A DNA stretch of 64,000 nucleotides from positions 62,001 through 126,000 of the forward strand of contig JAHBTL010000014.1 of the NCBI GenBank assembly GCA_019638615.1, in the 5' to 3' direction. Every line of letters begins with the position of its first letter. Position 1 is the first letter of the stretch. This stretch comes from Chitinophagaceae bacterium. Its GTDB lineage: Bacteria; Bacteroidota; Bacteroidia; Chitinophagales; Chitinophagaceae. Position numbers and translations under genes: made by a program. The notes below the pieces were generated by a model. It was given only the letters and a program-made list of their open reading frames with translations, was not told where the DNA came from and ran no database searches. This document shows positions 1 through 64,000 of the stretch, piece by piece.

Positions 1-1
1 G

Positions 2-319
2 AAGGACAATACAACAGGTATGGAGTTTTACATTGTATGCATGCATCGCTACAGCCTGATCTCCAATAGTTTTAAGTTTTCGAAGGACGACAGCAGGGAT
101 TCCCGTAACCTCAAAAGCTACTTTTTTGTACTGGGCTTAGGCGGTTCTCCGCAGGCGCCCAGTGAAATATACCTGGCAAATTTCAAAGATTGCCCGTACA
201 TGCATCTATTTAAACGACATTTAAGGAGTAAAATAATAGCCGCCAATAAGCCTGTTTTTTCTGCAGCGCTTTGGAAGTACGAAACGCTCCCGGAAGTTCC
301 ACGAAAAAAAACAGCATAG
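2..319 (+). CDS. 3' end of an unidentified protein, cut by the window edge
   Basis: The reading frame is open from the left edge to a TAG at 317-319, so this is probably the C-terminal part of a longer gene. An internal ATG at 20 is possible but has no convincing ribosome-binding context. The visible segment has a hydrophobic core (YFFVLGLGGSP, about residues 40-50) followed by SEIYLANFKDCPYMHLFKRH and a basic tail. I do not recognise the family. It could also be a chance open frame. Confidence 0.35.
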   Translation, partial: KDNTTGMEFYIVCMHRYSLISNSFKFSKDDSRDSRNLKSYFFVLGLGGSPQAPSEIYLANFKDCPYMHLFKRHLRSKIIAANKPVFSAALWKYETLPEVPRKKTA

Positions 320-391
320 TTCTTCCTGTTTTATTGCTATTGCAGATACCGGCATTGAATACAATCGGTATGGTTCGCCGGAAAGTCAAAA

Positions 392-417
392 AAACCCCGA
401 AAAGGCATTCGGGGTTT
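392..417 (-). terminator. rho-independent terminator of the 59-aa gene
   Basis: AAACCCCGAA (392-401) pairs perfectly with TTCGGGGTTT (408-417) around a 6-base loop. Read on the minus strand, the stem is followed by a run of T residues, so it ends leftward transcription. The stop codon of the small minus-strand gene lies inside the stem, which ties the two together. Confidence 0.65.
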
Positions 418-595
418 AGGACGGGGAATGATGAGACACTATAGAAACGGCTTTTTTATATAAATATTCTTTCAGGCTGTCTGGCCCTCCGGCTGCATCC
501 ACAAATTTTTTCTCCACAAAAAGCGTGATCACCTGCTTCACCAGTTCCGGCGGCAATTTCTTCCGCCCTCCCCCAGCTTTTCTCTTATTTTTCAT
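416..595 (-). CDS. small basic protein, 59 aa
   Basis: The ORF runs from ATG at 595 to TAA at 416-418. The N-terminus is strongly basic (KNKRKAGGGRKKLPPE) and is followed by an amphipathic segment (LVKQVITLFVEKKFVDAAGG) and a Lys/Tyr-containing tail. The GGGRKKLP start resembles short Bacteroidota proteins that begin with a GAGRKK-type basic arm and may bind nucleic acid; that link is an impression, not a family match. It is supported as real by a Bacteroidota -7 box immediately upstream and a terminator overlapping its stop codon. Function unknown. Confidence 0.6.
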   Translation of the reverse strand: MKNKRKAGGGRKKLPPELVKQVITLFVEKKFVDAAGGPDSLKEYLYKKAVSIVSHHSPS

Positions 596-603
596 AAATA
601 AAA

Positions 604-611
604 CAAATATA
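604..611 (-). promoter_or_regulatory. -7 box for the 59-aa gene
   Basis: TATATTTG on the minus strand matches the Bacteroidota sigma-ABfr -7 consensus TAnnTTTG. The start codon is only 8 bases downstream, so the transcript would have a leader of a few bases at most. The DNA further upstream (612-690) is extremely AT-rich. Confidence 0.45.
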
Positions 612-813
612 AAACTATAATAATTAAAATTAAAAATAAATTTATAATTTTTATAAAAAAATTATTTTATTATAGTTAAATAATATAAATAGGCCATGGA
701 GATGCCTGATGGTAGCCGGAACATGATATCCTTCAATTTCCCTGCTTTCCTGCGTGCTAAGCATGTTTGGAGTTTCAGGCTTAAATTTGCCATTTGAATT
801 AATTACTACAGAT

Positions 814-1107
814 ATGAAAATTGAAGTACCGCACCGGTATACGAAGGAAGAAGCGCAGCAGAAAATAAAAGATCTGCTACAAGGACTGAAGGAACAATAC
901 AGCGACAAGATCAATAACATAGAAGAAAAATGGGAAGGCGATACCAATACTTTTCAACTGGGTGTTGGCCCGTTTTCTACTTCGGGCAACATACAGGTAA
1001 AGGACAAACAGGTAGACATTGAATTATCCATTCCCATGTTTGCAGGCATGTTTAAAGACCAGATCAAAAAGCTGATAGAAGAGCAGGCGAAGAAAGTACT
1101 GGAGTAA
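814..1107 (+). CDS. polyhydroxyalkanoic acid system (PHA_gran_rgn) family protein
   Basis: This small soluble protein of 97 aa begins MKIEVPHRYTKEEAQQKI and continues with a helix (KDLLQGLKEQYSDKINNIEEKW) and the strand-rich motif FQLGVGPFSTSGNIQV, ending in LIEEQAKKVLE. That layout fits the putative polyhydroxyalkanoic acid system family (Pfam PF09650), whose members are about 90-100 aa. ATG 814 was chosen over ATG 754 because family members start at the MKIEV strand and the 20 residues before it look non-coding. Molecular role in the family is poorly defined; in PHA producers it lies near granule genes, but no PHA gene is visible here. Confidence 0.72.
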   Translation: MKIEVPHRYTKEEAQQKIKDLLQGLKEQYSDKINNIEEKWEGDTNTFQLGVGPFSTSGNIQVKDKQVDIELSIPMFAGMFKDQIKKLIEEQAKKVLE

Positions 1108-1274
1108 ACCCGGGATGGGGATGATCTTCCCGCATTGTTGTTTCAGCATGTACGCTGCGCATCGGAAGGAAGAGCAATGCACAGCCGGGCGTGATAACAA
1201 TCAGCAATATGCGTGATAAATGTCATTTTCAGGGTAAATAATTAAAAGTAGTTTCATAGCTTAAATTGTTTGCC

Positions 1275-2354
1275 ATGAATCCAGTATTGCAATCGGAAAT
1301 CCAGGAACTGATAGAAACGATCCACTATCGCCCCGCCGTTTCCATCTTCCTGCCTTTTAAGCCTGTAATTACCTCAAAAGAAATACTTGGGCAGCAGCTC
1401 AAAGCCTCCATGGAAGAAGTAGAGCACCACCTGCTAAAAGATTTCCCGGGCGAAGTGGCAATACTTGTCATGCAAAAGCTGCACGCCATTGTTGGAAATC
1501 TCAACTACTATACGCATAAAAAAAGCATCGCCATCTATGTATCGCCGGTGTTTGAAAAGATCCTGTACCTCGATATTGAGCTGGAGCCGAAAGTGGTGGT
1601 AGATGAGCTGTTCGGGATCAGGGACCTGCTGTACAGTAAAAAACAACCCAGGGATTACCTTGTACTATTAGTGAGCGGAAGAAATGAAAGGATTTACCTG
1701 GGTAATGATACGCACCTGTCGGCCATAGTATCTGCACCTTTAAGACCTGCCTACCTGCATACGAACGACATAACGGACTTTAGTAAAATGCCGGAACGCA
1801 AAAGAATAATGATGGAGAAATCCCTTCGCCATACAGATGCTTCGCTCGGCATTATCATTGATGCGTATAAATTACCCGTGTTTGTGATAGGGCAGGAAAA
1901 GATACTGGAACATTTTAAAAAAATTACGCGGCACAGCGCTTCTGCCATTGAATATATTGCAGGATACTATGAGGAGTCCTCTGTAGCAGAGCTCCAGGAA
2001 CTGCTGGCGCCCCGTATCAACAATTGGGAAGAGATATTGCAACAGCGCCTGTTGCGTAAAATAGAAGAAGCCTCCCGCAAAAAAAAGCTGGTCGCAGGAC
2101 TTGAAGAAACCTGGAAAGAAGTGATGAACGGTACAGGAAATTTCCTGGTCATGGAAAGAGATTTTTTACGCACTGCTGAAAAAACGAATGCCTTCCGCAC
2201 CCTTCCTGCTCCTCCTCATTCTTACAGTAAGTTTTCGTATATCCATCATGCCATTGATGATATGATAGAGAAAGTGCTTCAGAATGGCGGGGATATAGAA
2301 TTCGTGGATAATGGCATGCTGGATGCGTACGATGGCATCGTGCTGCTAAAATAG
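1275..2354 (+). CDS. baeRF-type release-factor paralogue, possible ribosome hibernation factor
   Basis: The 359-residue protein has the pattern of the bacterial archaeo-eukaryotic release factor (baeRF) superfamily: an N-terminal domain with an HYRPAVSIFLPF motif, a central eRF1-like region (PRDYLVLLVSGRNERIYLGN, then PERKRIMMEKSLRHTDASLGIIID), and a C-terminal L7Ae-like region ending FVDNGMLDAYDGIVLLK. Some members are annotated as ribosome hibernation factors (AOC03_06830 type); assignment to that branch is inference. A glutamine-rich GGQ catalytic loop of true release factors is not seen. Start is ATG 1275; a TTG at 1266 is also in frame but less likely. It stands alone, about 170 bp after the previous gene. 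Confidence 0.68.
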   Translation: MNPVLQSEIQELIETIHYRPAVSIFLPFKPVITSKEILGQQLKASMEEVEHHLLKDFPGEVAILVMQKLHAIVGNLNYYTHKKSIAIYVSPVFEKILYLDIELEPKVVVDELFGIRDLLYSKKQPRDYLVLLVSGRNERIYLGNDTHLSAIVSAPLRPAYLHTNDITDFSKMPERKRIMMEKSLRHTDASLGIIIDAYKLPVFVIGQEKILEHFKKITRHSASAIEYIAGYYEESSVAELQELLAPRINNWEEILQQRLLRKIEEASRKKKLVAGLEETWKEVMNGTGNFLVMERDFLRTAEKTNAFRTLPAPPHSYSKFSYIHHAIDDMIEKVLQNGGDIEFVDNGMLDAYDGIVLLK

Positions 2355-2661
2355 TAACTCAGAAATATGCTGCGCTATGGCGATGCAGCTGGCTGTCAGC
2401 CCATAGCTATCAGTCTCTGCGAGCCCTCTTTTGTGCTGCATTAAATTAAATTGAATTTTACGGCGGGAGAAGCAGTCCCAGCGAGGAATAACCATTATAT
2501 ACAAGAATTGCTTCTCTCCTACCACGGAAGATATCTGTCTCCCCTACGATCATTTATCCCTCAGCGGTATTTTGCAGATCCGTCGTCCAGAATATCCCGG
2601 AAAAGAACGGAAATTATAACTTCAAAATTTCTTAAGAATCAGGTCTCAGCTTTGTACGCAA
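2355..2661. other. intergenic region upstream of a TonB receptor
   Basis: I see no gene or clear RNA here. Overlapping open frames on both strands between 2451 and 2827 lack recognisable composition and overlap the signal peptide of the following receptor. The promoter of the 2662 gene presumably lies in this stretch, but no convincing TTTG-N19-TAnnTTTG pair was found. Confidence 0.4.
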
Positions 2662-5073
2662 ATGAATACAATGAGGCTTTTGTTTTTCCCGGTTTTGATG
2701 ATGCTGTCTTCTTTTGTTTTTGCCCAAACAAGCACCGTAACCATTTCTGGCATAATAAAAAGCAGGGCAGATAAATCGGGCGTAGCTTATGCAAGTGTGG
2801 TTGTGAACAATGCAAAGGATAGTGCATTCATCCAGGGAACCATCACCAATGAAGAAGGAAGGTTTTCAATGGCGGGTATTAAACCGGGCAATTATTTTTT
2901 GGAAGTATCCATGGCCGGGTATGAAAGCAACCAGCAGCCTTTGTTTATCGGGAGCCTCTCCCCTTTTTTAGATATTCCTGTAATTGAGCTGGAGGAAAAG
3001 GCAACGACCCTGCAGGGCATTACCATCATTGCAAAGCCCGGGGATATCAGCAGCAGGCTGGACAAAAAAACCTATTCGCTTTCGGATCATATCAGCCAGA
3101 GCGGGGGTTCTGTTTTACAGAGCATGCAAAACCTTCCGGGCGTTACCGTGCAGGATGGAAAGGTACAGTTGAGAGGCAATGATAAGGTGACTGTTTTGAT
3201 CGATGGTAAACAAACCGCTTTAACAGGCTTTGGCAGTCAAACGGGGCTGGACAATATTCCCGCCTCGGCGATTGATAAAATCGAGATCATCAACAACCCC
3301 TCTTCAAAATACGATGCCAACGGCAATGCAGGGATCATCAATATCATCATGAAGAAGAACAGGCAAAGCGGATGGAATGGTAAAGCAGGGTTTTCTACAG
3401 GACTGGGTGCTTTGTGGGTGAGAAAAGAGAATCTGCCTACTATACGACCGCAATATACGCTCACGCCTAAAATCAATCCTTCCCTGTCGCTCAATTACCG
3501 GAAGAATAAAGTAAATGTTTTCCTGGATGCGGATAATTTATATACAAAAACGCTGAACAAAAATGAATTTGTAACACGTATATACGACGACGATGTAACA
3601 ATTAAGTCACAGTTGAAACGGAACAGGAACACCAATTTTCTTACAACAAAAGCAGGCGTTGACTGGAATATCGATGAACAAAATACGCTGACGGTCTCCG
3701 GCTTATACGGCAGCGAAAAGATCATTGACCGCGGCGACCAGCCTTTTTTTAACGAAGATTTATCTCACCGGCTTCGTCTATGGCAATTCCTGGAAGATGA
3801 ATTGAAAACCACTGTAATGGCTACGGCCGCCTACCAGCATAAGTTTAAAGAACCGGGGCATCTGCTGAATGCCGGTTTCAACTACACCTTTCACCGGGAA
3901 GATGAGAAATATTTTTATGATAATCATCTGCCGTCATCAAAAGGTACCGACGCTTTTAAATTAATATCCGATGAACAGGTATATGATTTCAATATAGATT
4001 ATATAAGGCCTTTAAAATACGGTCGGGTTGAAACAGGTATCAAGCTTCGCGACAGGCGCATTCCTACCGATATGAATTTTATCCCGGGCGAAAATTCCGT
4101 ACTGGATACTGATGCCGGCGGCTGGGCTACTTACAAAGAGCTGATCCCCGCAGTGTATGGCAACTATGTTTTTGAAAATGAAAAATGGGAAGCAGAACTG
4201 GGTCTGCGCATAGAGTACGTAAACATACAGTATGATGTGAATCCTGACCACAGCACTTACAAAAGCGATGGCTACCATTACACACAACCGTTTCCCAATC
4301 TGAGGTTAGCTTACAAATTAAATGACAACAACAAACTTTCGGTATTCTATAACCGGAGAGTAGACAGGCCGAATGAAGTAGACATCCGTATTTTCCCTAA
4401 ATACGACGATGCCGAAATTATAAAAGTAGGCAACCCCGCTTTGCGTCCTCAGTTTACGAACAGCGTGGAACTGGGGTATAAGCACAATTTCAGCGGCAGT
4501 TACCTTTATGCCGCGTTGTATCACCGCTTTGCAGATGGTACGATCACAAGAATTTCAAGCATCGTTCCGGGAAGCACACTGGTATACGCCATATTTCAAA
4601 ACGCGGGTAAAAGCTATAATACCGGACTGGAAGCCATCTGGAGCCAAAAAGTATCGGGCAGTTATTCTTTCAACATCAACGGCAATATTTACCGGAACCA
4701 GATCAACGCTTTTACAGTAGAGAATTTATATCCGCGACCCAATACTTTTTCCGCAGAGAAACAAACAGCGATCTCAGGAAATCTTAAGCTGAACAATACA
4801 TTCCGTTTTTCAAAGGGCTGGGATGCGCAATTAACGGCAGTATACCTGGCTCCTGACATTATACCGCAAGGGAAGATATTATCAAGGTTCTCAATAGATG
4901 CGGGTCTGAAAAAATCCGTTCAGAAAGGAAAAGGAGAGCTATTCCTGAATGCAACAGACCTGCTCAACACAATGGTTATTAAAAAACAGATCCGGGGGAT
5001 GGGATTCAGGTATACCAGCGATGATTATTATGAAACGCAGGTGGTCAGGTTGGGATACAGCTATAAATTTTAG
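2662..5073 (+). CDS. TonB-dependent receptor, outer membrane beta-barrel family (PF14905 type)
   Basis: An outer membrane receptor of 803 aa. A signal peptide ends at SSFVFA (about residue 21). A carboxypeptidase-regulatory-like domain spans about 27-110 (SGIIKSRADKSGVAYASVVV), followed by a plug-like region (about 135-235, GSVLQSMQNLPGVTVQDG and VTVLIDGKQTAL) and a long barrel with the outer-membrane beta-barrel family signature (YNRRVDRPNEVDIRIFPKYD, NPALRPQF). It ends in an aromatic residue (GYSYKF), as expected for barrel insertion. Substrate is unknown; this subfamily is broadly distributed and not tied to iron. A PAP2 gene follows after 23 bp and probably shares its transcript. Confidence 0.85.
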   Translation: MNTMRLLFFPVLMMLSSFVFAQTSTVTISGIIKSRADKSGVAYASVVVNNAKDSAFIQGTITNEEGRFSMAGIKPGNYFLEVSMAGYESNQQPLFIGSLSPFLDIPVIELEEKATTLQGITIIAKPGDISSRLDKKTYSLSDHISQSGGSVLQSMQNLPGVTVQDGKVQLRGNDKVTVLIDGKQTALTGFGSQTGLDNIPASAIDKIEIINNPSSKYDANGNAGIINIIMKKNRQSGWNGKAGFSTGLGALWVRKENLPTIRPQYTLTPKINPSLSLNYRKNKVNVFLDADNLYTKTLNKNEFVTRIYDDDVTIKSQLKRNRNTNFLTTKAGVDWNIDEQNTLTVSGLYGSEKIIDRGDQPFFNEDLSHRLRLWQFLEDELKTTVMATAAYQHKFKEPGHLLNAGFNYTFHREDEKYFYDNHLPSSKGTDAFKLISDEQVYDFNIDYIRPLKYGRVETGIKLRDRRIPTDMNFIPGENSVLDTDAGGWATYKELIPAVYGNYVFENEKWEAELGLRIEYVNIQYDVNPDHSTYKSDGYHYTQPFPNLRLAYKLNDNNKLSVFYNRRVDRPNEVDIRIFPKYDDAEIIKVGNPALRPQFTNSVELGYKHNFSGSYLYAALYHRFADGTITRISSIVPGSTLVYAIFQNAGKSYNTGLEAIWSQKVSGSYSFNINGNIYRNQINAFTVENLYPRPNTFSAEKQTAISGNLKLNNTFRFSKGWDAQLTAVYLAPDIIPQGKILSRFSIDAGLKKSVQKGKGELFLNATDLLNTMVIKKQIRGMGFRYTSDDYYETQVVRLGYSYKF

Positions 5074-5096
5074 TTCAGCAACTAACACCGGTATAA

Positions 5097-5882
5097 ATGA
5101 AACATGCACGACGATTCTTTTTAATGGCAGTTGTAAGCCTGTTGACACATGTTCAGTTTGCCGCAGCGCAAGATAGTATCAACGTCAGGAGGAACGAAAG
5201 CAGTTTACCGGTGCCGGGCAACCGTGCTTATCAACTGAGCGCTGCCGCATGGATCATCCCTGCTGCATTGGTAGGGTATGGTACCGCAAGCCTGAGGGTA
5301 AATGAACTGAAGCAACTCAATGTTTCCACCAGGGACGAAATCAACGAGCATCAGCCGGCTCACATCAGTTTAGACAATTATACGCAATACGCGCCTGCTG
5401 TAATCGTATGTGGTTTAAACGCGGCGGGCATAAAAGGAAGACATAATTTTCGAGACAGAACGATCCTCTATGCCACCTCCCAGTTGATTTCCGCTGCGTT
5501 TGTAGTACCGCTAAAGCATATTGTACAGGAAGAACGGCCGGATGGCTCTAATAAACGATCGTTTCCATCAGGACATACAGCCACTGCATTTTCTTCCGCG
5601 CAGTTTATGTTCAGGGAATACAGGGGTTCGCATTTCTGGCTGAGCATTTCAGGATATTCCTTTGCCATATTCACAGGGGTTTACAGAACATTGAACGATA
5701 AACATTGGGTAGGCGATGTGATGGCAGGCGCAGGCTTCGGCATCCTGTCAACAGAGTTGGCTTACTGGTTGTTTCCCTGGATCAATGGCTTATTCACCGG
5801 GAAGGGCAAACCAGCTTCAACGATGATAATACCTGTTTATCAATATAAAAGTTTGGGCATCGGGCTGGTAAAAAATTTTTAA
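5097..5882 (+). CDS. periplasmic PAP2-family phosphatase
   Basis: The 261-residue protein carries a signal peptide (cleavage near FAAAQD, residue 25) and the complete type 2 phosphatidic acid phosphatase triad: K140-x6-R147-P148, P157-S-G-H160, and R197-x5-H203-x3-D207. Members hydrolyse lipid-linked phosphates such as phosphatidate, undecaprenyl diphosphate or lipid A phosphates, and the substrate cannot be read from the motifs. The gene follows a TonB receptor by 23 bp and precedes an EamA transporter by 16 bp, suggesting one operon. Confidence 0.82.
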   Translation: MKHARRFFLMAVVSLLTHVQFAAAQDSINVRRNESSLPVPGNRAYQLSAAAWIIPAALVGYGTASLRVNELKQLNVSTRDEINEHQPAHISLDNYTQYAPAVIVCGLNAAGIKGRHNFRDRTILYATSQLISAAFVVPLKHIVQEERPDGSNKRSFPSGHTATAFSSAQFMFREYRGSHFWLSISGYSFAIFTGVYRTLNDKHWVGDVMAGAGFGILSTELAYWLFPWINGLFTGKGKPASTMIIPVYQYKSLGIGLVKNF

Positions 5883-5898
5883 CCCAATCATTTAAGCC

Positions 5899-6315
5899 AT
5901 GTGGTTCTACTATGCGTTATTATCCGCTTTATTTGCCGCGCTTACCGCCATTTTTGCAAAGGTCGGCGTAGCCAATATCAGTTCCAATCTTGCCACGGGA
6001 ATCAGGACTATCGTAATTCTTGTAATGGTATGGAGCATTGTGCTGGCGAACAATGAAACAAAAGGTTTCAGTTCATTAACAAAGCAAAATATTGTATTCC
6101 TTGTTTTATCGGGACTGGCAACCGGCTTGTCATGGTTATTCTATTTTAAAGCGCTGCAAACGGGCAAAGTATCAGAGATGGCGCCGGTAGATAAATTGAG
6201 CGTGGCCATTGCCATCATCCTGTCGGCCCTGTTTTTAAAAGAGGCGCTGACATTCAAAACCATCATCGGTGCCAGCCTGGTCATCGGAGGCACGCTGGTA
6301 CTGGCTGCGAAATAA
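5899..6315 (+). CDS. EamA-like small membrane transporter (half-size DMT)
   Basis: 138 residues with four predicted membrane helices (FYYALLSALFAALTAIFAK; TIVILVMVWSIVLA; NIVFLVLSGLATGLSWLFYF; TIIGASLVIGGTLVLAA). This is half of a ten-helix drug/metabolite transporter and matches the stand-alone short EamA type, with conserved KALQTGKVSEMAPVDKLSV before the fourth helix. Such proteins probably act as dimers in the inner membrane; the substrate is unknown. It is tightly linked to the upstream PAP2 gene. Confidence 0.8.
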   Translation: MWFYYALLSALFAALTAIFAKVGVANISSNLATGIRTIVILVMVWSIVLANNETKGFSSLTKQNIVFLVLSGLATGLSWLFYFKALQTGKVSEMAPVDKLSVAIAIILSALFLKEALTFKTIIGASLVIGGTLVLAAK

Positions 6316-6667
6316 TGAGGTCCAAAAATCCATTTGAGCAAAACGACTTTAATTGTTTTTCAAAGTGCCAAATACAAACATTCAGCAAAAGCCAGCAGGG
6401 TTGTCCACAGTCTTACAAAATAGCAGATTCTCAGCATTATTCACGGTTTTAGAATTATATGCAGGGCTTCCATTTCTTGTAAGGATTATTTTTATTATCT
6501 TGTTTGTAAAAGATATAGGTTTCAACTCTATTTATATTTTATCCTTTTCCTTTTGGGTATGCCGGCGGAGCGATATGCTAACTTATCAACCGCGCAGGAA
6601 CCCGACTGAAAGTATAAAAACAGTTGTACTTGTTAAATTAAGTAAACCCTTAGACCCATAAGCCATA
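6316..6667. other. intergenic gap before the lipid A modification pair
   Basis: About 350 bp without a credible gene. One frame opens with TTG at 6353 and continues to 6661, but its translation is low in structure and has no recognisable motif. Base composition becomes AT-rich from about 6470 onward, continuing into the next two genes. No terminator hairpin was found after the EamA gene. Confidence 0.4.
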
Positions 6668-7504
6668 ATGAACAAGAATATTGTCAGCAACTATTCAAAG
6701 CTCAAGGCCCCCCTGTTTCTTTTCCCAATATTTTTGTTGATTATAATTGTTTTATTCCTGCATAGGAACGATGCTTTAAGTGTTAATGGATATGTGCAAA
6801 TTCAAAAGGATAACTTTCTTTTTATCAATCATCATTTAGCGCAATATCCAAATCTCCAACTTAATCTCACTCAATTGGGAGATGCTCTGATTCTTTTATC
6901 ATTTTTAAGCATATTCATTGTGTATGCCCCAAAGATCTGGGAGGCTGTAATATCAGGTCTGCTGGTCTCTGTTCTCTTTTCAAGCTCACTGAAAAGCATG
7001 TTTGGAATACCGAGACCCGGGGAGCTGCTGGATAATAATAGTTTTACTATCATCGGAAGAAAAATGTCAGGATTTAGTAGTTGCCCTTCCGGGCACTCGA
7101 TTACTATTTTTACTGTACTTACGGTGCTGCTTTTTGCATTTATGCCTCAAAAGCTAAAACATAAAATCATATGGTCTCTTTTCATAGTTATTACAGGGCT
7201 GATACTTGCATTTACAAGAGTAGGTGTAGGGGCACATTATCCCATTGATGTTATTACAGGTTCTATTATCGGGTATATTTCGGGGCTGGCAGGTATTTTT
7301 ATCAGCCGGGAGTATAGAGCCTGGGCCTGGAGCAGCAACAAAAAATATTATTTGTTTTTTATTGTATTATTTCTGATTTGTAGTGTTATATTGGTCACTA
7401 GAATAGTGAATGAGCGCCTGGTCATATTTTATTTGTCTCTTACCAGCCTGGTTATTTCGCTATATAAAACTATTAGTGTTTATGCTAAAAATATTAAAAA
7501 ATAA
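6668..7504 (+). CDS. inner-membrane PAP2-family phosphatase, possible lipid A phosphatase
   Basis: 278 residues, multi-spanning. It has a full PAP2 active site: K109-x6-R116-P117, P140-S-G-H143, and R184-x5-H190-x3-D194. Helices surround these motifs, and two further helices follow at the C-terminus. The next gene, an EptA-type transferase, begins 23 bp before this one stops. In Gram-negative bacteria, removal of a lipid A phosphate (LpxE/LpxF, also PAP2 enzymes) and addition of phosphoethanolamine act on the same molecule, so a role in lipid A remodelling is inferred from the overlap. Its strong AT bias contrasts with the genes before 6.3 kb and may mark acquisition. Confidence 0.8.
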   Translation: MNKNIVSNYSKLKAPLFLFPIFLLIIIVLFLHRNDALSVNGYVQIQKDNFLFINHHLAQYPNLQLNLTQLGDALILLSFLSIFIVYAPKIWEAVISGLLVSVLFSSSLKSMFGIPRPGELLDNNSFTIIGRKMSGFSSCPSGHSITIFTVLTVLLFAFMPQKLKHKIIWSLFIVITGLILAFTRVGVGAHYPIDVITGSIIGYISGLAGIFISREYRAWAWSSNKKYYLFFIVLFLICSVILVTRIVNERLVIFYLSLTSLVISLYKTISVYAKNIKK

Positions 7505-9011
7505 ATTACAGATAACCCATTTTGCTTTATTGATGAGTTGTCTGAATTTTTTATTCTTTCATTTCCCGTTTTATTCCTTCGTCTTTAATAACCTCGATTA
7601 TAAAAGTTTTAGCGGCATTATTGCTATTATAAGTTTAGTAATTTTAATGCTGGTTGCAAATGCTTTTGTTTTTTACCTGATATTTTTCCTCTCCCGTTTT
7701 ATTGGAAAATTTTTACTGGTTTTATTCTTTATTATCAATGCAATTGCAGTTTACTTTATTAATACTTACAATGTTATAATAGATGAAAGCATGATTGGTA
7801 ATGTAATCAATACCAATTATGAAGAGGCCAGCAGTTTCTTTTCAATTAAATTGATTTTATACATAATACTGCTTGGTGTTATTCCCGGCATTTACATCAT
7901 TAAAGTGAAAATAATAAATGTAACATTGAAGAGATTTTTGATCACATCTTCTCTTACTTTATTATTTATCACCCTACTGGCATTTGCCAATTCGAGCCAT
8001 TGGCTATGGATTGATAAAAATTCAAAACAATTAGGCGGGCTTGCAATGCCCTGGTGTTATTCCGTGAATATTTCACTTTATTATGTTCATCAGCACCAAA
8101 AAAATAAAAAAGAAATTTTATTACCCAACGCTACCATAAAAGACAGCGAGAAATCAGTTGTGGTTTTAGTCATAGGAGAATCCGCAAGAAAGCAAAACTT
8201 TTCTTTGTATGGTTACGGGAGAAATACGAATCCGCTGCTTTCCCAAACACAGAATGTATTTCATTTTGATGCTACTTCCTGCGCTACATACACCACCGCA
8301 GGCGTAAAATGTATTTTAGAGCATACCAATACCAATGATTTATATGAGATTTTGCCCAATTATTTAAATAGAAATAATGTAGAGGTTATTTGGAAAACCA
8401 CAAACTGGGGAGAACCTCCGGTTCATGTTGAAAATTACCAAAACAAAGATGCCTTAATGCTAGATTGCAAAGGCGAAGGATGCAATTACGATGAGGTTCT
8501 TTTGAACGGGCTGAAAGAGCAAATTTTAGCCAGTAAAAAAAATAAAATACTGATCATATTACACACTAGCACTAGTCACGGGCCTACATACAGCAAGAAA
8601 TATCCACCTCAATTTGAGATTTTTAACCCTGTTTGTAATAGCGTTGAATTGGGAAATTGTTCTCAACAGGAACTGACCAACGCTTATGACAATACTATTG
8701 TTTATACTGATTATATCTTGCACAATATAATTGAAGATTTAAAAGAATTAAAAGAATATAAAAGTGCAATGCTTTTTGTTTCAGACCATGGAGAATCTTT
8801 AGGCGAAAAAAATCTGTATATGCATGGCTTGCCTTTAAGTATTGCTCCTAAGGAACAATATGAGATCCCTTTTATTGTTTGGGTATCCGATAGTTCAAAA
8901 CAACTCAAGCCTGATAAAATATTGTCTCAAAATCATGTATTTCATAGTGTTTTAAATTTTTTAAGCATACAAAGTCCAGTTTATGATGAGAAAATGAACA
9001 TTTTTAAATAA
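7482..9011 (+). CDS. eptA: lipid A phosphoethanolamine transferase, EptA/MCR-like
   Basis: 509 aa from ATG 7482, which overlaps the preceding PAP2 gene. Five N-terminal helices are followed by a periplasmic sulfatase-fold domain. By alignment from memory with MCR-1, the metal ligand E233 (IGESAR), the nucleophile T271 (CATYTTAGVKC, flanked by the disulfide pair C267/C277), D435-H436 (FVSDHGESLGE) and H448 (YMHGLP) are all present, as is NPVC..ELGNC..QEL.NAYDN. Such enzymes transfer phosphoethanolamine from phosphatidylethanolamine to lipid A phosphate and lower polymyxin binding. Activity and substrate site are inferred. The gene shares the AT-rich composition of its partner. Confidence 0.9.
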   Translation: MLKILKNKLQITHFALLMSCLNFLFFHFPFYSFVFNNLDYKSFSGIIAIISLVILMLVANAFVFYLIFFLSRFIGKFLLVLFFIINAIAVYFINTYNVIIDESMIGNVINTNYEEASSFFSIKLILYIILLGVIPGIYIIKVKIINVTLKRFLITSSLTLLFITLLAFANSSHWLWIDKNSKQLGGLAMPWCYSVNISLYYVHQHQKNKKEILLPNATIKDSEKSVVVLVIGESARKQNFSLYGYGRNTNPLLSQTQNVFHFDATSCATYTTAGVKCILEHTNTNDLYEILPNYLNRNNVEVIWKTTNWGEPPVHVENYQNKDALMLDCKGEGCNYDEVLLNGLKEQILASKKNKILIILHTSTSHGPTYSKKYPPQFEIFNPVCNSVELGNCSQQELTNAYDNTIVYTDYILHNIIEDLKELKEYKSAMLFVSDHGESLGEKNLYMHGLPLSIAPKEQYEIPFIVWVSDSSKQLKPDKILSQNHVFHSVLNFLSIQSPVYDEKMNIFK

Positions 9012-9160
9012 TGGACTAAAATCAGCGCCAGACAGCGTTTTACGGGTTGCTTATCTCAAAGGAATTTCAGTAACAAAGACAGGCATAGGGTTGTGAAGTT
9101 TGTATGCTTAGCTGTTGTGCTGCCCCGACTGCCGCCCAGGCGCTTCGGGGAACCTTTTTC

Positions 9161-11080
9161 TTATTGTCTTTTATTGATCCTGCCTTTAAACTTACTTACT
9201 CCATCCATGAATGCTTCCGCTACAATCCTTCCCGGGGGAAGGTGGGTAAGGTCGTAATTAAATACGGCATTCCTGATATTCTTGTATTCATGCCTTTGCC
9301 ACACAACGCCGTCTACGGTAATCTGTACCATCATATTGCTTAGCCTGTTGGACACAACGCTTAGCTGTGTCCGATCAGTCACCAGTCTCGGATATAAGGA
9401 AAAAGCATACCTGGCTACGGCAGTATCTCTTTCAAAACCCGGAACAGCTTTAAAGCTGAGCATTTCCCCGCTGCCGCAATCGCTTTCAAAAGCATGAATA
9501 AGATTATCCTTCATATCAAACATACGCAGGTAACCATCCCCGTTCCTCGGTTGTGCCCAGAATTGCAGCCCGTTGCCGGCAGTATCAACCAGGTAGAGAG
9601 AGTATTTGCCCGCAGCCAGGCGGATGGTATCGGTATAGAGCGTTATCGAATCCAACTGCGATGCTGTTTTTTGGAAAACGGTATCCAGCTTATCGTTGAC
9701 AAGAAAAATGCTGTTGTCTTTTGGCTTATTATTGGTAAGCAATCGCAATACAAATTCGGAAGGAAATTTTTCGGGGGTAGTAAAGCTGGTTTTCATTTCA
9801 TTATCGCCCGTCCAGGCATCTTTTTTACCGTTGGGTTGGGTAAGCGTTACGCTGAACGTATTCAGGCCATCCTGCTCCTGTATGTCTCCGGGCAATGCTA
9901 TTTCAGCTACCTGGTTAAAAGGAAGGCGCCCTTTCCAGTGAAATGTTTTGGCAGGAAAGCCTTCGGTGCCATATACGATCCTGAGTGAACGAAGCGGGTC
10001 GGCTCCCAGGTTCCTGAACGATATGCGTGGGGTAGCACTGGCAGGGTTCAGCCGGAAAAAACGCTGCTCATCACTCGGCACCATAATGGCTTCCACCGCC
10101 ACGTCTGTTTTTTGCCGGGGCGCAGAATAATGGAATAAATAAGCTGAAATATTCTCGACAGCCTGTATATTAGCTGTAGCGGTGTATGGCTCCATTTGCA
10201 AAGACACTTCATGCCTGCCTGGTTTTGTAAATACATCCAATATATCCGGCTGCTGCAAATCACCGGGACACCAGTAGGCACGGTCGTATATCCAGGTGCC
10301 GCCCTGTGGGTACAGGGGATTATCGCCACAGGCTTTCCACATATCCCGCCGGTCAACCGTATTTCCGTCCAGCTTTATTTCGCGCCAGCGGCTGCAAAAC
10401 TCACTGCACCCACGTGGCCTGTCCATACCATGCCCGGTATGCTGAATACGTATGCGGCTCAGGGTGGCGACCGGAGCAGACTCGTAGCTTACCGGTAACA
10501 GGTGTTCTTCAATCTTCTCATTAGGATCGCCGTATTTATAGCCTTTATTCCAGAGGGGTACAATACCCAGCGGTGTAACCACCGGCGGCCCGGACAGTAT
10601 CTCAAAATCTATTGTCAGCGCCCAGCCCACCGTATTGTCTTCGTAACCGGTATGTACATATACAACCTCCACGCTGTCCCGCAGGTAAGGTGCAAAATCG
10701 CTGACATCTACCTGCCATTTCCAGCTCCACCCTTTATTGTAGATGCTGCCATAGGGCGTAAGCATCCTGCCCAGCTCGTAATTAAGTGCTTTACCGTTTA
10801 CACCTCCTTTCCGGCGCAATACAATATGATCCAGATAGTCCCAATGTGCGGTGTTCAGGCTGTCGGGGCTTCCCAGGGTAACGTGCATGGTCACCTTACG
10901 GATAGGATACCTGGCTTCAGGAAACACACCCCAGGCCGGATAAGGATTTTCTCCTTTGGCGGGATCGCAAATGATGGTAGCGCGGTTGTGCGTAAACACA
11001 TGGCTTACCACAGGCTTTTGTGCCAGCGCTATCGTAGCTGTAATAGTACATAGCAGGGATAGTATATACCTTAATTTCAT
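9161..11080 (-). CDS. secreted PNGase F-like peptide-N-glycanase with T9SS-like C-terminus
   Basis: 639 aa from ATG 11080, chosen because it starts the signal peptide (KLRYILSLLCTITATIALAQ). Residues about 45-290 match the two jelly-roll domains of peptide-N-glycosidase F: the D81/D84 region (HWDYLDHIVLRR), GHGMDRPRGCSEFC with E227 at the position of catalytic Glu206, and DRAYWCPGDLQQPDI. The position equivalent to Glu118 reads His143 (VVYVHTGY) by my alignment. A middle beta-rich extension follows, and the last 80 residues (FSLYPRLVTDR...KFKGRINKRQ) look like a type IX secretion sorting domain. The likely role is to release N-glycans from glycoproteins outside the cell. It stands alone, and its stop is convergent with the end of eptA. 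Confidence 0.78.
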   Translation of the reverse strand: MKLRYILSLLCTITATIALAQKPVVSHVFTHNRATIICDPAKGENPYPAWGVFPEARYPIRKVTMHVTLGSPDSLNTAHWDYLDHIVLRRKGGVNGKALNYELGRMLTPYGSIYNKGWSWKWQVDVSDFAPYLRDSVEVVYVHTGYEDNTVGWALTIDFEILSGPPVVTPLGIVPLWNKGYKYGDPNEKIEEHLLPVSYESAPVATLSRIRIQHTGHGMDRPRGCSEFCSRWREIKLDGNTVDRRDMWKACGDNPLYPQGGTWIYDRAYWCPGDLQQPDILDVFTKPGRHEVSLQMEPYTATANIQAVENISAYLFHYSAPRQKTDVAVEAIMVPSDEQRFFRLNPASATPRISFRNLGADPLRSLRIVYGTEGFPAKTFHWKGRLPFNQVAEIALPGDIQEQDGLNTFSVTLTQPNGKKDAWTGDNEMKTSFTTPEKFPSEFVLRLLTNNKPKDNSIFLVNDKLDTVFQKTASQLDSITLYTDTIRLAAGKYSLYLVDTAGNGLQFWAQPRNGDGYLRMFDMKDNLIHAFESDCGSGEMLSFKAVPGFERDTAVARYAFSLYPRLVTDRTQLSVVSNRLSNMMVQITVDGVVWQRHEYKNIRNAVFNYDLTHLPPGRIVAEAFMDGVSKFKGRINKRQ

Positions 11081-11173
11081 CAGCGGTACAATAATGTTTA
11101 AGAAGCCGTATAAAGATATGGTATTGGAATGGTTTGATGCAGCAATAATATATGAAAAACGCATAACAACGCA

Positions 11174-11968
11174 CTATTCTGTATGCAGGTCCTTTACAGG
11201 ATTTGCGGTTGCCGCCCTTAATGTTTGGGAAATAATTGTTGTTAACCCTATGCAAAGCAAAAAAGCAAAGCATAGTACTGCTGAAAATAAGCTGTCGCCG
11301 GTTCTTACAACAAAATTCTGGAGAAAAAGGTGCCCTGCCAGAAAACCAAGCGGAACCGCTATAAAGCCTGCAATAAAAATCAGCTTTATAAACCTGCGGG
11401 ATAACATGCTTACAAGCTGTTTTTCTGTTGCCCCGATAATTTTCCGTATGCTGATCTCTTTACGTTTTACCTGCACGGTATAAGTGACTAAGCCCAGCAG
11501 CGATACTGTAGCTGTCTGATCATCGGCGCGCTGCAGATCTTCATCCAGCCATGAAGGCTGTACAGTAATACCGTGAAAAGAGGTTTGCAACGTTGCAACC
11601 ACTTTCTGAGCGATCGCCTGCCTGTCTACATTGTTGCCGACTGAAATGTATAAAAAATTACAGGCATCCAGCGATGTTCTGAAAGCAAGCGGGGATACAG
11701 GAAACCCGGGGCTTTCATAATTGAAATTTTTCAGCACGCCGGTAATCCGCATTTGTGTTGTACCACTGGTTTTTATAAGCTGCCCTACAGCTTTTGCATA
11801 ATCTCTAAATCCTAAGCCAATAGCAGCCTGCTCATTGATAAGGATATCTTCAATGGCGGATGCTGTTGCTTTTGACTGGAAATTGCCACCGGCTAAGACT
11901 TTTAATTGCATGGTAGGAATGAAATCCGGGTCGACAAAATAATATTGCAGCTTTTGTATCGGGCGCAC
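11174..11968 (-). pseudogene. truncated FtsX/MacB-type ABC permease (C-terminal part)
   Basis: The translation matches the periplasmic and C-terminal part of Bacteroidota FtsX-family permeases (YYFVDPDFIPTMQLKVLAGGNF, ILINEQAA, RITGVLKNFNYESP, KRKEISIRKIIGATEKQLVSML, two C-terminal helices, ANPVKDLHTE). Normal members are about 780-800 aa, so the N-terminal membrane helix, the first FtsX domain and most of the periplasmic part are missing. The stretch TATVSLLGLVTYTVQVKRKEI also lacks the first half of the third-from-last helix, suggesting a second internal deletion. The left neighbour in the same strand is the PNGase-like gene. Probably inactive. Confidence 0.75.
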
Positions 11969-12170
11969 TATATGGGCTGATATCCGGGGTCATCATTCGG
12001 CTGGCATTGTTCGCGGTGCTTTATACCGGTATCTGTATTATCGTCAACTGGCTCCATTCAAAATGTCCAAAAGAAATACATTTAAATATTTTTCTCTTTC
12101 GCTGGCATTTGTCCTGGTTTTCCTGCCGGTAATTGTTGCTATAGCCAAATTAAGCAGGAATGTATTTTAG
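11964..12170 (+). pseudogene. 3' remnant of an unidentified membrane protein
   Basis: An open frame of 68 codons ends at TAG 12168-12170 and has no proper start. It encodes WADIRGHHSAGIVRGALY, a basic linker, and one membrane helix (YFSLSLAFVLVFLPVIVAI). It abuts the broken 5' end of the FtsX fragment at about 11965. The Arg/Gly-rich part recalls the C-terminal membrane-proximal segment of some glycosyltransferases, but the similarity is weak. An internal ATG (12063) would give a 35-aa peptide. Confidence 0.3.
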
Positions 12171-12196
12171 GTGAAACAACCATTATTAAGGCAACC

Positions 12197-13210
12197 TTAT
12201 ATATCATTCTCTTCCTCCTTTCTCCGGGTTGTAAAATAACCCGGCGTAACACCATAATTTTTTTTGAAAGCCGTAATAAAATGCTGTACATATTCATAGC
12301 CGCAGTATGCCGCTATTTCGCTTATCGTTAATTCATTTTCCTGTAAAAGTTCATTCGCTTTTTGCATACGCAATGCATGCAGGTATCCGAAAACGGTATT
12401 ACCAAACAGTGCCTTGAACCCTCTTTTTAGTTTAAAATCATTAATGCCTACTTTATGCGCCAGGTCAATCAGCGAACAGGGGTTGGCAATATTCTCCTCC
12501 AAAATTTCTTTTGCATGATACAGCCGCTCCATATCAGCTTTTTTTATTTTAGTATGTCTGCCATTGCTTGCATGTTGATGTTGCTCTAATTGAAGGGACA
12601 GGAGCTCCAGTATCTTTGATTCAAAATAAATTTTCTTTAAACTTCCTTTTTTCTGCGTTTGCAGAAGCTGGTGTACGCATTGATTCATGGCGGCATCCGC
12701 ATAGGCCGGATGCTTATACAATTGAGCGGTTTTGCCGGAAGCAAGCTGCTGCCTGAAATGATGCAGTAAATGATCATCATCACCGGTTATTCTTTGAAAA
12801 TTTTTTTCAGATATATGGATTTCCAGCTTGTCATTTATTTCATCGCTTATATCTGCCCTAAAGCTTGCCCTGAATACAGGCGTATATATCAGGTTGTGCT
12901 GCTTCCCCGAAAAAGACAGAGATTGGCCGCTATCGTATAAAAATGTATTGCTTTTACCTGAAAGATTAAAATACATCACTACACTGCCGGCAGGATCTTC
13001 ATCTGTAATTTCAATATCCTCTTTAAGCCGCACTTTGCCATGCCTTATAGAAAAACCATCAAACTCCCACTCATCAAAATCGGCTTGCATGGCAGGATGA
13101 TTCAACACATAGCTGCGTTCCTTTAAAGAACTTTTTCCAGGCGCGTTCTGTGAGCTTTTTTGAAAAAGGAGTGTTTCATTAAACGCTCCTGTTGATAACC
13201 GTATGCTCAT
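12197..13210 (-). CDS. AraC-family regulator, PchR/YbtA-like
   Basis: 337 residues. The C-terminal 100 residues form two helix-turn-helix units (CSLIDLAHKVGINDFKLKRGF and ISEIAAYCGYEYVQHFITAF) with the KALFGNTVFGYLHALRMQKA link typical of the PchR-like subgroup common beside iron receptors. The N-terminal part is a ligand-sensing cupin-like region without clear motifs. It is divergent from the heme-type receptor gene at 13344, with 133 bp between them, so it probably controls that receptor. In Proteobacteria, PchR and YbtA respond to ferri-siderophores; the ligand here is not known. Confidence 0.85.
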   Translation of the reverse strand: MSIRLSTGAFNETLLFQKSSQNAPGKSSLKERSYVLNHPAMQADFDEWEFDGFSIRHGKVRLKEDIEITDEDPAGSVVMYFNLSGKSNTFLYDSGQSLSFSGKQHNLIYTPVFRASFRADISDEINDKLEIHISEKNFQRITGDDDHLLHHFRQQLASGKTAQLYKHPAYADAAMNQCVHQLLQTQKKGSLKKIYFESKILELLSLQLEQHQHASNGRHTKIKKADMERLYHAKEILEENIANPCSLIDLAHKVGINDFKLKRGFKALFGNTVFGYLHALRMQKANELLQENELTISEIAAYCGYEYVQHFITAFKKNYGVTPGYFTTRRKEEENDI

Positions 13211-13343
13211 GAGATAATCCGTTTAGCGTAATTAAAAATCCCTTTGTGGTATAATCTTCAAATGGGAGGCAAATAGTTTTGCAAAAAGTTCCTATGGAGA
13301 GATTATGCTTTTTACATGCCCGTAATAATTACAAATATAACTG

Positions 13344-15449
13344 ATGTTCAGGTCGCTGTTTGTGTATATGGTTGTCATGGTTCTGTCAAATTTCAATATG
13401 AATGCCCGGGCGCAACAAAAAGCTGTGGATACGATGCAGGGAAAAGAGCTTGAGCAAGTGGTCATTACCGCTACAAAAACTACCAGGAAGATAAAGGATA
13501 TACCCGCGCCGGTTACTGTGATAAAAGGTTCAGCTATTGAAAAAATGGGATCATTACGATTGAATGAAGTGCTTTCCGAATTAACAGGCGTACAGATTGT
13601 AAGAAGCACCGAAGGAAACCTGGGTGTTCAGATGCAGGGATTGAACAGTGAATACATACTGATACTGATTGATGGTGAACCGCTCATTGGCCGCGTCAAC
13701 AATGTATTAGACCTCACCCGTATCACGGTTAATAATATCGAGCGTATAGAAATTATAAAAGGCCCGTCTTCTTCTTTGTTTGGAAGCGAAGCATTGGGCG
13801 GTGTGATCAATATCATCACTAAAAGCGGCGCTGTTGATAAATTTCATGGTTATGCACAGGCGGTTTATCGCAAATACAACGTGCTTGATATAAGTGCAGA
13901 AGCCGGTGAGCAGAAAAAGAAAGCCGGCTGGTATTTGTTTGCCGACCGCCAGCATGGCAATGGTTATTTTGCCAAAGGAAGCACTGATGCTGTTACAAAA
14001 ACAGTTGCTCCTTACACGACCTATACTTTCAATGGCAAGTTTTCCCTCCAGCTTAATGCCAGGCAAAAATTGAGCGTCAGCAGTAAGTATTATGATGAAA
14101 GGCAATCCAACAGGGCGATAATACTTAATGCATCTGCGGGCAATCGCATAGCATCGCAATGGCAGTACCGTAAAGATCTCAGCATTACACCGGCTTATAC
14201 TTATACCATATCAGAAAAGCAAAAGCTACAGTTACATAATTACACAACCTTGTTCAGCAGCGCTACCCTGTTTCGGCATGAGAATAACAATGAGCTTTAT
14301 TCGGATACCCGTTTCAGGCAATTATTTAACCGCATAGAAGCGCAATATGATTATAAGCCTGGTCAGAAACATTTACTCACGATTGGTATTGGCGACGCTA
14401 TAGAAACAGTAAAAGCATCTGATTATATAGACGGGAATTATTTTAACCAGCTCTATATTTTCGGGCAGGATCAGTTCCAGCTTATCAAAGATGTGAGTAT
14501 TATAGCCGGTTTCCGATACGACAAGCATAACCAATACAGAGACCGGTTCAGCCCGAAGCTTGCCGCTGAATGGAAAGTGACTCCGCAGCTTGGTCTTTAT
14601 ACCAACATTGCAGGAGGCTATAAAGCGCCCACGTTCGAGCAGTTGCTGCTCAACTTCACCAACCCTACGGTTGGCTATACCGTGCTGGGAACAAATGCCG
14701 CCAAACAGGGATTAAAAGCGTTAACAGATGAAGGACAGATACAAACGGTGCTCATTGAGCCGGGAGATAATCATTTGAAAGCGGAAAGCTCCGTAGCGAT
14801 CAATGCGGGTGCAAAATACAATCCCGTTAACGGTCTCTGGTTTTCGCTCAATATCTTTCGCAATAATATCCGCAACCTCATTGACTTTAATACCATCGCC
14901 ATTAAAACGAACCGGAGCAGCGTGTACAGCTATTTCAACCACAACCGGGTATTTACACAGGGGCTGGAGCTTCAGGCTGATCATACCATCGCGCCCGGAC
15001 TTTCGGTTTCAGCAGGGTATCAATACCTGGTGGCAAAAGATAAAGATGTATTGGAACAAATTAAAAAAGGCGAGATGTATTACCGGGATGCGGCAACACA
15101 AACTGATCATAAGGTTACCGCATCCATGTATGGCGGGCTATACAACCGTTCAAAACACAGTGGTAATATGAAGCTTGAATACAGTAATGCACCTTATAAG
15201 TTTGACGTATCCCTCCGGTGCATCTATCGTGGGCGTTATGGCTCGGGGGCAGATGTGAATGGTAATTTGATATTAGATGACAAGAGAGAATATGCCCCGG
15301 GCTATGTCTTGCTGAACCTTACTGTACGTAAAAAAATCAGATCCTTTATACTGGAAGCAGGATGCAATAACCTCACCGGTACAATAAATGAGCTGGATAC
15401 ATCCATTATACCCTTTAACTGGTTTGCAGGGACATCTGTAAAATTTTAA
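13344..15449 (+). CDS. TonB-dependent heme/hemoprotein receptor, HmuR-like
   Basis: 701 residues with a signal peptide (to NARAQQ) and no carboxypeptidase-like domain. The plug begins VVITATKTTRKIKDIPAPVTVI and contains IERIEIIKGPSSSLFGSEAL and GGVINIITK; the barrel ends GTSVKF. Direct linkage to an HmuY-family lipoprotein 26 bp downstream indicates the HmuYR heme-uptake arrangement described in Porphyromonas. The receptor would carry heme, or another ligand, across the outer membrane using TonB energy. An AraC gene is divergent upstream. Classical heme-ligand histidines were not verified. Confidence 0.82.
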   Translation: MFRSLFVYMVVMVLSNFNMNARAQQKAVDTMQGKELEQVVITATKTTRKIKDIPAPVTVIKGSAIEKMGSLRLNEVLSELTGVQIVRSTEGNLGVQMQGLNSEYILILIDGEPLIGRVNNVLDLTRITVNNIERIEIIKGPSSSLFGSEALGGVINIITKSGAVDKFHGYAQAVYRKYNVLDISAEAGEQKKKAGWYLFADRQHGNGYFAKGSTDAVTKTVAPYTTYTFNGKFSLQLNARQKLSVSSKYYDERQSNRAIILNASAGNRIASQWQYRKDLSITPAYTYTISEKQKLQLHNYTTLFSSATLFRHENNNELYSDTRFRQLFNRIEAQYDYKPGQKHLLTIGIGDAIETVKASDYIDGNYFNQLYIFGQDQFQLIKDVSIIAGFRYDKHNQYRDRFSPKLAAEWKVTPQLGLYTNIAGGYKAPTFEQLLLNFTNPTVGYTVLGTNAAKQGLKALTDEGQIQTVLIEPGDNHLKAESSVAINAGAKYNPVNGLWFSLNIFRNNIRNLIDFNTIAIKTNRSSVYSYFNHNRVFTQGLELQADHTIAPGLSVSAGYQYLVAKDKDVLEQIKKGEMYYRDAATQTDHKVTASMYGGLYNRSKHSGNMKLEYSNAPYKFDVSLRCIYRGRYGSGADVNGNLILDDKREYAPGYVLLNLTVRKKIRSFILEAGCNNLTGTINELDTSIIPFNWFAGTSVKF

Positions 15450-15475
15450 TAATAACCATTAAAACAATACAAAAA

Positions 15476-16078
15476 ATGAAAAGAAGTCTGTTCAGTTTTT
15501 TAGTTCCCGGAATTGCATTTGCTTTAGTATTCAGCACCGGTTGCAAAAAAGATCATGATGATCCCAAACCGGTAAGTCCGGATGTAAAAACAAAGATTGA
15601 CCTCAATGCCAGCGTCCATACTGCTTATTTCAATCTTACCACAGGAGAGGAAGTTGCAGTTACCGATGCCTCCACCAACAAATGGGATGTGGCATTCGAT
15701 GGCGTGGATGAGAACATTTATATGACAGCCAATCCGCTAGGCGGTGGCGCACAAATAGTGTCTGCTGCGTTTGAAGCGCTTACTGAAGCGCCTGCAGACG
15801 GCTATCTTTCCGGTGATGCCGCATTTGCAGATTTTACCACATGGGCTAATTATACAGGAGCTACCACGCAGCCGCTGCACGCCGTGCTCCCCAAAGCAGG
15901 TATTACCATTGTTATTAAAACGCCGGCAGGTAAATATGCCAAGATCCAGCTACTGGGCTTTTACCAGGGAAATCCTGATACTTCCACGCCGCAATTCGCT
16001 GATTTTTCAACAAGGCCTGCTTACGGTTATTACAGTATAAAGTATACTATACAAACCGACGGAAGCCGGAAATTTTAG
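15476..16078 (+). CDS. hmuY: HmuY-family heme-binding lipoprotein
   Basis: 200 residues. The N-terminus is a lipoprotein signal with the acylated Cys at 23 (FSTGCKK), and the strands WDVAFDGVDENIYMTANP, TIVIKTPAGKYAKIQLLGFYQG and YGYYSIKYTIQTDG fit the HmuY fold (PF14064). HmuY proteins bind heme at the cell surface and pass it to the partner receptor. The axial histidines of Porphyromonas HmuY are not obviously conserved, so the heme ligands may be methionines or the ligand may differ. Lies in an operon with the receptor at 13344. Confidence 0.8.
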   Translation: MKRSLFSFLVPGIAFALVFSTGCKKDHDDPKPVSPDVKTKIDLNASVHTAYFNLTTGEEVAVTDASTNKWDVAFDGVDENIYMTANPLGGGAQIVSAAFEALTEAPADGYLSGDAAFADFTTWANYTGATTQPLHAVLPKAGITIVIKTPAGKYAKIQLLGFYQGNPDTSTPQFADFSTRPAYGYYSIKYTIQTDGSRKF

Positions 16079-16117
16079 AATGAATTTTTCTCTATAAAAT
16101 ACGATAACCGGATACCA

Positions 16118-16531
16118 ATGTTCAAAGAATTCCGCCTTGTAAGAATGTCCTTATTATGGACAATGACAGCCATTTTAATGTGCCTGCACGAGACCTACGA
16201 TGTAACCAATATCATGTTCGGGATAGATGTAAAGATGCCTGGTGCAGATGGTACTGTTCCTGCTATAAAGCATGTGCTTCGCCTTATATTTGATATTGGC
16301 TCTATGCTTATAGCAGTATTGATCTTATATACGCAACCTAAATGGCTGCGTTGGACATTGCTGGTATGGGCAGCCGTTGTAGTTCCTGCCAATATACTGC
16401 ACCTGATTGAAGTAAGAAAGGAAAACCCTTCTCATTATTCTCAAATAGGCATAATGGTACTGGAACTAATGATCAGTATTTTCTTATGCATTGATCATTA
16501 TAAGTGGGTGAAGGAACCGAATGGCAAATAG
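16118..16531 (+). CDS. small integral membrane protein
   Basis: 137 residues with four predicted membrane helices (LLWTMTAILMCLHETYDVTN; LRLIFDIGSMLIAVLILY; LRWTLLVWAAVVVPANILHLI; IGIMVLELMISIFLCI). I do not recognise the family. It follows hmuY by 39 bp in the same direction and may be part of the heme operon. A His at the end of helix 1 (CLHETYD) and another in helix 3 (ILHLIEV) could bind heme or metal, but that is speculation. Confidence 0.65.
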   Translation: MFKEFRLVRMSLLWTMTAILMCLHETYDVTNIMFGIDVKMPGADGTVPAIKHVLRLIFDIGSMLIAVLILYTQPKWLRWTLLVWAAVVVPANILHLIEVRKENPSHYSQIGIMVLELMISIFLCIDHYKWVKEPNGK

Positions 16532-16551
16532 TGTACGTGCGGCGTATGCTT

Positions 16552-16804
16552 TTACCTCTTCTTCGTCAGCCAACCCATATATATAGATGATTGAAAAAAG
16601 CGCAGTAGCGGTTCAAACCCTGCTGCTGCGCATAATTCAGACAATCTTTGTTCCGAAACCTGCTACCAGTAAATCCTTGTGCCCGGTTTCACTTAACAGC
16701 CTGGGTAAATGGTCTACAAAGTAATGATAGTTGGGTATCCACGTTTCTACAAACTGATCATAGCCTGCAGCTCTTTCGTTTTCAAATATTTCTACTTTGC
16801 GCAT
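16552..16804 (-). pseudogene. deleted copy of the SAM methyltransferase at 48602-49270
   Basis: Read on the minus strand, this matches both ends of the intact methyltransferase gene: an N-terminal part (KVEIFENERA.GY.QFV.TWIP.YHYF) up to the glycine-rich SAM motif, then directly the C-terminal SEQRLSELC..AGFE..LRFFQSSIYMGWLTKK. It is 253 bp long against 669 bp in the intact gene, so 416 bp are missing, which shifts the frame. The junction lies in an 11-base near-repeat (TGTTCCGCAAC/TGTTCCGAAAC) that the intact gene has at both matching positions. Motif I and the catalytic core are lost. Confidence 0.85.
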
Positions 16805-17070
16805 TCTGTAAGAATATTGTTTGCTGTTTATGATCCCAGGTTTATTTTGTTATCAGTTTCCACCTTTTATGCCTGTGTTTGAAAAAATATTTTGCCTACC
16901 ACGAAATAACTCCGCCCCGGTGCAGCAACAGTCATAAAACTGTAATTTATCTTCATCCGCTATTATCACCATCCAAATTCGTTGATTATAATTCTGATTG
17001 CGTTGACGGCATAGTGCAACGCTATTGCAATTTTGTCGCAATTTAATTTTATCTGTAATCATTCTATATA

Positions 17071-19458
17071 ATGAGAGAGGCGACTACCTTCAACAAATTA
17101 TTTTTACTTGTCATTTTAAGTTGTTTAAGCATATTTTCTTATGCCCAACAACCTGCAGGAAGTATTTCCGGCTATGTGTATGATGTTTCGGGTAACCCCG
17201 TTGTAAAAGCCTCTGTTTCCATTCAGGCACTGAACCTGAACGGGCTTACAGACCCATCGGGTCGGTTTTACTTTTCTTCCGTAGTACCCGGAGAATATGT
17301 ATTGAACATATCAGCCATCGGCTATGAAAACCACGCTAAAAATATTACGGTACATGCTGGTCAGGAATGTAAAGTTACCTGCGTATGCGAGGAAAACAGC
17401 GTTACGCTGGAACAGGTTACCATAACAGCCGAAAAACGGGAAGAACAGTTGCAGGATGTGCCACTTGCCGTATCCGCTATCAGTTCAAAAAAGATACAGG
17501 ATTATCGTATCTGGTCGGTAAAAGACCTGACTTCCATTGCTCCCAATCTCTATGTGGTAAATGGAGGCAGCGACCAGCCCCTGTATTCCATCCGTGGTAT
17601 TTTTCCCTCTTCATTAGACCCCTCCGTAGCAGTTTATATAGACGGCGTGCTTCAGTATGATGCAGGAACTACCATGAGCCAGTTTTACGATGCCGAACGG
17701 ATAGAGGTATTGAGAGGCCCGCAGGGTACGCTGTACGGTCGTAATGCAATGGCAGGTGTAATCAATGTCATAACCAAAAAGCCGGGCAACCGTACCACGG
17801 GCTTTGCTGAAGCCTCTTTCGGGAACTATAACTCACAACGATATACCGCAGGAATAAAGACACCTATTGTGAAAGATAAGCTGTTTGCAGGCGTGTCGGG
17901 TTTTTATAATAAATCTAATGGATATTTTACCAATACGTTTGACAACAGCAGGTTTGACAAAAACCACAGCTATGGCGGTAACCTGTACCTGCGTTACCTG
18001 CCGTCAGACAAATGGAGTTTTACCCTGAACGGTAAGGCACAGCAATCTTCCAATGATGGAGCGTTCCCTTATGCTTTGGATGACCAGCTTGCTTTGGCAA
18101 CCCCGTATGAAACATCGCAGAATGCCACAGGAGAGGAACGCCGGAATTTTTACAATGCTTCGCTGAATATACAGCACTACGGGAAGTATGTTGATATTAC
18201 CAGCGTTTCAGCCTATCAATATGTGAACAGGTTTATCCATAACGGCTATTGGGATGGCGACTGGACAGCGTATGATGTGTTAGGCGTGAAATACTTCGGA
18301 ACACCCAAAGACAATTATGCCGCTACCTTTACGCAGGAACTCCGTTTGAGCAGTCCGGCTGACAGTAAATCCCCGTTGAAGTGGACAGCAGGCGCATTCT
18401 ACATGAACCATCCCGATAAGGAAAATGCAGTAACCATTATGGGTGCGGATGCGGCGGTCATCCTGCAAGACCCTTATGCCCCTTACGAACTGCATACACC
18501 GGCAAAATTGGATAATTCAGGGCTTGCCCTTTTCGGACAGGCGACTTATTCCATTACGCCTAAACTGAACATCACCGCAGGATTGCGGTATGATTGGGAA
18601 ACCAAAGTATTCCATACCGAAACCAATATGATAAAAGAGGGCTTCCCTGTTACGCCTGTTGTGCCGCAAACACGTATGGAGGGCAAGTACAGAGCCTTTT
18701 CACCCAAGTTGAATATTGCCTATAAGCTAACTTCCGAAGCACTTTTATATGCCACTTATTCCAAAGGATTTCGGGCAGGGGGATTGAATAACCGAACCTT
18801 AGACCCAAACTATTATGCCTATGACCCGGAATACAGCAACAATTATGAAATAGGAGCTAAAACCACCTGGTTTGATAACCGCATGAGTGCCAACCTGACC
18901 GCATTTTACATTGACTGGCGGGATATGCAGGCTGCGGCATTTGAACAGTCCACGGCTTCCATCGTGGTACAGAATGCCGGAAACGCTACCAGTAAAGGTG
19001 TAGAACTGGAACTGGCTGCCCGCCCGTTCAAAGGGATGCAGGTAGATTATAACTTAGGCTATACGCATGGCAGGTACAGCCGTTTGACGCAGCCTGACCA
19101 AACCACAGGTACGGAAAAAGACCTGAAAGGCAACCAGCTTATTATGCAGCCTGTGGTAACTTCCATGCTTGCCGCACAGTATTCACATCCGTTGTTCAAA
19201 GGCTTTGAGGGAATGGTACGGGGCGAATGGAACTATTTAGGGAAACAGTATTTTGACCTTGAAAACTCGATTAAGCAAGACCCGTATTCGCTTTTCAATG
19301 TCAGGGCAGGCGTTACCAGCCGGAATGTGGATGTGATATTTTGGGCAAGGAACATCTTTAACGAAAAGTATCTTTCCTATGCCTATTCTTCCGGTTCAAA
19401 AATGGCGATGATAGGTATTCCCGCAACGTATGGCATCACGTTAACAGGCAAGTTCTAA
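17071..19458 (+). CDS. TonB-dependent siderophore receptor, FyuA-like (copy 1)
   Basis: 795 residues: signal peptide (IFSYAQQ), a carboxypeptidase-regulatory-like domain (about 30-115), then a plug with TITAEKREEQLQDVPLAVS, LYSIRGIFPSSLDPSVAVYIDG and ERIEVLRGPQGTLYGRN..AGVINVITKKPGN, and a barrel ending FNEKYLSYAYSSGSK...GITLTGKF. The plug and last strands resemble FyuA/Psn, the yersiniabactin receptor, more than FecA or FepA. The gene is followed at 23 bp by an ABC ATPase and then a permease/M1-like protein, an arrangement repeated at 58170. The substrate is inferred to be a siderophore-like metal chelate. Confidence 0.83.
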   Translation: MREATTFNKLFLLVILSCLSIFSYAQQPAGSISGYVYDVSGNPVVKASVSIQALNLNGLTDPSGRFYFSSVVPGEYVLNISAIGYENHAKNITVHAGQECKVTCVCEENSVTLEQVTITAEKREEQLQDVPLAVSAISSKKIQDYRIWSVKDLTSIAPNLYVVNGGSDQPLYSIRGIFPSSLDPSVAVYIDGVLQYDAGTTMSQFYDAERIEVLRGPQGTLYGRNAMAGVINVITKKPGNRTTGFAEASFGNYNSQRYTAGIKTPIVKDKLFAGVSGFYNKSNGYFTNTFDNSRFDKNHSYGGNLYLRYLPSDKWSFTLNGKAQQSSNDGAFPYALDDQLALATPYETSQNATGEERRNFYNASLNIQHYGKYVDITSVSAYQYVNRFIHNGYWDGDWTAYDVLGVKYFGTPKDNYAATFTQELRLSSPADSKSPLKWTAGAFYMNHPDKENAVTIMGADAAVILQDPYAPYELHTPAKLDNSGLALFGQATYSITPKLNITAGLRYDWETKVFHTETNMIKEGFPVTPVVPQTRMEGKYRAFSPKLNIAYKLTSEALLYATYSKGFRAGGLNNRTLDPNYYAYDPEYSNNYEIGAKTTWFDNRMSANLTAFYIDWRDMQAAAFEQSTASIVVQNAGNATSKGVELELAARPFKGMQVDYNLGYTHGRYSRLTQPDQTTGTEKDLKGNQLIMQPVVTSMLAAQYSHPLFKGFEGMVRGEWNYLGKQYFDLENSIKQDPYSLFNVRAGVTSRNVDVIFWARNIFNEKYLSYAYSSGSKMAMIGIPATYGITLTGKF

Positions 19459-19481
19459 CCCTTTTTCCAATTGATATTAAT

Positions 19482-20372
19482 ATGGCACTTAAAATAGATA
19501 ATCTATCCAAAAAATACAGCAATGGCGTACAGGCTTTGAGCCATGTAACGCTTACCATCAGTAAAGGCATGTTCGGGTTGCTCGGTCAGAACGGAGCAGG
19601 TAAATCCACGTTGATGCGTACCATTGCCACGTTGCAGGAAGCAGACAGTGGCACAGTAACATTTGGTAATATAAATGTGCTGAAAGAACCTACACGATTA
19701 AGAGAGGTGTTGGGCTATCTTCCGCAGGAATTTGGCGTATATCCAAGCCTGACCTCACAAGAATTGCTTTCCCAAATCGCCGATTTGAAAGGCATCACCC
19801 ATAAAGCGGAAAGAAAAGAAACAGTGGATTACCTGCTGCAAAAGGTAAACCTCTACGAAGTACGCAAAAAGAAAATCGGTACATATTCCGGTGGGATGAA
19901 GCAACGGTTTGGTATTGCACAGGCATTGCTCGGCAATCCCGAACTGATTATAGTAGATGAACCCACCGCCGGGCTTGACCCTTTGGAACGCAATCGCTTT
20001 TACAACCTGTTAAGTGAAATCGGGGAAAATACGGTGGTTATCCTTTCCACGCATATTGTGGAGGATGTAAGCACATTGTGCAACGACATGGCTATCATCG
20101 GCGAGGGAAAAGTATTGCTGACCGGAAAGCCCTCTGAAATTGAACAATCGCTTGGTGGCAAACTATGGGAAGCACAGATTGACCGGAATGAGCTATCGCA
20201 TTACCGGGAGCAGTTTGATATTATTTCCACAAGGTTCCACCTCGGAAAGATGTTGGTTACGGTGGTCAGCAATGAAATCCCCAACGGGAAATTCATCGAA
20301 AAATCCCCAACGTTGGAGGATGCGTATTTCAACCAGCTTTTTCAATCGCAACCCGCCCTAATCCATTCGTAA
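19482..20372 (+). CDS. ABC transporter ATP-binding protein (ABC-2 type, copy 1)
   Basis: 296 residues with Walker A G35-QNGAGKS-42, signature YSGGMKQR (about 135-142), Walker B LIIVDE (155-160) followed by PTAGLDP, and H-loop His191 (STHIVED). It belongs to the CcmA/NatA-like class that pairs with ABC-2 permeases. The permease gene starts 6 bp after its stop. A paralogue of very similar sequence lies at 60541. The direction of transport is unknown; ABC-2 systems mostly export or work on membrane-embedded substrates, which makes the link to an uptake receptor unusual. Confidence 0.9.
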   Translation: MALKIDNLSKKYSNGVQALSHVTLTISKGMFGLLGQNGAGKSTLMRTIATLQEADSGTVTFGNINVLKEPTRLREVLGYLPQEFGVYPSLTSQELLSQIADLKGITHKAERKETVDYLLQKVNLYEVRKKKIGTYSGGMKQRFGIAQALLGNPELIIVDEPTAGLDPLERNRFYNLLSEIGENTVVILSTHIVEDVSTLCNDMAIIGEGKVLLTGKPSEIEQSLGGKLWEAQIDRNELSHYREQFDIISTRFHLGKMLVTVVSNEIPNGKFIEKSPTLEDAYFNQLFQSQPALIHS

Positions 20373-20378
20373 ACCCTT

Positions 20379-23300
20379 ATGAGCAACCATATTTTTTCCA
20401 ATGAACTCATTTACCGGGTAAAACGTCCGCTAACCTGGGTATTTGCCCTGATGCTGCTTGCACAGGGGGCTACGTATTCCCGCTCCACCTATGACCTTAT
20501 TGTCAATGATGGTGTATGGGTCAACGCCGCAGGCATTACCCATATCAATATTGCAGGCGTTGGTTTCCTGTTGTTCGTTATCGTGGCTATCATTACCGGA
20601 ACGGTCATTTTCAAAGACATTGAGTACCGTATGGCGGGCATTATTTACACAAAGCCCGTCAATGAAAAACAATATTTCCTTAAAAAGTTTTTAGCGGCAT
20701 ATACCATTAATACATTGCTTAGTGTGGCATACGTTATCGGTATTGTGCTGACACCGTGGTTGGGGGCTTCTGCGAACCAAATAACCGGCCCGGTGCTTTG
20801 GGGGCAGACCTTGCAGGCGTTTTTGCTTTTTATGCTACCTAACCTTTTCCTGCTCACGGGTATCAGCATTTCGCTGGTAGTGCTGTTCAGGAATATGGCA
20901 GCAAGCTATGTGGGACTTTTTGTAGTAATGATATTGTTCCTGATTGCCGAAAGCACAAGGGAGAGCAGTGTACACCTGGATATTATCCTCTTACTTGACC
21001 CTTTTGCCTACGGCATTACCCGTGAAGTGGTGGATGCCATGAGCGTGCCGGACAAGAATGCCGCTTATTTTCCCCTTACCGATACCCTCATCATAAACAG
21101 GGTAATATGGCTTACCATTGCTTTGGCGCTTTTTGCATTTTCTTACCGGCGTTTCAGCTTTAAGCGGTTTATTATGACTTCCGCCAAAAAGGAAAAGAAT
21201 AAGCCGTTGGACGAGCCTGAAACATTACCACTTACTGCATTACATAAGCCACAGGCAACATTGAGTTTTTCGCAGGGTACTATGCTGGCAAAAGTATTCC
21301 GGCTGTCATGGATAGAATTTAAAGGGCTTGTCCGTCCTGTCAATTTCAGGATTATACTTGGGGTTATCATGGCATTGTTCCTTTGCTACCACGTACTCTG
21401 GTCGGAAAAATATTATATCGAAACACCGCAGCTACCGCTTACCTACCTGATGACGGTAGCAAGGCAACCGCTCGGTCTGTACCTGATTATTTTCTTTACT
21501 GTCTGGTCTATTGAACTATTGTTCAAAGACAGAACGGTAGGTCTATGGCAGGTTAAGGATGCCTTGCCTGTTCCGGTATGGGTAACATTGCTTTCCCGTT
21601 TCTTCGCAATGGCCTGGGTGGCGTTTGTTTGTTCCGTATGCCTTTTAGTGATAGGCGTATTGGTACAGTTGGGCAGAGGGTTTACCGGCATTGATTGGTC
21701 ATTGTACCTGCAAGACCTGTTTGGCATACGGTTGGGCTGGTTCAATTATATGATGATTGTGGCATTGGCATTCTTTGTCGGGGCTGTTACCAACAATCGT
21801 TTTGCCGCACATGGGATAGCGGTCGGTATTATGCTGTTTGAAGTAGTTGCTAACATCACGGCTACGGTAGAACAACTCCGCTTACTATATATTTATGTTC
21901 CGGGTTTGGAGGATTATTCGGAGATGAACGGCTATGGTATTTTTGCCGTATCTGCTCCGTGGTATGCCCTGATGTGGGGAGTACTTGCTATCAGTTTCCT
22001 GTTGCTGTCCGTTTGGCTATGGAACAGGGGAACGGAAAAACCACTGCTTGCCCGCCTTACTTCATCGGGAAAAAGGCTGTCATTACCCTTTAAGCTGGTT
22101 TTAGGCATAAGCCTTGTGAGTTTCTTCGTTTTGCAATCTTTTATCAAGACCAATGTAAATACCGTCAATGAGTTCCGAACCAAAGTTGAGGATTATGCTT
22201 TCAAAGCGGATTACGAGAAAAAATACAAATGGCTGGAGCATCGTCCGCAACCGAAATACACAGCGATTGACCTTTCCGTAGATTTATACCCGGAGCAACG
22301 GAAAGCAGATTATACAGCATCCATAGAACTTTCCAATTTTACCGAAACGGCTATTGATACACTGTACCTGAATGTAAAGGATTTTGCAATCATCAAATCC
22401 ATTACGGCAGGAGGTAAAGCCCTGTCCCTGCTTGAAGTGGATAAAACACACCGCCTGTTCAAATGTGCGTTTGCCGAACCGTTGCAGGCAGGGCAAAACA
22501 CAAAATTGGATATAGCTGCTACGATAGAATACAAGGGCTTTACCCAAAAAGACCCGCAACCCGATCTGGTATTTAACGGCAGCTTTCTGGGCAGGGATAT
22601 TGTTCCGGTCTTTGGCTATGATGCAGATAAGGAATTAACGGAAAACCGGGAAAGGGATAAATTAGGTTTGGAAAAACTCAACTCCCGCATGGAGCAGGTT
22701 ACCGATGCCAAAGCATTGACTGAAATAGCGGGAATGCCCGATGCTGCATGGATAAACGGTCGTATAACGGTAAGCACATCGGTTGGACAGCTTCCCATCG
22801 CCACGGGCTTATTGCAACGCAGGTGGGAGGAAAACGGCAGGAACTTCGCCACCTACACCATTCCTGACAATACGCCTTTTGACTGGCGTGTAGGTTCTGC
22901 AAATTATGCTGTCCATCCTTTTGATATGACGGACAGCATCAAAGGTCAGGTTTATTACCATCCCGCTCATTCATGGAATATCGGTGCGATTGCGGATGCA
23001 ACGGGCAATACGTTAGAATATTTGAAGCCTATATTAGGACAATATCCATATCCAACCCTGCAAATTGCTGAAATTCCGTACTACAATAATGAGTTTTACG
23101 CATCGCACAGCCTGATTGCCATTCCAGAAAAACACGGCTGGACGGCTGATTTGAAACGGAAAAATGATGAAGCATATATTGCCTATATCATGGTACGTGA
23201 AATTGCCCGGCAAATGATTGGACAAAAAGTGAAGATAGCCAATGTGCAGGGAGCAGGGATATTCCAATATGCTTTGCCGGATTATTACGCCATTCAATAT

Positions 23301-23642
23301 GTTCGCCAAAAATATGGGGAGCAGCCTTATACCGAGTTGCTGCAACGTAAGATAAGCGACTATAAAAAAGAACGGGGTGCAGAAGCTAACCAGGAACCGG
23401 CATTGGTCTATACAGATGGAGCAGAATATGTGGAAAGGGATAAAGGCGGTGTGGTTTTCTGTCGTCTGAAAGAGCGGGCAGGAAAACTGGACGATATGCT
23501 AAAGAGCTTCTTTGAGCAGGCTTCCGAAAGCGGAAATACCGTTACCGGAAAAGAATTGGTAGATTATTTGAAAAATCATTTGCCTGCGGAAGTTCAGGAA
23601 CAAATAAAAACAGATTTTGAAGAAGTGAACCCGTTGGATTAA
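20379..23642 (+). CDS. ABC-2 permease fused to a zinc-less M1-peptidase-like domain (copy 1)
   Basis: 1087 residues. The first about 590 residues hold two ABC-2 type sets of membrane helices separated by a cytosolic linker (about 265-310), with ELLFKDRTVGLWQVKDALPVP before the second set. The periplasmic remainder follows the M1 aminopeptidase pattern: an N-terminal beta domain (DLSVDLYPEQRKADYTASIE), LQIAEIPYYNNEF and IAIPEKHGW, then the zinc-site region. There HExxH-x18-E is replaced at exact spacing by R940-E-I-A-R944 and Q963, so none of the three zinc ligands remains. The domain is therefore probably a binding or scaffold module rather than a peptidase. Co-transcribed with the receptor and ATPase. 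A terminator overlaps its stop codon. Confidence 0.85.
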   Translation: MSNHIFSNELIYRVKRPLTWVFALMLLAQGATYSRSTYDLIVNDGVWVNAAGITHINIAGVGFLLFVIVAIITGTVIFKDIEYRMAGIIYTKPVNEKQYFLKKFLAAYTINTLLSVAYVIGIVLTPWLGASANQITGPVLWGQTLQAFLLFMLPNLFLLTGISISLVVLFRNMAASYVGLFVVMILFLIAESTRESSVHLDIILLLDPFAYGITREVVDAMSVPDKNAAYFPLTDTLIINRVIWLTIALALFAFSYRRFSFKRFIMTSAKKEKNKPLDEPETLPLTALHKPQATLSFSQGTMLAKVFRLSWIEFKGLVRPVNFRIILGVIMALFLCYHVLWSEKYYIETPQLPLTYLMTVARQPLGLYLIIFFTVWSIELLFKDRTVGLWQVKDALPVPVWVTLLSRFFAMAWVAFVCSVCLLVIGVLVQLGRGFTGIDWSLYLQDLFGIRLGWFNYMMIVALAFFVGAVTNNRFAAHGIAVGIMLFEVVANITATVEQLRLLYIYVPGLEDYSEMNGYGIFAVSAPWYALMWGVLAISFLLLSVWLWNRGTEKPLLARLTSSGKRLSLPFKLVLGISLVSFFVLQSFIKTNVNTVNEFRTKVEDYAFKADYEKKYKWLEHRPQPKYTAIDLSVDLYPEQRKADYTASIELSNFTETAIDTLYLNVKDFAIIKSITAGGKALSLLEVDKTHRLFKCAFAEPLQAGQNTKLDIAATIEYKGFTQKDPQPDLVFNGSFLGRDIVPVFGYDADKELTENRERDKLGLEKLNSRMEQVTDAKALTEIAGMPDAAWINGRITVSTSVGQLPIATGLLQRRWEENGRNFATYTIPDNTPFDWRVGSANYAVHPFDMTDSIKGQVYYHPAHSWNIGAIADATGNTLEYLKPILGQYPYPTLQIAEIPYYNNEFYASHSLIAIPEKHGWTADLKRKNDEAYIAYIMVREIARQMIGQKVKIANVQGAGIFQYALPDYYAIQYVRQKYGEQPYTELLQRKISDYKKERGAEANQEPALVYTDGAEYVERDKGGVVFCRLKERAGKLDDMLKSFFEQASESGNTVTGKELVDYLKNHLPAEVQEQIKTDFEEVNPLD

Positions 23643-23655
23643 AGCGGGTTTATTT
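23352..23655 (+). repeat. direct repeat 1: 3' end of the permease gene plus its terminator
   Basis: 304 bp that recur without gaps at 24705-25008. It covers the last 96 codons of the permease gene, the stop codon and the terminator. The encoded segments differ at 8 of 96 residues by my count, so this is not a very recent duplication. The RhuM gene lies between the two copies. Confidence 0.9.
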
Positions 23656-23656
23656 T
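23628..23656 (+). terminator. terminator overlapping the permease stop codon
   Basis: AACCCG (23628-23633) pairs with CGGGTT (23645-23650) across the stop codon and is followed by TATTTTAATTTT. It closes the receptor-ATPase-permease operon. Confidence 0.55.
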
Positions 23657-23703
23657 AATTTTCTGTCAGGAAAAGTATAAGCTCTTTTGCATTGGTATAT
23701 TGT

Positions 23704-24537
23704 TTATTTTTTGTTCCTGGTTTTATTTTCTATCATTTTCAAACTTTCTAAATAATTTTTTTCTGCTTCGCTCAATGTTTTTTGCTGATACTTTTTGTAT
23801 TCCGTTGTTGCTTTTTCTACGGCTTTTTCGTTTAAATAATTTTTTGCGATAGTTACGTCTTTTAAATACGGACGGTTTCCCGGAAATGTCATCAAGCCCA
23901 TAAATTCCTTTTCGGCATCGGCACGGTTGAAAATAACTTCGGCAGCCGTTTGTCCGTGAACGGCATAGTGGATTTTGTTCTGCACTTTTTTGAAAAATGC
24001 AACCGAAACATCTGCCTTTGGGTTGTAATCAATACTGGTGGCATAAATATCCAACACCTGGCGGTAAAATACTTTTTCGGAAGCGCGGATGTCACGTATG
24101 CGTTGCAAGAGTTCCTTCCAATAGCCACCGCCACCCAGATTTTTCAGGCGTTCATCGTCCATTGTAAAACCTTTTCGGATATATTCGTTCAGGCGTTTGG
24201 TTGCCCAAATTCTGAATTGCGTAGCTACTTTTGAATTTACACGATAACCAAGAGAAATAATCATATCAAGGTTATAGTGCTTCGTGTCGTATTTTTTGCC
24301 GTCTGTAGCAGTTCGTAAGAATTTCTTACTAACTGAATTTTCCTGCAATTCTCCCTCTGAAAATATATTTTTAATGTGTTGTGTTATACCCGGACGCTCT
24401 ACTCCGAAAAGCACGGCTATCTGGTCTTGCGTAAGCCAAACCGTTTCTTCTTCCAAACGAACATCTACCGAAATGTTCTGGTCTTCGGTTTTGAACAGGA
24501 TAAATTCCGAATTGCTTTGAGGTGTTTTATCTTCCAT
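23704..24537 (-). CDS. RhuM-family protein (virulence RhuM)
   Basis: 277 residues. The N-terminal part contains VWLTQDQIAVLFGVERPGITQHIKNIF (DNA-binding-like), then DTKHYNLDMIISLGYRVNS..ATQFRIWATKRLNEYIRKGFTMDDERLKN, the core of the RhuM family (PF13310), and FYRQVLDIYATSIDYNP. RhuM members are usually about 330 aa; here the sequence jumps from KDVTIAKNYLNEKAV to a Lys/Glu-rich end (KYQQKTLSEAEKNYLE), so the usual LNRIV..Y..FAE segment seems missing. Function is unknown: related proteins occur in pathogenicity islands, prophages and as single-gene inserts. It is inserted between duplicated permease 3' ends, transcribed towards the permease. Confidence 0.85.
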   Translation of the reverse strand: MEDKTPQSNSEFILFKTEDQNISVDVRLEEETVWLTQDQIAVLFGVERPGITQHIKNIFSEGELQENSVSKKFLRTATDGKKYDTKHYNLDMIISLGYRVNSKVATQFRIWATKRLNEYIRKGFTMDDERLKNLGGGGYWKELLQRIRDIRASEKVFYRQVLDIYATSIDYNPKADVSVAFFKKVQNKIHYAVHGQTAAEVIFNRADAEKEFMGLMTFPGNRPYLKDVTIAKNYLNEKAVEKATTEYKKYQQKTLSEAEKNYLESLKMIENKTRNKK

Positions 24538-24704
24538 ATTTTTTGTTCTGTTTATTATACCGATTTACGTTATGCGCTAAAAGATATTTCTTTTGAACTT
24601 CTGCTTCCTTTTCGTTCGGTTTATTAATATTATAGCTTCTATATTGCATATGCCCTTCCATACCTCCGCAAAGTTGCAAAAAAAATATGCAGATTAAACG
24701 AAAA

Positions 24705-24995
24705 ATAAGCGACTATAAAAAAGAACGGGATGCAGAAGCCAACCAGGAACCGGCATTGGTCTATACGGATGGGGCTGAATACGTGGAAAGGGATAAAGGC
24801 GGTGTGGTTTTCTGTCGTCTGAAAGAGCGGACAGGAAAACTGGACGATATGCTAAAGACTTACTTTGAGCAGGCTTCTGAAAGCGGGAATGCCGTTACCG
24901 GAAAAGCATTGGTGGATTATCTGAAAAACCATTTGCCTGTTGAAATTCAGGAACAGATAAAAACAGATTTTGAAGAAGTGAACCCGCTTGATTAA
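24705..24995 (+). pseudogene. orphan 3' fragment of an M1-like permease gene
   Basis: Encodes ISDYKKERDAEANQEPALVYT and the rest of the permease C-terminus down to DFEEVNPLD and the stop codon, with no upstream coding part. An ATG at 24687 would give a 102-aa peptide starting MQIKRK but is probably not used. It is the second copy of the 304-bp repeat and the right border of the RhuM insertion. Confidence 0.85.
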
Positions 24996-25008
24996 AGCGG
25001 GTTTATTT
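24981..25008 (+). terminator. terminator carried by the second repeat copy
   Basis: AACCCGCTT (24981-24989) pairs with AAGCGGGTT (24995-25003) and is followed by TATTT. The stem is 9 bp, longer than in the first copy because TTGG has become CTTG. It would also insulate the minus-strand genes to the right from the RhuM gene. Confidence 0.5.
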
Positions 25009-25017
25009 CAACTCAAA

Positions 25018-25143
25018 TTATGTAGCGGTTCGTTGCTTATTCCTTCTTTTTGTTAGGAACTTTTCAACCATTGGAATAACAAGCTTACTTTCTTTAAAGT
25101 CAGTTGATGAGAAAATGGATTCAAAAAAATGTTCGTCCTGCAT
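25018..25143 (-). CDS. possible 41-aa ORF or gene remnant
   Basis: ATG at 25143 to TAA at 25018-25020; encodes DEHFFESIFSSTDFKESKL and a basic end (FLTKRRNKQRTAT). An in-frame stop lies just upstream. No family is recognised, and it may be the tail of a lost gene. It directly follows the second permease repeat. Confidence 0.2.
   Translation of the reverse strand: MQDEHFFESIFSSTDFKESKLVIPMVEKFLTKRRNKQRTAT
25021..25037. repeat. left arm of a distant inverted repeat
   Basis: TGTAGCGGTTCGTTGCT here is the reverse complement, with one mismatch, of the 17 bp at 30695-30711. The two arms bracket the DUF1761-DUF6157-DUF4240-AraC-ABC1-KilA-N stretch. Confidence 0.35.
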
Positions 25144-25201
25144 TTTGTTTCAATATTGGTAAGATGGTTGGATAGCATTACCACTAACAGTTTCGGCTTC
25201 G

Positions 25202-25630
25202 TTATTCATTCAGTTTGAAATTGTATAAATTATCAGCGTTACAAGTGTTATACACCAGTGCCTGTGCCGTTCCTGTTATTGCCCCGAACACTAACGGCTT
25301 TTTCATAGTAGGTATGACAGCGGTTGTAAATACTATTGTCATTGCAAAACCAAATCCCGCTATAAGTCCGATACGCAGTGCTTCCGCAAAAGAATTTGTA
25401 TTTGTCAGTTTTAATAAAATCGAAATGGCAACACTTGTTACAAAACAGGAAATCAACGGAACAACGTAGTAAATGTTGGTTTCTTTCCAATTGTCGGGCC
25501 GCTTAAAGCCCATCGCTTCTTCCCATTTTTTGCCAAAGGCAAACTGCCTGTGCCATATGCCGCAAAAAGCACAATACACAACAGTTCCAACAGCAACCGC
25601 TAACCAATTTATTTCTGATAACATACCCAT
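25202..25630 (-). CDS. DUF1761-family membrane protein
   Basis: 142 residues with four membrane helices (INWLAVAVGTVVYCAFCGIW; IYYVVPLISCFVTSVAISIL; ALRIGLIAGFGFAMTIVFTT; PLVFGAITGTAQALVYNTC). The WHRQFAFGKKWEEAMGF loop after helix 1 is typical of DUF1761 (PF08570). Function unknown. It lies in a run of small minus-strand genes (DUF1761, DUF6157, DUF4240) that resemble interchangeable accessory cargo of Bacteroidota. Confidence 0.8.
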   Translation of the reverse strand: MGMLSEINWLAVAVGTVVYCAFCGIWHRQFAFGKKWEEAMGFKRPDNWKETNIYYVVPLISCFVTSVAISILLKLTNTNSFAEALRIGLIAGFGFAMTIVFTTAVIPTMKKPLVFGAITGTAQALVYNTCNADNLYNFKLNE

Positions 25631-25638
25631 ATCTATGA

Positions 25639-26049
25639 TTATTTAGCTGATTTCATTGCTTTCACTTTTTTGATTTTCGTGTCCGCCAAAAACTTTTGAT
25701 ATTCTTTTGTTTCCATTCCATAAAGTGCAATTTTTCCTTCACTGTTACTATGAATGCCAAAACCATAAGTTTTTGTCAAAGGTGAAGCTCGGAAGCAAGG
25801 TTGTCCTTTTGAGAAAAATTGTTCTCTGGCTTGCTTGTGTTCTGCCTTAGTCAAGTCGTTTCTGTCAGCAAATACCTGAAAGAAAATATCGTCTGAAGTG
25901 TATTGGTAAGGATTTTTAGCAATCAGTTCGTATTGCAGTTCTGCTACCGTCTTTTTGTCTTTTGTTGGCGGTTTTATACCGCAGTCCACTTTAGTGTCTT
26001 CCGCAACTTCGATAAAAGTGTCAAAATAGTTTGTCGTATATACTTTCAT
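25639..26049 (-). CDS. DUF6157-family protein
   Basis: 136 residues, soluble. It has the family hallmarks TTNYFDTFIEVAEDTKVD near the N-terminus, KKTVAELQYELI..NPYQYTSDDIFFQVFADRND in the middle, and FFSKGQPCFRASPLTKTYG and GIHSNSEGKIALYGMET towards the end. The length is as usual for the family. No biochemical role is known. It lies 8 bp upstream of the DUF1761 gene and may share its transcript. Confidence 0.8.
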   Translation of the reverse strand: MKVYTTNYFDTFIEVAEDTKVDCGIKPPTKDKKTVAELQYELIAKNPYQYTSDDIFFQVFADRNDLTKAEHKQAREQFFSKGQPCFRASPLTKTYGFGIHSNSEGKIALYGMETKEYQKFLADTKIKKVKAMKSAK

Positions 26050-26087
26050 ATTTCTGTCGTTTTATGGACGGTCTTTTTTAAGCTGAC

Positions 26088-26107
26088 CGCTAACGGTGTT
26101 GGCAGTA
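26088..26107. repeat. hairpin-forming site at the 3' border of the DUF4240 gene
   Basis: GCTAACGGTGTTGGCAGTAG contains a GCTAAC..GTTGGC near-palindrome. Its GTTGGCAGTA arm recurs inverted at 26828-26838 (TACTGCCAAC) just past the other end of the DUF4240 gene. The layout recalls cassette recombination sites but does not match the attC core consensus. Confidence 0.35.
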
Positions 26108-26114
26108 GTTTTTC

Positions 26115-26822
26115 TTAATGTTTGTACCATAGTTTATCAAAAAGTTTTGGGCAAATTTTCTTCATACTTTCTGGGTTTTCTTCTTGCCAAGTAAATTCAA
26201 ATTGAGGATATTGTCCTTCTTTCGTTTTAAAATTGTCGTTGTCAATATAGTCGTATAAGTCTTTTCCTGTCTTTTGCTTGAATGCTTCGAGTGCAACATA
26301 CCAAAAACTTTCAAAGTCATACATTTCTAAGTTTTTATCTATTTCATTGATTAAATTGTCAGGATTTTGTTTGGCTTGGTAGTAAGTATTTTTACCTCTT
26401 GAAATAACCCAATTTCTGAAATATTCAAAGCCATCGTCAGAACAACCGCCATTCATTATATATCCTGCACACCACATATCAGAGTTGTAAGTATCATATA
26501 GAAGTTTGTCAGTCCTTAGACGAAAACCAATCATTTGTTTAGGTGTTAAGTTTCCAATTTCTTTTTTTAAAAATTGTTCTTGGTCGTCTTGGTTCGAAGT
26601 ATTTCTAAGAGATTTGTCAATAATAGCCCAATATAAATCTTCGTCTAACATTTCCGCTGTCTTTTCAAGTTGAGTTGTGTCAAAATTTGCAGCATTATAC
26701 TCTGTTTGTTTTGGTGTTTCTTTTTTACCAAATAATTTGTCAAATAGTCCCATTTTATTATTGTCTTTTGTTGAGCAACTTAAAAGAGTCAAGGTTAATA
26801 TTGCGAAGGTGAAGTGTTTCAT
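26115..26822 (-). CDS. DUF4240 domain lipoprotein
   Basis: 235 residues from ATG 26822 (an ATG at 26843 adds seven residues outside the signal). The N-terminus KHFTFAILTLTLLSCS is a lipoprotein signal with Cys near residue 16. The DUF4240 domain (PF14024) follows from about residue 65: MLDEDLYWAIIDKSL, LTPKQMIGFRLRTDKLLYDTY, DMWCAGYIMNGGCSDDGFEY and FRNWVISRGKNTYYQA. Function is unknown; relatives occur in toxin-immunity and accessory settings. Flanked by short inverted sequences, consistent with a cassette-like gene. Confidence 0.8.
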   Translation of the reverse strand: MKHFTFAILTLTLLSCSTKDNNKMGLFDKLFGKKETPKQTEYNAANFDTTQLEKTAEMLDEDLYWAIIDKSLRNTSNQDDQEQFLKKEIGNLTPKQMIGFRLRTDKLLYDTYNSDMWCAGYIMNGGCSDDGFEYFRNWVISRGKNTYYQAKQNPDNLINEIDKNLEMYDFESFWYVALEAFKQKTGKDLYDYIDNDNFKTKEGQYPQFEFTWQEENPESMKKICPKLFDKLWYKH

Positions 26823-26827
26823 AAAAT

Positions 26828-26838
26828 TACTGCCAACA
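26828..26838. repeat. inverted partner of the site at 26088-26107
   Basis: TTACTGCCAAC here mirrors GTTGGCAGTA at 26098-26107, with the DUF4240 gene between. The match is short, so its significance is uncertain. Confidence 0.3.
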
Positions 26839-26918
26839 TTCAAATAGATGCAACAAAATTACACAAATAACCCGATTGCATTTGGATTGGTGTAATGATA
26901 ATGATGAAACAGGTTTGC

Positions 26919-27869
26919 CTATCCTTTCAGCTCACTTGGCAAAACGCCAAATTTACGTTTGAAAGCAGCAGCAAAATGTTGTGAATGCTTATAACCAACT
27001 TGGTCGGCTACTTCGCTTACAAACAATTTTTCGTCTAACAGCAGTTGCCGTGCTTTTTCCATTTGCAAATCTCTTACATAGCCAAATACCGTAGTTCCGA
27101 ACAATTCTTTAAAACCGCTTTTTAGTTTGGTTTGGTTAATGCCTATTATTTTGGCAAGGTCAATGATTGTGCAAGGTGTTTGATAATTCCTTTCAATGTA
27201 CAATCTTGCCTCGTGCAGACATTCTATATCTCGTGGATTTAATTTTGTAGCGATTACAGGATTATTTTTAAGTGCCTGCATTTGCAACAAAAAAAGTTCG
27301 GCAGTTTTTGTTTCCAGATACAACTGTTGCAGAGAACCTTTAAAAATAGTATTATTTATCTCGCTGATACATTGGAACATTGCAGGCAGTATAGGGCGTT
27401 TGGGAGCTATCCTGTATTCCTGTTTGCATAAGCTGTTGAATAGCGTATCAGCGTAAGGCTCATCTTCATCAATTACCTTTTCTAAAAATGATTGCTGAAC
27501 AGCCAATTCCAAAAATTCATAATCCTGCCTTGCTTCAATACAACCTGTTTCCGATTGTTCTTTGTCCTGAAAGTAGGCACTGTAAGTATGAACAGAAGAT
27601 GAAACAGGTGTATGTTTTTTTGTACCGAAATTATTTTTTAATGCAAAATGCGTTACATAAAACGAATTATAAAAATCTATGGAATAGCTACTTTCTGTTT
27701 CGGCTGATTGTTTTCCACGTATTAAATGGAAATGATGTAACGATACATCGTTCAATTCCATTGAAACGGTATCATCTCTAAAAACGGTGGTGCTTTCCAA
27801 TAACTGCGGGCTGAAAAAATCATTTTCCACACACACGGTATTTGCTCCCAATTGCATCTCATACCCCAT
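26919..27869 (-). CDS. AraC-family regulator, PchR/YbtA-like
   Basis: 316 residues from ATG 27869; a GTG at 27887 is in frame but less likely. The C-terminal DNA-binding region has TIIDLAKIIGINQTKLKSGF, KELFGTTVFGYVRDLQMEKA and VSEVADQVGYKHSQHFAAAF. It is divergent from the ABC exporter-type gene at 27999, and the 130 bp between them holds TACTTC repeats 21 bp apart. By analogy with YbtA controlling ybtPQ, it is the likely activator of the ABC pair. Confidence 0.87.
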   Translation of the reverse strand: MGYEMQLGANTVCVENDFFSPQLLESTTVFRDDTVSMELNDVSLHHFHLIRGKQSAETESSYSIDFYNSFYVTHFALKNNFGTKKHTPVSSSVHTYSAYFQDKEQSETGCIEARQDYEFLELAVQQSFLEKVIDEDEPYADTLFNSLCKQEYRIAPKRPILPAMFQCISEINNTIFKGSLQQLYLETKTAELFLLQMQALKNNPVIATKLNPRDIECLHEARLYIERNYQTPCTIIDLAKIIGINQTKLKSGFKELFGTTVFGYVRDLQMEKARQLLLDEKLFVSEVADQVGYKHSQHFAAAFKRKFGVLPSELKG

Positions 27870-27874
27870 ACTAA

Positions 27875-27942
27875 TACTTCTTTTCACGGCTTTAATACTT
27901 CCTTATGCGTTACTTTTCACACAAGGTTTATAAAGAACTTTG
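27875..27942 (+). promoter_or_regulatory. promoter and candidate AraC operator of the first ABC gene
   Basis: TACTTC occurs at 27875-27880 and 27896-27901, exactly 21 bp apart (two helical turns), followed by CTTATGCGTTACTTTTCAC and an AACTTTG -7-like element at 27936-27942. The same layout with the same spacing is found upstream of the second ABC gene (31709-31776). Direct repeats two turns apart just upstream of a promoter are typical of AraC-family activator sites. Confidence 0.6.
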
Positions 27943-27998
27943 CCAATGCAAAATACTGATTACAAAGGTACATTATTTAGAATGGAAATAAATTGGAT

Positions 27999-29789
27999 AT
28001 GTCATTAAAAAGCACTGATAAGCATCAAAATAGCCCAAATCATACAGCAGATAGTACAAAGCTGATGAGTACAAAAGCATTAACCCGATTGCTATCGCCT
28101 GTAAAAAATTACCTGATAGCAGGGTGTATATTAGCTTTCCTGGGTTCGGCTTTAGGTTTAGCCCCTTATATAGCCATTGCAGAAATAGCAAAGCTGATTT
28201 TTAAAAATCCCGATACATCTTCCCAAACAATATGGTTATGGGTAGGCATTGGAATAGTAGGAGCATTTCTTCGTTTGGTTTTATTGTTCTTTTCTTCACG
28301 GGTAGGACACGTTGCCGATGCTGAAATCCTGCATAAAATCCGTGTCCGTATCGTACGGCATTTAGGGACGATGCCTTTAGGTTGGTTCAGGGCAAAAGGT
28401 TCGGGCGTGATTAAAAAAGTAATGACTACCGACCTGGAGGAAATGCACCAGCTCATCGCCCACTCGCTTCGTGAAATGATAGGTGCGGTAACGGCAATTG
28501 CCGTTAGTATTGGTTATTTATGGGTAGTAAACTGGCAGATGACATTGATTAGCGTTGCCGTATTGCTGACAATGTACGTCAGTTTCAGGATAGCGATGCG
28601 TTCCGTAACAACCCATATGAACAGGCTGATAAATGCCGAAACCAAAATAAGCACATCAGCCGTAGAATATGCAGACGGCATTACGGTCGTAAAAACATTT
28701 GGCGTAGGTGGCAGACTGTTGTCCCGATTTGATAATGCCGTGAAAGAACATACCAACGCTTTTAAAATTTGGGTATCGGAAACGCAATACAGTTCCGCCA
28801 TTTCACGAATGTTCGCTTCGGAAGTAACCTTATTGGGCGTTCTGACCATTACAGGTTTAGGATTTATCAGCAACGGTACACTTACTGTTCCCGACTTTCT
28901 GCCGTTCCTTATTGTGGGTATTGGTTTGCCTACCGCCATTGTTCCTGCCATACACGGCTCACAGGGATTGCGAAAAGGGAGGTTGTCCGCATCAAACATT
29001 GAAACAGTATTGTTGCAGGACGTGATACCCGAAAGCAATAATTCGCAAGAACCGCAGGAATATTCCGTTGCCTTTCATAAGGTATCGTTTGCCTATTCAG
29101 AAAATAATGACGTAATCAAAGATATTAGTTTTGAATGTCCGCAGGGAACGGTAACGGCATTGGTCGGCAGGTCGGGTTCGGGAAAATCAACCCTAACCCA
29201 TTTGTTGCCCCGATTTTATGACGTTCGGCAAGGCAGTATTACCATTGGTGGTATTGACATCAGGCAAATGAGTTCCGAAAAGCTATTGGGCAGTATGTCG
29301 TTGGTGTTTCAGGATATTGTTTTGCTTCGTGATACCGTTCGGGAAAATATCCGCATTGCCAACCCCGATGCTACGGACGAAGACATCATAAAAGCGACCA
29401 AATCAGCCTACATACACGAAGTGATTGAACAGCTTCCGCAGGGATATGATACGGTATTGGGAACAGGCAACATTGGATTATCGGGTGGCGAACAGCAACG
29501 GCTAACCATTGCAAGGGCTATGCTGTCCGATGCCCCTATTGTGGTATTAGACGAAGCGACCGCATCGCTCGACCCTGACAATGAAGTGTTGGTGCAACGG
29601 GCTTTGAGTTCGCTTGTGAAAAATAAAACGGTCATAATGATTGCCCACCGCCTATATACCATAAGCAATGCACATCAGATTATCGTATTGCAAGAGGGTA
29701 CAATAGCCGAGAAAGGAACACATCAGCAATTACTTAACAACCAATCGCTTTACGCTACAATGTGGGAAGCACAGGTTATTCAATGTTGA
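27999..29789 (+). CDS. ABC exporter-fold transporter, YbtP/IrtA-like half of a siderophore importer
   Basis: 596 residues from ATG 27999. Six membrane helices (about 30-310) with the MPLGWFRAKGSGVIKKVM motif at the first intracellular loop are followed by a nucleotide-binding domain with Walker A GRSGSGKST, signature LSGGEQQR, Walker B IVVLDEATASLDP and IAHRL. PLGWF in that loop is characteristic of YbtPQ/IrtAB-type exporter-fold proteins that import iron-siderophores. The partner is at 31804. Normally the two genes are adjacent; here KilA-N, ArsR and SRPBCC genes separate them. Confidence 0.82.
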   Translation: MSLKSTDKHQNSPNHTADSTKLMSTKALTRLLSPVKNYLIAGCILAFLGSALGLAPYIAIAEIAKLIFKNPDTSSQTIWLWVGIGIVGAFLRLVLLFFSSRVGHVADAEILHKIRVRIVRHLGTMPLGWFRAKGSGVIKKVMTTDLEEMHQLIAHSLREMIGAVTAIAVSIGYLWVVNWQMTLISVAVLLTMYVSFRIAMRSVTTHMNRLINAETKISTSAVEYADGITVVKTFGVGGRLLSRFDNAVKEHTNAFKIWVSETQYSSAISRMFASEVTLLGVLTITGLGFISNGTLTVPDFLPFLIVGIGLPTAIVPAIHGSQGLRKGRLSASNIETVLLQDVIPESNNSQEPQEYSVAFHKVSFAYSENNDVIKDISFECPQGTVTALVGRSGSGKSTLTHLLPRFYDVRQGSITIGGIDIRQMSSEKLLGSMSLVFQDIVLLRDTVRENIRIANPDATDEDIIKATKSAYIHEVIEQLPQGYDTVLGTGNIGLSGGEQQRLTIARAMLSDAPIVVLDEATASLDPDNEVLVQRALSSLVKNKTVIMIAHRLYTISNAHQIIVLQEGTIAEKGTHQQLLNNQSLYATMWEAQVIQC

Positions 29790-29871
29790 TTTTTATTTGG
29801 GTGTGTAAGGCGAATGCAACAAAAAACGGTTGATATATTTTTGTAATTTTGTGGTTTACAAAGGTTAGCTT

Positions 29872-30696
29872 ATGGCAAAGAATAAAAAAATAGAAGTACG
29901 GGGCATTGATATTGTTTTGTACGAAGACAATAAAGAGGATTTTATTTCGCTGACCGACATAGCAAGATTTAAAAATCCTGCCGAACCTAAAGATGTGGTT
30001 AAAAATTGGATGCGTTCCCGTGCTACCATTGAATTTCTTGGTTTATGGGAGCAATTGAACAACCCCGATTTTAAAGGGGTCGAATTCGACCCCCTTTTGT
30101 ACGAAGCAGGGAGCAACTCGTTTACACTTTCCCCGTCCAAATGGGTTGAAACTGTAAACGCTAAAGGAGTAGTGTCCAAATTGGGTAAAAACGGTGGAAC
30201 TTTTGCACACAAAGACATCGCTTTTGAGTTTGCTTCGTGGGTTTCTGCCAGTTTCAAATTGTATCTCATCAAGGAATTTCAACGCTTAAAAGAAGATGAA
30301 AACAACCGTCTGAAATTAGAATGGAATTTGCAACGCACCATTTCAAAAATCAATTACCAAATCCATACAGACGCTATCAAAGCAAATCTTATCCCGAAAG
30401 AAATTACCAGACAACAGGCAAGTTTTGTCTATGCCAATGAGGCCGATTTACTGAATGTTGCCCTTTTCGGAATTACAGCAAAAGAGTGGAGAGAAAATAA
30501 TCCCGACCAAAAAGGGAACATCAGAGATTATGCAACCTTAGAACAATTGGTTGTTTTGAGCAATATGGAAAGCATCAACGCTTTATTGATACAGCAAGGT
30601 TTATCGCAAAGCAAACGGCTTATCCAACTCAACAAAGTAGCCATTACGCAAATGAAATCATTGATTGAAAACAGTGCGGTTAAAAAGTTGAAATAG
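29872..30696 (+). CDS. KilA-N domain protein (copy A)
   Basis: 274 residues. The N-terminal 130 residues form a KilA-N domain (FISLTDIARFKNPAEPKDVV, NWMRSRATIEFLGLWEQLNN, WVETVNAKGVVSKLGKNGG, GTFAHKDIAFEFASW), a DNA-binding module common in phages. The C-terminal half (LKLEWNLQRTISKINYQIHT to SAVKKLK) is nearly identical to copy B at 39530, whereas the N-terminal halves are much more different. A TAATTTTG -7 box lies about 40 bp upstream. It separates the two halves of the ABC transporter. Function unknown. Confidence 0.85.
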   Translation: MAKNKKIEVRGIDIVLYEDNKEDFISLTDIARFKNPAEPKDVVKNWMRSRATIEFLGLWEQLNNPDFKGVEFDPLLYEAGSNSFTLSPSKWVETVNAKGVVSKLGKNGGTFAHKDIAFEFASWVSASFKLYLIKEFQRLKEDENNRLKLEWNLQRTISKINYQIHTDAIKANLIPKEITRQQASFVYANEADLLNVALFGITAKEWRENNPDQKGNIRDYATLEQLVVLSNMESINALLIQQGLSQSKRLIQLNKVAITQMKSLIENSAVKKLK

Positions 30697-30711
30697 CAAC
30701 AAACCGCTACA
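30695..30711. repeat. right arm of a distant inverted repeat
   Basis: AGCAACAAACCGCTACA overlaps the stop codon region of the KilA-N gene and is, with one mismatch, the reverse complement of 25021-25037. Confidence 0.35.
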
Positions 30712-30847
30712 AGCATTTACTAAAAGGCTTTCCACTGCAATCCCTCACGCAAACCGAAACGCAGAAACAATACAGTTTAAAGATTTGAGATTTTGTGTTG
30801 TCGTTAATCGAACAAGTTATTTTATTTTCAAAAAGGCAACAAAAATA

Positions 30848-30877
30848 TTGCATATTTGAAAATTCTATTTACCTTTG
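30848..30877 (+). promoter_or_regulatory. promoter of the ArsR gene
   Basis: TTG (30848-30850), a 19-base spacer and TACCTTTG (30870-30877) match the Bacteroidota consensus. The start codon at 30881 is only 3 bases downstream, so the transcript is expected to be leaderless. Confidence 0.6.
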
Positions 30878-30880
30878 CGT

Positions 30881-31195
30881 ATGGAAAAGGTTTTTAAAGC
30901 ACTTGCCGACAAACAACGTTTGAAATTATTGGACAGCTTAAATGCCAATAATGGACAAACTTTATCGGCATTATGCGAAAACGCAACGATGACCAGACAG
31001 GCAATAACACGGCATCTTTCTGTTTTAGAGAAAGCAAATTTGGTTGTAACTGTTTGGGTAGGCAGAGAAAAGTTGCACTATATAAATCCAATTCCATTAC
31101 AACAAGTATATGACAGGTGGTTGAAAAATTTTGACCAAAACCATATACAGACATTATTAACGCTTAAAGAAAATTTAGAAACAAAAAACAAGTAA
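30881..31195 (+). CDS. ArsR-family winged-helix regulator
   Basis: 104 residues from ATG 30881. It has the compact ArsR winged helix: VFKALADKQRLKLLDSLNAN, TLSALCENATMTRQAITRHLSVLEKANLV and the wing VTVWVGREKLHYINPIPLQQ. No metal-binding cysteine pair (CVC) is present, which fits the SRPBCC-linked ArsR type rather than arsenic sensors. The gene is followed 4 bp later by an SRPBCC gene, a common pairing in which the regulator controls both. Confidence 0.85.
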   Translation: MEKVFKALADKQRLKLLDSLNANNGQTLSALCENATMTRQAITRHLSVLEKANLVVTVWVGREKLHYINPIPLQQVYDRWLKNFDQNHIQTLLTLKENLETKNK

Positions 31196-31199
31196 TATT

Positions 31200-31652
31200 A
31201 TGGCAACGGAAAAACCAGATTTTGTGTATGTTTTGTTTATTAAAACGACACCAGAAGAGCTTTTTAAAGCACTATTAGACCCTGAGATGACCAAACAATT
31301 TTGGGGAAGAACTCGTAATGTTTCAGATTGGAAAGTCGGTTCAACTTGGGAACATCAAGACTATGACAACAGTTCAACAGTTGATGTTAGAGGAACGGTA
31401 GTCGAGTTTGAGGAAAACAAAAAACTCGTTTTGACGTGGGCAAATCCGCAAGACGAAAACAATCAATCGGAAGTAACATTTGAGATTATTCCTTTTATGG
31501 GAAGTGTTCAGCTAAAAGTTACCCATAAAAATTTGTCTGATGAAGCTCGACCAATGGTTTCTATGGGTTGGTCAGCAATTTTGTCCAGCTTAAAATCATT
31601 GCTCGAAACAGGTGAACCTCTTGCTTCCACAACAAGACGTTGGAAAGGTTAA
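31200..31652 (+). CDS. SRPBCC/AHSA1-family protein
   Basis: 150 residues with the START-like fold pattern of activator-of-Hsp90-homologue proteins (PF08327): VYVLFIKTTPEELFKALLDP, FWGRTRNVSDWKVGSTWEH, LVLTWANPQDEN and GWSAILSSLKSLLETGEP. Such proteins have a hydrophobic ligand cavity, but the ligand is not known. Forms an operon with the ArsR gene, closed by the terminator at 31667. Confidence 0.83.
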   Translation: MATEKPDFVYVLFIKTTPEELFKALLDPEMTKQFWGRTRNVSDWKVGSTWEHQDYDNSSTVDVRGTVVEFEENKKLVLTWANPQDENNQSEVTFEIIPFMGSVQLKVTHKNLSDEARPMVSMGWSAILSSLKSLLETGEPLASTTRRWKG

Positions 31653-31666
31653 AAAAACAACAAATC

Positions 31667-31699
31667 AAGCCCCGAAAAAAACGGGGCTTTTTCTTTTAT
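31667..31699 (+). terminator. rho-independent terminator after the ArsR-SRPBCC operon
   Basis: AAGCCCCG (31667-31674) pairs with CGGGGCTT around an A-rich loop and is followed by TTTCTTTT. This is a strong terminator and separates the accessory pair from the ABC promoter just downstream. Confidence 0.8.
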
Positions 31700-31708
31700 C
31701 CCCTAACA

Positions 31709-31776
31709 TACTTCCTTTCACGGCTGTTTTACTTCCTTATGCGTTACTTTGCACACAAGTCTTATCAGGAACTTTG
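31709..31776 (+). promoter_or_regulatory. promoter and candidate AraC operator of the second ABC gene
   Basis: TACTTC at 31709-31714 and 31730-31735 (21 bp apart), then CTTATGCGTTACTTTGCAC, TTTG at 31748-31751 and AACTTTG at 31770-31776. It is clearly homologous to the region upstream of the first ABC gene, although no AraC gene remains beside it. The copy gives the second half-transporter its own promoter. Confidence 0.6.
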
Positions 31777-31803
31777 CAAGCGTAAATGTAATGCAGGAAA
31801 AAT

Positions 31804-33537
31804 ATGATAAGACGACTTTATAAATTATTCCCGAATAAATCGGTTATTGTAAGATTAACCGTACTTCACGTTTTCCGTGCTTTGTTAGAGGGCATATTGT
31901 TGGGCGTACTTGTGCCGATACTCAACTGTTTGTTGCAACCGCAACCCGATTTTCAAAGCATAAAAATTTGGTTAATCATTGGTGGCATAGGATTTTTATG
32001 TTACCTGGTTTTGACGGTTATTTCTTCGCCTATTGGTTTTGGTGCAAGTATGAAATTGGCAGAACAATTACGAAATGACGTAATGAACCGTGTTACACGG
32101 CTTCCGTTAGGTTGGTTTACATCGGACAAAAAAGCAAAATTAGCCCGAATAATCACGGCTGATACAGGTTTGATTGCACAATTGGCTGTAACCATTGGAG
32201 CACCTGCCATTATAGCGGTATTAGTACCTTCCACCATTATTGTTGTTACCTTTTTCATCAATTGGAAAATAGCTGTATTGTTTTTAGCCGTTATGCCTGT
32301 TGCCCTTGTTGTATTGCGTTGGACAGGGAATATAGCAGCAGAAGCTGCCATAAAATTAGAAGAAGCCGCTACCAATATTGCAGGAAAAGCCATTGAATTA
32401 GGACAGGCACAAACCGTACTTCGTGCAGCAGGAAAAGGAACGGAGGGAACGGTACAGTTACAGCAAACGCTTGACAAGCACCGCATTGTTTACCGCAAAG
32501 GCTTAAAACGCTCCACCTTGCCCGATTTGACCTATACAGGCGTTGTGATAGCAGGGTTTGTAGCTGTTATTTTATCGGTTACATTTTTGTTTATCCATCA
32601 GTCGGTTTCTATTCCCGAAGCCATAGTATTGTTCATTTTGGCAGTGCGTTTTTTAGAACCATTAGCCTATCTGATAGAACTGAACGGAGCTTTAAGGGCA
32701 ATGGACAACGCCATAAACCGAGTACAGGAACTATTGCAAACCCCAACTTTGCCAATGGCAAAATACCCTGTTACCGACATAAAAAACGCATCTATCCAAA
32801 TAGAAAATATCACGTTCGCTTACGGTCAAAATCCTGTTATCGAAAATGTATCTTTCCATTGTCCGCAGGGAAGTACCACCGCTTTAATCGGTGCATCGGG
32901 TTCGGGGAAAACAACCTTAATCCGTTTGATTGCCCGATTTTATGACGTAAACAATGGAGCAATAAAAATAGGCGGAACGGACATCAGGCAGTTGGATTAC
33001 AATACAATGATGAACGACATTGCTATTATTTTTCAGGACGTTTATTTGTTTGATACCACCATAAAAGAAAACCTGTTGATTGCCAAGCCCGATGCCACAG
33101 AAGCCGAACTAAAAGAAGCCGCCACAGCCGCACAGCTTGATGAAATGTTGGAACGTCTGCCCAATGGTTGGAACACAAAAACAGGCGAAAGCGGTTTACA
33201 GCTTTCGGGTGGCGAACGTCAACGGGTATCCATAGCAAGAGCGTTTTTGAAAAAGGCTCGTATCATATTGATAGACGAAGCAGCTTCAGCCCTTGACCCC
33301 GAAAACGAACAGGCAATCAGCAAAGCCATTGCCAACATCGCCAGTGATAAAAACAGGACTGTAATCATCATTGCACACCGTCCGGCTACTATACAATCTG
33401 CCAATCAGGTTATTGTATTGGATAAAGGCAAGGTAGTTGAAAACGGCAGTCCACAGGATTTATTGAACCAAAACGGACACTACGCTAAATTTCTGCAACA
33501 ACATCAGCAACGCAAGGAGTGGAAAGTAGAGGGATGA
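31804..33537 (+). CDS. ABC exporter-fold transporter, YbtQ/IrtB-like half of a siderophore importer
   Basis: 577 residues: six membrane helices, first intracellular loop VTRLPLGWFTSDKKAKLARI, then an ATPase domain with Walker A GASGSGKTT, signature LSGGERQR, Walker B IILIDEAASALDP and IIAHRP. It resembles the second subunit of YbtPQ/IrtAB-type heterodimers and should pair with the product of 27999. No siderophore-interacting (SIP) reductase domain is fused. It has its own promoter copy, suggesting both halves stay co-regulated despite the genes inserted between them. Confidence 0.82.
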   Translation: MIRRLYKLFPNKSVIVRLTVLHVFRALLEGILLGVLVPILNCLLQPQPDFQSIKIWLIIGGIGFLCYLVLTVISSPIGFGASMKLAEQLRNDVMNRVTRLPLGWFTSDKKAKLARIITADTGLIAQLAVTIGAPAIIAVLVPSTIIVVTFFINWKIAVLFLAVMPVALVVLRWTGNIAAEAAIKLEEAATNIAGKAIELGQAQTVLRAAGKGTEGTVQLQQTLDKHRIVYRKGLKRSTLPDLTYTGVVIAGFVAVILSVTFLFIHQSVSIPEAIVLFILAVRFLEPLAYLIELNGALRAMDNAINRVQELLQTPTLPMAKYPVTDIKNASIQIENITFAYGQNPVIENVSFHCPQGSTTALIGASGSGKTTLIRLIARFYDVNNGAIKIGGTDIRQLDYNTMMNDIAIIFQDVYLFDTTIKENLLIAKPDATEAELKEAATAAQLDEMLERLPNGWNTKTGESGLQLSGGERQRVSIARAFLKKARIILIDEAASALDPENEQAISKAIANIASDKNRTVIIIAHRPATIQSANQVIVLDKGKVVENGSPQDLLNQNGHYAKFLQQHQQRKEWKVEG

Positions 33538-33567
33538 ATATAAAGAGAGGAAAACAGGAACAATTGC

Positions 33568-33652
33568 CTATCCCCTCAACTCACTTGGCAAAAAGCCAAA
33601 CCGTTTCTTAAACGCTGCGGTAAAGTGATGCGGGTTTTTATATCCCACGTGA
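33568..33652 (-). pseudogene. 3'-terminal fragment of an AraC gene
   Basis: The last 24-28 codons and stop of an AraC gene: GYKNPHHFTAAFKKRFGFLP then SELRG and TAG at 33568-33570. It is nearly identical to the end of the intact gene at 40482-41441 and to a second remnant at 39460. Homology ends at about 33652 and the upstream coding part is absent. Confidence 0.85.
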
Positions 33653-33722
33653 TCGGTTCTTTATTAAAAACGGTTCTTTAGAAAAATGTTTAATGCTGCT
33701 GCGGGTGATCCGTAAAACAGAT

Positions 33723-33763
33723 AAGCGGGAGGTTTTGATTAAGAATACCCAAGCCTCCCGCTT
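33723..33763. terminator. bidirectional terminator
   Basis: AAGCGGGAGG (33723-33732) pairs with CCTCCCGCTT (33754-33763), followed by TTA in one direction and preceded by AAACAGAT in the other. It lies between the convergent ABC gene and DUF4374 gene. Confidence 0.6.
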
Positions 33764-33779
33764 TATACCTGTTTTGTTG

Positions 33780-34979
33780 CTACTCCTCAAACACTTCAAT
33801 TTGATGAGGGTCGCCCTGGGTGGTAACAACAGGTGATACACTTGCAGTATTGGTTGCCGGCTCGTAAGTGTAAATGCCAACGCCCGACGTACTTGCTATA
33901 CCGAAAAGTACTTTGTTTTCAAACAATCCTACCGAAGCTGCCTGACCACCTGAATAGGGGATATTCAGTTTCGTGATTTTTTGGTTGATAATGTCTATTT
34001 TAAAAGAGCCATAGGTTCTGTCGTTCACATAATCGGGCGGATTGCTTGCCAGTGCATAGATGTTGCCGGTAGCATATACCATACCTTTTCCTGCATAGCG
34101 AAAACGTTGCAGGTAATCAATTTTGTTTCCGGGAATATCGGTAATGTTATAATCTGAAGTATTGAAAAAATAAGTGGGGTCAAAACTTGTCTGACCATTT
34201 TTGATGCGTAAAAAGCCTGCTTTTTGACCAGCTACGAAACCATAAGAAGCCACACAATAAACATAAAGATCTCCGTTTTCATCAAAGAACAGGGACTTTT
34301 GTTCGTTCATGCTCCCTGCACTTGTACTGCGGTTGTCTGTTACAGAAATGATAGAGGAAGTATTGTCAACATCAATAATTAATATCTGAACGGGGTAATT
34401 GCTTGAATATCCGTTGGATGTTTGCCTGCACGCAACGTATAACTTTCCATTCCTGACAGCCATTATGCTTGGATCCGGGTTAGCATCTCCCAAGCCATAA
34501 GAGGTAAGGTCTATGGTATTCAGCGTTTCCATGGTTGTAGGGTTAAACACCAGTATTTTCCCCTTCTTATATAAAGATAGATAAGCCCTACTATCGCTCT
34601 CTACAACGGCACAAAGCGGAACCGAAGAAGCCGGAGCCGTCAAGCTGCCGGCTTCCGCAAGTGTGCCATCTGTTTGCCGGGTATATTTTTTTACAACATC
34701 CTCATAATTTTGGGGCATTACAAATACGTCGTTTTTATGTAAAGTAACATAGGCGTACTGAACTGTTTGCCTCGCTTTGCTGTTGGTATAACTGCCTACA
34801 TTTAAATCCTTCATCGTACCTACGTACCCGATGATGGGACTGGCTGATGCAATGTTAACGCCTATCAGGAATTTATCCAGGCTGGGGCCTGAACCGCCGC
34901 CATCATCATTTTTTTTGCATGATGAAAAAATGGCGGTAGCTGCTGCAATGGCGATTATTGCCATACATTTTATTTTCAT
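33780..34979 (-). CDS. DUF4374 lipoprotein, XusB-like
   Basis: 399 residues. The lipoprotein signal ends at FSSCKK (Cys about 21), followed by a Gly/Asp/Ser linker and repeated beta-propeller-like segments (YAYVTLHKNDVFVMPQ, AYLSLYKKGKILVFNPTTME, GKLYVACRQTSNG, LFFDENGDLYVYC). This fits DUF4374 (PF14298). To my knowledge, the Bacteroides xenosiderophore-binding lipoprotein XusB belongs here and works with the TonB receptor XusA, matching the receptor gene 11 bp upstream. The ligand is inferred to be a foreign siderophore. A related gene is at 53319. Confidence 0.75.
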   Translation of the reverse strand: MKIKCMAIIAIAAATAIFSSCKKNDDGGGSGPSLDKFLIGVNIASASPIIGYVGTMKDLNVGSYTNSKARQTVQYAYVTLHKNDVFVMPQNYEDVVKKYTRQTDGTLAEAGSLTAPASSVPLCAVVESDSRAYLSLYKKGKILVFNPTTMETLNTIDLTSYGLGDANPDPSIMAVRNGKLYVACRQTSNGYSSNYPVQILIIDVDNTSSIISVTDNRSTSAGSMNEQKSLFFDENGDLYVYCVASYGFVAGQKAGFLRIKNGQTSFDPTYFFNTSDYNITDIPGNKIDYLQRFRYAGKGMVYATGNIYALASNPPDYVNDRTYGSFKIDIINQKITKLNIPYSGGQAASVGLFENKVLFGIASTSGVGIYTYEPATNTASVSPVVTTQGDPHQIEVFEE

Positions 34980-34990
34980 AATTTTTGTTT

Positions 34991-37381
34991 TTATTTTATT
35001 GATGAATTAATTTTTTTGCCGAGTAATAAATACCGGAGTTTTATTCTGAATGTTCTGCCGGGTAATGGCTGGTTAAAATTATTTATCACACGTTCATCTG
35101 TAACATTATTGGCTTCCGCAGCTATAACGTATCGCTTGTTTTTAAAGGACTGCTCAAGGCTGAACGTATGCGTAAGGAAAGACGGAATAATATAATCGTC
35201 ATACACACTTACATTAAACCCATAATTGTATTGTGCACAATAGCCGCCTTCATAAAGCAGCTTTGTTTTGCTATTGCTGCCCAATAAATCATACCATGAA
35301 TATTCCACACTCCAGTTGCTGAAAAACTTCGGTGTATTGGGTATATCTAATTTGTACGTAGGATTGGCTACGTTTTGTGTGCCGGGCAAATATCTGTTGG
35401 CGTCTTTTAATTTTTGATAAGTGATATTGAAACTGGCATACAGGTCTTTGGTTATATCATATTTTATTTCAAAATCGGCTCCGTAAATGCGGGCTTTGGC
35501 AAAGTTTACATACCCGGTTGTTAAGCCGTTGCCGGCCAACTGTATCAGGTTGTTTACGATCATGTAGAAAGCATTGGCTTCCATTTGCAGCCGTTTTTCT
35601 TTTGCATTGGTTTTATCATATACCAATCCAACATTATTGTTATAGGCAATTTCAGGTTTCAGCAAAATAGAAGGCGTGATTAAAACACCATCGCCAAACA
35701 GCTCTTCATTAGCAGGCAACCGAAAAGCCCTTTCATGGCTGGCTTTCAGCATGAATGCTTTAGTTAAGTTGTAACGAACTCCGGCGTTGTACCCCAATTC
35801 CGATAACGTATTATTTACTTTATCCGGCGGCGCCTGCAGGTAGATATTGGTATTGTAACCTCCTGTTTTATTGTAATAATGTTTCAATGCAGCAGAGAAA
35901 AGCAGCTTGTCATCTTCCAGGCGGGCTTCCAGTGTCAGTCCCGTAATGGTATTCATAAGGTTACCGGGATAGTTGTAAATATTTTTTCCGGCATAAGCAT
36001 TGGCTACATCATCTTTGGGGTCAAGATAACCGTAACGGAGTGTGTTGTTAAGGTTAAGTGTAAATATGCTGTCTAATACATAATTAAAATTTACCTGGTG
36101 GCGAAATTCTGTTTGCTTTGTTATGGTAAAATTCGGACCATGCCCTAATTCGCCTTCCCCGTATAAACTTGGAAACGGATTATTGTTCCAATCATACATG
36201 TATCGTGAGGTATCAATAAAATTTACCTTGACGGCTCCAAATACGCCATGATAGTTAAGTGATAATTTATTGTTTAAAAGACCTTTCTTCTTTAAGTTTA
36301 ACAATCCTACAGCGGTAGTACCCTCTACTTGTATATGCCGGATATTTTGCTGGATACCCTGCAATTGTTTATGAATATTCAGGTATGCTCCTTCTATTTC
36401 TACTTCGTCAAACCACAGTTTATGAAAGCTGATATTTCCTCCGGCAAGCAGCGATTTGAATGTATCGTGATCCCGTTTAATTTTCAATCCCGGCTGGTAA
36501 GGCGATTCCATGATATAATTGTTATCGCTGCTGTTGGTAAAAATGCCTGCGCCGGCTTCAATACCGCTTTTGTCAAAGCTCTTTTTAAGAATTAACCCGG
36601 TATTTATTGTGTTGTAAGACTGATAAGAAGCGGTTGCATCTATGTAACTTACATCTCTGTGCCGTAATACCACATTTACTGCACTGCCCAATCCATCGCC
36701 GCCAAGCCATGCAGGTATCGCTCCTTTGTAAATTTCTATGCGTTCAATGATCTGAAGCGGCAAATCATCAATGCCCAAACTACCATCAGGTGTGTTGAGC
36801 GGATTTCCGTCAATATAAACCTGTACTCTTTTTCCTTCCAGTCCGCGAACAGATATCCTTGTATCGCTGCCTACGCCGCCGGTTCTTCTTATTTGCACAC
36901 CGGTCTGTCTTGCCAATAATTCTGTAAGATTGGTTGCCCTGTTTTCAATTTGCTTAGCCGAAAGAATGGTTACAGGCATTACATTGCTGCGCACTTTATT
37001 GGCTTCTGCCTGTTCTTCTGTCTGCCCCCTTACGATCACTTCGCCCAACTGCCCGGCAGACGGCTCCAACCGGATGTCCACACTGGAACTTTGGATAATG
37101 CCGGTATAGTTGCGGTAGCTGATATGTTGTACTACGATTTTATCCCCAACCTTTGCTTTCGGTAGCTTAAAGCTGCCGGTTTCATCGGTCATGGTGCCGG
37201 TTTTGCCGGAGGTAACGGAGGCTCCGACGATGGGATCGGTATTTGTTGCATCCCTTACCGTGCCCTTAACCTGTGCCATTGCCGTACAGGCAACAGCACA
37301 AAGTGAAATCATAAAAAGCAGCCGGATAGACAGGTGTTTGCTTAGATGATATTTTTCTTTAGTTACACATGTTTTTTTCAT
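34991..37381 (-). CDS. TonB-dependent receptor, XusA-like (copy 1)
   Basis: 796 residues from ATG 37381 (an ATG at 37402 precedes the basic signal-peptide start). The signal peptide ends CTAMAQVKG; a carboxypeptidase-like domain covers about 35-110, then the plug (PVTILSAKQIENRATNLTEL, VQIRRTGGVGSDTRISVRGL, ERIEIYKGAIPAWLGGDGLG) and the barrel ending FRIKLRYLLLGKKINSSIK. The pairing with a DUF4374 lipoprotein gene suggests xenosiderophore uptake. An AraC gene lies upstream in the same direction. A GTGCAA-AA-TTGCAC inverted repeat (37385-37398) sits just before the start codon. Confidence 0.82.
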   Translation of the reverse strand: MKKTCVTKEKYHLSKHLSIRLLFMISLCAVACTAMAQVKGTVRDATNTDPIVGASVTSGKTGTMTDETGSFKLPKAKVGDKIVVQHISYRNYTGIIQSSSVDIRLEPSAGQLGEVIVRGQTEEQAEANKVRSNVMPVTILSAKQIENRATNLTELLARQTGVQIRRTGGVGSDTRISVRGLEGKRVQVYIDGNPLNTPDGSLGIDDLPLQIIERIEIYKGAIPAWLGGDGLGSAVNVVLRHRDVSYIDATASYQSYNTINTGLILKKSFDKSGIEAGAGIFTNSSDNNYIMESPYQPGLKIKRDHDTFKSLLAGGNISFHKLWFDEVEIEGAYLNIHKQLQGIQQNIRHIQVEGTTAVGLLNLKKKGLLNNKLSLNYHGVFGAVKVNFIDTSRYMYDWNNNPFPSLYGEGELGHGPNFTITKQTEFRHQVNFNYVLDSIFTLNLNNTLRYGYLDPKDDVANAYAGKNIYNYPGNLMNTITGLTLEARLEDDKLLFSAALKHYYNKTGGYNTNIYLQAPPDKVNNTLSELGYNAGVRYNLTKAFMLKASHERAFRLPANEELFGDGVLITPSILLKPEIAYNNNVGLVYDKTNAKEKRLQMEANAFYMIVNNLIQLAGNGLTTGYVNFAKARIYGADFEIKYDITKDLYASFNITYQKLKDANRYLPGTQNVANPTYKLDIPNTPKFFSNWSVEYSWYDLLGSNSKTKLLYEGGYCAQYNYGFNVSVYDDYIIPSFLTHTFSLEQSFKNKRYVIAAEANNVTDERVINNFNQPLPGRTFRIKLRYLLLGKKINSSIK

Positions 37382-37506
37382 TGCGTGCAAAATTGCACAC
37401 AAGACATTTTGGCTTCGTTATGCGAAAAGCTATATTTTTTATGCAAAAAGCCCAATATTCGGCTTGTTCCCGCAGTTTTGATAACTGCTTTTTTAGGCAA
37501 CTGTTA

Positions 37507-38493
37507 TCAACCTTTCACAAACTTCAATGGCGAAACGCCAAACCGTCTTTTGAAAGCCAGGGAGAAATTTGCCACATTGCTGTACCCGAGGTAGTCGCTA
37601 AGTTCCGAAACATTCATCTGGCCGGACAGCAGCAGTTCCTTGGCTTTTTCCATTTTTACCTCAGCAATTAAACCGAATACGGATACGCCAAAAACTTCTT
37701 TAAATCCTTTTTTCAGTGAAGTAATATTTGTGCCTACCATGCCGGCCAGTTCGGAGAGCGACAACGGGGCTTCAAGATTTTGCAGAGCGATATCTTTGGC
37801 ATGGTGCAGCTTCTCCACGGCATCATGCCTCAACAGGCAGGAGGTGGAGCAACGATGAGCCTGCAACTGCTCCAACTGCATCAGGAACAGATCCATCACT
37901 TTGGCTTCAAGAAACACTCTTTTATAAACACCCCTTTTATCACAATGGAGGATAGCATTGATTAGCTGCATCATGGCAGGAGTAACGGGCATATTGTGCG
38001 GGCTTATTTGGGTGGGTTCCTGCCTGTCTATGGATTTCAGGAACTTGTCCAGCAACGTCGTACCCATATTCTCCGCATAACGCCTGAACCGGGGTACGGG
38101 GATATGTATTTCCAATGCCCGGGATAAACGGCTGTATTGGTAGTAGCCTTTTCCGGCAGGTGCATACACAATATTATGGCTGCCGGCAACGAAGTCGGAA
38201 TAATCAAAACCATTGGTGTTTCGGGTAGAATGCCCGCTTAGCTCAAAGTGCAGTTCCACCACTTCGTAATCGGCTTCGCCCTCAATAGCAATATCCCTGT
38301 TAAGGTGCATTTCCTCATACGCAATGTGTATATTATCGAAGTAAAGTTCGTGAAGCAAGCCTTTTCCCATTGCATTTTCAAAAACGACAATATGCCTTTC
38401 GGAAAACGGATGCAGGGGGTCGTGAAACCCTCCGGGCAGGAGGGTGTGCAAAACCGGCTCAATAAGCTCTTGTATTTTGATGGAATATTGCAT
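37507..38493 (-). CDS. AraC-family regulator, PchR/YbtA-like
   Basis: 328 residues. The DNA-binding end shows LSLSELAGMVGTNITSLKKGF, KEVFGVSVFGLIAEVKMEKA and VSELSDYLGYSNVANFSLAF. The sensing part has NIVYAPAGKGYYQYSRLSRALEIHIP, similar to the regulator at 57058, so these two form a sub-branch. It lies 125 bp upstream of the XusA-like receptor and probably regulates it. Its own upstream region carries a perfect hairpin and a candidate DtxR box. Confidence 0.86.
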   Translation of the reverse strand: MQYSIKIQELIEPVLHTLLPGGFHDPLHPFSERHIVVFENAMGKGLLHELYFDNIHIAYEEMHLNRDIAIEGEADYEVVELHFELSGHSTRNTNGFDYSDFVAGSHNIVYAPAGKGYYQYSRLSRALEIHIPVPRFRRYAENMGTTLLDKFLKSIDRQEPTQISPHNMPVTPAMMQLINAILHCDKRGVYKRVFLEAKVMDLFLMQLEQLQAHRCSTSCLLRHDAVEKLHHAKDIALQNLEAPLSLSELAGMVGTNITSLKKGFKEVFGVSVFGLIAEVKMEKAKELLLSGQMNVSELSDYLGYSNVANFSLAFKRRFGVSPLKFVKG

Positions 38494-38527
38494 CGCTATA
38501 TCTTATTTTAATATTTGTGTAGCCTTT

Positions 38528-38544
38528 CCTCAACCCGGTTGAGG
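38528..38544. promoter_or_regulatory. perfect 17-bp palindrome in the AraC leader
   Basis: CCTCAACC-C-GGTTGAGG is a perfect inverted repeat 35 bp before the AraC start codon and 24 bp downstream of an AAACTTTG -7-like element (38568-38575, minus strand). It could be an operator or a leader hairpin. The remainder of the 300-bp gap (38494-38793) holds only this and the DtxR-like box at 38696. Confidence 0.35.
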
Positions 38545-38695
38545 CATATACACCTGCCTGAAACGGGCAAAGTTTCTCTTTTGTAAAAGACCAATTGTCA
38601 CGCTTGTTTCATATTATATAAAAATTCCTCTTACGGAAAAAAAATCCTTTATGCAGAAGATTAATTCCACAGAAAGCTATAATCTTTTACTTTTT

Positions 38696-38711
38696 ATTAG
38701 ATAAATCTAAT
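38696..38711. promoter_or_regulatory. candidate DtxR-family operator
   Basis: ATTAGAT-AA-ATCTAAT, a perfect inverted repeat identical in its half-sites to the one at 41518-41533 and similar to those at 46006 and 46729. It lies about 200 bp upstream of the AraC gene, so its target promoter is uncertain. Confidence 0.5.
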
Positions 38712-38793
38712 ATTTTTTATTTCATAGACTAATATTTCTTTGTAAGAAAACTATAAAAGCATAATAGGAGGTGTTAACGAGCTTTGTGCTGAT

Positions 38794-39396
38794 TCATATT
38801 AACCGCCTTACTTTTTGCCTGTAGTCAATATTTTTCTGACCGTGTTCGTTCGTTAAAAATTCTTCTTCAAGCCGGATATGTATTTGAATGAGGACATACC
38901 CCAATATCAAAAATAATAATGTTAATGCGTTGGGAGTCGTAAGTATAAGTCCTGTTAATGCGAAAAGCAGCCCCAGATATATCGGGTTGCGGGAAACAGA
39001 AAACAATCCCTTTGTTATCAATGCTGTTTTTGTTTTCTTATCAATGCCGATCCGTAATGAGCTTCTCATATTATCTTGTGCAATAATTGTCCAAACCAAT
39101 GAAAAGGATAAAAGCCCGAGACCAATATATTTCGCAACGAAATTGTCAAGCCCTGAAATCGGTAAAAAGCTGTCATAGCAGGCAGGGAAAATTGCGAAAA
39201 CCAGGACATACATGAACAATGCAAATACTAATATTTTAAAATAGGATCCAATAAGGCTATATACGCTGTCATCTTTAGGAATTACAAGCGGACTTTTCCC
39301 TGTTCTCCTGCTGACGGCAATGATTTTCCATACAAAAGTTACTCCAAAAAACAGGATGAAATAAGCCGGCAAAATTAACCTTAATAAATCAGTCAT
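38794..39396 (-). CDS. isoprenylcysteine-methyltransferase-like membrane protein
   Basis: 200 residues with about five membrane helices. It has the signature of the ICMT/PEMT-like membrane methyltransferases: ALITKGLFSVSRNPIYLGLL, then a hydrophobic hairpin, and IRLEEEFLTNEHGQKNIDY with a final RRLI. These residues bind S-adenosylmethionine at the membrane face. The bacterial substrate is not known; the family name reflects eukaryotic enzymes only. The gene is AT-rich like its neighbours at 24-33 kb. Confidence 0.82.
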   Translation of the reverse strand: MTDLLRLILPAYFILFFGVTFVWKIIAVSRRTGKSPLVIPKDDSVYSLIGSYFKILVFALFMYVLVFAIFPACYDSFLPISGLDNFVAKYIGLGLLSFSLVWTIIAQDNMRSSLRIGIDKKTKTALITKGLFSVSRNPIYLGLLFALTGLILTTPNALTLLFLILGYVLIQIHIRLEEEFLTNEHGQKNIDYRQKVRRLI

Positions 39397-39459
39397 TGTT
39401 TGTGTACTATTGTTTTGAAATGTTGGATTGGTGTAATTGTAATAATGATACAGGGTTGT

Positions 39460-39532
39460 CTATCCCCTTAACTCACTTGGCAAAAAGCCGAACCTTTTCT
39501 TAAAAGCCACAGTAAAGTGATGCGGGTTTTTA
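39460..39532 (-). pseudogene. 3'-terminal fragment of an AraC gene next to KilA-N copy B
   Basis: The last 24 codons and TAG of an AraC gene (YKNPHHFTVAFKKRFGFLPS then ELRG). Its broken 5' end coincides with the stop codon of the KilA-N gene at 39530. The intact AraC gene with the same end begins on the other side of the KilA-N gene, at 40482. The bases downstream (about 39424-39452) resemble those after the AraC gene at 26919. Confidence 0.85.
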
Positions 39533-40351
39533 TTTGAACTTTTTAACTGCCTTATTTTGAATCAGTGATTTCATCTGTGTAATGGCAACTTTGTTCAGTT
39601 GGATAAGCCTGTCGCTTTGCGATAAACCTTGTTGGATAAGCAAAGCGTTTATGCTCTCCATATTGCTTAATACAACCAATTGTTCCAATGTGGCATAATC
39701 TCTTATGTTACCTTTTTGGTCGGGGTTATTGTCCCGCCATTCTTTTGCCGTAATGCCGAAAAGGGCAACATTCAGCAAATCGGCTTCGTTGGCATAAACA
39801 AAACTTGCCTGTTGTTTGGTAATTTCTTTTGGAATTAAGTTTGCTTTGATTGCGTCTGTATGGATTTGATAATTTACTTTGGCTAAAGTCCTTTGTAAAT
39901 TCCATTCTAATTTCAGGCGGTCGGTTTCTTCGTTTTTTAAGCGTTGAAATTCCCTGATGAGGAAATACTTGAATTCGGCAGACAACCAGGTTCCAAATTC
40001 AAATGCAATATCTTTATGTGCAAAAATACCTCCGCCATAACGCCCCGATTTCGAGAAAATTCCTATTGCATTTGTCACTTCTACCCAACGTTTTGGTGTT
40101 AAAAACAATCTGCCTTCTCCATTTCTAACCGTATGGAATCCCATACGGTTAAAATTCGGATTATTTACCTGCTCCCAAACTGCCAAAAAATCGACTGTAT
40201 AGTGGGTACTCATCCAATTTGAAACAACAATGCGAGCTTCTAAATTGTCTTTGTAGCCAGCCATATCGGTTAAAGAAATATAATCCTCATTGTTCTGCTG
40301 AATAACTGTTATCTCTGTATTTGATACGCTTATTTTTGAACTTTTTGTCAT
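39530..40351 (-). CDS. KilA-N domain protein (copy B)
   Basis: 273 residues with the same design as copy A at 29872: KilA-N domain (YISLTDMAGYKDNLEARIVV, NWMSTHYTVDFLAVWEQVNN, GIFAHKDIAFEFGTW) and a C-terminal half from LKLEWNLQRTLAKVNYQIHT to KAVKKFK with only scattered differences. The N-terminal half has diverged much more, particularly around MGFHTVRNGEGRLFLTPKRW. It lies between an intact AraC gene and a copy of that gene's 3' end. Function unknown. Confidence 0.85.
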   Translation of the reverse strand: MTKSSKISVSNTEITVIQQNNEDYISLTDMAGYKDNLEARIVVSNWMSTHYTVDFLAVWEQVNNPNFNRMGFHTVRNGEGRLFLTPKRWVEVTNAIGIFSKSGRYGGGIFAHKDIAFEFGTWLSAEFKYFLIREFQRLKNEETDRLKLEWNLQRTLAKVNYQIHTDAIKANLIPKEITKQQASFVYANEADLLNVALFGITAKEWRDNNPDQKGNIRDYATLEQLVVLSNMESINALLIQQGLSQSDRLIQLNKVAITQMKSLIQNKAVKKFK

Positions 40352-40481
40352 ATTATGTTATCAAATGACGAATTTACAAAAACTAATTTTTTGTGTTAGC
40401 AATCCGTTGTTATTCCCTTTATTTACAGTCATTTTATTTCCATGGAAAACCTGGTCGCCTTATTGGGTGTAACAGGGTTAT

Positions 40482-41441
40482 CTATCCCCTCAACTCACTT
40501 GGCAAAAAGCCAAACCGTTTCTTAAACGCTGCTGTAAAATGATGAGGATTTTTATACCCGACTACATAAGCCACTTCGCCCACATATTTTTTCTCTTCAA
40601 GCAGCATCCGCTTGGCTTCCTGCATCCGTACCTCGCTTAGGTAGCCGAAAACCGTAGTACCCAATACTTCCCGGAAACCGGTTTTCAATTTCTGCTGGTT
40701 CAGGCCGAAATGTGCGGCAAGGTAAATGATGGAGCAGGCTTCGCCGTAATGCCTGTCTATAAATTCTTTGGCTTCGTATATTTTTTCAATATCCGCCTTT
40801 TTGAGCAGGGTTGCAAACTGCCGCTCATCAGCAGTCAGGCTGTTGATTTGTAACAGGTACAGTTCCATTAATTTCGACTCCAGGTACAGTCGCTTCATCA
40901 TACCCGAATACGGACAATTCCGAATACTGGAAATCAGGAAAAACATTTCGGGAGAAATGGGGGCTGTCTTTCCTACCCAGCCGGTTTTCCGGTCGGTCAT
41001 ATAATCCATGATGATATTGCCCGGGCTGTCCAGGCCGAGGTTAAGGCGTTCAAATACACTTTTGGACAGCTTCACTTCCAGAAAGGTGTGCAAGCTGTTT
41101 TTATCGCCTGTTACCTGGTGTGAGCCTGCATAGCCATTGCTGTAAAACAGGCTATGCCTTAACGGTTGCAGGTCGAAGTTCCCGCCGTCAAAATGATTGG
41201 AGCTTGTGCCGGTCATATTGTAATGGAGTTCTACAAATTCCTCCTCGCTCTCCACGTTAACCGTAGCCGGTTGGTCAACGGAGCAGTTGCACCACCGCAT
41301 GGATACCCCGTCAAAAACAATTTCTTCCGCTTTGCAGTGATGCAGTTTGTTACCGATATAATGCTCTGTTATCCGCTCAAAGAGATGACCTGTACCATTC
41401 GGTATGCCGGTATCATATATTTTTCCAACAATTGTTCCCAT
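40482..41441 (-). CDS. AraC-family regulator, PchR/YbtA-like
   Basis: 319 residues. DNA-binding end: CSIIYLAAHFGLNQQKLKTGF, REVLGTTVFGYLSEVRMQEA and VGEVAYVVGYKNPHHFTAAF. No receptor or transporter gene is directly next to it; the adjacent KilA-N gene follows downstream. Its end is the sequence copied at 33568 and 39460, which suggests several related AraC genes once stood here. The promoter carries a DtxR-type palindrome, so it is probably iron-repressed. Confidence 0.86.
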   Translation of the reverse strand: MGTIVGKIYDTGIPNGTGHLFERITEHYIGNKLHHCKAEEIVFDGVSMRWCNCSVDQPATVNVESEEEFVELHYNMTGTSSNHFDGGNFDLQPLRHSLFYSNGYAGSHQVTGDKNSLHTFLEVKLSKSVFERLNLGLDSPGNIIMDYMTDRKTGWVGKTAPISPEMFFLISSIRNCPYSGMMKRLYLESKLMELYLLQINSLTADERQFATLLKKADIEKIYEAKEFIDRHYGEACSIIYLAAHFGLNQQKLKTGFREVLGTTVFGYLSEVRMQEAKRMLLEEKKYVGEVAYVVGYKNPHHFTAAFKKRFGFLPSELRG

Positions 41442-41505
41442 TTCGTTGACTTTAATTCTGTTTCTGTTTCACAATAACACTCTCAATAAAAGTATTTTGC
41501 ACATT

Positions 41506-41533
41506 TAAAGGTAAAAAATTAGATTCATCTAAT
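41506..41533 (-). promoter_or_regulatory. AraC promoter with candidate DtxR operator
   Basis: On the minus strand TACCTTTA (41506-41513) is a near-consensus -7 box. ATTAGAT-GA-ATCTAAT (41518-41533) lies directly upstream, inside the -7/-33 spacer, where a bound repressor would block RNA polymerase. Confidence 0.6.
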
Positions 41534-41874
41534 TTTTCATTTAAGAAGCTATAAAAATCATGGATAGTAGCAGAACATATAAAAAGAAAGGCATCGCCCG
41601 GTTGCTTGAATTAAACGGGCAACGAAATACGGAGCTTATGGCCGTTATTGTTTCAGTTTTAATTGTCGGGCTGGCCAGCTATGACTGCCACCTACTGTTG
41701 GGCATTCTTGCACACCGTGCCACCTTTCATATTCTATACGGGCTTCGCAAAAGAATGGCACAAGGGAAGGAATGGGTATTTCAGTGTGTGAAGACAGATA
41801 CAAATAGGGGAAAAGTAGCAGGTGTCTGCCTCTACTTTATTTTTTCAATTAATAAAAAGAAACTGTTGAAATAT
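41534..41874. other. gap between the AraC promoter and the HAD gene
   Basis: A plus-strand frame starts at ATG 41560 after TATAAAAATC and stays open to 42117, but its second half is antisense to the HAD gene. Its first 85 residues (DSSRTYKKKGIARLLELNGQ, then a hydrophobic AVIVSVLIVGLASYDCHLLL segment) could be the start of a broken gene. I recognise no family and make no call. Confidence 0.3.
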
Positions 41875-42318
41875 TCACCAGAACAGCGACCACTTTCCTT
41901 TTTTCCTCTTTCTACCGTTATGGTGCGCCTCTTCATTTTTAAGCTGATAGAAAAAATCACTTCCTTCGGGATGCAGCATCTGCCAGATAGCATCCCAGCC
42001 GATAAAGCCACCTATATTCCTGTCATCAATAAATATATCGGCATTGATCTTCCGGCTGTAATTGCCTTCTTTTGTTTCTCCCGGATAGTTTTCATTAACG
42101 GCATAAAAATGTATTGAATGCCTGCGGCAAAAGTCAACGGCATCGTCTAATTCCTTCTCCTGCCTGAATGTCCAGAGTATCAGGCGATGACCTTTTAGCT
42201 CAAGGGCTTTTAACGTAGCAAAAGCAAACAGCATCTCCTTACCGATTTTCGGATAGGCATGTTCAACAATGGTTCCGTCAAAGTCCACGGCTATTATTTT
42301 CCCGCTTGTATTTATCAT
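41875..42318 (-). CDS. HAD-like phosphatase, BT0820-type
   Basis: 147 residues with HAD motif I IIAVDFDGTIVEHAYPKIGK (nucleophile Asp and Asp+2), motif II HRLILWTFRQ, and acidic motif IINADIFIDDRNIGGF. This is the capless form known from Bacteroides BT0820 and annotated as a HAD-type phosphatase of unknown substrate. A C-terminal basic extension (HHNGRKRKKGKWSLFW) is not typical. It is the last gene of the minus-strand set starting with the His-rich gene, 47 bp after the TPR gene. Confidence 0.8.
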   Translation of the reverse strand: MINTSGKIIAVDFDGTIVEHAYPKIGKEMLFAFATLKALELKGHRLILWTFRQEKELDDAVDFCRRHSIHFYAVNENYPGETKEGNYSRKINADIFIDDRNIGGFIGWDAIWQMLHPEGSDFFYQLKNEEAHHNGRKRKKGKWSLFW

Positions 42319-42365
42319 CCTGTCCTATAATTTATTATCATTTTTTACTGAATTACGCATATATT

Positions 42366-42830
42366 CTATGCATTGATATTGATTAGCTTATTTTCTGCTA
42401 ATTGCTCTTTCAGGCTTATCAGCAGTTGCTGCTGCCTTTTTTCTTCGCCGTTTTCCCCGGCAAAATTGAGCAGGGCAACGCTTGCCTTTTTCAGCTCATT
42501 CTGAAGTTCATCCCTCTTTACTTCCTCCTGTTTGGAAAGATGAAGCAGATAATACACTACCCGTTTGAGCATATTTTCTGCTTCTTTCCTCTGTCCAAGC
42601 TCATCGTAGGTATTGGAAAGATTGTTGCACGAAATGATATAGACCTGCATAAACGGAATAGCCACCCGCAGGCAATCCCCCTGGTGATTGTTCAGCGCCT
42701 CTGCCTGATATAAGGCGTCTTTATAAACTGACAACGCTTTTTCAAAATCTCCTTTATTGAAAAAATCATTTGCGGCCGCCGTTAACGCTTTCCAGTGGTT
42801 TTCTATATGGCTTATACAGGTATCACTCAT
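42366..42830 (-). CDS. TPR-like helical protein
   Basis: 154 residues, cytoplasmic, without a signal peptide. It contains at least two tetratricopeptide-like helix pairs (WKALTAAANDFFNKGDFEKALSVYKDAL and VYIISCNNLSNTYDELGQRKEAENMLKRVV) and a C-terminal coiled-coil-prone helix (EEVKRDELQNELKKASVALL). Probably a protein-protein interaction adaptor. It is 39 bp downstream of the thioredoxin gene, in the receptor operon. Confidence 0.7.
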   Translation of the reverse strand: MSDTCISHIENHWKALTAAANDFFNKGDFEKALSVYKDALYQAEALNNHQGDCLRVAIPFMQVYIISCNNLSNTYDELGQRKEAENMLKRVVYYLLHLSKQEEVKRDELQNELKKASVALLNFAGENGEEKRQQQLLISLKEQLAENKLININA

Positions 42831-42869
42831 CTTATTTCAAATTTTTGCTTGCATAGTCCATAACAATAT

Positions 42870-43406
42870 TTACGCATTTTTGTCTTTGTCCATTACGGCA
42901 GCTATCCTGTCCAGCACTTTTAAAATATTCTTTGGAGGCATCAACCCGTAAAAGCGTAACAGCAGCCGGTAGTCCTTATCGAAATAAAGCCACAGCGGAT
43001 AGCTGACAAATCCTTTTTCATTCTTGCCGTAAACGGTTACAAAATCATTTACCTGGTAAGGGTTTTGAGGGTTTGGGTTCAGATAGTGCTTATGGTTAAA
43101 CACAATTGCCGAATCAGCTTCCGCCAATCCTTTTACAAAATAAAAAGCACTGTCCAGCTTTTGCCCCAACGCATTGTTTTTCTTAATCTGCGCTTCCTGC
43201 ATCAGGCAATACGTGCAGTATTTTGAACCGATATAAACAACTATATATTTCTTTTCCTCCGACATCTTTTTGTCCAGTTCGGCAAAATTCATTTGAGCGC
43301 TTGCTGTATGAACAGAAAACAACATCAGCAATAAAGTGACTGTGCAATGCCAACCGGTTTTTACCGGAGCCGGTTTTTTAGTTGTTGTTTTCTGTTTGCT
43401 ATACAT
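42870..43406 (-). CDS. thioredoxin-fold periplasmic protein
   Basis: 178 residues with a basic N-terminus and a signal-like helix (CTVTLLLMLFSVHTASAQ). The active-site motif is C64-T-Y-C67 (YIGSKYCTYCLMQE), followed by a thioredoxin fold ending FYGLMPPKNILKVLDRI with a cis-Pro-like SYPLWLYF. It may reduce disulfides in the periplasm. The receptor gene 11 bp upstream has a CNMC motif in its plug, which is a possible partner, but that is inference. Confidence 0.78.
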   Translation of the reverse strand: MYSKQKTTTKKPAPVKTGWHCTVTLLLMLFSVHTASAQMNFAELDKKMSEEKKYIVVYIGSKYCTYCLMQEAQIKKNNALGQKLDSAFYFVKGLAEADSAIVFNHKHYLNPNPQNPYQVNDFVTVYGKNEKGFVSYPLWLYFDKDYRLLLRFYGLMPPKNILKVLDRIAAVMDKDKNA

Positions 43407-43417
43407 GATGATGATTA

Positions 43418-45952
43418 TTAAAAGCTAAAGCGCAAACCGAGATAACCGGTACGGCCCTGCTGCGGTGTGTAATTATATTCCGTGTCAAATTGCAGCCCGC
43501 CATATTTATCAGGATTTGCCAGGTCGTTGAACGGGTCGGCGGTATTCACCAGCAGGTTTTTAGGAACATAATCGAAGATGTTCTTTACACCGGCATAGAG
43601 CTGCAAACCGTTTTTAAATTTATAGGTCAACTGCGTATGCACTTTGCAGAACCAGGGTGAGTATGGATCGCGGGGATCAGTCACTGTTCCGGTTACATTG
43701 CCATTACCATCATAAGTTTCCATTTCTCCCTGCACAGGCAGCAGCATCGGGCCGCGCCATTCTCCTGTTACATTCCAGGTAAGCTGTGGAATAAAATCGT
43801 AAGCGGCTGTAAATACGCCTGACCATTTGGGAGAAAATTCAAAATCTGATTTTACAATATCGTTACTTAGTTTATTGCCATCATCATCCCTTTCAAACTC
43901 AAACAATTCTGCCTGGGTATAAGATACGCCGGCAGTCAACCGAAAAGGGAAGCGAAAATTCAGGGCAATATCCAGCGATGCGCCAATGCTGCGGGCATAT
44001 TCATCACCGTCCACGTTATAGTACGTGAGTGTTCTGCTTACATCGTTCCTTACGGGGTAAATCTTATTGAAGAAATGCGTGTAATAGGCGCTTACATCAT
44101 AAGTCAGCCCAATACCCTCGGTAGCAACCCTGCCTTCATAATCCACTGTACCGCTTAATGATTTCTCCGGTTTTAATGCTTCTCCGAACTTCGCTTCATA
44201 TTGCCCGCTCAATGCCCTGTGATCTTCGCTGAAGATATTCACTACCCGGTAGCCTGTACCTACACTGGCGCGTAAAGTATTTTTTTCGTTAGGCGCATAT
44301 TTAAACGCAATGCGGGGAGAATGTACCGGGTTTTCATGGTCACCGGAAGCAGAGTGGGTAATATCATAATCAAAACGGTAGCCTAACAACAGGGTGGTTT
44401 TGTGGCTTAGCGTCCATAAATCCTGTATAAAGAAACCGGGCATTTGAGTAATAAAGGGGTCTTTGCCATTATCGGAAGCAATGGTATTGTCTTTAAACCA
44501 GATGTACCGGTAAGAGCCGCCTAATAACAAATCATGACTGCCCAATTTCTTATCCCAGAAGGCCTGTCCGAACAGGGTTTTCTGGTGCGCCATGAACAAT
44601 TCTGTACCATAAGCCGAGTTATGGTCGTGCTGGTTGTAAGAACCCTGTATGGTAATATTCTCTTTGATGGGTAACTCATATTTACCCACTGCTTCAAACC
44701 GGCTGGTATAAATAGATTCCTGGTACTTCATATTATCTGCCAGTGCAGCACCGGGATTTGCCTGTTGCACTTCATCCATCCATTGCTGTTTGTCTGCTGC
44801 ATTATCAAACCGGGGAACACGAAATCCCTTTGCATATTTTTGGTTGTAAATAGTATAGCCGTTGGGCAGTACATAATCGGCATTGTAGCCCGGAGAATTG
44901 GGATTGTCATCATATTGATTAAAATCTACAAATTTTCTGTCCGATTTGTTCCAGCCGAGTTCTCCGCCGTGACGGTCTTCATTATAATACCGTAAGGACA
45001 AACTGGCGGTCTTATCAAATTTTTGCTTAATGTCCCATTTGTTGAAAAACGATAATCTTTTTTGAAGGGTTTTATCCATATAGCCATCCTGATCCTGGTC
45101 TTTTGGCGTATTGAAATAGTATCCATCCACGTTGAACATAGTGGCTACCTTTTTGCTCAACCTGGCGCTGAACCCGGTATTGCCGGTCAGCTCCCCCCAG
45201 GTAGAAGCATTATAGTCCAGAAAGAACTTAGGCGCTGTGTTCGCCTTTTTGGTCATGATATTGATAACGCCGCCAATGGCTTCCGAGCCATACAACGAAG
45301 AAGCAGGGCCTTTCACCACTTCCACACGGTCTATAATGCTGTTGGGAATGCCGCTAACACCATATACAGTAGAAAGGGAACTGACAATGGGCATACCGTC
45401 AATCAGCACCATAGAATAAGGTCCGGGCATACCATTAATGCCAATGTCGGAGGTGTTGCACATATTGCAGTTCACCTGCGGGTTAATGCCGTTCACCATA
45501 TACAGCGCATCAAGTACATTGGATGTGGGGTTTCTCTGGAACAGCTTTGAGGAAATAATCGTAACCGGCACAGGGCTTTCGGACTTGCGCACTTCTTTCA
45601 GTGTTCCGGTAACCACTACTTCGTCTAATGAAGAAGCGCCCGATGTTTTCAGGCTTATATCCTGTGTTAAGGAAGATTGATCACCTATTTTTACCATTAA
45701 AGTATAGGTATCAAAGCCTATGGCGCTTATGCGTAATTGCCAGTTGCCGGCAGCAATCCCTTTCAGCAGGTATTTTCCCTGACCGTCGGTCGTAGTACCC
45801 ATATTCAGCCTGGGAATGGTAACGGTTGCGGCTTCAACTGCCTTTCCGTTTTCGTCATGAACAAGTCCTGTAATTTGCCCGGTTTGCGCCAGAGCAAACA
45901 GTCCTGAAAGAATTAAGCACGCTGTTAGCATGGCCTTTTTTAGTTGTGTCAT
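43418..45952 (-). CDS. TonB-dependent receptor with a plug CxxC motif
   Basis: 844 residues: signal peptide (GLFALAQ), carboxypeptidase-like domain (about 27-105), plug with EVVVTGTLKEVRKSESPVPV, NGINPQVNC162NMC165NTSDIG, YSMVLIDGMPIV and ERVEVVKGPASSLYGSEAIG, and barrel ending RTGYLGLRFSF. The CxxC before the conserved Gly-rich plug motif is characteristic of a receptor subfamily and could bind a metal. The promoter has a DtxR-type box in its spacer, so a metal substrate is likely; which one is unknown. Operon: His-rich protein upstream, thioredoxin, TPR and HAD downstream. Confidence 0.84.
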   Translation of the reverse strand: MTQLKKAMLTACLILSGLFALAQTGQITGLVHDENGKAVEAATVTIPRLNMGTTTDGQGKYLLKGIAAGNWQLRISAIGFDTYTLMVKIGDQSSLTQDISLKTSGASSLDEVVVTGTLKEVRKSESPVPVTIISSKLFQRNPTSNVLDALYMVNGINPQVNCNMCNTSDIGINGMPGPYSMVLIDGMPIVSSLSTVYGVSGIPNSIIDRVEVVKGPASSLYGSEAIGGVINIMTKKANTAPKFFLDYNASTWGELTGNTGFSARLSKKVATMFNVDGYYFNTPKDQDQDGYMDKTLQKRLSFFNKWDIKQKFDKTASLSLRYYNEDRHGGELGWNKSDRKFVDFNQYDDNPNSPGYNADYVLPNGYTIYNQKYAKGFRVPRFDNAADKQQWMDEVQQANPGAALADNMKYQESIYTSRFEAVGKYELPIKENITIQGSYNQHDHNSAYGTELFMAHQKTLFGQAFWDKKLGSHDLLLGGSYRYIWFKDNTIASDNGKDPFITQMPGFFIQDLWTLSHKTTLLLGYRFDYDITHSASGDHENPVHSPRIAFKYAPNEKNTLRASVGTGYRVVNIFSEDHRALSGQYEAKFGEALKPEKSLSGTVDYEGRVATEGIGLTYDVSAYYTHFFNKIYPVRNDVSRTLTYYNVDGDEYARSIGASLDIALNFRFPFRLTAGVSYTQAELFEFERDDDGNKLSNDIVKSDFEFSPKWSGVFTAAYDFIPQLTWNVTGEWRGPMLLPVQGEMETYDGNGNVTGTVTDPRDPYSPWFCKVHTQLTYKFKNGLQLYAGVKNIFDYVPKNLLVNTADPFNDLANPDKYGGLQFDTEYNYTPQQGRTGYLGLRFSF

Positions 45953-45993
45953 TATTTTAATTTTTATATCGGAAATGCTGTTGTTATACGATG

Positions 45994-46024
45994 CAAATAT
46001 CGTTAGTTAGAATATTCTAACAAA
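45994..46024 (-). promoter_or_regulatory. receptor promoter with DtxR-type operator in the spacer
   Basis: On the minus strand TTTG (46024-46021), exactly 19 bases, then GATATTTG (46001-45994). GTTAGAAT-ATTCTAAC (46006-46021), a perfect 16-bp palindrome, fills the spacer. This geometry predicts repression by a dimeric metalloregulator such as the DtxR-family product of 46809. Confidence 0.7.
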
Positions 46025-46145
46025 ATATTTATACTATTCTTTTTACAGTAGGCAACGCATCTCATTGCTGATGATGCGTAATGCTTATATATTATTGTCA
46101 GAGCGGCAATACGTTTTCTGTATGCTGTGTGTAAGGCTACAATAA

Positions 46146-46529
46146 TTACAGTAAAATGCGTACAGCCTGTTCTGCAATATCAATAGCTCGTAACGGAGGA
46201 CCCCGAACGGTCGTAGCCATTAAATATAGCAGGTGAGGCCGGCCTGTATTTTCCGGCACAGGTATAAACCCTGTTAATACCGGAGTGAACAGGGGAAGGC
46301 AGTATAAGGTAGTGTGGAGATAAGTACAATAATATACGGCATTAAGCATTTCCGTTTCGGAAGCGCTATGGTGATGCTTTTTTCCCCTTTTTTCGCGGGC
46401 AATATCATAGGGATGTACATGCATGACAACCCGCCCGTCTGCGGTAACATGCCCGTGTATGAAGACAATGTTGCTGATATACATTGCTGTATACAAAACA
46501 CAAAAAATGGAAGCAACTGCTTTTCTCAT
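46146..46529 (-). CDS. His-rich periplasmic or membrane-anchored protein, possible metal binder
   Basis: 127 residues from ATG 46529, chosen because it starts the signal-like helix (RKAVASIFCVLYTAMYISNI). A cluster of histidines follows: FIHGHV, VVMHVHPYDIA and GKKHHHSASE, the pattern of small Bacteroidota proteins with HxHPY motifs often found beside metal receptors. A hydrophobic C-terminal region with TYLHTTLYCLPLF follows. Probably binds a transition metal. It precedes the receptor gene at 45952 in the same direction, with a DtxR-box promoter between them. Confidence 0.65.
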   Translation of the reverse strand: MRKAVASIFCVLYTAMYISNIVFIHGHVTADGRVVMHVHPYDIAREKRGKKHHHSASETEMLNAVYYCTYLHTTLYCLPLFTPVLTGFIPVPENTGRPHLLYLMATTVRGPPLRAIDIAEQAVRILL

Positions 46530-46728
46530 ATCTTTTCCATTTTGCAATGCATAATCAACAGATCTTTTTTTAAGTATGATTTTGGATGAACCGCAAATAT
46601 TACCAAACAAACATATATGCAACTGTGTTGCAAAAATATAAAATCCGGCAGGCTCCGCAAACATTTTTAAAATGCTTTTATTCTTATTACCTAAAACAAA
46701 GCGTTTTTTTTATTTAGAGATGCAACTA

Positions 46729-46744
46729 ATTAGACTGTTCTAAT
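46729..46744. promoter_or_regulatory. candidate DtxR operator between the His-rich gene and the regulator
   Basis: ATTAGACTGTTCTAAT is an inverted repeat (ATTAGA..TCTAAT), the fourth of its kind in 8 kb. It lies in the divergent region between the His-rich gene and the DtxR-type gene, so either or both may be controlled. Confidence 0.6.
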
Positions 46745-46771
46745 AAAATCATTTATCAAATTTCCCTTCCT

Positions 46772-46804
46772 CTTAGCATAAGCTAAGTCTAAATCGTAAT
46801 TTTG
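46772..46804 (+). promoter_or_regulatory. promoter of the DtxR-type regulator
   Basis: TAATTTTG (46797-46804) is a perfect -7 match, and the start codon follows after 4 bases, so the transcript is probably leaderless. CTTAGC-ATAA-GCTAAG (46772-46787), an inverted repeat of a different sequence, sits in the spacer and may be an autoregulatory site. Confidence 0.5.
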
Positions 46805-46808
46805 CGGC

Positions 46809-47471
46809 ATGAACACGCATACAGAAGAAAACTACCTGAAGGCTATTTATAACCTTTCTGCCGTAAAAGGCGAGGCTAATGTGAATGAGCTAAGCAGGCA
46901 TCTGGAGATAAAAATGCCTACGGTAAACAGCATGATGAAAAGACTGGCGGATAAAAAACTGATTGTTTATGAGAGCTATAAACCGGTGCGGCTTACTACT
47001 AAAGGAGAAAAGGAGGCGGCATTGATTATCCGCAAACACCGGTTGACGGAAATGTTCCTGGTAGAAAAAATGGGCTTCGGATGGGATGAGGTGCATGGAA
47101 TAGCTGAACAAATTGAGCACGTACAGTCGTCAGATTTCTTTGCAAAAATGGATGAACTGTTAGGGTTTCCAAAAATTGATCCGCATGGGTCGCCAATTCC
47201 CGACAAAAATGGCAAAATGGAATGGACGGAGTATCATAAGCTGAATGAGTGCAAGACAGGGGATATTGTGATCTTTAAAGCAGTTACACACTCGTCGGAT
47301 GATTTCCTCAAATTGCTGAATGTCCGTGAACTGCAACTCGGAACAATTATTAAAATAAAGTCAGTAGAAGCATTTGATGGTACAATGACGATTGAATACA
47401 ACAAACGAAAACCGGAAATGCTCAGCCATCTTGTTTGCGACAGGATATTGGTGGCAAATAGAAAGAAATAA
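46809..47471 (+). CDS. DtxR/MntR-family metal-dependent regulator
   Basis: 220 residues. N-terminal winged helix (NYLKAIYNLSAVKGEANVNE, KMPTVNSMMKRLADKKLI), then the metal-binding helices: H77, E100, E103 and H104 align by eye with MntR H77, E99, E102 and H103. Asn8 occupies the position of MntR Asp8/DtxR Met10. A FeoA/SH3-like domain (about 150-220) is present, as in DtxR/IdeR. It probably senses Fe2+ or Mn2+ and represses the nearby uptake genes through the ATTAGA..TCTAAT palindromes. The metal cannot be decided from sequence. Confidence 0.88.
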   Translation: MNTHTEENYLKAIYNLSAVKGEANVNELSRHLEIKMPTVNSMMKRLADKKLIVYESYKPVRLTTKGEKEAALIIRKHRLTEMFLVEKMGFGWDEVHGIAEQIEHVQSSDFFAKMDELLGFPKIDPHGSPIPDKNGKMEWTEYHKLNECKTGDIVIFKAVTHSSDDFLKLLNVRELQLGTIIKIKSVEAFDGTMTIEYNKRKPEMLSHLVCDRILVANRKK

Positions 47472-47479
47472 ACAACTAA

Positions 47480-47504
47480 ATCCATAGTGAAATATGGATC
47501 TTTC
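47480..47504 (+). terminator. possible terminator of the regulator gene
   Basis: ATCCATA (47480-47486) pairs with TATGGAT (47493-47499), followed by CTTTC. The stem is short and AT-rich, so the call is weak. Confidence 0.35.
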
Positions 47505-47662
47505 ATATTAGCCCTTTACGTTTTGTTGCTGGCAGTAACAGCAGACTTTACAGGAGATACCTGTTCACAAACTACTATAGAGGAGCTGTTCAGATAGCAG
47601 ACCCGGACATTCCTTTCCGGTAGTTAACTTATCTGAACATATATTTTTGTACTAACAGGTTT

Positions 47663-48010
47663 TTATTTTTTCCCGCTTTTTTTCTTCGGGGCCGTTTTTT
47701 TAGCAGGTAATTTTTTTGCTACTTTGGGCACTGCCTTTTTTGTAACAGCACTGGCTTTCCCGGCAACTTTTGTAACCTTCTTTGCAGCTTTCTTTGTGGC
47801 TGGTTTTGCTTTTTTAGCAGGTTTTGCTTTCCCCGAAATCTTTTTTGCGATGGCTTCTTTTACTCCCGTAAGTTTTTCTGCAACGGTTTCTGTAACTGCT
47901 GTTGCCCCGGCAACAATATCAGTTTTCAGTTCTGAGGCGGCTTCGCTTATCTTCTCAAATAGTGTAGGCTGATCCTGAGTGGTTGAGGTCTTTTGTTTTT
48001 TTGATGGCAT
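47663..48010 (-). CDS. histone H1-like Lys/Ala-rich DNA-binding protein
   Basis: 115 residues. An N-terminal helical part (LFEKISEAASELKTDIVAGA, TETVAEKLTGVKEAIAKKI) is followed by a low-complexity tail of KPAKKAKPATKKAAKK-type repeats ending KKTAPKKKSGKK. It resembles bacterial H1-like proteins that bind DNA non-specifically. Target and timing of expression are unknown. Last gene of a minus-strand group including the methyltransferase. Confidence 0.72.
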   Translation of the reverse strand: MPSKKQKTSTTQDQPTLFEKISEAASELKTDIVAGATAVTETVAEKLTGVKEAIAKKISGKAKPAKKAKPATKKAAKKVTKVAGKASAVTKKAVPKVAKKLPAKKTAPKKKSGKK

Positions 48011-48031
48011 ATGTGTTAAGTTTATGTAAAG

Positions 48032-48178
48032 TTAGTATTCCCGATAATATGTTGCTATATCGTAAGCCTTCATTATCAAATGCCAGGATTTTTTATAGTA
48101 GCTTTCCGGCTTCGCCAATACGGCTTCCGCTTTCAGGTCGTTCTGCACTTCAAATAAATCTGGTGTTACTTTTGGCAT
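48032..48178 (-). CDS. 48-aa protein, unidentified
   Basis: ATG at 48178 to TAA at 48032-48034, too short for ordinary ORF calling. The sequence PKVTPDLFEVQNDLKAEAVL then AKPESYYKKSWHLIMKAYDI and ATYYREY is balanced, helical and rich in Tyr/Lys, with no long hydrophobic stretch. It lies between the membrane-protein gene (46 bp upstream) and the histone-like gene (21 bp downstream), all on the minus strand. I do not recognise it. Confidence 0.5.
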   Translation of the reverse strand: MPKVTPDLFEVQNDLKAEAVLAKPESYYKKSWHLIMKAYDIATYYREY

Positions 48179-48224
48179 TTCCCGGGTTTTTAATTTATTG
48201 TTGTTTTCAGCCGCTCATTTGATG

Positions 48225-48605
48225 CTAATTCATAAAAACGGGCAAAGCAAATAAAACCGTTCCGATAATAAAAATAACGGTCAAAATGCGAATTATGTAA
48301 TGATTTGATTTGAGAAAAATGAATTGCTGAATGGCGCGTATCAGCCAAAATAGGGAACAGCCTAATAAAAATGCATTCCCTAATTTTGTATTCAGTAATT
48401 CTGCCGGAAATGCAAAACAGACAAACGCGGTAAACAGAAAGTAATAAATGATTTGAACATTCAGGATTTGCATAATTCCCTTGTTGGCAAAAACCAATTT
48501 CTTCAAATCGTCATTCCACTTAAATATTTTCCAGAATCCAATATGGAATAAAGCAAATGCTAAACTGTAAACCCCACACATGTAAATTATAAAAATCATT
48601 TTCAT
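48225..48605 (-). CDS. small membrane protein
   Basis: 126 residues from ATG 48605, which overlaps the stop codon of the methyltransferase gene as ATGA, indicating translational coupling. Four membrane helices (FIIYMCGVYSLAFALFHIGF; ILNVQIIYYFLFTAFVCFAF; LGNAFLLGCSLFWLIRAIQQ; IIRILTVIFIIGTVLFALPV) with a cytosolic IFKWNDDLKKLVFANKGIM loop. Family not recognised with certainty. Confidence 0.72.
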   Translation of the reverse strand: MKMIFIIYMCGVYSLAFALFHIGFWKIFKWNDDLKKLVFANKGIMQILNVQIIYYFLFTAFVCFAFPAELLNTKLGNAFLLGCSLFWLIRAIQQFIFLKSNHYIIRILTVIFIIGTVLFALPVFMN

Positions 48606-49270
48606 TTCTTTTTTGTGAGCCAACCCATATATATTGACGATTGAAAAAAGCGAAGTGGCGCTTCAAATCCCGCTTCTGTGCATAATTCGGAAAGCCTTTG
48701 TTCCGAAACAGGAAAAAGCTCATTTTCTATCCTGTTCAGGCGATTGCTGATTTGTTCTTCGTCTAAGTCATCAGGCAAAAGAAGTTTGAGTATTTTTAAA
48801 TTTTGCCTGATTTGATTTTTATCACCGGTTATGTCTAATAATACGAATGTAGCTCCCGGAACTAATCTTGCTGCTATATCTTTGAGCAGGCTTAGTTTAT
48901 CGCCGTTATCGCTAAGGAAATGCAGTACCAGCAAAAGCGTTGCCGCACCGTATTTTTTACCGGGGTCAAGATCAGCTACCACACCTTCCATCAGTGTTAT
49001 GCTGTTATATGTTTGAAGTTTTTCTCTTGCCTGTTTAATCATTTCAGGCGAAGGGTCAATGCCTGTGATTTTCCAATGTTCGGGCGCATGGGCAAATCGT
49101 TCTATTTCGTTTCCTGTTCCGCAACCTGCTATCAACAGATCTTTGTATTCAGTTTCACTGAGTAATTTGGGTAACAGTTCTAAAAAATAATGATAGCCTG
49201 GTATCCATGTTTTCACAAACTGATTATAACCTGTCGCTCTTTCATTTTCAAATATTTCTATTTTGTTCAT
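48602..49270 (-). CDS. class I SAM-dependent methyltransferase
   Basis: 222 residues with SAM motif I LLIAGCGTGNEIERFA (about 46-61), motif II-like ITGIDPSPEMIKQAREKL, and AATLLLVLHFLSDNGDKLSL as motif IV. A C-terminal ELFPVSEQRLSELCTEAGFE...SSIYMGWLTKK is shared with the deleted copy at 16552. The substrate is unknown; relatives are annotated as small-molecule methyltransferases. It is coupled to the downstream membrane-protein gene by a 4-bp overlap. Confidence 0.85.
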   Translation of the reverse strand: MNKIEIFENERATGYNQFVKTWIPGYHYFLELLPKLLSETEYKDLLIAGCGTGNEIERFAHAPEHWKITGIDPSPEMIKQAREKLQTYNSITLMEGVVADLDPGKKYGAATLLLVLHFLSDNGDKLSLLKDIAARLVPGATFVLLDITGDKNQIRQNLKILKLLLPDDLDEEQISNRLNRIENELFPVSEQRLSELCTEAGFEAPLRFFQSSIYMGWLTKKK

Positions 49271-49406
49271 TTCGTAAGGAGTATTGTTTACCGTTTATGA
49301 TATTCAATTTATTTCACCAACAACCGTTACCTTTTGTTGTCCGTGTTAAAAAAAAGATTAATAATAAAAATGTAATATGGAAATCATTGCCGGTGCCGCA
49401 ATGCTT

Positions 49407-50354
49407 CTATAGCCCTCTGATCTTTAGTGGAGAAATACCGTTGAATTTTTTAAAGGCAGTGCTAAAATTAGACATATTCTGATAGCCAAGCAAATTGCCG
49501 ATTTGCTGTATAGAAAGATCGGTGTTTAACAAATATCTCCTGGCTTCATTCATTCGTATTTGCTGCAGGTATCCGAATATCGTGTTGCCAAATACCTCTT
49601 TAAATCCTTCTTTTAATTTTGTTTGATTGATGCCCACCTGTTTGGCCAGCTCCAGGATAGTTAAAGGATTTTCCAGGTTTTCTTTGATAAGGTAGGCTGC
49701 ATGGTGAATTTTGTCACGGTCAGACCTGTTCAACCTGATACGGGGCTTGTTATTGATGCCTTCGTATAGCAGCGCTATTAATTCATATACTTTCGATTCT
49801 AAATAGATCCTGCGAGTAAGCCCTTCAAATGTACAGTTCCGGATATCGCGGATCGTTCTTATTATATCGCCATATATAGCTACGCCACCGTTTGTCAGAA
49901 CGCTGCTCTTCCCTAAGTGGATCTTATTAATGAATGTGTCCATCAAATCAGACTCTCCCGCATATTTATTCAGCAACGCCAGTGGAATATGTACATCAAA
50001 GGTCTGATACGTTGTATTCTTGTGAAACTGTATATCAGCATGGTTATCCTCGGCAGACAGGAAGGAAATATTCCCCGACGATGCTTTGGTAATATGGCGT
50101 TTGGACTGGTTTGTAAAATGAATATCAGCATCAGACAGGTTAAGCTGAATTTCCAGCAACGATTCTTCACCCTTACCAAAAAGACTGATATCATCCGTCA
50201 TTGTGTACTTTGACTGAAGTATGAACATTCCTTCCCTCAGATGCTGCTGCTCAAAGCTGATATCTCCTTTTGGCGTTCTGAAAAGCGTTTTGTTTTCATC
50301 CTCAGATGGAGAAAGGAAATCATCAAAATCAGTTGCTAATAATTTATACCCCAT
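49407..50354 (-). CDS. AraC-family regulator, PchR/YbtA-like
   Basis: 315 residues from ATG 50354, chosen because the 24 upstream codons in frame (YEYWNIYYEYGSVYYEFGS) merely translate the promoter repeats. DNA-binding end: LTILELAKQVGINQTKLKEGF, KEVFGNTIFGYLQQIRMNEA and IQQIGNLLGYQNMSNFSTAF. It is divergent from the XusA-like receptor at 50915, although a 300-bp repeat element lies between them. Probably the regulator of the 50915-55350 operon. Confidence 0.86.
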   Translation of the reverse strand: MGYKLLATDFDDFLSPSEDENKTLFRTPKGDISFEQQHLREGMFILQSKYTMTDDISLFGKGEESLLEIQLNLSDADIHFTNQSKRHITKASSGNISFLSAEDNHADIQFHKNTTYQTFDVHIPLALLNKYAGESDLMDTFINKIHLGKSSVLTNGGVAIYGDIIRTIRDIRNCTFEGLTRRIYLESKVYELIALLYEGINNKPRIRLNRSDRDKIHHAAYLIKENLENPLTILELAKQVGINQTKLKEGFKEVFGNTIFGYLQQIRMNEARRYLLNTDLSIQQIGNLLGYQNMSNFSTAFKKFNGISPLKIRGL

Positions 50355-50361
50355 AACAATG

Positions 50362-50407
50362 CTTCCAAATTCATAATAAACACTTCCGTATTCATAATAA
50401 ATGTTCC
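50362..50407. promoter_or_regulatory. three CTTCC-ATTC repeats, candidate AraC operator
   Basis: CTTCC(A/G)(A/T)ATTCATAATAAA occurs at 50362 and 50383 (21 bp apart), with a third, weaker unit (GTTCCAATATTCGTAA) about 20 bp further on. ACTTCC(G/T)TAT(T/G)C(A/G)T is shared with the repeats upstream of the two ABC genes. Confidence 0.55.
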
Positions 50408-50525
50408 AATATTCGTAAGTAACCACCAGGCTTGTTCAACAACTTTGCCGGCTCAAAGCGACATGAAATTTTCAGGCCAAAAATACGCAAAAAAAGTACC
50501 GATCTGCGGAAGCTGACATATAGAG

Positions 50526-50837
50526 GGTGTATTTCAAATTTTCGCTTCATACACGGTATTTCGGTCGGTGAGACACCATGTCCGTCAATTTAAGAAATCT
50601 ACCCCGAATGGGGTTTAATCTGAATAACCATCGGTGCAATCGGTGGTATATTGGCGCATTTCATATTGAACCCCTACGGGGTTCACAAAAAAATCGGCAT
50701 TTGTCCCCCAACTTTGTTGAGGGCTATTCAAATTCAAGCCCTCCGGGCTTAAGTTGACGGCTATGGTGAGACACAGACCGCTAGCGGGGTCTACAGGTGG
50801 GTGTCACCACCCACCTGCGAAAATTGAAATACACCCC
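50526..50837. repeat. composite palindromic REP element A
   Basis: The outer arms GGGTGTATTTCAAATTTTCG (from about 50526) and CGAAAATTGAAATACACCC (to about 50837) are inverted, with a one-base difference. Nested inside are CCGTCAATTTAAG/CTTAAGTTGACGG arms and three short hairpins (ACCCCGAATGGGGT, GAACCCCTACGGGGTTC, AAGCCCTCCGGGCTT). The CCCCCAACTTTGTTGAGGGC core is shared with the elements at 55.5-57.0 kb. It has no coding capacity and could be moved in trans by a RAYT. Confidence 0.7.
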
Positions 50838-50914
50838 ATATAAATAACCCTTCCGGCCAGTGCCGGTAGGCCGACGATCAATTAGCAATTTAATATATAT
50901 AAACAGAAAGACCG

Positions 50915-53317
50915 GTGATTAAAATATTCTTCCTTTTCCTTTTAACAGCATTTTCATTACAGACGATTGGCTGCCCGGTGCAATTATCAGTAATGAATGA
51001 AAAGGGTAATGGAATGGAAGGTATAACCGTTAAAAATAGGGCAGCCTTGCTTTTAGGCTATACCAATGCACAGGGAAATATAACGGTGGAGCTTGAAGAA
51101 GGCAAACAATCACTGTTGTTTTATAAAGACGGGAAACAAATATGGGATACAACGATTGTTATACACTGCAACGGCAGCAACCAGTTCAAATTTGTTTTAA
51201 GCGAAAAATGGAATAGCCCAATCCAACTCGATGAAGTAACGGTTTATTCCAAAACAGCAAAACAGTTGATGGATATATCGCCATTCTCCGTTCAGGCAAT
51301 AGATCTGCAAAAAGAGTATAACAAAGGCGGTGATGTAAGTGAGGTACTGAACAGGGCATCAGGAATAAAATTGCGTACCGATGGAACTATTGGCGCTCCT
51401 GTTCAGGTGAACCTTGGAGGATTGCAGGGCAAAGCTGTGCGTATTTTTAAAGACGGTATACCTGTTGAATTATTTGGTCACGGGTTTAATCTCGGCACCA
51501 TCCCTTTGAACATGCTGGAGCGGGTAGAAGTGTATAAGGGTGTGATGCCGTTGTACCTGGCTTCAGATGCGCTTGGCGGAGGTATTAATTTAGTATCGCG
51601 TCAGGAACCGGAGAAAACACTGGAGCTTTCTTACGAGATAGCTTCTTTCAATACCCATCGCGCCACTGTGTATGGATTGTGGCACAACAAGAACCGGAAA
51701 TGGTATATCGGCACCAACAGTTCTTTTAATTATTCAGACAACGATTATAAAGTGCATGTTCCTGTTTATGCAACAGGAACAGGAGTAAGAGTGTATAAAG
51801 ACCTCAGGCGATTTCATGATGCTGTACGCACGTATTATGTTGAGGCTTTTGCAGGCATTCAGAACAGAAAATGGGCTGATGATCTTCGCCTCACGCTTAT
51901 CAGGTCGTCTTTTTACAAAGAGATACAGCACGACGGTATTATGGACAAAGTGTATGGAGAGCCTTTTTCTAAAGAGCAAAATTATACAGGGCTGATCAGC
52001 TATAAAAAAGGGTTCCTCGAAAACAGGTTAAAAGTAAACCTGTTGGGAACTTATAGTTTCTTCAACACAAAATTTATAGATACCGCCACTGTAAGGTACG
52101 GATGGGACGGAGCGCTTATCGGCAGTGGTTTGCGGCGGGGTGAGATTAACCTGGGTAATAATCAGCAATTGGACTATCACTTTTTTTCTTCGAGGCTGAG
52201 CATTTCGTACCGGATTAACAATACGCATACCATAGACTTTAGCGAGCTGTACTACCAGCAAAACCGAAAAGGAAGCGACCCGCTTGGAGCCATTACTGCT
52301 GTTGAAAAAATTGATGTGCTGACCGTGCCCGCGGTATACCGGAAAAACAATATGGGTTTGGGGCTACGTTCGCAATGGTTTAATAAAAGCGTGGAAAGCA
52401 TTGTTGCATTAAAGCATTATTACTTTTCAACTAAAGGCTATACAACAGACAACTTTGGGCTGGGTTGGCGCTCTGCAGTATCCAACAGCCAATTGGGTTA
52501 CCTGGCCGGCTTAAGGTGGAATAACGAACGCTTTATGGCTAAGCTGTCTTATGAGTATGCAAACAGGTTGCCCGATGAGAATGAAATTTTTGGAGATGGC
52601 CTGATGACCAAAGAAAATATGAGCCTTAAGCCGGAGAAAAGCCATAATATCAACATTAACGGGCAATACTCGCTGCAGACAGAATATCATGATCTGACCC
52701 TGTCCGCAGGATTTTTTTACAGGAAAGTAAAGGATATTATTTTCCTGCAATTGGATATACCGTTCAACAGGTATATCAATTATGAACGATCTGAAGTGAA
52801 AGGATTTGAGGTGGAAGCGAATTATACGCCGCATAAATTATTTGATATTGGTTTTAATCTTACCTACCAGGATGTTCGCAGAGTAGATGTGGAATCCATA
52901 TTCGCTTTTCTTGAAGGATCGCGCATTCCCAATGTGCCTTTTTTGTTTGGTAATACATGGTTGCGAAAAGAGCTCAATAATCTCTTCTCAAAAAAGGATC
53001 GTGTGGAGCTTACCTGGAACGGGCATTATACCCACCGTTTTTTCCTGTATGCAATTCCTAAATCGCAGGAGCCTGCATTATTTGGAAAGAATGAAAAAGT
53101 ACAGACCTCGATGATCATTCCCAATAATAACAGGTTGGGCCAGTTTTCACACAACGTTGGGTTGTACTATCATTTCCCAAATAAAAAGTTATCTGTATCC
53201 GCCGAATGCAGAAATCTGGGCAATGTAAGATTATACGACAATTTTAATATTCAAAAACCCAGGCGGTCGTACCATTTAAAATTAGTTTATCAATTCTTAA
53301 ATAAAAATAAAAAATAG
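50915..53317 (+). CDS. TonB-dependent receptor, XusA-like (copy 2)
   Basis: 800 residues from a GTG start (no upstream ATG fits; the signal peptide IKIFFLFLLTAFSLQTIGCP begins here). A short beta-sandwich domain (about 25-95) precedes the plug (VTVYSKTAKQLMDISPFSVQ, VQVNLGGLQGKAVRIFKDGI, ERVEVYKGVMPLYLASDALG) and a barrel ending YHLKLVYQFLNKNKK. Linked by 1 bp to a DUF4374 lipoprotein gene and then a DUF4198 gene. The design parallels 34991-37381 with 33780-34979, though sequence identity is clearly low. Inferred role: xenosiderophore or metal-chelate uptake. Confidence 0.82.
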   Translation: MIKIFFLFLLTAFSLQTIGCPVQLSVMNEKGNGMEGITVKNRAALLLGYTNAQGNITVELEEGKQSLLFYKDGKQIWDTTIVIHCNGSNQFKFVLSEKWNSPIQLDEVTVYSKTAKQLMDISPFSVQAIDLQKEYNKGGDVSEVLNRASGIKLRTDGTIGAPVQVNLGGLQGKAVRIFKDGIPVELFGHGFNLGTIPLNMLERVEVYKGVMPLYLASDALGGGINLVSRQEPEKTLELSYEIASFNTHRATVYGLWHNKNRKWYIGTNSSFNYSDNDYKVHVPVYATGTGVRVYKDLRRFHDAVRTYYVEAFAGIQNRKWADDLRLTLIRSSFYKEIQHDGIMDKVYGEPFSKEQNYTGLISYKKGFLENRLKVNLLGTYSFFNTKFIDTATVRYGWDGALIGSGLRRGEINLGNNQQLDYHFFSSRLSISYRINNTHTIDFSELYYQQNRKGSDPLGAITAVEKIDVLTVPAVYRKNNMGLGLRSQWFNKSVESIVALKHYYFSTKGYTTDNFGLGWRSAVSNSQLGYLAGLRWNNERFMAKLSYEYANRLPDENEIFGDGLMTKENMSLKPEKSHNININGQYSLQTEYHDLTLSAGFFYRKVKDIIFLQLDIPFNRYINYERSEVKGFEVEANYTPHKLFDIGFNLTYQDVRRVDVESIFAFLEGSRIPNVPFLFGNTWLRKELNNLFSKKDRVELTWNGHYTHRFFLYAIPKSQEPALFGKNEKVQTSMIIPNNNRLGQFSHNVGLYYHFPNKKLSVSAECRNLGNVRLYDNFNIQKPRRSYHLKLVYQFLNKNKK

Positions 53318-53318
53318 C

Positions 53319-54575
53319 ATGAAAAGAAGAAGTTTATTTCGTTCGTTGGTTATAGGTCTTTCCGGCCTGGTGATCCTCGCATCCTGCAGTAAAAACAACG
53401 ATACTCCACCTCCTACGGAAGAACCCAGCGAATTTCCTAAAAATGAAACATGGGTTGTTTATGCCGCCACAAGCGGGTGGAGCGGCGGCATCTATACCTT
53501 AAAAGAAAATAAAGCCAGGGAAGTTAACCTTACCAATTTGCCGTTCTTTCAATTAAGCAGTGTGCTGGGAGGAAGAACCCTGGGCAAAACACTGTATAAG
53601 GTAAACAGCGCTTCCAATGCGCAGGGCATACTGAAGATGAATCTGGATGCTTCTAACAAAGTAGTGGAAGATAAATTTTTACCTTCCCTTTCTACAAAAT
53701 ACATTACCAACTACCTGGTGGTGAGCGCTACTGAAGGTTATTACTGGGATGATGTGCGTGGCGGGCTGAAGCTGCAGACATTTAACCCCACGACAATGGA
53801 ACGCACGGGCGAAATTGATTTCAGCTCATTGTCCGAAGGTTATCCTGATGAGTCTGCAGGACAATTGATCATTGCAAAGCGCGATGATAAGCTGTATGTA
53901 GATCTGCTGCTGGACACTTTAGAAACCGGTAACTGGCAGGTAACGCCCAACAAAAAAGAAGTGGCTATTGCGGTGTACGATCTAACAAAAAAAGAAATTG
54001 TAGGCGTAACGAAATTTGAAGGCACTACTCATTTGGGAGTATTTATTGATCATGTTTTATGGAGCCTTGATGAAGTAACACAGGATCTGTATTTTGTAGC
54101 TGTGGGCGATATGAAAGTACAGGATGCCAATTACTCTTCTAAGATCTTACGCATCAAAAAAGGACAAACCACGTTTGACCAGGATTTTTCAATTGATATT
54201 AAAGATTTCCAGTTCAAAGCCGAGTTCAACAGGTTGTTTGTTTACAACAATAAAATATACACTACTATTCCCTCACGCGCTACATCCTACTACGGTGGCG
54301 GTGAGCATGGTGTAAAATACAGGGACGATATTTGGTTCTGGACTGAAATTGATGCAACTACAAAAGTGGCGCGTCGCCTGAACATGCCGGCAGACAGCTT
54401 CTATGGTACACAAAATCCGTTCTACCACAATGGTGAGATCTATTTCCTTTCTAACAATACAAAGGAAAAATTCTTCGGTGTTAATCAATACAACCCGGAG
54501 ACCGGCGTGGTAAAAGAAACTTTCCGTCTTAAAGAGAGCGGACGCCTGAACGGGTTCAACATTATTGTAGATTGA
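53319..54575 (+). CDS. DUF4374 lipoprotein, XusB-like (copy 2)
   Basis: 418 residues. Lipoprotein signal ending ILASCSK (Cys about 23), followed by a Pro/Glu linker and repeated strand segments of propeller type (TWVVYAATSGWSGGIYTLKE, GGLKLQTFNPTTMERTGEID, YHNGEIYFLSNNTKEKF). It shares FNPTTME and KNGQT/KKGQTTFD elements with the lipoprotein at 33780. It begins one base after the receptor's stop codon, so translation is likely coupled. Ligand unknown, probably a ferric siderophore. Confidence 0.75.
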   Translation: MKRRSLFRSLVIGLSGLVILASCSKNNDTPPPTEEPSEFPKNETWVVYAATSGWSGGIYTLKENKAREVNLTNLPFFQLSSVLGGRTLGKTLYKVNSASNAQGILKMNLDASNKVVEDKFLPSLSTKYITNYLVVSATEGYYWDDVRGGLKLQTFNPTTMERTGEIDFSSLSEGYPDESAGQLIIAKRDDKLYVDLLLDTLETGNWQVTPNKKEVAIAVYDLTKKEIVGVTKFEGTTHLGVFIDHVLWSLDEVTQDLYFVAVGDMKVQDANYSSKILRIKKGQTTFDQDFSIDIKDFQFKAEFNRLFVYNNKIYTTIPSRATSYYGGGEHGVKYRDDIWFWTEIDATTKVARRLNMPADSFYGTQNPFYHNGEIYFLSNNTKEKFFGVNQYNPETGVVKETFRLKESGRLNGFNIIVD

Positions 54576-54600
54576 TTTTTTAAAACTCCTAAAAGAATAT

Positions 54601-54621
54601 CTGCTCATATAATGTGAGCAG
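54601..54621 (+). terminator. hairpin between the DUF4374 and DUF4198 genes
   Basis: CTGCTCA (54601-54607) pairs with TGAGCAG (54615-54621) around a TATAATG loop, with no T-run downstream. More likely an intercistronic stabilising hairpin than a true terminator. Confidence 0.35.
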
Positions 54622-54645
54622 GTATTCCAATTATAATTATTAGTC

Positions 54646-55350
54646 ATGAGAATAGTTTCTTTAGTGCTGTCTCTTTTACTGACATTGTCTTGCTCTTCAG
54701 TATTTGCACATGCCATCTGGATAGAATCTTCGTCAGTGGGAGTTAAAGGAAAACAACAAACCGTTCGTGTGTATTATGGAGAATATGAACATGCACAAAT
54801 AGAGAAAACAACAGCCTGGTATTCGGATTTGAATAAGCTCGAGGTATATATTGTTCAGCCGGATCAGTCACGAACAAAATTATCGCTTACAGATAAAGGA
54901 GAGTGGCTGGAAGCCTCTTTTATTCCTGCAACAGAAGGAACATATACCCTATATACCAGCCATGTTGCCAAAGACCTGTGGGAAGAAAAAAGGTTCCAGT
55001 TCAGCTCCTCTGTTATGGTACAGGTTGGTAAAAATCAAAACCCGCCTGCAGGTATACCCGCTTATTGCTTATCAGCGGCTGCCCGGCAATATACTCAGGG
55101 TAATAAAATAACTGTTGCACTAAGCAAACAGGGAAGCGCTTTGGCTGATAAGGAAGTTACTATTATGGCGCCACAGGGATGGGTTAAAAAAATGAAAACC
55201 GATGCGCAGGGAAGCTTAAGTTTTGACGCAGGGTTTGCCGGGATCTACATTATTGAATATGGACAGAATGAGGAAGAAGCCGGCAACTGGAATGGCAGCG
55301 CTTACAAAGAAACATGGCAGACGGTTACAACGAGTGTAGCTGTCAAATAG
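54646..55350 (+). CDS. DUF4198-family periplasmic protein
   Basis: 234 residues. The signal peptide ends SVFAHA and mature sequence starts HAIWIESSSVGVKGKQQTVR, the typical DUF4198 (PF10670) start; YTSHVAKDLWEEKRFQ and a C-terminal Ig-like region (LADKEVTIMAPQGWVKKMKTD) follow. The N-terminal His of the mature form is conserved in related metal-uptake proteins and could bind a metal. It is the third gene of the operon with the XusA/XusB-like pair, absent from the copy at 33-37 kb. Confidence 0.75.
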   Translation: MRIVSLVLSLLLTLSCSSVFAHAIWIESSSVGVKGKQQTVRVYYGEYEHAQIEKTTAWYSDLNKLEVYIVQPDQSRTKLSLTDKGEWLEASFIPATEGTYTLYTSHVAKDLWEEKRFQFSSSVMVQVGKNQNPPAGIPAYCLSAAARQYTQGNKITVALSKQGSALADKEVTIMAPQGWVKKMKTDAQGSLSFDAGFAGIYIIEYGQNEEEAGNWNGSAYKETWQTVTTSVAVK

Positions 55351-55370
55351 ACGAGAATATAAAATAATTA

Positions 55371-55415
55371 CCGGGGTTCAGTGCTATTTGTTTCCTGTAC
55401 CTCCCGGGTTTTTTG
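55371..55415 (+). terminator. possible terminator of the 50.9-55.3 kb operon
   Basis: CCGGG (55371-55375) can pair with CCCGG (55403-55407), followed by a T-run (55409-55415). The loop is long, so the assignment is weak. Confidence 0.3.
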
Positions 55416-55480
55416 TTGTGGATGAATACTTCACAACGGGTAATAAGAGATGATATGCCACGTATGGCTTGTATTACCGT

Positions 55481-55607
55481 TCCTCCTGACTAATTAATAA
55501 TTTGAGGTGGCGGGGCAAGCCCCGAGGGCTCGAATGTAAATAGCCCCCAACCTTGTTAGGGGTAAAAAACAGATGAACAATACAACCCTGAAAGGGTTGA
55601 ATGAGGC
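55481..55607 (+). repeat. REP element B
   Basis: 127 bp that recur in direct orientation at 56881-57007 with most positions identical (shared TGACTAATTAATAA start, CAACCTTGTT core and ACAACCCTGAAAGGGTTGAA end). A GAGGGCTCGAATGTAAATAG segment is found inverted at 56100-56140. Lies just downstream of the RAYT pseudogene, as in REP/RAYT units. Confidence 0.75.
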
Positions 55608-55610
55608 AGC

Positions 55611-55980
55611 CTAGAGCAGGTATTTTTCATTAAATTCAATACCATTTTCTATAAGCAACCTTTTGAATTATTGAATATGTAAAAGCACCATAACTATCCT
55701 GCCACGCTTCAAAATCAGGAAACAATCCACTATTCTTCATCCAGCCATTGCTGGCTATTTTTATATCCTTAATATAATCAGCAAGCGATGTTGAGGGATG
55801 GAGGTCTGAAAAAATGTGAATATGATCTTCTGCTCCATTAATACGATAAAGCTTACACTTTTTATGCTGTATAATTCCCCAAATGTACTTGTAAAGTTGT
55901 TCGCAATTTTCTTCAGCAATAGTCATCTTGCGATGCTTTGTACCAAAAACGATCTGGTAAAAAATCTGACGGTAGCTCAT
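55611..55980 (-). pseudogene. REP-associated tyrosine transposase (RAYT, IS200-like), internal deletion
   Basis: From MSYRQIFYQIVFGTKHRKMT the frame encodes a Y1 transposase with the metal-binding HxH (EDHIHIF) and WQDSYGAFTYSIIQK, then runs into an early stop at 55636. Shifting frame at about 55650 restores LIENGIEFNEKYLL and a stop at 55611-55613, the expected C-terminal end. About 25 codons holding the catalytic tyrosine (YIxNQxxHH region) are missing. It is therefore inactive, but it sits between REP elements B and C in opposite orientation. Confidence 0.8.
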
Positions 55981-56039
55981 AGTGTTTAATTCATTGGTTA
56001 TAAAATGTGATGTATGCACCTGTAATTTACATTAAGTTG

Positions 56040-56135
56040 TCCATATTCAACCCCGCAAACGGGGTTGGTTCGCTTCGTATCCGTCGCCCCCAACCTTGTT
56101 GGGGGCTATTTACATTCAAGCCCTCCGGGCTAAAA
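56040..56135 (-). repeat. REP element C
   Basis: Inverted relative to element B: GCCCCCAACCTTGTTGGGGG and CATTCAAGCCCTCCGGGCTA, preceded by an AACCCCGCAAACGGGGTT hairpin. With B it brackets the RAYT pseudogene. The rest of the 55981-56440 gap holds no gene. Confidence 0.7.
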
Positions 56136-56407
56136 TGCAACACTCCCAATACCTCCAATCATTGAATAGCCTCCCTTGAATGCACAGGCATTCCTGTTGA
56201 GATGTTCTTGTATATATGTCAGGATATATTATATTTTAAATGTCAGGTTTTAGGTTCAGGAATTTGACATTTCAAAACTATACTGATGCCAATCAGTTTA
56301 CGCACAGCAAATGAATTTACTCCTGAATATGTTGAAAAAGATCAGTAAAGGTATTTTAAATAGCTGCAGCCGGTAATTTACCACGGTGTTTTAGTGGTTG
56401 TATTTAT

Positions 56408-56415
56408 TATATTTG
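56408..56415 (+). promoter_or_regulatory. -7 box of the HTH gene
   Basis: TATATTTG matches TAnnTTTG 25 bp before the start codon. A good -33 element at 19 bp is not visible. Confidence 0.45.
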
Positions 56416-56440
56416 TAGCATAACAGCAATTTAACCATTT

Positions 56441-56863
56441 ATGGAAAAAACAATACACCAGGGAAGAAATATTAAACGTTTCAGGGAAATGCTGGGTATC
56501 AAGCAGGAGGGTCTGGCGTTGGAGCTGGGCGATGACTGGAACCAGCAAAAAATATCATTGCTGGAACAAAAGGAAGTGATTGAACCCGGGCTGTTGGAAC
56601 AGGTTGCGAATGCACTGAAAGTGCCGGGGGAGGCGATCAAAAATTTTGATGAGGAAACTGCTATTTTCAACATTCAGCATAACTATGAAGGTTCTACATT
56701 AAATCATAGTTCTAATTATCAATACAATTATCAGCCTGTATTTAATCCATTAGATAAGTGGGCAGAAGAAATTGCAGAGAACCGTAAGCTATATGAGCGC
56801 TTACTGCAAGCCGAAAAGGAGAAGATGGAATTGCTGAAGCAGTTGTTGGAGAAGATGAAGTAA
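56441..56863 (+). CDS. XRE-type helix-turn-helix protein with C-terminal coiled coil
   Basis: 140 residues. The helix-turn-helix is RFREMLGIKQEGLALELGDD and QQKISLLEQKEVIEPGLLEQ (about 13-50), followed by an Asn/Tyr-rich linker and a charged coiled-coil helix (EEIAENRKLYERLLQAEKEK). Such short proteins are widespread in Bacteroidota and often lie alone. It sits between REP elements C and D. No target is evident. Confidence 0.8.
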   Translation: MEKTIHQGRNIKRFREMLGIKQEGLALELGDDWNQQKISLLEQKEVIEPGLLEQVANALKVPGEAIKNFDEETAIFNIQHNYEGSTLNHSSNYQYNYQPVFNPLDKWAEEIAENRKLYERLLQAEKEKMELLKQLLEKMK

Positions 56864-56880
56864 GATAATTGTATTATCAC

Positions 56881-57007
56881 TCCTCTTGACTAATTAATAA
56901 CTTAAGATGCCGGGAAAGCCCGGAGGGCTTGAATGTGAATAGCCCTCAACCTTGTTGGGGGTAAAAAACAGATGAACGATACAACCCTGAAAGGGTTGAA
57001 TAAAGCA
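56881..57007 (+). repeat. REP element D
   Basis: Direct copy of element B (55481-55607). The two copies bracket a 1.3-kb segment with the RAYT pseudogene, element C and the HTH gene. Confidence 0.75.
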
Positions 57008-57057
57008 GAGTAGCTTGGAAGATATGCCTATAAATTGTTATGACCGATAAATATCCC

Positions 57058-58041
57058 TCATTTCCCATACTCACTCGGCGGCACGCCAAATTTCTTTTTA
57101 AACGCCTTTGTAAAATGTGCCTGATGACTGTATCCCGTAATGTCGCTTACCTCCGAAATATTTTTTTCTCCCGATAACAATAACTGCCTTGCCTGTTCCA
57201 TCTTCACTTCCGCTACCATGCCAAACACCGTAGTACCGAATACTTCTTTAAAGCCCTTCTTCAACGTGAATTCGTTAGTGCCTGCCTGCCGGGCAAGATC
57301 AATAAGAGAGCAGGGGTTATGAAGCTGCTTCAGGATGATCTCTTTTGCATAATGTATTTTTTCTACATCTGCGGGCTTCAGTGAACAAAACACTGTACAA
57401 TCATGCGTGGCAAACTGTTCCAGTTGCAACAGCAGCAGCTCAACCACTTTCGCTTCAAGGAAAAGGCGTTTATACATTCCTTTCCTGGTGCAATTGATAA
57501 TAGCATTGATAAGATGCATCATGGCAGGTGTGATCGGCATGTTGTGTTTACCAAGCAATGTGGGCGACTGCTTACGGACAAGGTTTAAAAAATCATCATA
57601 AGCATGGGTATCCCGAAGGTATTTTTTAAACAGCGAAGGCACCAGGTTGATCTCAAGCGTACGCACGCTGCTCGCGCTGAAATGTATAGCGCCTTTTATG
57701 CCGGGCACATAAATAATATTATGCCGGTTGGTAGTAAACGCATACGAATAATTTGAGCTGTTTGTAATATTCGTAACACTGCTGCCGCAAAGATCAAAAT
57801 GCATCTCCACCGTTTCATAATCGCTTTCAAAAAGCAACCTGGTTTCCTGCTTAAGCCGCAGGTCTCCGTAAGCGATATGGATACCTTCAAAAAAAACTTC
57901 CCTGTAGCTGCCGTTACCTAATACATTTTCAATCCCTGTGGTACGCTCGGTAACAGCGCTGTCAGGGTCATAATAGTTTTCGGGAAAATGGTTTTCAAGA
58001 ACCATTTCTGCCAGGTCTTCGCTGTTTATTCTGATCTGCAT
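57058..58041 (-). CDS. AraC-family regulator, PchR/YbtA-like
   Basis: 327 residues. DNA-binding end: CSLIDLARQAGTNEFTLKKGF, KEVFGTTVFGMVAEVKMEQA and ISEVSDITGYSHQAHFTKAF. Its sensing half resembles that of the regulator at 37507 (NIIYVPGIKGAIHFSASSVR, HNMPITPAMMHLINAI). It is divergent from the FyuA-like receptor at 58170, with 128 bp between and TTCCG repeats 21 bp apart, so it is the likely activator of the 58170-64000 operon. Confidence 0.87.
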   Translation of the reverse strand: MQIRINSEDLAEMVLENHFPENYYDPDSAVTERTTGIENVLGNGSYREVFFEGIHIAYGDLRLKQETRLLFESDYETVEMHFDLCGSSVTNITNSSNYSYAFTTNRHNIIYVPGIKGAIHFSASSVRTLEINLVPSLFKKYLRDTHAYDDFLNLVRKQSPTLLGKHNMPITPAMMHLINAIINCTRKGMYKRLFLEAKVVELLLLQLEQFATHDCTVFCSLKPADVEKIHYAKEIILKQLHNPCSLIDLARQAGTNEFTLKKGFKEVFGTTVFGMVAEVKMEQARQLLLSGEKNISEVSDITGYSHQAHFTKAFKKKFGVPPSEYGK

Positions 58042-58058
58042 GATACACGCTTAAAAAA

Positions 58059-58123
58059 TTCCGTATAGGATAAATGTCACTCCGTTTTGCACAAATCGTT
58101 GCTGTTTGGCGCTGCTAATTTTG
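58059..58123 (+). promoter_or_regulatory. promoter and candidate AraC operator for the second FyuA-like operon
   Basis: TTCCGTAT at 58059 and CTCCGTTT at 58080 are 21 bp apart, as in the other AraC-linked promoters of the window. TAATTTTG (58116-58123) is a perfect -7 box about 46 bp before the receptor's start codon. Confidence 0.55.
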
Positions 58124-58169
58124 CAATTCCACAAAGTAATCTCATTTAACACATAATCATTGTCACAGA

Positions 58170-60512
58170 ATGGTCAGATTCATTACAGGGCTTTTTTTTA
58201 TAAGCCTGCTCCAGTCTTATGCCCTCGCACAGGGAGCCGCTTCTTTACAAGGTCATATCCATGCAGAAGACGGCACTCCTGCTGCGGGCGCTACTATCAT
58301 TGTTAAAGAGCTAAAAGCGCAGACCCGTGCAGACGACAACGGTCATTTTATTTTCAAAAATATCCCTGCAGGCTCTTATACGCTTACTGCAACACTGGTC
58401 GGATACGAACCATTGAACAGTGTGATTAAAGTAAGAGAAAACAACAATGCTGATATTCATCTTTCACTTCGCGCTAATTCCCTGCAATTGCAGCCTGTGG
58501 TGGTTACTGCCGAAAAAAGGGAAAATGATATGCAGGATGTCCCGATGGCCGTTTCCGCCATCAGCGGTAAACAAATTGAAAGACGAAAGATCACTGAAGT
58601 AGGCGATCTGCTGCTGTCTGTTCCCAACCTGATGACGATGAACGACGGCGCACCCTCTTTAAGCACTATTGCCATCAGGGGTATTCTTACTTTTTCAACT
58701 GATCCTGCAGTTGGCGTGTATGTGGATGGTGTGCCCATGTTTGACGGTTATTCCAGCTCGCTGCAATTTCAGAACCTGGAAAGAATAGAAGTGCTGCGGG
58801 GACCGCAAAGTACTTTATACGGAAGGAATGCCCTGGGAGGCATCATCAATATTATTACCCGCAAGCCGGATAACGCATTGCACGGCTTTGCCGAAGCGGC
58901 TATCGGCAGCTATGGCAGTCAACGCTACGGGGTAGGATTATCCGGCCCGATTGTAAAAAATAAGTTGTTTGCCGGGTTCACCGGTTTATATGATACCCGA
59001 AACGGGTTCTACACCAATTTATACAATAACAAAAAATATGATAAGCCTGAAACCTGGAACGGTAATGCCTACCTGAAATACCTTGTTTCCGATAAATTTT
59101 CGCTGACCCTGAATGCAAAAGGCGAGTATAACAATGTACGCGGCGCTTTTCCTTACGTGGTAAATGCCGACAGCGCTTTTAAATACCCGTATACGATCAA
59201 CCAGGATGGCGCTAACCTGGAAAAAAGAAAACTGTACACTGCCTCGCTGACGGCGCAGTACAAAACCGGGTCAACGCAGTTTTCCTCTACTACCGCTTAC
59301 ACCTATTTGAGTGATACCTATGAGAATTATGATGCGGATTACAGTCCTTACAACATGGTCGTTTTTGAAATGCCCCTTCAAAAGCAGAAAACATTTACCC
59401 AGGATTTTCGTATGACAGGCGATTATGGTAAGCATATAAAGCTGACCGCCGGTATTTTCGGGTTCATAGATACAAAACCGTCTCAAACGGTATATATATA
59501 CGGAGAAGACGCGGCAATGATGGATCCGAACGCTCCTTACACCAGCAATATTTATGCGGAAAGAAAAATATACGGCATTGCAGGATACGCTAACCTTGAT
59601 TATGCGATAAATGATCAATGGACCGTTACAGGAGGACTGCGTTATGACTACGACAGCCGTAATATTTCGTTTTCCACGGATTTTGTGAAACCGCCCGATC
59701 CGCCAATGGTGATTACGCCTGAACAGAAATTAAAAGGCAATGACAAAGCCTTTTCTCCAAAGCTTAGTGTAAGCTTTAAGCCCGGCGCGGATAAAATGAT
59801 CTATGCGACCTACGCGAGAGGATTTCATGCAGGCGGCTTCAACCAGTATACCAGCGATCCTGACCTACTGAACTATAAGCCGGAATATACTGACAATTTT
59901 GAGCTGGGCTTTAAATCGGAATGGTTCAATCACCGCCTGCGGGCTAATGCTGCCCTGTTCTATACCGACTGGAAAGACCAGCAACAAACATTGATGCTGC
60001 CGCAGAATGCTACGGAAAATGTGGGGCGTCTTGTCAACAAGGGAGCAGAGCTGGAACTGACAGGATTATTGGCAAAAGGGCTGGAGCTGAATTACAACCT
60101 GGGCATTGTTCAGTCTGAATACAAAACGCTGATACTCCCTGATGATTCCGGCAGCGATAATAAAAATTACAAAGGCAACAAACAGGTATTTACCCCGGCG
60201 TTTACTTCGGCTATTTCTTTGAGCTACCGTTACAGCTTCAATGATCATAGCAGCTTATATGTTTCTCCCGAATGGAAATACCTGGGTAAACAATACATGA
60301 CTTATTACAACGACCTGGTGCAGGATCCTTTCAGCCTCATTAATGCATCGCTCGGTTTTCAATACCGTTTCATGGAGATCAGCCTGTGGGCAAAAAATAT
60401 CGGTGACGCCCGCTACCTGGCCTTTGCCTATGCCACACAAACAAGAGCCACTTCTCCCGTGCTGTTGGGTATGCCGCGCACCTATGGTGTAACGCTTAAA
60501 GCGAGGTTCTAA
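58170..60512 (+). CDS. TonB-dependent siderophore receptor, FyuA-like (copy 2)
   Basis: 780 residues, paralogous along its length to the receptor at 17071: signal peptide (SYALAQG), carboxypeptidase-like domain (about 25-105), VVVTAEKRENDMQDVPMAVS, IAIRGILTFSTDPAVGVYVD, ERIEVLRGPQSTLYGRNALG, TYARGFHAGGFNQY, and the end YLAFAYATQTRATSP...GVTLKARF. It has its own divergent AraC gene. The ATPase gene follows after 28 bp. The substrate is inferred to be a siderophore-like chelate different from that of copy 1. Confidence 0.84.
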   Translation: MVRFITGLFFISLLQSYALAQGAASLQGHIHAEDGTPAAGATIIVKELKAQTRADDNGHFIFKNIPAGSYTLTATLVGYEPLNSVIKVRENNNADIHLSLRANSLQLQPVVVTAEKRENDMQDVPMAVSAISGKQIERRKITEVGDLLLSVPNLMTMNDGAPSLSTIAIRGILTFSTDPAVGVYVDGVPMFDGYSSSLQFQNLERIEVLRGPQSTLYGRNALGGIINIITRKPDNALHGFAEAAIGSYGSQRYGVGLSGPIVKNKLFAGFTGLYDTRNGFYTNLYNNKKYDKPETWNGNAYLKYLVSDKFSLTLNAKGEYNNVRGAFPYVVNADSAFKYPYTINQDGANLEKRKLYTASLTAQYKTGSTQFSSTTAYTYLSDTYENYDADYSPYNMVVFEMPLQKQKTFTQDFRMTGDYGKHIKLTAGIFGFIDTKPSQTVYIYGEDAAMMDPNAPYTSNIYAERKIYGIAGYANLDYAINDQWTVTGGLRYDYDSRNISFSTDFVKPPDPPMVITPEQKLKGNDKAFSPKLSVSFKPGADKMIYATYARGFHAGGFNQYTSDPDLLNYKPEYTDNFELGFKSEWFNHRLRANAALFYTDWKDQQQTLMLPQNATENVGRLVNKGAELELTGLLAKGLELNYNLGIVQSEYKTLILPDDSGSDNKNYKGNKQVFTPAFTSAISLSYRYSFNDHSSLYVSPEWKYLGKQYMTYYNDLVQDPFSLINASLGFQYRFMEISLWAKNIGDARYLAFAYATQTRATSPVLLGMPRTYGVTLKARF

Positions 60513-60540
60513 AAAATGAAAATAAAAAGAGATATAAACT

Positions 60541-61446
60541 ATGCAGCTCGTTATAAAAAATCTTTCCAAAACCTATCCCAACGGTAAACAGGCTTTACAT
60601 AATGTTTCGCTTACCATCGGTACAGGAATGTTCGGATTGCTGGGTCAAAACGGTGCAGGGAAATCCACGTTGATGCGCACCATTGCCACCCTGCAGGATG
60701 CAGACAGTGGCAGTATTTTTTTAGAGGGTATTGATGTGCTGAAGCAGCCGCAGGAGATACGTAAAATACTGGGCTACCTGCCGCAGGACTTTGGTGTTTA
60801 CCAGAATGTATCTGCCGAAGAAATGCTGGATCATATTGCCGATATGAAAGGCATCGGTATCAGATCTGAACGCACGAGCGCCGTTGCTGATCTGTTGAAA
60901 AGGGTTAACCTGTATGATGTGCGGAAAAAAAAGCTCGGTTCTTATTCCGGTGGTATGAAACAGCGTTTCGGTATAGCGCAGGCATTATTGGGCAACCCTA
61001 AGCTTATTATCGTGGATGAGCCAACGGCAGGACTTGACCCGCTGGAACGAAACCGGTTCTATAACCTGCTTAGCGAAATAGGTGAGAACACCATTGTTAT
61101 ACTCTCCACCCATATTGTAGAAGATGTATCAACACTTTGCAATGATATGGCGATCATCGGTAACGGTGAAGTGTTGAAAGCCGGGAAGCCGGCCGGTATT
61201 GAAAATGAATTGCGCGGGCAGCTCTGGGAAAAAGAAATCAGCAAGCCTGATCTGCAGGCTTACCTGCAACGGGGCTTACAGGTCATCTCCAACCGGTTCC
61301 ATGCAGGCAGGTTAATTATTACGGTGCTTAGTGATATTGCACCCGACGAAACTTTTACACCGAAAACGCCTTCGCTTGAAGACGCTTATTTCAGGTTGCT
61401 TTCCCACAATCCGCTTACTCATAAAAATATGCCTGCCCATGTTTAA
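60541..61446 (+). CDS. ABC transporter ATP-binding protein (ABC-2 type, copy 2)
   Basis: 301 residues with GQNGAGKS, YSGGMKQR, LIIVDEPTAGLDP and STHIVED, very similar to the protein at 19482, especially from RKKKLGSYSGG to LCNDMAIIG. Its last 8 bp overlap the start of the permease gene (ATG 61439), so the two are translationally coupled, unlike the 6-bp gap in copy 1. Confidence 0.9.
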   Translation: MQLVIKNLSKTYPNGKQALHNVSLTIGTGMFGLLGQNGAGKSTLMRTIATLQDADSGSIFLEGIDVLKQPQEIRKILGYLPQDFGVYQNVSAEEMLDHIADMKGIGIRSERTSAVADLLKRVNLYDVRKKKLGSYSGGMKQRFGIAQALLGNPKLIIVDEPTAGLDPLERNRFYNLLSEIGENTIVILSTHIVEDVSTLCNDMAIIGNGEVLKAGKPAGIENELRGQLWEKEISKPDLQAYLQRGLQVISNRFHAGRLIITVLSDIAPDETFTPKTPSLEDAYFRLLSHNPLTHKNMPAHV

Positions 61447-64000
61447 CACCGTTTTTTCTTTTGAAATAAGACAACAACTGAAAAAGCCTTTTACCTGGGT
61501 TTTCCTGCTGCTTATGATCTCGCAGGGTGTTTATTATATGCATCACTCGGGAGAATTTTACAGCGCAGACAAGACCTATTCCAATGCACCTGCTATCCTG
61601 TACACCGTACTGGCAGGCATGGGCTATATCGGCTTTATCGTAACGGCTATACTGGGCGGCAGTGCGCTCGGCAAGGACATTGATAACCGCACTTCGGCGA
61701 TCCTGTATACTACAAGGGCAGGTGAACGTTCTTTTTTTTGGGCAAGATATGCAGGGTCATTCGCCATACTGTTTCTTTTGTATGCCGGCTACCTGCTGGG
61801 TATTGTTTTTTATAATTATTTACCGGTACCGAATCTCGGGCCTTTTTCATGGGTATCATTGGGAAGGGCCGCACTGATCATTTTTTTACCCAATGTATTT
61901 GTATTGTTTTCACTTTGCGTTGCTGTATCGGTATTGCTCAAAAGCAGTAAAAGCGCTTATGGGATAGCGTTAGCCGGTATGCTGCTGATGATCTTTGCCG
62001 AAACCAGCTTCAACAGCAGTCCGAATGTTGTGCTTGCAGATCCTACCGCATTCTCGGTGCTGCACAACCAGTTAGAGCATCTTTCGCCGCTGGAAAAAAA
62101 TACTTTTGCGCCTCCCTTCTCCGGGTTGCTGTTATATAACCGGCTGATCTGGGTGGGTATTGGTTTGCTCTTATTACTACTGGCAAGCAGACGGTTTTCT
62201 TTCACCTGGTTCAGCCAGGCGGGCGGCAAATCAAAAAAGCAGGTGGAAGAAAAAGGCGAACCGGCAGTTTTATCTGCCAGTTCAAACATGGGCATTGTAA
62301 AGTCCCCGCAGTTATTTTCTTTAAAATCTTACTGGAAAAAAGCAGGCTCGCTTTGCTGGCTGGAATTTAAAAGCGTCACACGCCCGGTGGGGTTCAGGCT
62401 CTTTCTTTCACTGATCCTTATTATCTATATCTGTTATATTGCCGTATGGCAGCAGCAATATTATTCGGCAGCGCCGACATTGCCCGTTACGCTTGAAATT
62501 ACCGGCGTTGTGCTGCCTTTGTCTTTTTATTTTCTCCTGTTCCTCATTATCAATACAACGGAGCTTTTGTTCCGCAACAACACTTCCGGATTCTGGCAGA
62601 TCAGTGATGCGTTGCCTGTGCCTACCTGGGTAACGGTGCTTTCAAAGATCATAGCCATGCTGGGTGTGGCGCTGGTGATGACTTTTTGCCTCATGCTTTT
62701 CGGTATGCTGGTACAGGCGGTCAAAGGATATTATCATTTTGAAACCGGTATTTATTTCCGGGAGCTTTTTATCCGGTGGATGCCCAAGTATCTTTTATAT
62801 ATTTTGCTGACTGTTTTCGTTGCCGGTCTTACTGCCAACCGCTATGCCACGCACTGGATAACCATCCTGTTTTTAATTTTTAGCGTGATCCTCCATGAAA
62901 CAGAGGCTATAGAACAGCACAGGTTCAATTATATGTTTTCTCCCGGCAGCGGACTGGCTACCGACATGAACGGCAGCAGCATCTTCGGAGCAGCACATGG
63001 CTGGTTCATGTTGTACTGGTTTTCACTGGCGATAGCGCTGGTGTCCGTAGCACTGTGGGTATGGCAAAGAGGTACGCCTGCCAGCCTCGTAAAGCGGGTG
63101 GGCAAAAGAATGACGCCCAATCCTGTACTGGTAACGCTTTTCGTAGCAGGTATAGCAGGTTTTATTCTTTGCGAAAAGAAAATTTACCAGACCATTAATG
63201 TGGAAAATAAATTCCAGACAAAAAATGAAGCAAGAGCCGAAGAAGCGCTGTATGAAAAAAGCTATGGTCGCTACCGTACCTATCCCCAACCGGTGATAAA
63301 CGATATTGACCTGACATTGGAACTGTATCCCGAAAACAGGAAGCTGCAGTATACTGCCAGCCTGCTGCTGTCTAACCCGGCAACCATCCCCATTGATACC
63401 CTGCACGTGGAATGGATGGATTTTTCTGTTATGGACAGCTTTGCCGTAAAAGGATATACCGTGAGCCTTTTTAAAAGAGATACTGCGCTGCGACACAATA
63501 TATATGTGCTTGATCATTCCATATTACCCGGAGATAGCATTCAATGTAATGTTGCGGGAAGCATGCGGTATGAAGGTTTTACCAATGATGATCCGCAAAA
63601 AGAGCTTTGTTTTAACGGGAGCTTTCTGTCGCGCAATTTCATTCCTTTCTTTGGGTATGATGACAGGCGTGCGCTTAAAGAAAACCAATACAGGGTGCAG
63701 CACGGGCTTTCAAAATTAGCTTCCCGTTTGCCTGACACAGCAGACAATATAGCGGGTAAGCAACTCTTTGCCTCTACCCAGGCCGGCAGGATGCATTATA
63801 CACTTACTGTCAGCACCAGTGCCGGACAAAGCATTGTCGCACCGGGAAAGCTGCAGAAGGAGTGGCGATCCGGCAACCGGCATTACTATAGGTTCACTAG
63901 TGATCAGTCTGTATTGTTTGACTTTTCTGTCCTTTCAGCCGCTTATGCTGTTACAAAACAACCGGTGAATATTGCAGGAAAAACCATTAATGTGGAAATA
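61439..64000 (+). CDS. ABC-2 permease fused to an M1-like domain (copy 2, cut by window edge)
   Basis: Open from ATG 61439 to the last base, 854 codons with no stop, so the gene continues outside. It aligns with the 1087-aa protein at 20379: EIRQQLKKPFTWVFLLLMIS at the start, LEFKSVTRPVGFRLFLSLIL before the second membrane half, TTELLFRNNTSGFWQISDAL, and the beta domain DIDLTLELYPENRKLQYTAS and LCFNGSFLSRNFIPFFGYDD. The zinc-site region lies beyond the edge, so whether it also lacks ligands cannot be seen. Confidence 0.85.
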   Translation, partial: MFNTVFSFEIRQQLKKPFTWVFLLLMISQGVYYMHHSGEFYSADKTYSNAPAILYTVLAGMGYIGFIVTAILGGSALGKDIDNRTSAILYTTRAGERSFFWARYAGSFAILFLLYAGYLLGIVFYNYLPVPNLGPFSWVSLGRAALIIFLPNVFVLFSLCVAVSVLLKSSKSAYGIALAGMLLMIFAETSFNSSPNVVLADPTAFSVLHNQLEHLSPLEKNTFAPPFSGLLLYNRLIWVGIGLLLLLLASRRFSFTWFSQAGGKSKKQVEEKGEPAVLSASSNMGIVKSPQLFSLKSYWKKAGSLCWLEFKSVTRPVGFRLFLSLILIIYICYIAVWQQQYYSAAPTLPVTLEITGVVLPLSFYFLLFLIINTTELLFRNNTSGFWQISDALPVPTWVTVLSKIIAMLGVALVMTFCLMLFGMLVQAVKGYYHFETGIYFRELFIRWMPKYLLYILLTVFVAGLTANRYATHWITILFLIFSVILHETEAIEQHRFNYMFSPGSGLATDMNGSSIFGAAHGWFMLYWFSLAIALVSVALWVWQRGTPASLVKRVGKRMTPNPVLVTLFVAGIAGFILCEKKIYQTINVENKFQTKNEARAEEALYEKSYGRYRTYPQPVINDIDLTLELYPENRKLQYTASLLLSNPATIPIDTLHVEWMDFSVMDSFAVKGYTVSLFKRDTALRHNIYVLDHSILPGDSIQCNVAGSMRYEGFTNDDPQKELCFNGSFLSRNFIPFFGYDDRRALKENQYRVQHGLSKLASRLPDTADNIAGKQLFASTQAGRMHYTLTVSTSAGQSIVAPGKLQKEWRSGNRHYYRFTSDQSVLFDFSVLSAAYAVTKQPVNIAGKTINVEI

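Follow-up and report, generated by a model that had tools for sequence, protein, structure and literature searches.

A TonB-dependent receptor adjoining an ABC-2/M1 fusion transporter, twice in a Chitinophagaceae genome: a candidate metallophore module

Two copies of a three-gene set

Genes for a TonB-dependent receptor, an ABC ATPase and an ABC-2-type permease with a C-terminal pseudo-M1 domain lie next to one another, in this order and on the forward strand, at two places in the window (the whole stretch of 64,000 nucleotides analysed here) of a Chitinophagaceae bacterium (Table 1). The intergenic gaps of copy 1 are 23 nt (receptor–ATPase) and 6 nt (ATPase–permease), and in copy 2 a gap of 28 nt is followed by an overlap of 8 nt, the permease start being set by alignment with copy 1 at an ATG (about 61439; the ORF tool gave a GTG at 61331). 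Such tight spacing in both copies counts for one module, in which the receptor and ABC genes are probably expressed together. Between the copies, the receptors are 39% identical over 787 positions, the ATPases 67% over 287 and the permeases 34% over 1100; these values and the open reading frames agree with the earlier note, which had described a contiguous trio present twice with all three parts paralogous. With the copy 1 permease as query, the whole genome yielded two full copies and a duplicated 100-residue 3' end.

Table 1. Features of the two copies and their surroundings, in window positions
Feature	Position	Strand	Remarks
EptA/EptB-type phosphoethanolamine transferase gene	7410-9011		5-10 kb upstream of copy 1
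FtsX/MacB-like gene	11174-11968		5-10 kb upstream of copy 1
AraC-type regulator	12197-13210		divergent from receptor 13344-15449
TonB receptor upstream of copy 1	13344-15449	+	
HmuY-family protein upstream of copy 1	15476-16078	+	
Copy 1 TonB-dependent receptor	17071..19458	+	795 aa; CarboxypepD_reg, plug and barrel (Pfam)
Copy 1 ABC ATPase	19482..20372	+	296 aa; ABC_tran (Pfam); GldA/DrrA-like, under both curated cut-offs
Copy 1 ABC-2-type permease, C-terminal pseudo-M1 domain	20379..23642	+	1087 aa
Pseudo-M1 domain, copy 1 permease	22149..23639	+	residues ~591-1087; probably periplasmic
Lost zinc motif site, copy 1 permease	23196..23210	+	REIAR, residues 940-944; HExxH in most relatives
ORF duplicating the copy 1 permease 3' end	24687..24995	+	91.7% over 315 nt; beyond RhuM gene 23704-24537
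Exporter-fold protein, separate from trio	27993-29789		
Exporter-fold protein, separate from trio	31804-33537		
AraC-type regulator	49407-50426		divergent from XusA-like receptor
XusA-like receptor upstream of copy 2	50915-53317	+	
DUF4374/XusB-like protein upstream of copy 2	53319-54575	+	418 aa; weak match
DUF4198 protein upstream of copy 2	54646-55350	+	
AraC-type regulator	57058..58041	-	divergent from copy 2 receptor; 46% identical to L151 AraC
Copy 2 TonB-dependent receptor	58170..60512	+	780 aa; CarboxypepD_reg, plug and barrel (Pfam)
Copy 2 ABC ATPase	60541..61446	+	301 aa; ABC_tran (Pfam)
Copy 2 ABC-2 permease with pseudo-M1 domain	61439..64000	+	extends beyond window to equivalent of 64708

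Plug and barrel domains are present in both receptors, and their top NCBIfam match is the siderophore-receptor subfamily TIGR01783 (190.8 bits for copy 1 and 177.7 for copy 2, both under the cut-off of 223.5), so that the earlier label FyuA-like was not confirmed at that level of detail. For the ATPases, the top-scoring models are GldA and DrrA; GldA, best or second best, gives 184.7 and 184.4 bits, far under its cut-off of 402.6. These scores, and a weak GldF match in one of 19 family permeases, recall the gliding complex GldA-GldFG; the module permease, unlike that complex, bears a large C-terminal tail.

The permease and its pseudo-M1 domain

The transporter had been taken to be of the ABC-2 type, and this held: the copy 2 permease exceeds the Pfam cut-off for ABC2_membrane_2, whereas copy 1 is sub-threshold (19 of 27 bits with its best ABC-2 model) but homologous to copy 2 over the length given above. 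No match to the exporter-fold model ABC_membrane (PF00664) was obtained with Pfam in either trio permease. By hydropathy, the copy 1 permease has 12 helices, and 13 are counted in copy 2, in the permease of a distant module locus (L151) and in an active relative, followed by a tail of about 500 residues that is longer in the active relative; by this measure only, the pseudo-M1 domain probably lies in the periplasm. An AlphaFold model of the copy 1 permease, made from three sequences, had a mean pLDDT of 38.

Neither window permease has a direct Pfam match to M1. In profile comparisons by hhalign, however, the tails of the four module permeases matched those of eight active relatives with a probability of 100, and matched six M1-model hits from the window's own genome with a probability of 96.4% (E-value = 9.5e-10). 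A PDB search with an alignment of 19 family members found ERAP2 at 2.8e-20, and PDB searches with alignments of four rows gave nothing convincing. The zinc motif HExxH is recognized in 111 of 123 permeases and is missing in all four of the module, being replaced by REIAR in copy 1 and RKIAE in copy 2, and the third zinc-ligand position (read by eye) is occupied by Y and N in place of E. An M1-like domain is therefore carried by the permease, as had been proposed, but its zinc site is gone: judged from these residues, the domain looks catalytically dead, and with the motif lost from every one of the four module permeases, there is less to be said for peptide processing, a role that the earlier wording allows.

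The loss is not specific to the pairing with a receptor, because eight permeases outside the module (seven in one other clade, and L091) also lack HExxH and none was seen to have a receptor directly upstream of its ATPase (for L026 the contig ends first); on the permease trees the zinc site has been lost at least two times. In the comparison of copy 2 with its counterpart in the sister species (L014), the dN/dS ratio was 0.16 for the pseudo-M1 domain, 0.09 for the transmembrane part and 0.05 for both the receptor and the ATPase. In this one species pair, the domain thus evolves slowly despite the loss of its zinc motif. Module members share with the ABC-2/M1 fusion family an ATPase directly upstream, an ABC-2 membrane part, a C-terminal M1-like domain and homology over the full length, and differ from it in lacking HExxH and the third zinc ligand and in being preceded by a TonB receptor. 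They also lack the C-terminal extension by which many relatives reach a total of about 1200 residues, as do several active ones.

Distribution among relatives

The counts given here were made on 123 permeases longer than 900 residues, that is, 120 neighbourhoods taken from three permease searches (79, 1 and 40, the last chosen) and the loci L007, L008 and L014, some being cut by contig ends. The large permease searches scored at most two candidates per genome, and one further search scored all; the HMMs by which TonB receptors, AraC regulators and response regulators were recognized were made for this analysis and may overlook divergent members. An ATPase lies directly upstream of the permease on the same strand in both window copies, and directly upstream in 114 of the 119 sampled loci whose upstream gene could be seen, so the common unit across relatives is the ATPase–permease pair, not the trio with a receptor.

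Among the loci examined, the receptor module was found in four, from three genomes: the two copies of the window, L014 in the sister species (the one locus returned by a scan of genome contigs) and L151 in another class of the phylum. These four loci are not independent. A TonB receptor is directly upstream of the ATPase in three of the four (one small gene intervenes in the fourth) versus one of 104 other loci that could be judged, and within four genes upstream in all four versus five of 119; an AraC gene is found within four upstream genes in three of the four and in four of 119, respectively. General conservation of the trio in the phylum, with one case in 104, is ruled out. The expectation that the adjacency would recur in other genomes therefore holds inside the module clade and fails for the phylum at large, and the argument from two copies to a functional unit gains a third and a fourth example, one of them in another class, for a trio that is not general. 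Because 27 of the 1330 genes at non-module loci are TonB receptors by the HMM built here, a single receptor beside the ABC pair is unremarkable, but the same gene order in two old lineages is remarkable against chance.

In the permease tree, the four module permeases constitute one clade (FastTree support 1.0; SH-aLRT 100), within which L151, of the distant genome, is the partner of copy 1, and L014, of the sister species, that of copy 2. The ATPase tree has the same inner branching (support 88 for the four, and 81 for copy 1 with L151). Because of these groupings, the two copies are not recent duplicates, an origin that is ruled out by the permease tree and more weakly by the ATPase tree. The permease of L091 adjoins the module clade in the FastTree tree and is unplaced in the SH-aLRT tree. 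The copy 1 permease matched 26 plasmid records, and matches on plasmids from Hymenobacter, Sphingomonas and Granulicella bear the name "M1 family aminopeptidase". Nothing on an ABC-2/M1 fusion or a paired TonB receptor was found in the titles and abstract openings of the open-licence PubMed Central articles among the matches listed.

Iron context and possible roles

Upstream of copy 1, the HmuY-family gene is separated from the module by a gene for 137 amino acids and a gap of 539 nt, and no AraC gene of its own adjoins the copy. A receptor and an XusB-like gene precede both copy 2 and the sister locus L014; the 418-aa XusB-like protein near copy 2 has no Pfam match and resembles (2.3e-5) a protein of L151 that itself reaches 24.1 bits with DUF4374, just under the Pfam cut-off of 25. 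The order at L151 is PepSY_TM, TonB receptor, DUF4374-like, divergent AraC, TonB receptor, DoxX-like, ATPase, permease and SIP-type reductase, and past copy 2 the genome of the window has two PepSY_TM matches, a short one at about 1.1 kb and a full one at about 8 kb. The SIP-type reductase was seen as a neighbour at one locus only, L151. Together, the AraC, XusAB-like, HmuY-type and PepSY genes and the SIP-type reductase of L151 point to iron, and the link with iron proposed before is supported by these genes around the receptor and ABC genes. Such neighbours could also be a coincidence in so TonB-rich a genome, in which the receptor profile gave 221 first-look candidates. A candidate motif, TCCGTTTNGCRYAA, which had been picked out by eye in three AraC–receptor intergenic stretches, showed no excess in the window with up to two mismatches (eight versus 5.92 expected, with D replacing N) or genome-wide with up to one (58 versus 55 for the reversed control); the genome has four exact matches, two of which are the source stretches, so the motif is rejected as a shared regulatory one and stays a lead only.

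The reading that we tentatively prefer, while granting it somewhat less than an even chance, is that of an AraC-associated metallophore module, whose ABC-2 complex would perform the inner-membrane step with the pseudo-M1 domain as a tethered ligand-binding or gating domain. The receptor would carry a ligand, probably ferric-siderophore-like, over the outer membrane; the adjacent ATPase and permease would form the complex that takes the ligand over at the inner membrane, and there the pseudo-M1 domain, having lost its enzymatic role, may replace a separate binding protein; and ATP-driven movement would then be inward, to reduction in the cytoplasm. Binding by the domain and the direction of transport are both conjectural, the latter being a guess from the SIP-type reductase gene that comes immediately after the permease at L151. 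The narrower proposal, that the complex imports a TonB-delivered metallophore and the dead M1 domain does the job of a periplasmic binding protein, we consider distinctly unlikely.

Two kinds of known systems can be compared with this module. YbtPQ and IrtAB are exporter-fold importers of siderophores, and IrtA carries a SIP domain. They resemble the module in having an ABC transporter as inner-membrane partner, and a SIP-type gene adjoins the L151 permease; however, the module permeases match ABC-2 models and not PF00664. Among the xenosiderophore systems of Bacteroidota, the one described best, to our knowledge, is XusABC of Bacteroides (PMC13142918). In common with it, the module has a TonB receptor in an iron-type context of this phylum; DUF4374-like and PepSY genes lie near the module at L151, and an XusB-like gene near copy 2. 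No DUF4374 protein belongs to the trio, which includes instead an ABC-2 pair that XusABC, as described there, lacks. In the model given in the passages drawn on here, a PepSY protein frees iron in the periplasm with no need for siderophore import (PMC13142918). By analogy, as far as these passages go, that model would count against siderophore import by the module. The same passages call the carrier of the released iron across the inner membrane unknown (PMC13142918), which we count for the preferred reading.

Periplasmic release of iron by PepSY is also what the best surviving alternative, rather unlikely in our estimate, would assume, the ABC-2/pseudo-M1 complex then being an exporter of the iron-free carrier or of toxic siderophore conjugates or peptides let in by the receptor. 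It draws on the placement of iron release in XusABC (PMC13142918, in the same passages), on the PepSY_TM genes at L151 and on the window's contig, and on the top scores, below cut-off, of the ATPases with the GldA and DrrA models. ABC-2 systems of the GldA/DrrA type are mostly exporters. The relatives often stand beside LytTR regulator and histidine kinase genes, an arrangement associated with envelope-stress or peptide sensing (within four upstream genes of non-module loci, a response regulator was found in 31 of 119 and a kinase in 30 of 119), and EptA/EptB-type and FtsX/MacB-like genes, which are linked to envelope defence, lie upstream of copy 1. The SIP-type reductase at L151 argues against export, since the presence of SIP proteins suggests that the ligand arrives in the cytoplasm.

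It is unlikely that the receptor and the ABC pair only lie side by side in an iron island under common regulation, without a common ligand. Chance adjacency is not negligible, because AraC and TonB receptor genes number at least six each in the window (in the part of its genes scanned with Pfam). The ABC pair has no receptor directly upstream in 103 of the 104 judgeable non-module loci. Conversely, no match to the ATPase or permease was found in the flanks (up to about 1.5 kb per side) of 27 loci of receptor relatives, checked with a panel of at most 11 proteins and with the module loci L214, L215, L225 and L227 left out. In the receptor searches behind this set, a match had to reach 1e-120 to be reported, and each genome was represented by two or three scored candidates (11 of 390 and 51 of 288 genomes). 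Co-inheritance is likewise not shown by receptor phylogeny: a solitary receptor, L216 (45%), is a nearer relative of the copy 1 receptor than the receptor of copy 2 is, and the four module receptors did not appear as one clade in the FastTree or the free quick tree. However, such a clade survived an AU test from which four long-branched receptors of the 31 were omitted (p-AU 0.614 with four receptors and 0.363 with three), forcing the four together gave a tree that scored 1.83 log units above the free search, one receptor family is present at every module locus, and order and strand recur in two lineages of ancient divergence as well as in another class. Last, an active peptidase that cleaves a peptidic carrier after import, for which the M1 homology and the HExxH of most relatives might speak, is most improbable and is ruled out as a candidate by the replacements at the motif and at the third ligand.

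On the preferred reading of a metallophore module, the receptor-linked ABC-2 complex with its dead peptidase domain would be a candidate for an inner-membrane step in other Bacteroidota. A single family would also allow permeases with an intact peptidase site to be compared with those that have lost it, which bears on the function of the fusion family. In short, the module hints at a little-known bacterial way of handling scavenged iron compounds.

Two receptor, ATPase and permease trios in the window

The earlier note described a trio of a TonB receptor, an ABC ATPase and an ABC-2 permease with an M1-like tail as occurring twice in the window, and this description was confirmed: both copies have the same order, the same strand and almost no spacing, and copies 1 and 2 are paralogous in every one of the three genes, as claimed. 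The copy 2 permease extends beyond the window and, in continued window numbering, ends at 64708. A whole-genome search with the copy 1 permease as query found no third full permease copy in the window's genome. Around the 3' end of the copy 1 permease gene, a stretch of 315 nt is repeated with 91.7% identity, and a RhuM gene lies on the opposite strand between the two repeats, as if an element had been inserted there, bringing a diverged replacement end.

Four module loci were recognized in all: the two window copies, L014 of Sphingobacteriales bacterium 44-15, and L151, whose genome (G404) has only the phylum in common with the window's. A profile built from these four permeases found no fifth member in 92 + 395 genomes; the best non-module scores were 582 bits (92 genomes) and 732 bits (395 genomes), versus about 1920–1960 bits for the members, which are high by construction since the profile was made from them. 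The four permeases form one clade (FastTree support 1.0; SH-aLRT 100 in a smaller tree), in which copy 1 pairs with L151 (99) and copy 2 with L014 (100), so copies 1 and 2 represent two old lineages. The ATPase tree shows this branching too, though less firmly: the group of four has a support of 88, and that of copy 1 with L151 one of 81. A recent duplication of the window copies is ruled out by the permease branching, with which the ATPases agree at that weaker support.

The window genes that were scanned include at least six TonB receptors and at least six AraC-type regulators, and positions 2662–60512 resemble a dense metallophore island. The two exporter-fold ABC proteins in this region are reminiscent of a YbtP/YbtQ-type pair.

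Coordinates of features in the window and in L007, a locus of the window's genome that takes in copy 2 and sequence beyond (own coordinates)
Feature	Position	Remark
Trio, copy 1	17071-23642	
Trio, copy 2	from 58170	
315-nt repeat	23344-23658; 24697-25011	
TonB receptors	13344, 17071, 34991, 43418, 50915, 58170	
AraC-type regulators	12197, 26919, 37507, 40482, 49407, 57058	
TonB-like OMP_b-brl_3 protein	2662	
EptA/EptB-type phosphoethanolamine transferase gene	7410-9011	upstream of copy 1
FtsX/MacB-like gene	11174-11968	upstream of copy 1
AraC gene	26919-27887	divergent from exporter-fold ABC genes
Two exporter-fold ABC proteins	27993-33537	598 and 577 aa
KilA-N gene	29872-30696	between the exporter-fold ABC genes
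Short PepSY_TM match	L007 9806-9940	about 1.1 kb past copy 2 permease
Full PepSY_TM match	L007 16741-17688	736-residue frame, about 8 kb past copy 2 permease

The peptidase-like domain of the permease

A profile built from 19 members of the permease family matched M1 aminopeptidases in the PDB (2.8e-20), and 14 of the 19 permeases matched Pfam M1. Of 123 permeases, 111 carry the HExxH motif. The 12 without it comprise the module clade (all four members), a second clade of seven ABC-2/M1 permeases (L026, L045, L046, L047, L048, L123 and L152) and L091, which adjoins the module clade in the FastTree tree and is unplaced in the smaller tree; the site was therefore lost at least twice. In none of the second-clade seven was a receptor observed immediately before the ATPase gene; the contig of L026 ends short of that point. 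Loss of the site is mostly found without an upstream receptor.

The dN/dS of the HExxH-less (pseudo-M1) part was 0.16 between copy 2 and L014 (one pair, simple counting method), a value consistent with purifying selection. By hydropathy, the copy 1 permease has 12 helices, and those of copy 2, L151 and one active (HExxH-bearing) relative have 13; 13 helices, if right, would place the tail outside the cytoplasm. This tail has about 500 residues, and 634 in the active relative.

Gene neighbourhoods and possible direction of transport

Both copy 2 and L014 are preceded by a receptor gene and by genes for XusB-like and DUF4198 proteins, identified by scanning in the window and by likeness in L014. 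Each also has a divergent AraC gene and is followed by a methyltransferase gene, which Pfam assigns to the LCM type in the window's genome. The window protein is labelled XusB-like on account of its weak similarity (2.3e-5) to L151's DUF4374-like protein, whose own Pfam score falls slightly short of the cut-off. The gene order in L151 is PepSY_TM, receptor, DUF4374-like, AraC, receptor, DoxX-like, ATPase, permease and SIP-type reductase. A receptor gene and an HmuY gene, with an AraC gene divergent from them, precede copy 1; a gene of 137 aa and a gap of 539 nt separate them from it. The AraC proteins of copy 2 and L151 share 46% identity; among the three other window AraC proteins compared, two show 30–34% to each and the third 42–44% over shorter stretches. 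LytTR regulator and histidine-kinase genes lie beside 31 and 30, respectively, of the 119 non-module permeases versus none of the four module permeases (domains checked).

Inward transport through the ABC-2 complex is slightly favoured because a SIP-type reductase adjoins the permease at one locus, L151, a hint that draws on SIP-protein biology. Against this counts the model of XusABC, a Bacteroides xenosiderophore system, in which iron is freed in the periplasm (PMC13142918). That the ABC-2/pseudo-M1 complex is instead an exporter is a serious, somewhat less likely alternative.

Pairing of the receptor with the ABC genes

Of 294 genomes sampled from the window's family, 138 had a permease match (profile search, E ≤ 0.001), as did 37 of 92 from G404's family, 113 of 395 in the class sample and 149 of 395 in the phylum sample. 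These Bacteroidota samples partly share their genomes, and some of the matches counted are weak ones that cover just the M1-like part. We requested 120 permease neighbourhoods, and locus counts rest on 123 permeases longer than 900 residues. The adjacency of all three families across Bacteroidota held for the ATPase and permease, the ATPase lying directly upstream on the same strand in 114 of the 119 loci with an upstream gene in view. It failed for the receptor, which is directly upstream of the ATPase in three of the four module loci (a DoxX-like gene intervenes in L151) versus one of 104 others. The receptor of this one, L168, does not figure in the match lists of the two window receptors. 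Within four genes upstream, a receptor occurs in all four module loci versus five of 119 others, the background in non-module loci being 27 TonB receptors in 1330 genes.

The module receptors belong to one family, and the nearest to that of copy 1 by identity (45%) is a solitary receptor, L216. They are not a clade in free trees; a tree with the four held together lay 1.83 log units above the free search and was not rejected (p-AU 0.614). No ATPase or permease was seen in the flanks of the 27 non-module receptor relatives with cut loci. Three relatives (L220, L231 and L234) adjoin proteins with a common stretch of the type MEVGPDG..Y..EYG.GWF.KNPDAG, and two (L217 and L226) have, by eye, a DJ-1/PfpI-like protein gene downstream, with a small gene intervening in L226.

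That the receptor and the ABC pair are mere neighbours with no common ligand is a less likely but serious alternative. We prefer to regard the trio as a candidate metallophore module, in which the inner-membrane step would be carried out by the ABC-2 complex and the pseudo-M1 domain may serve as a binding domain.
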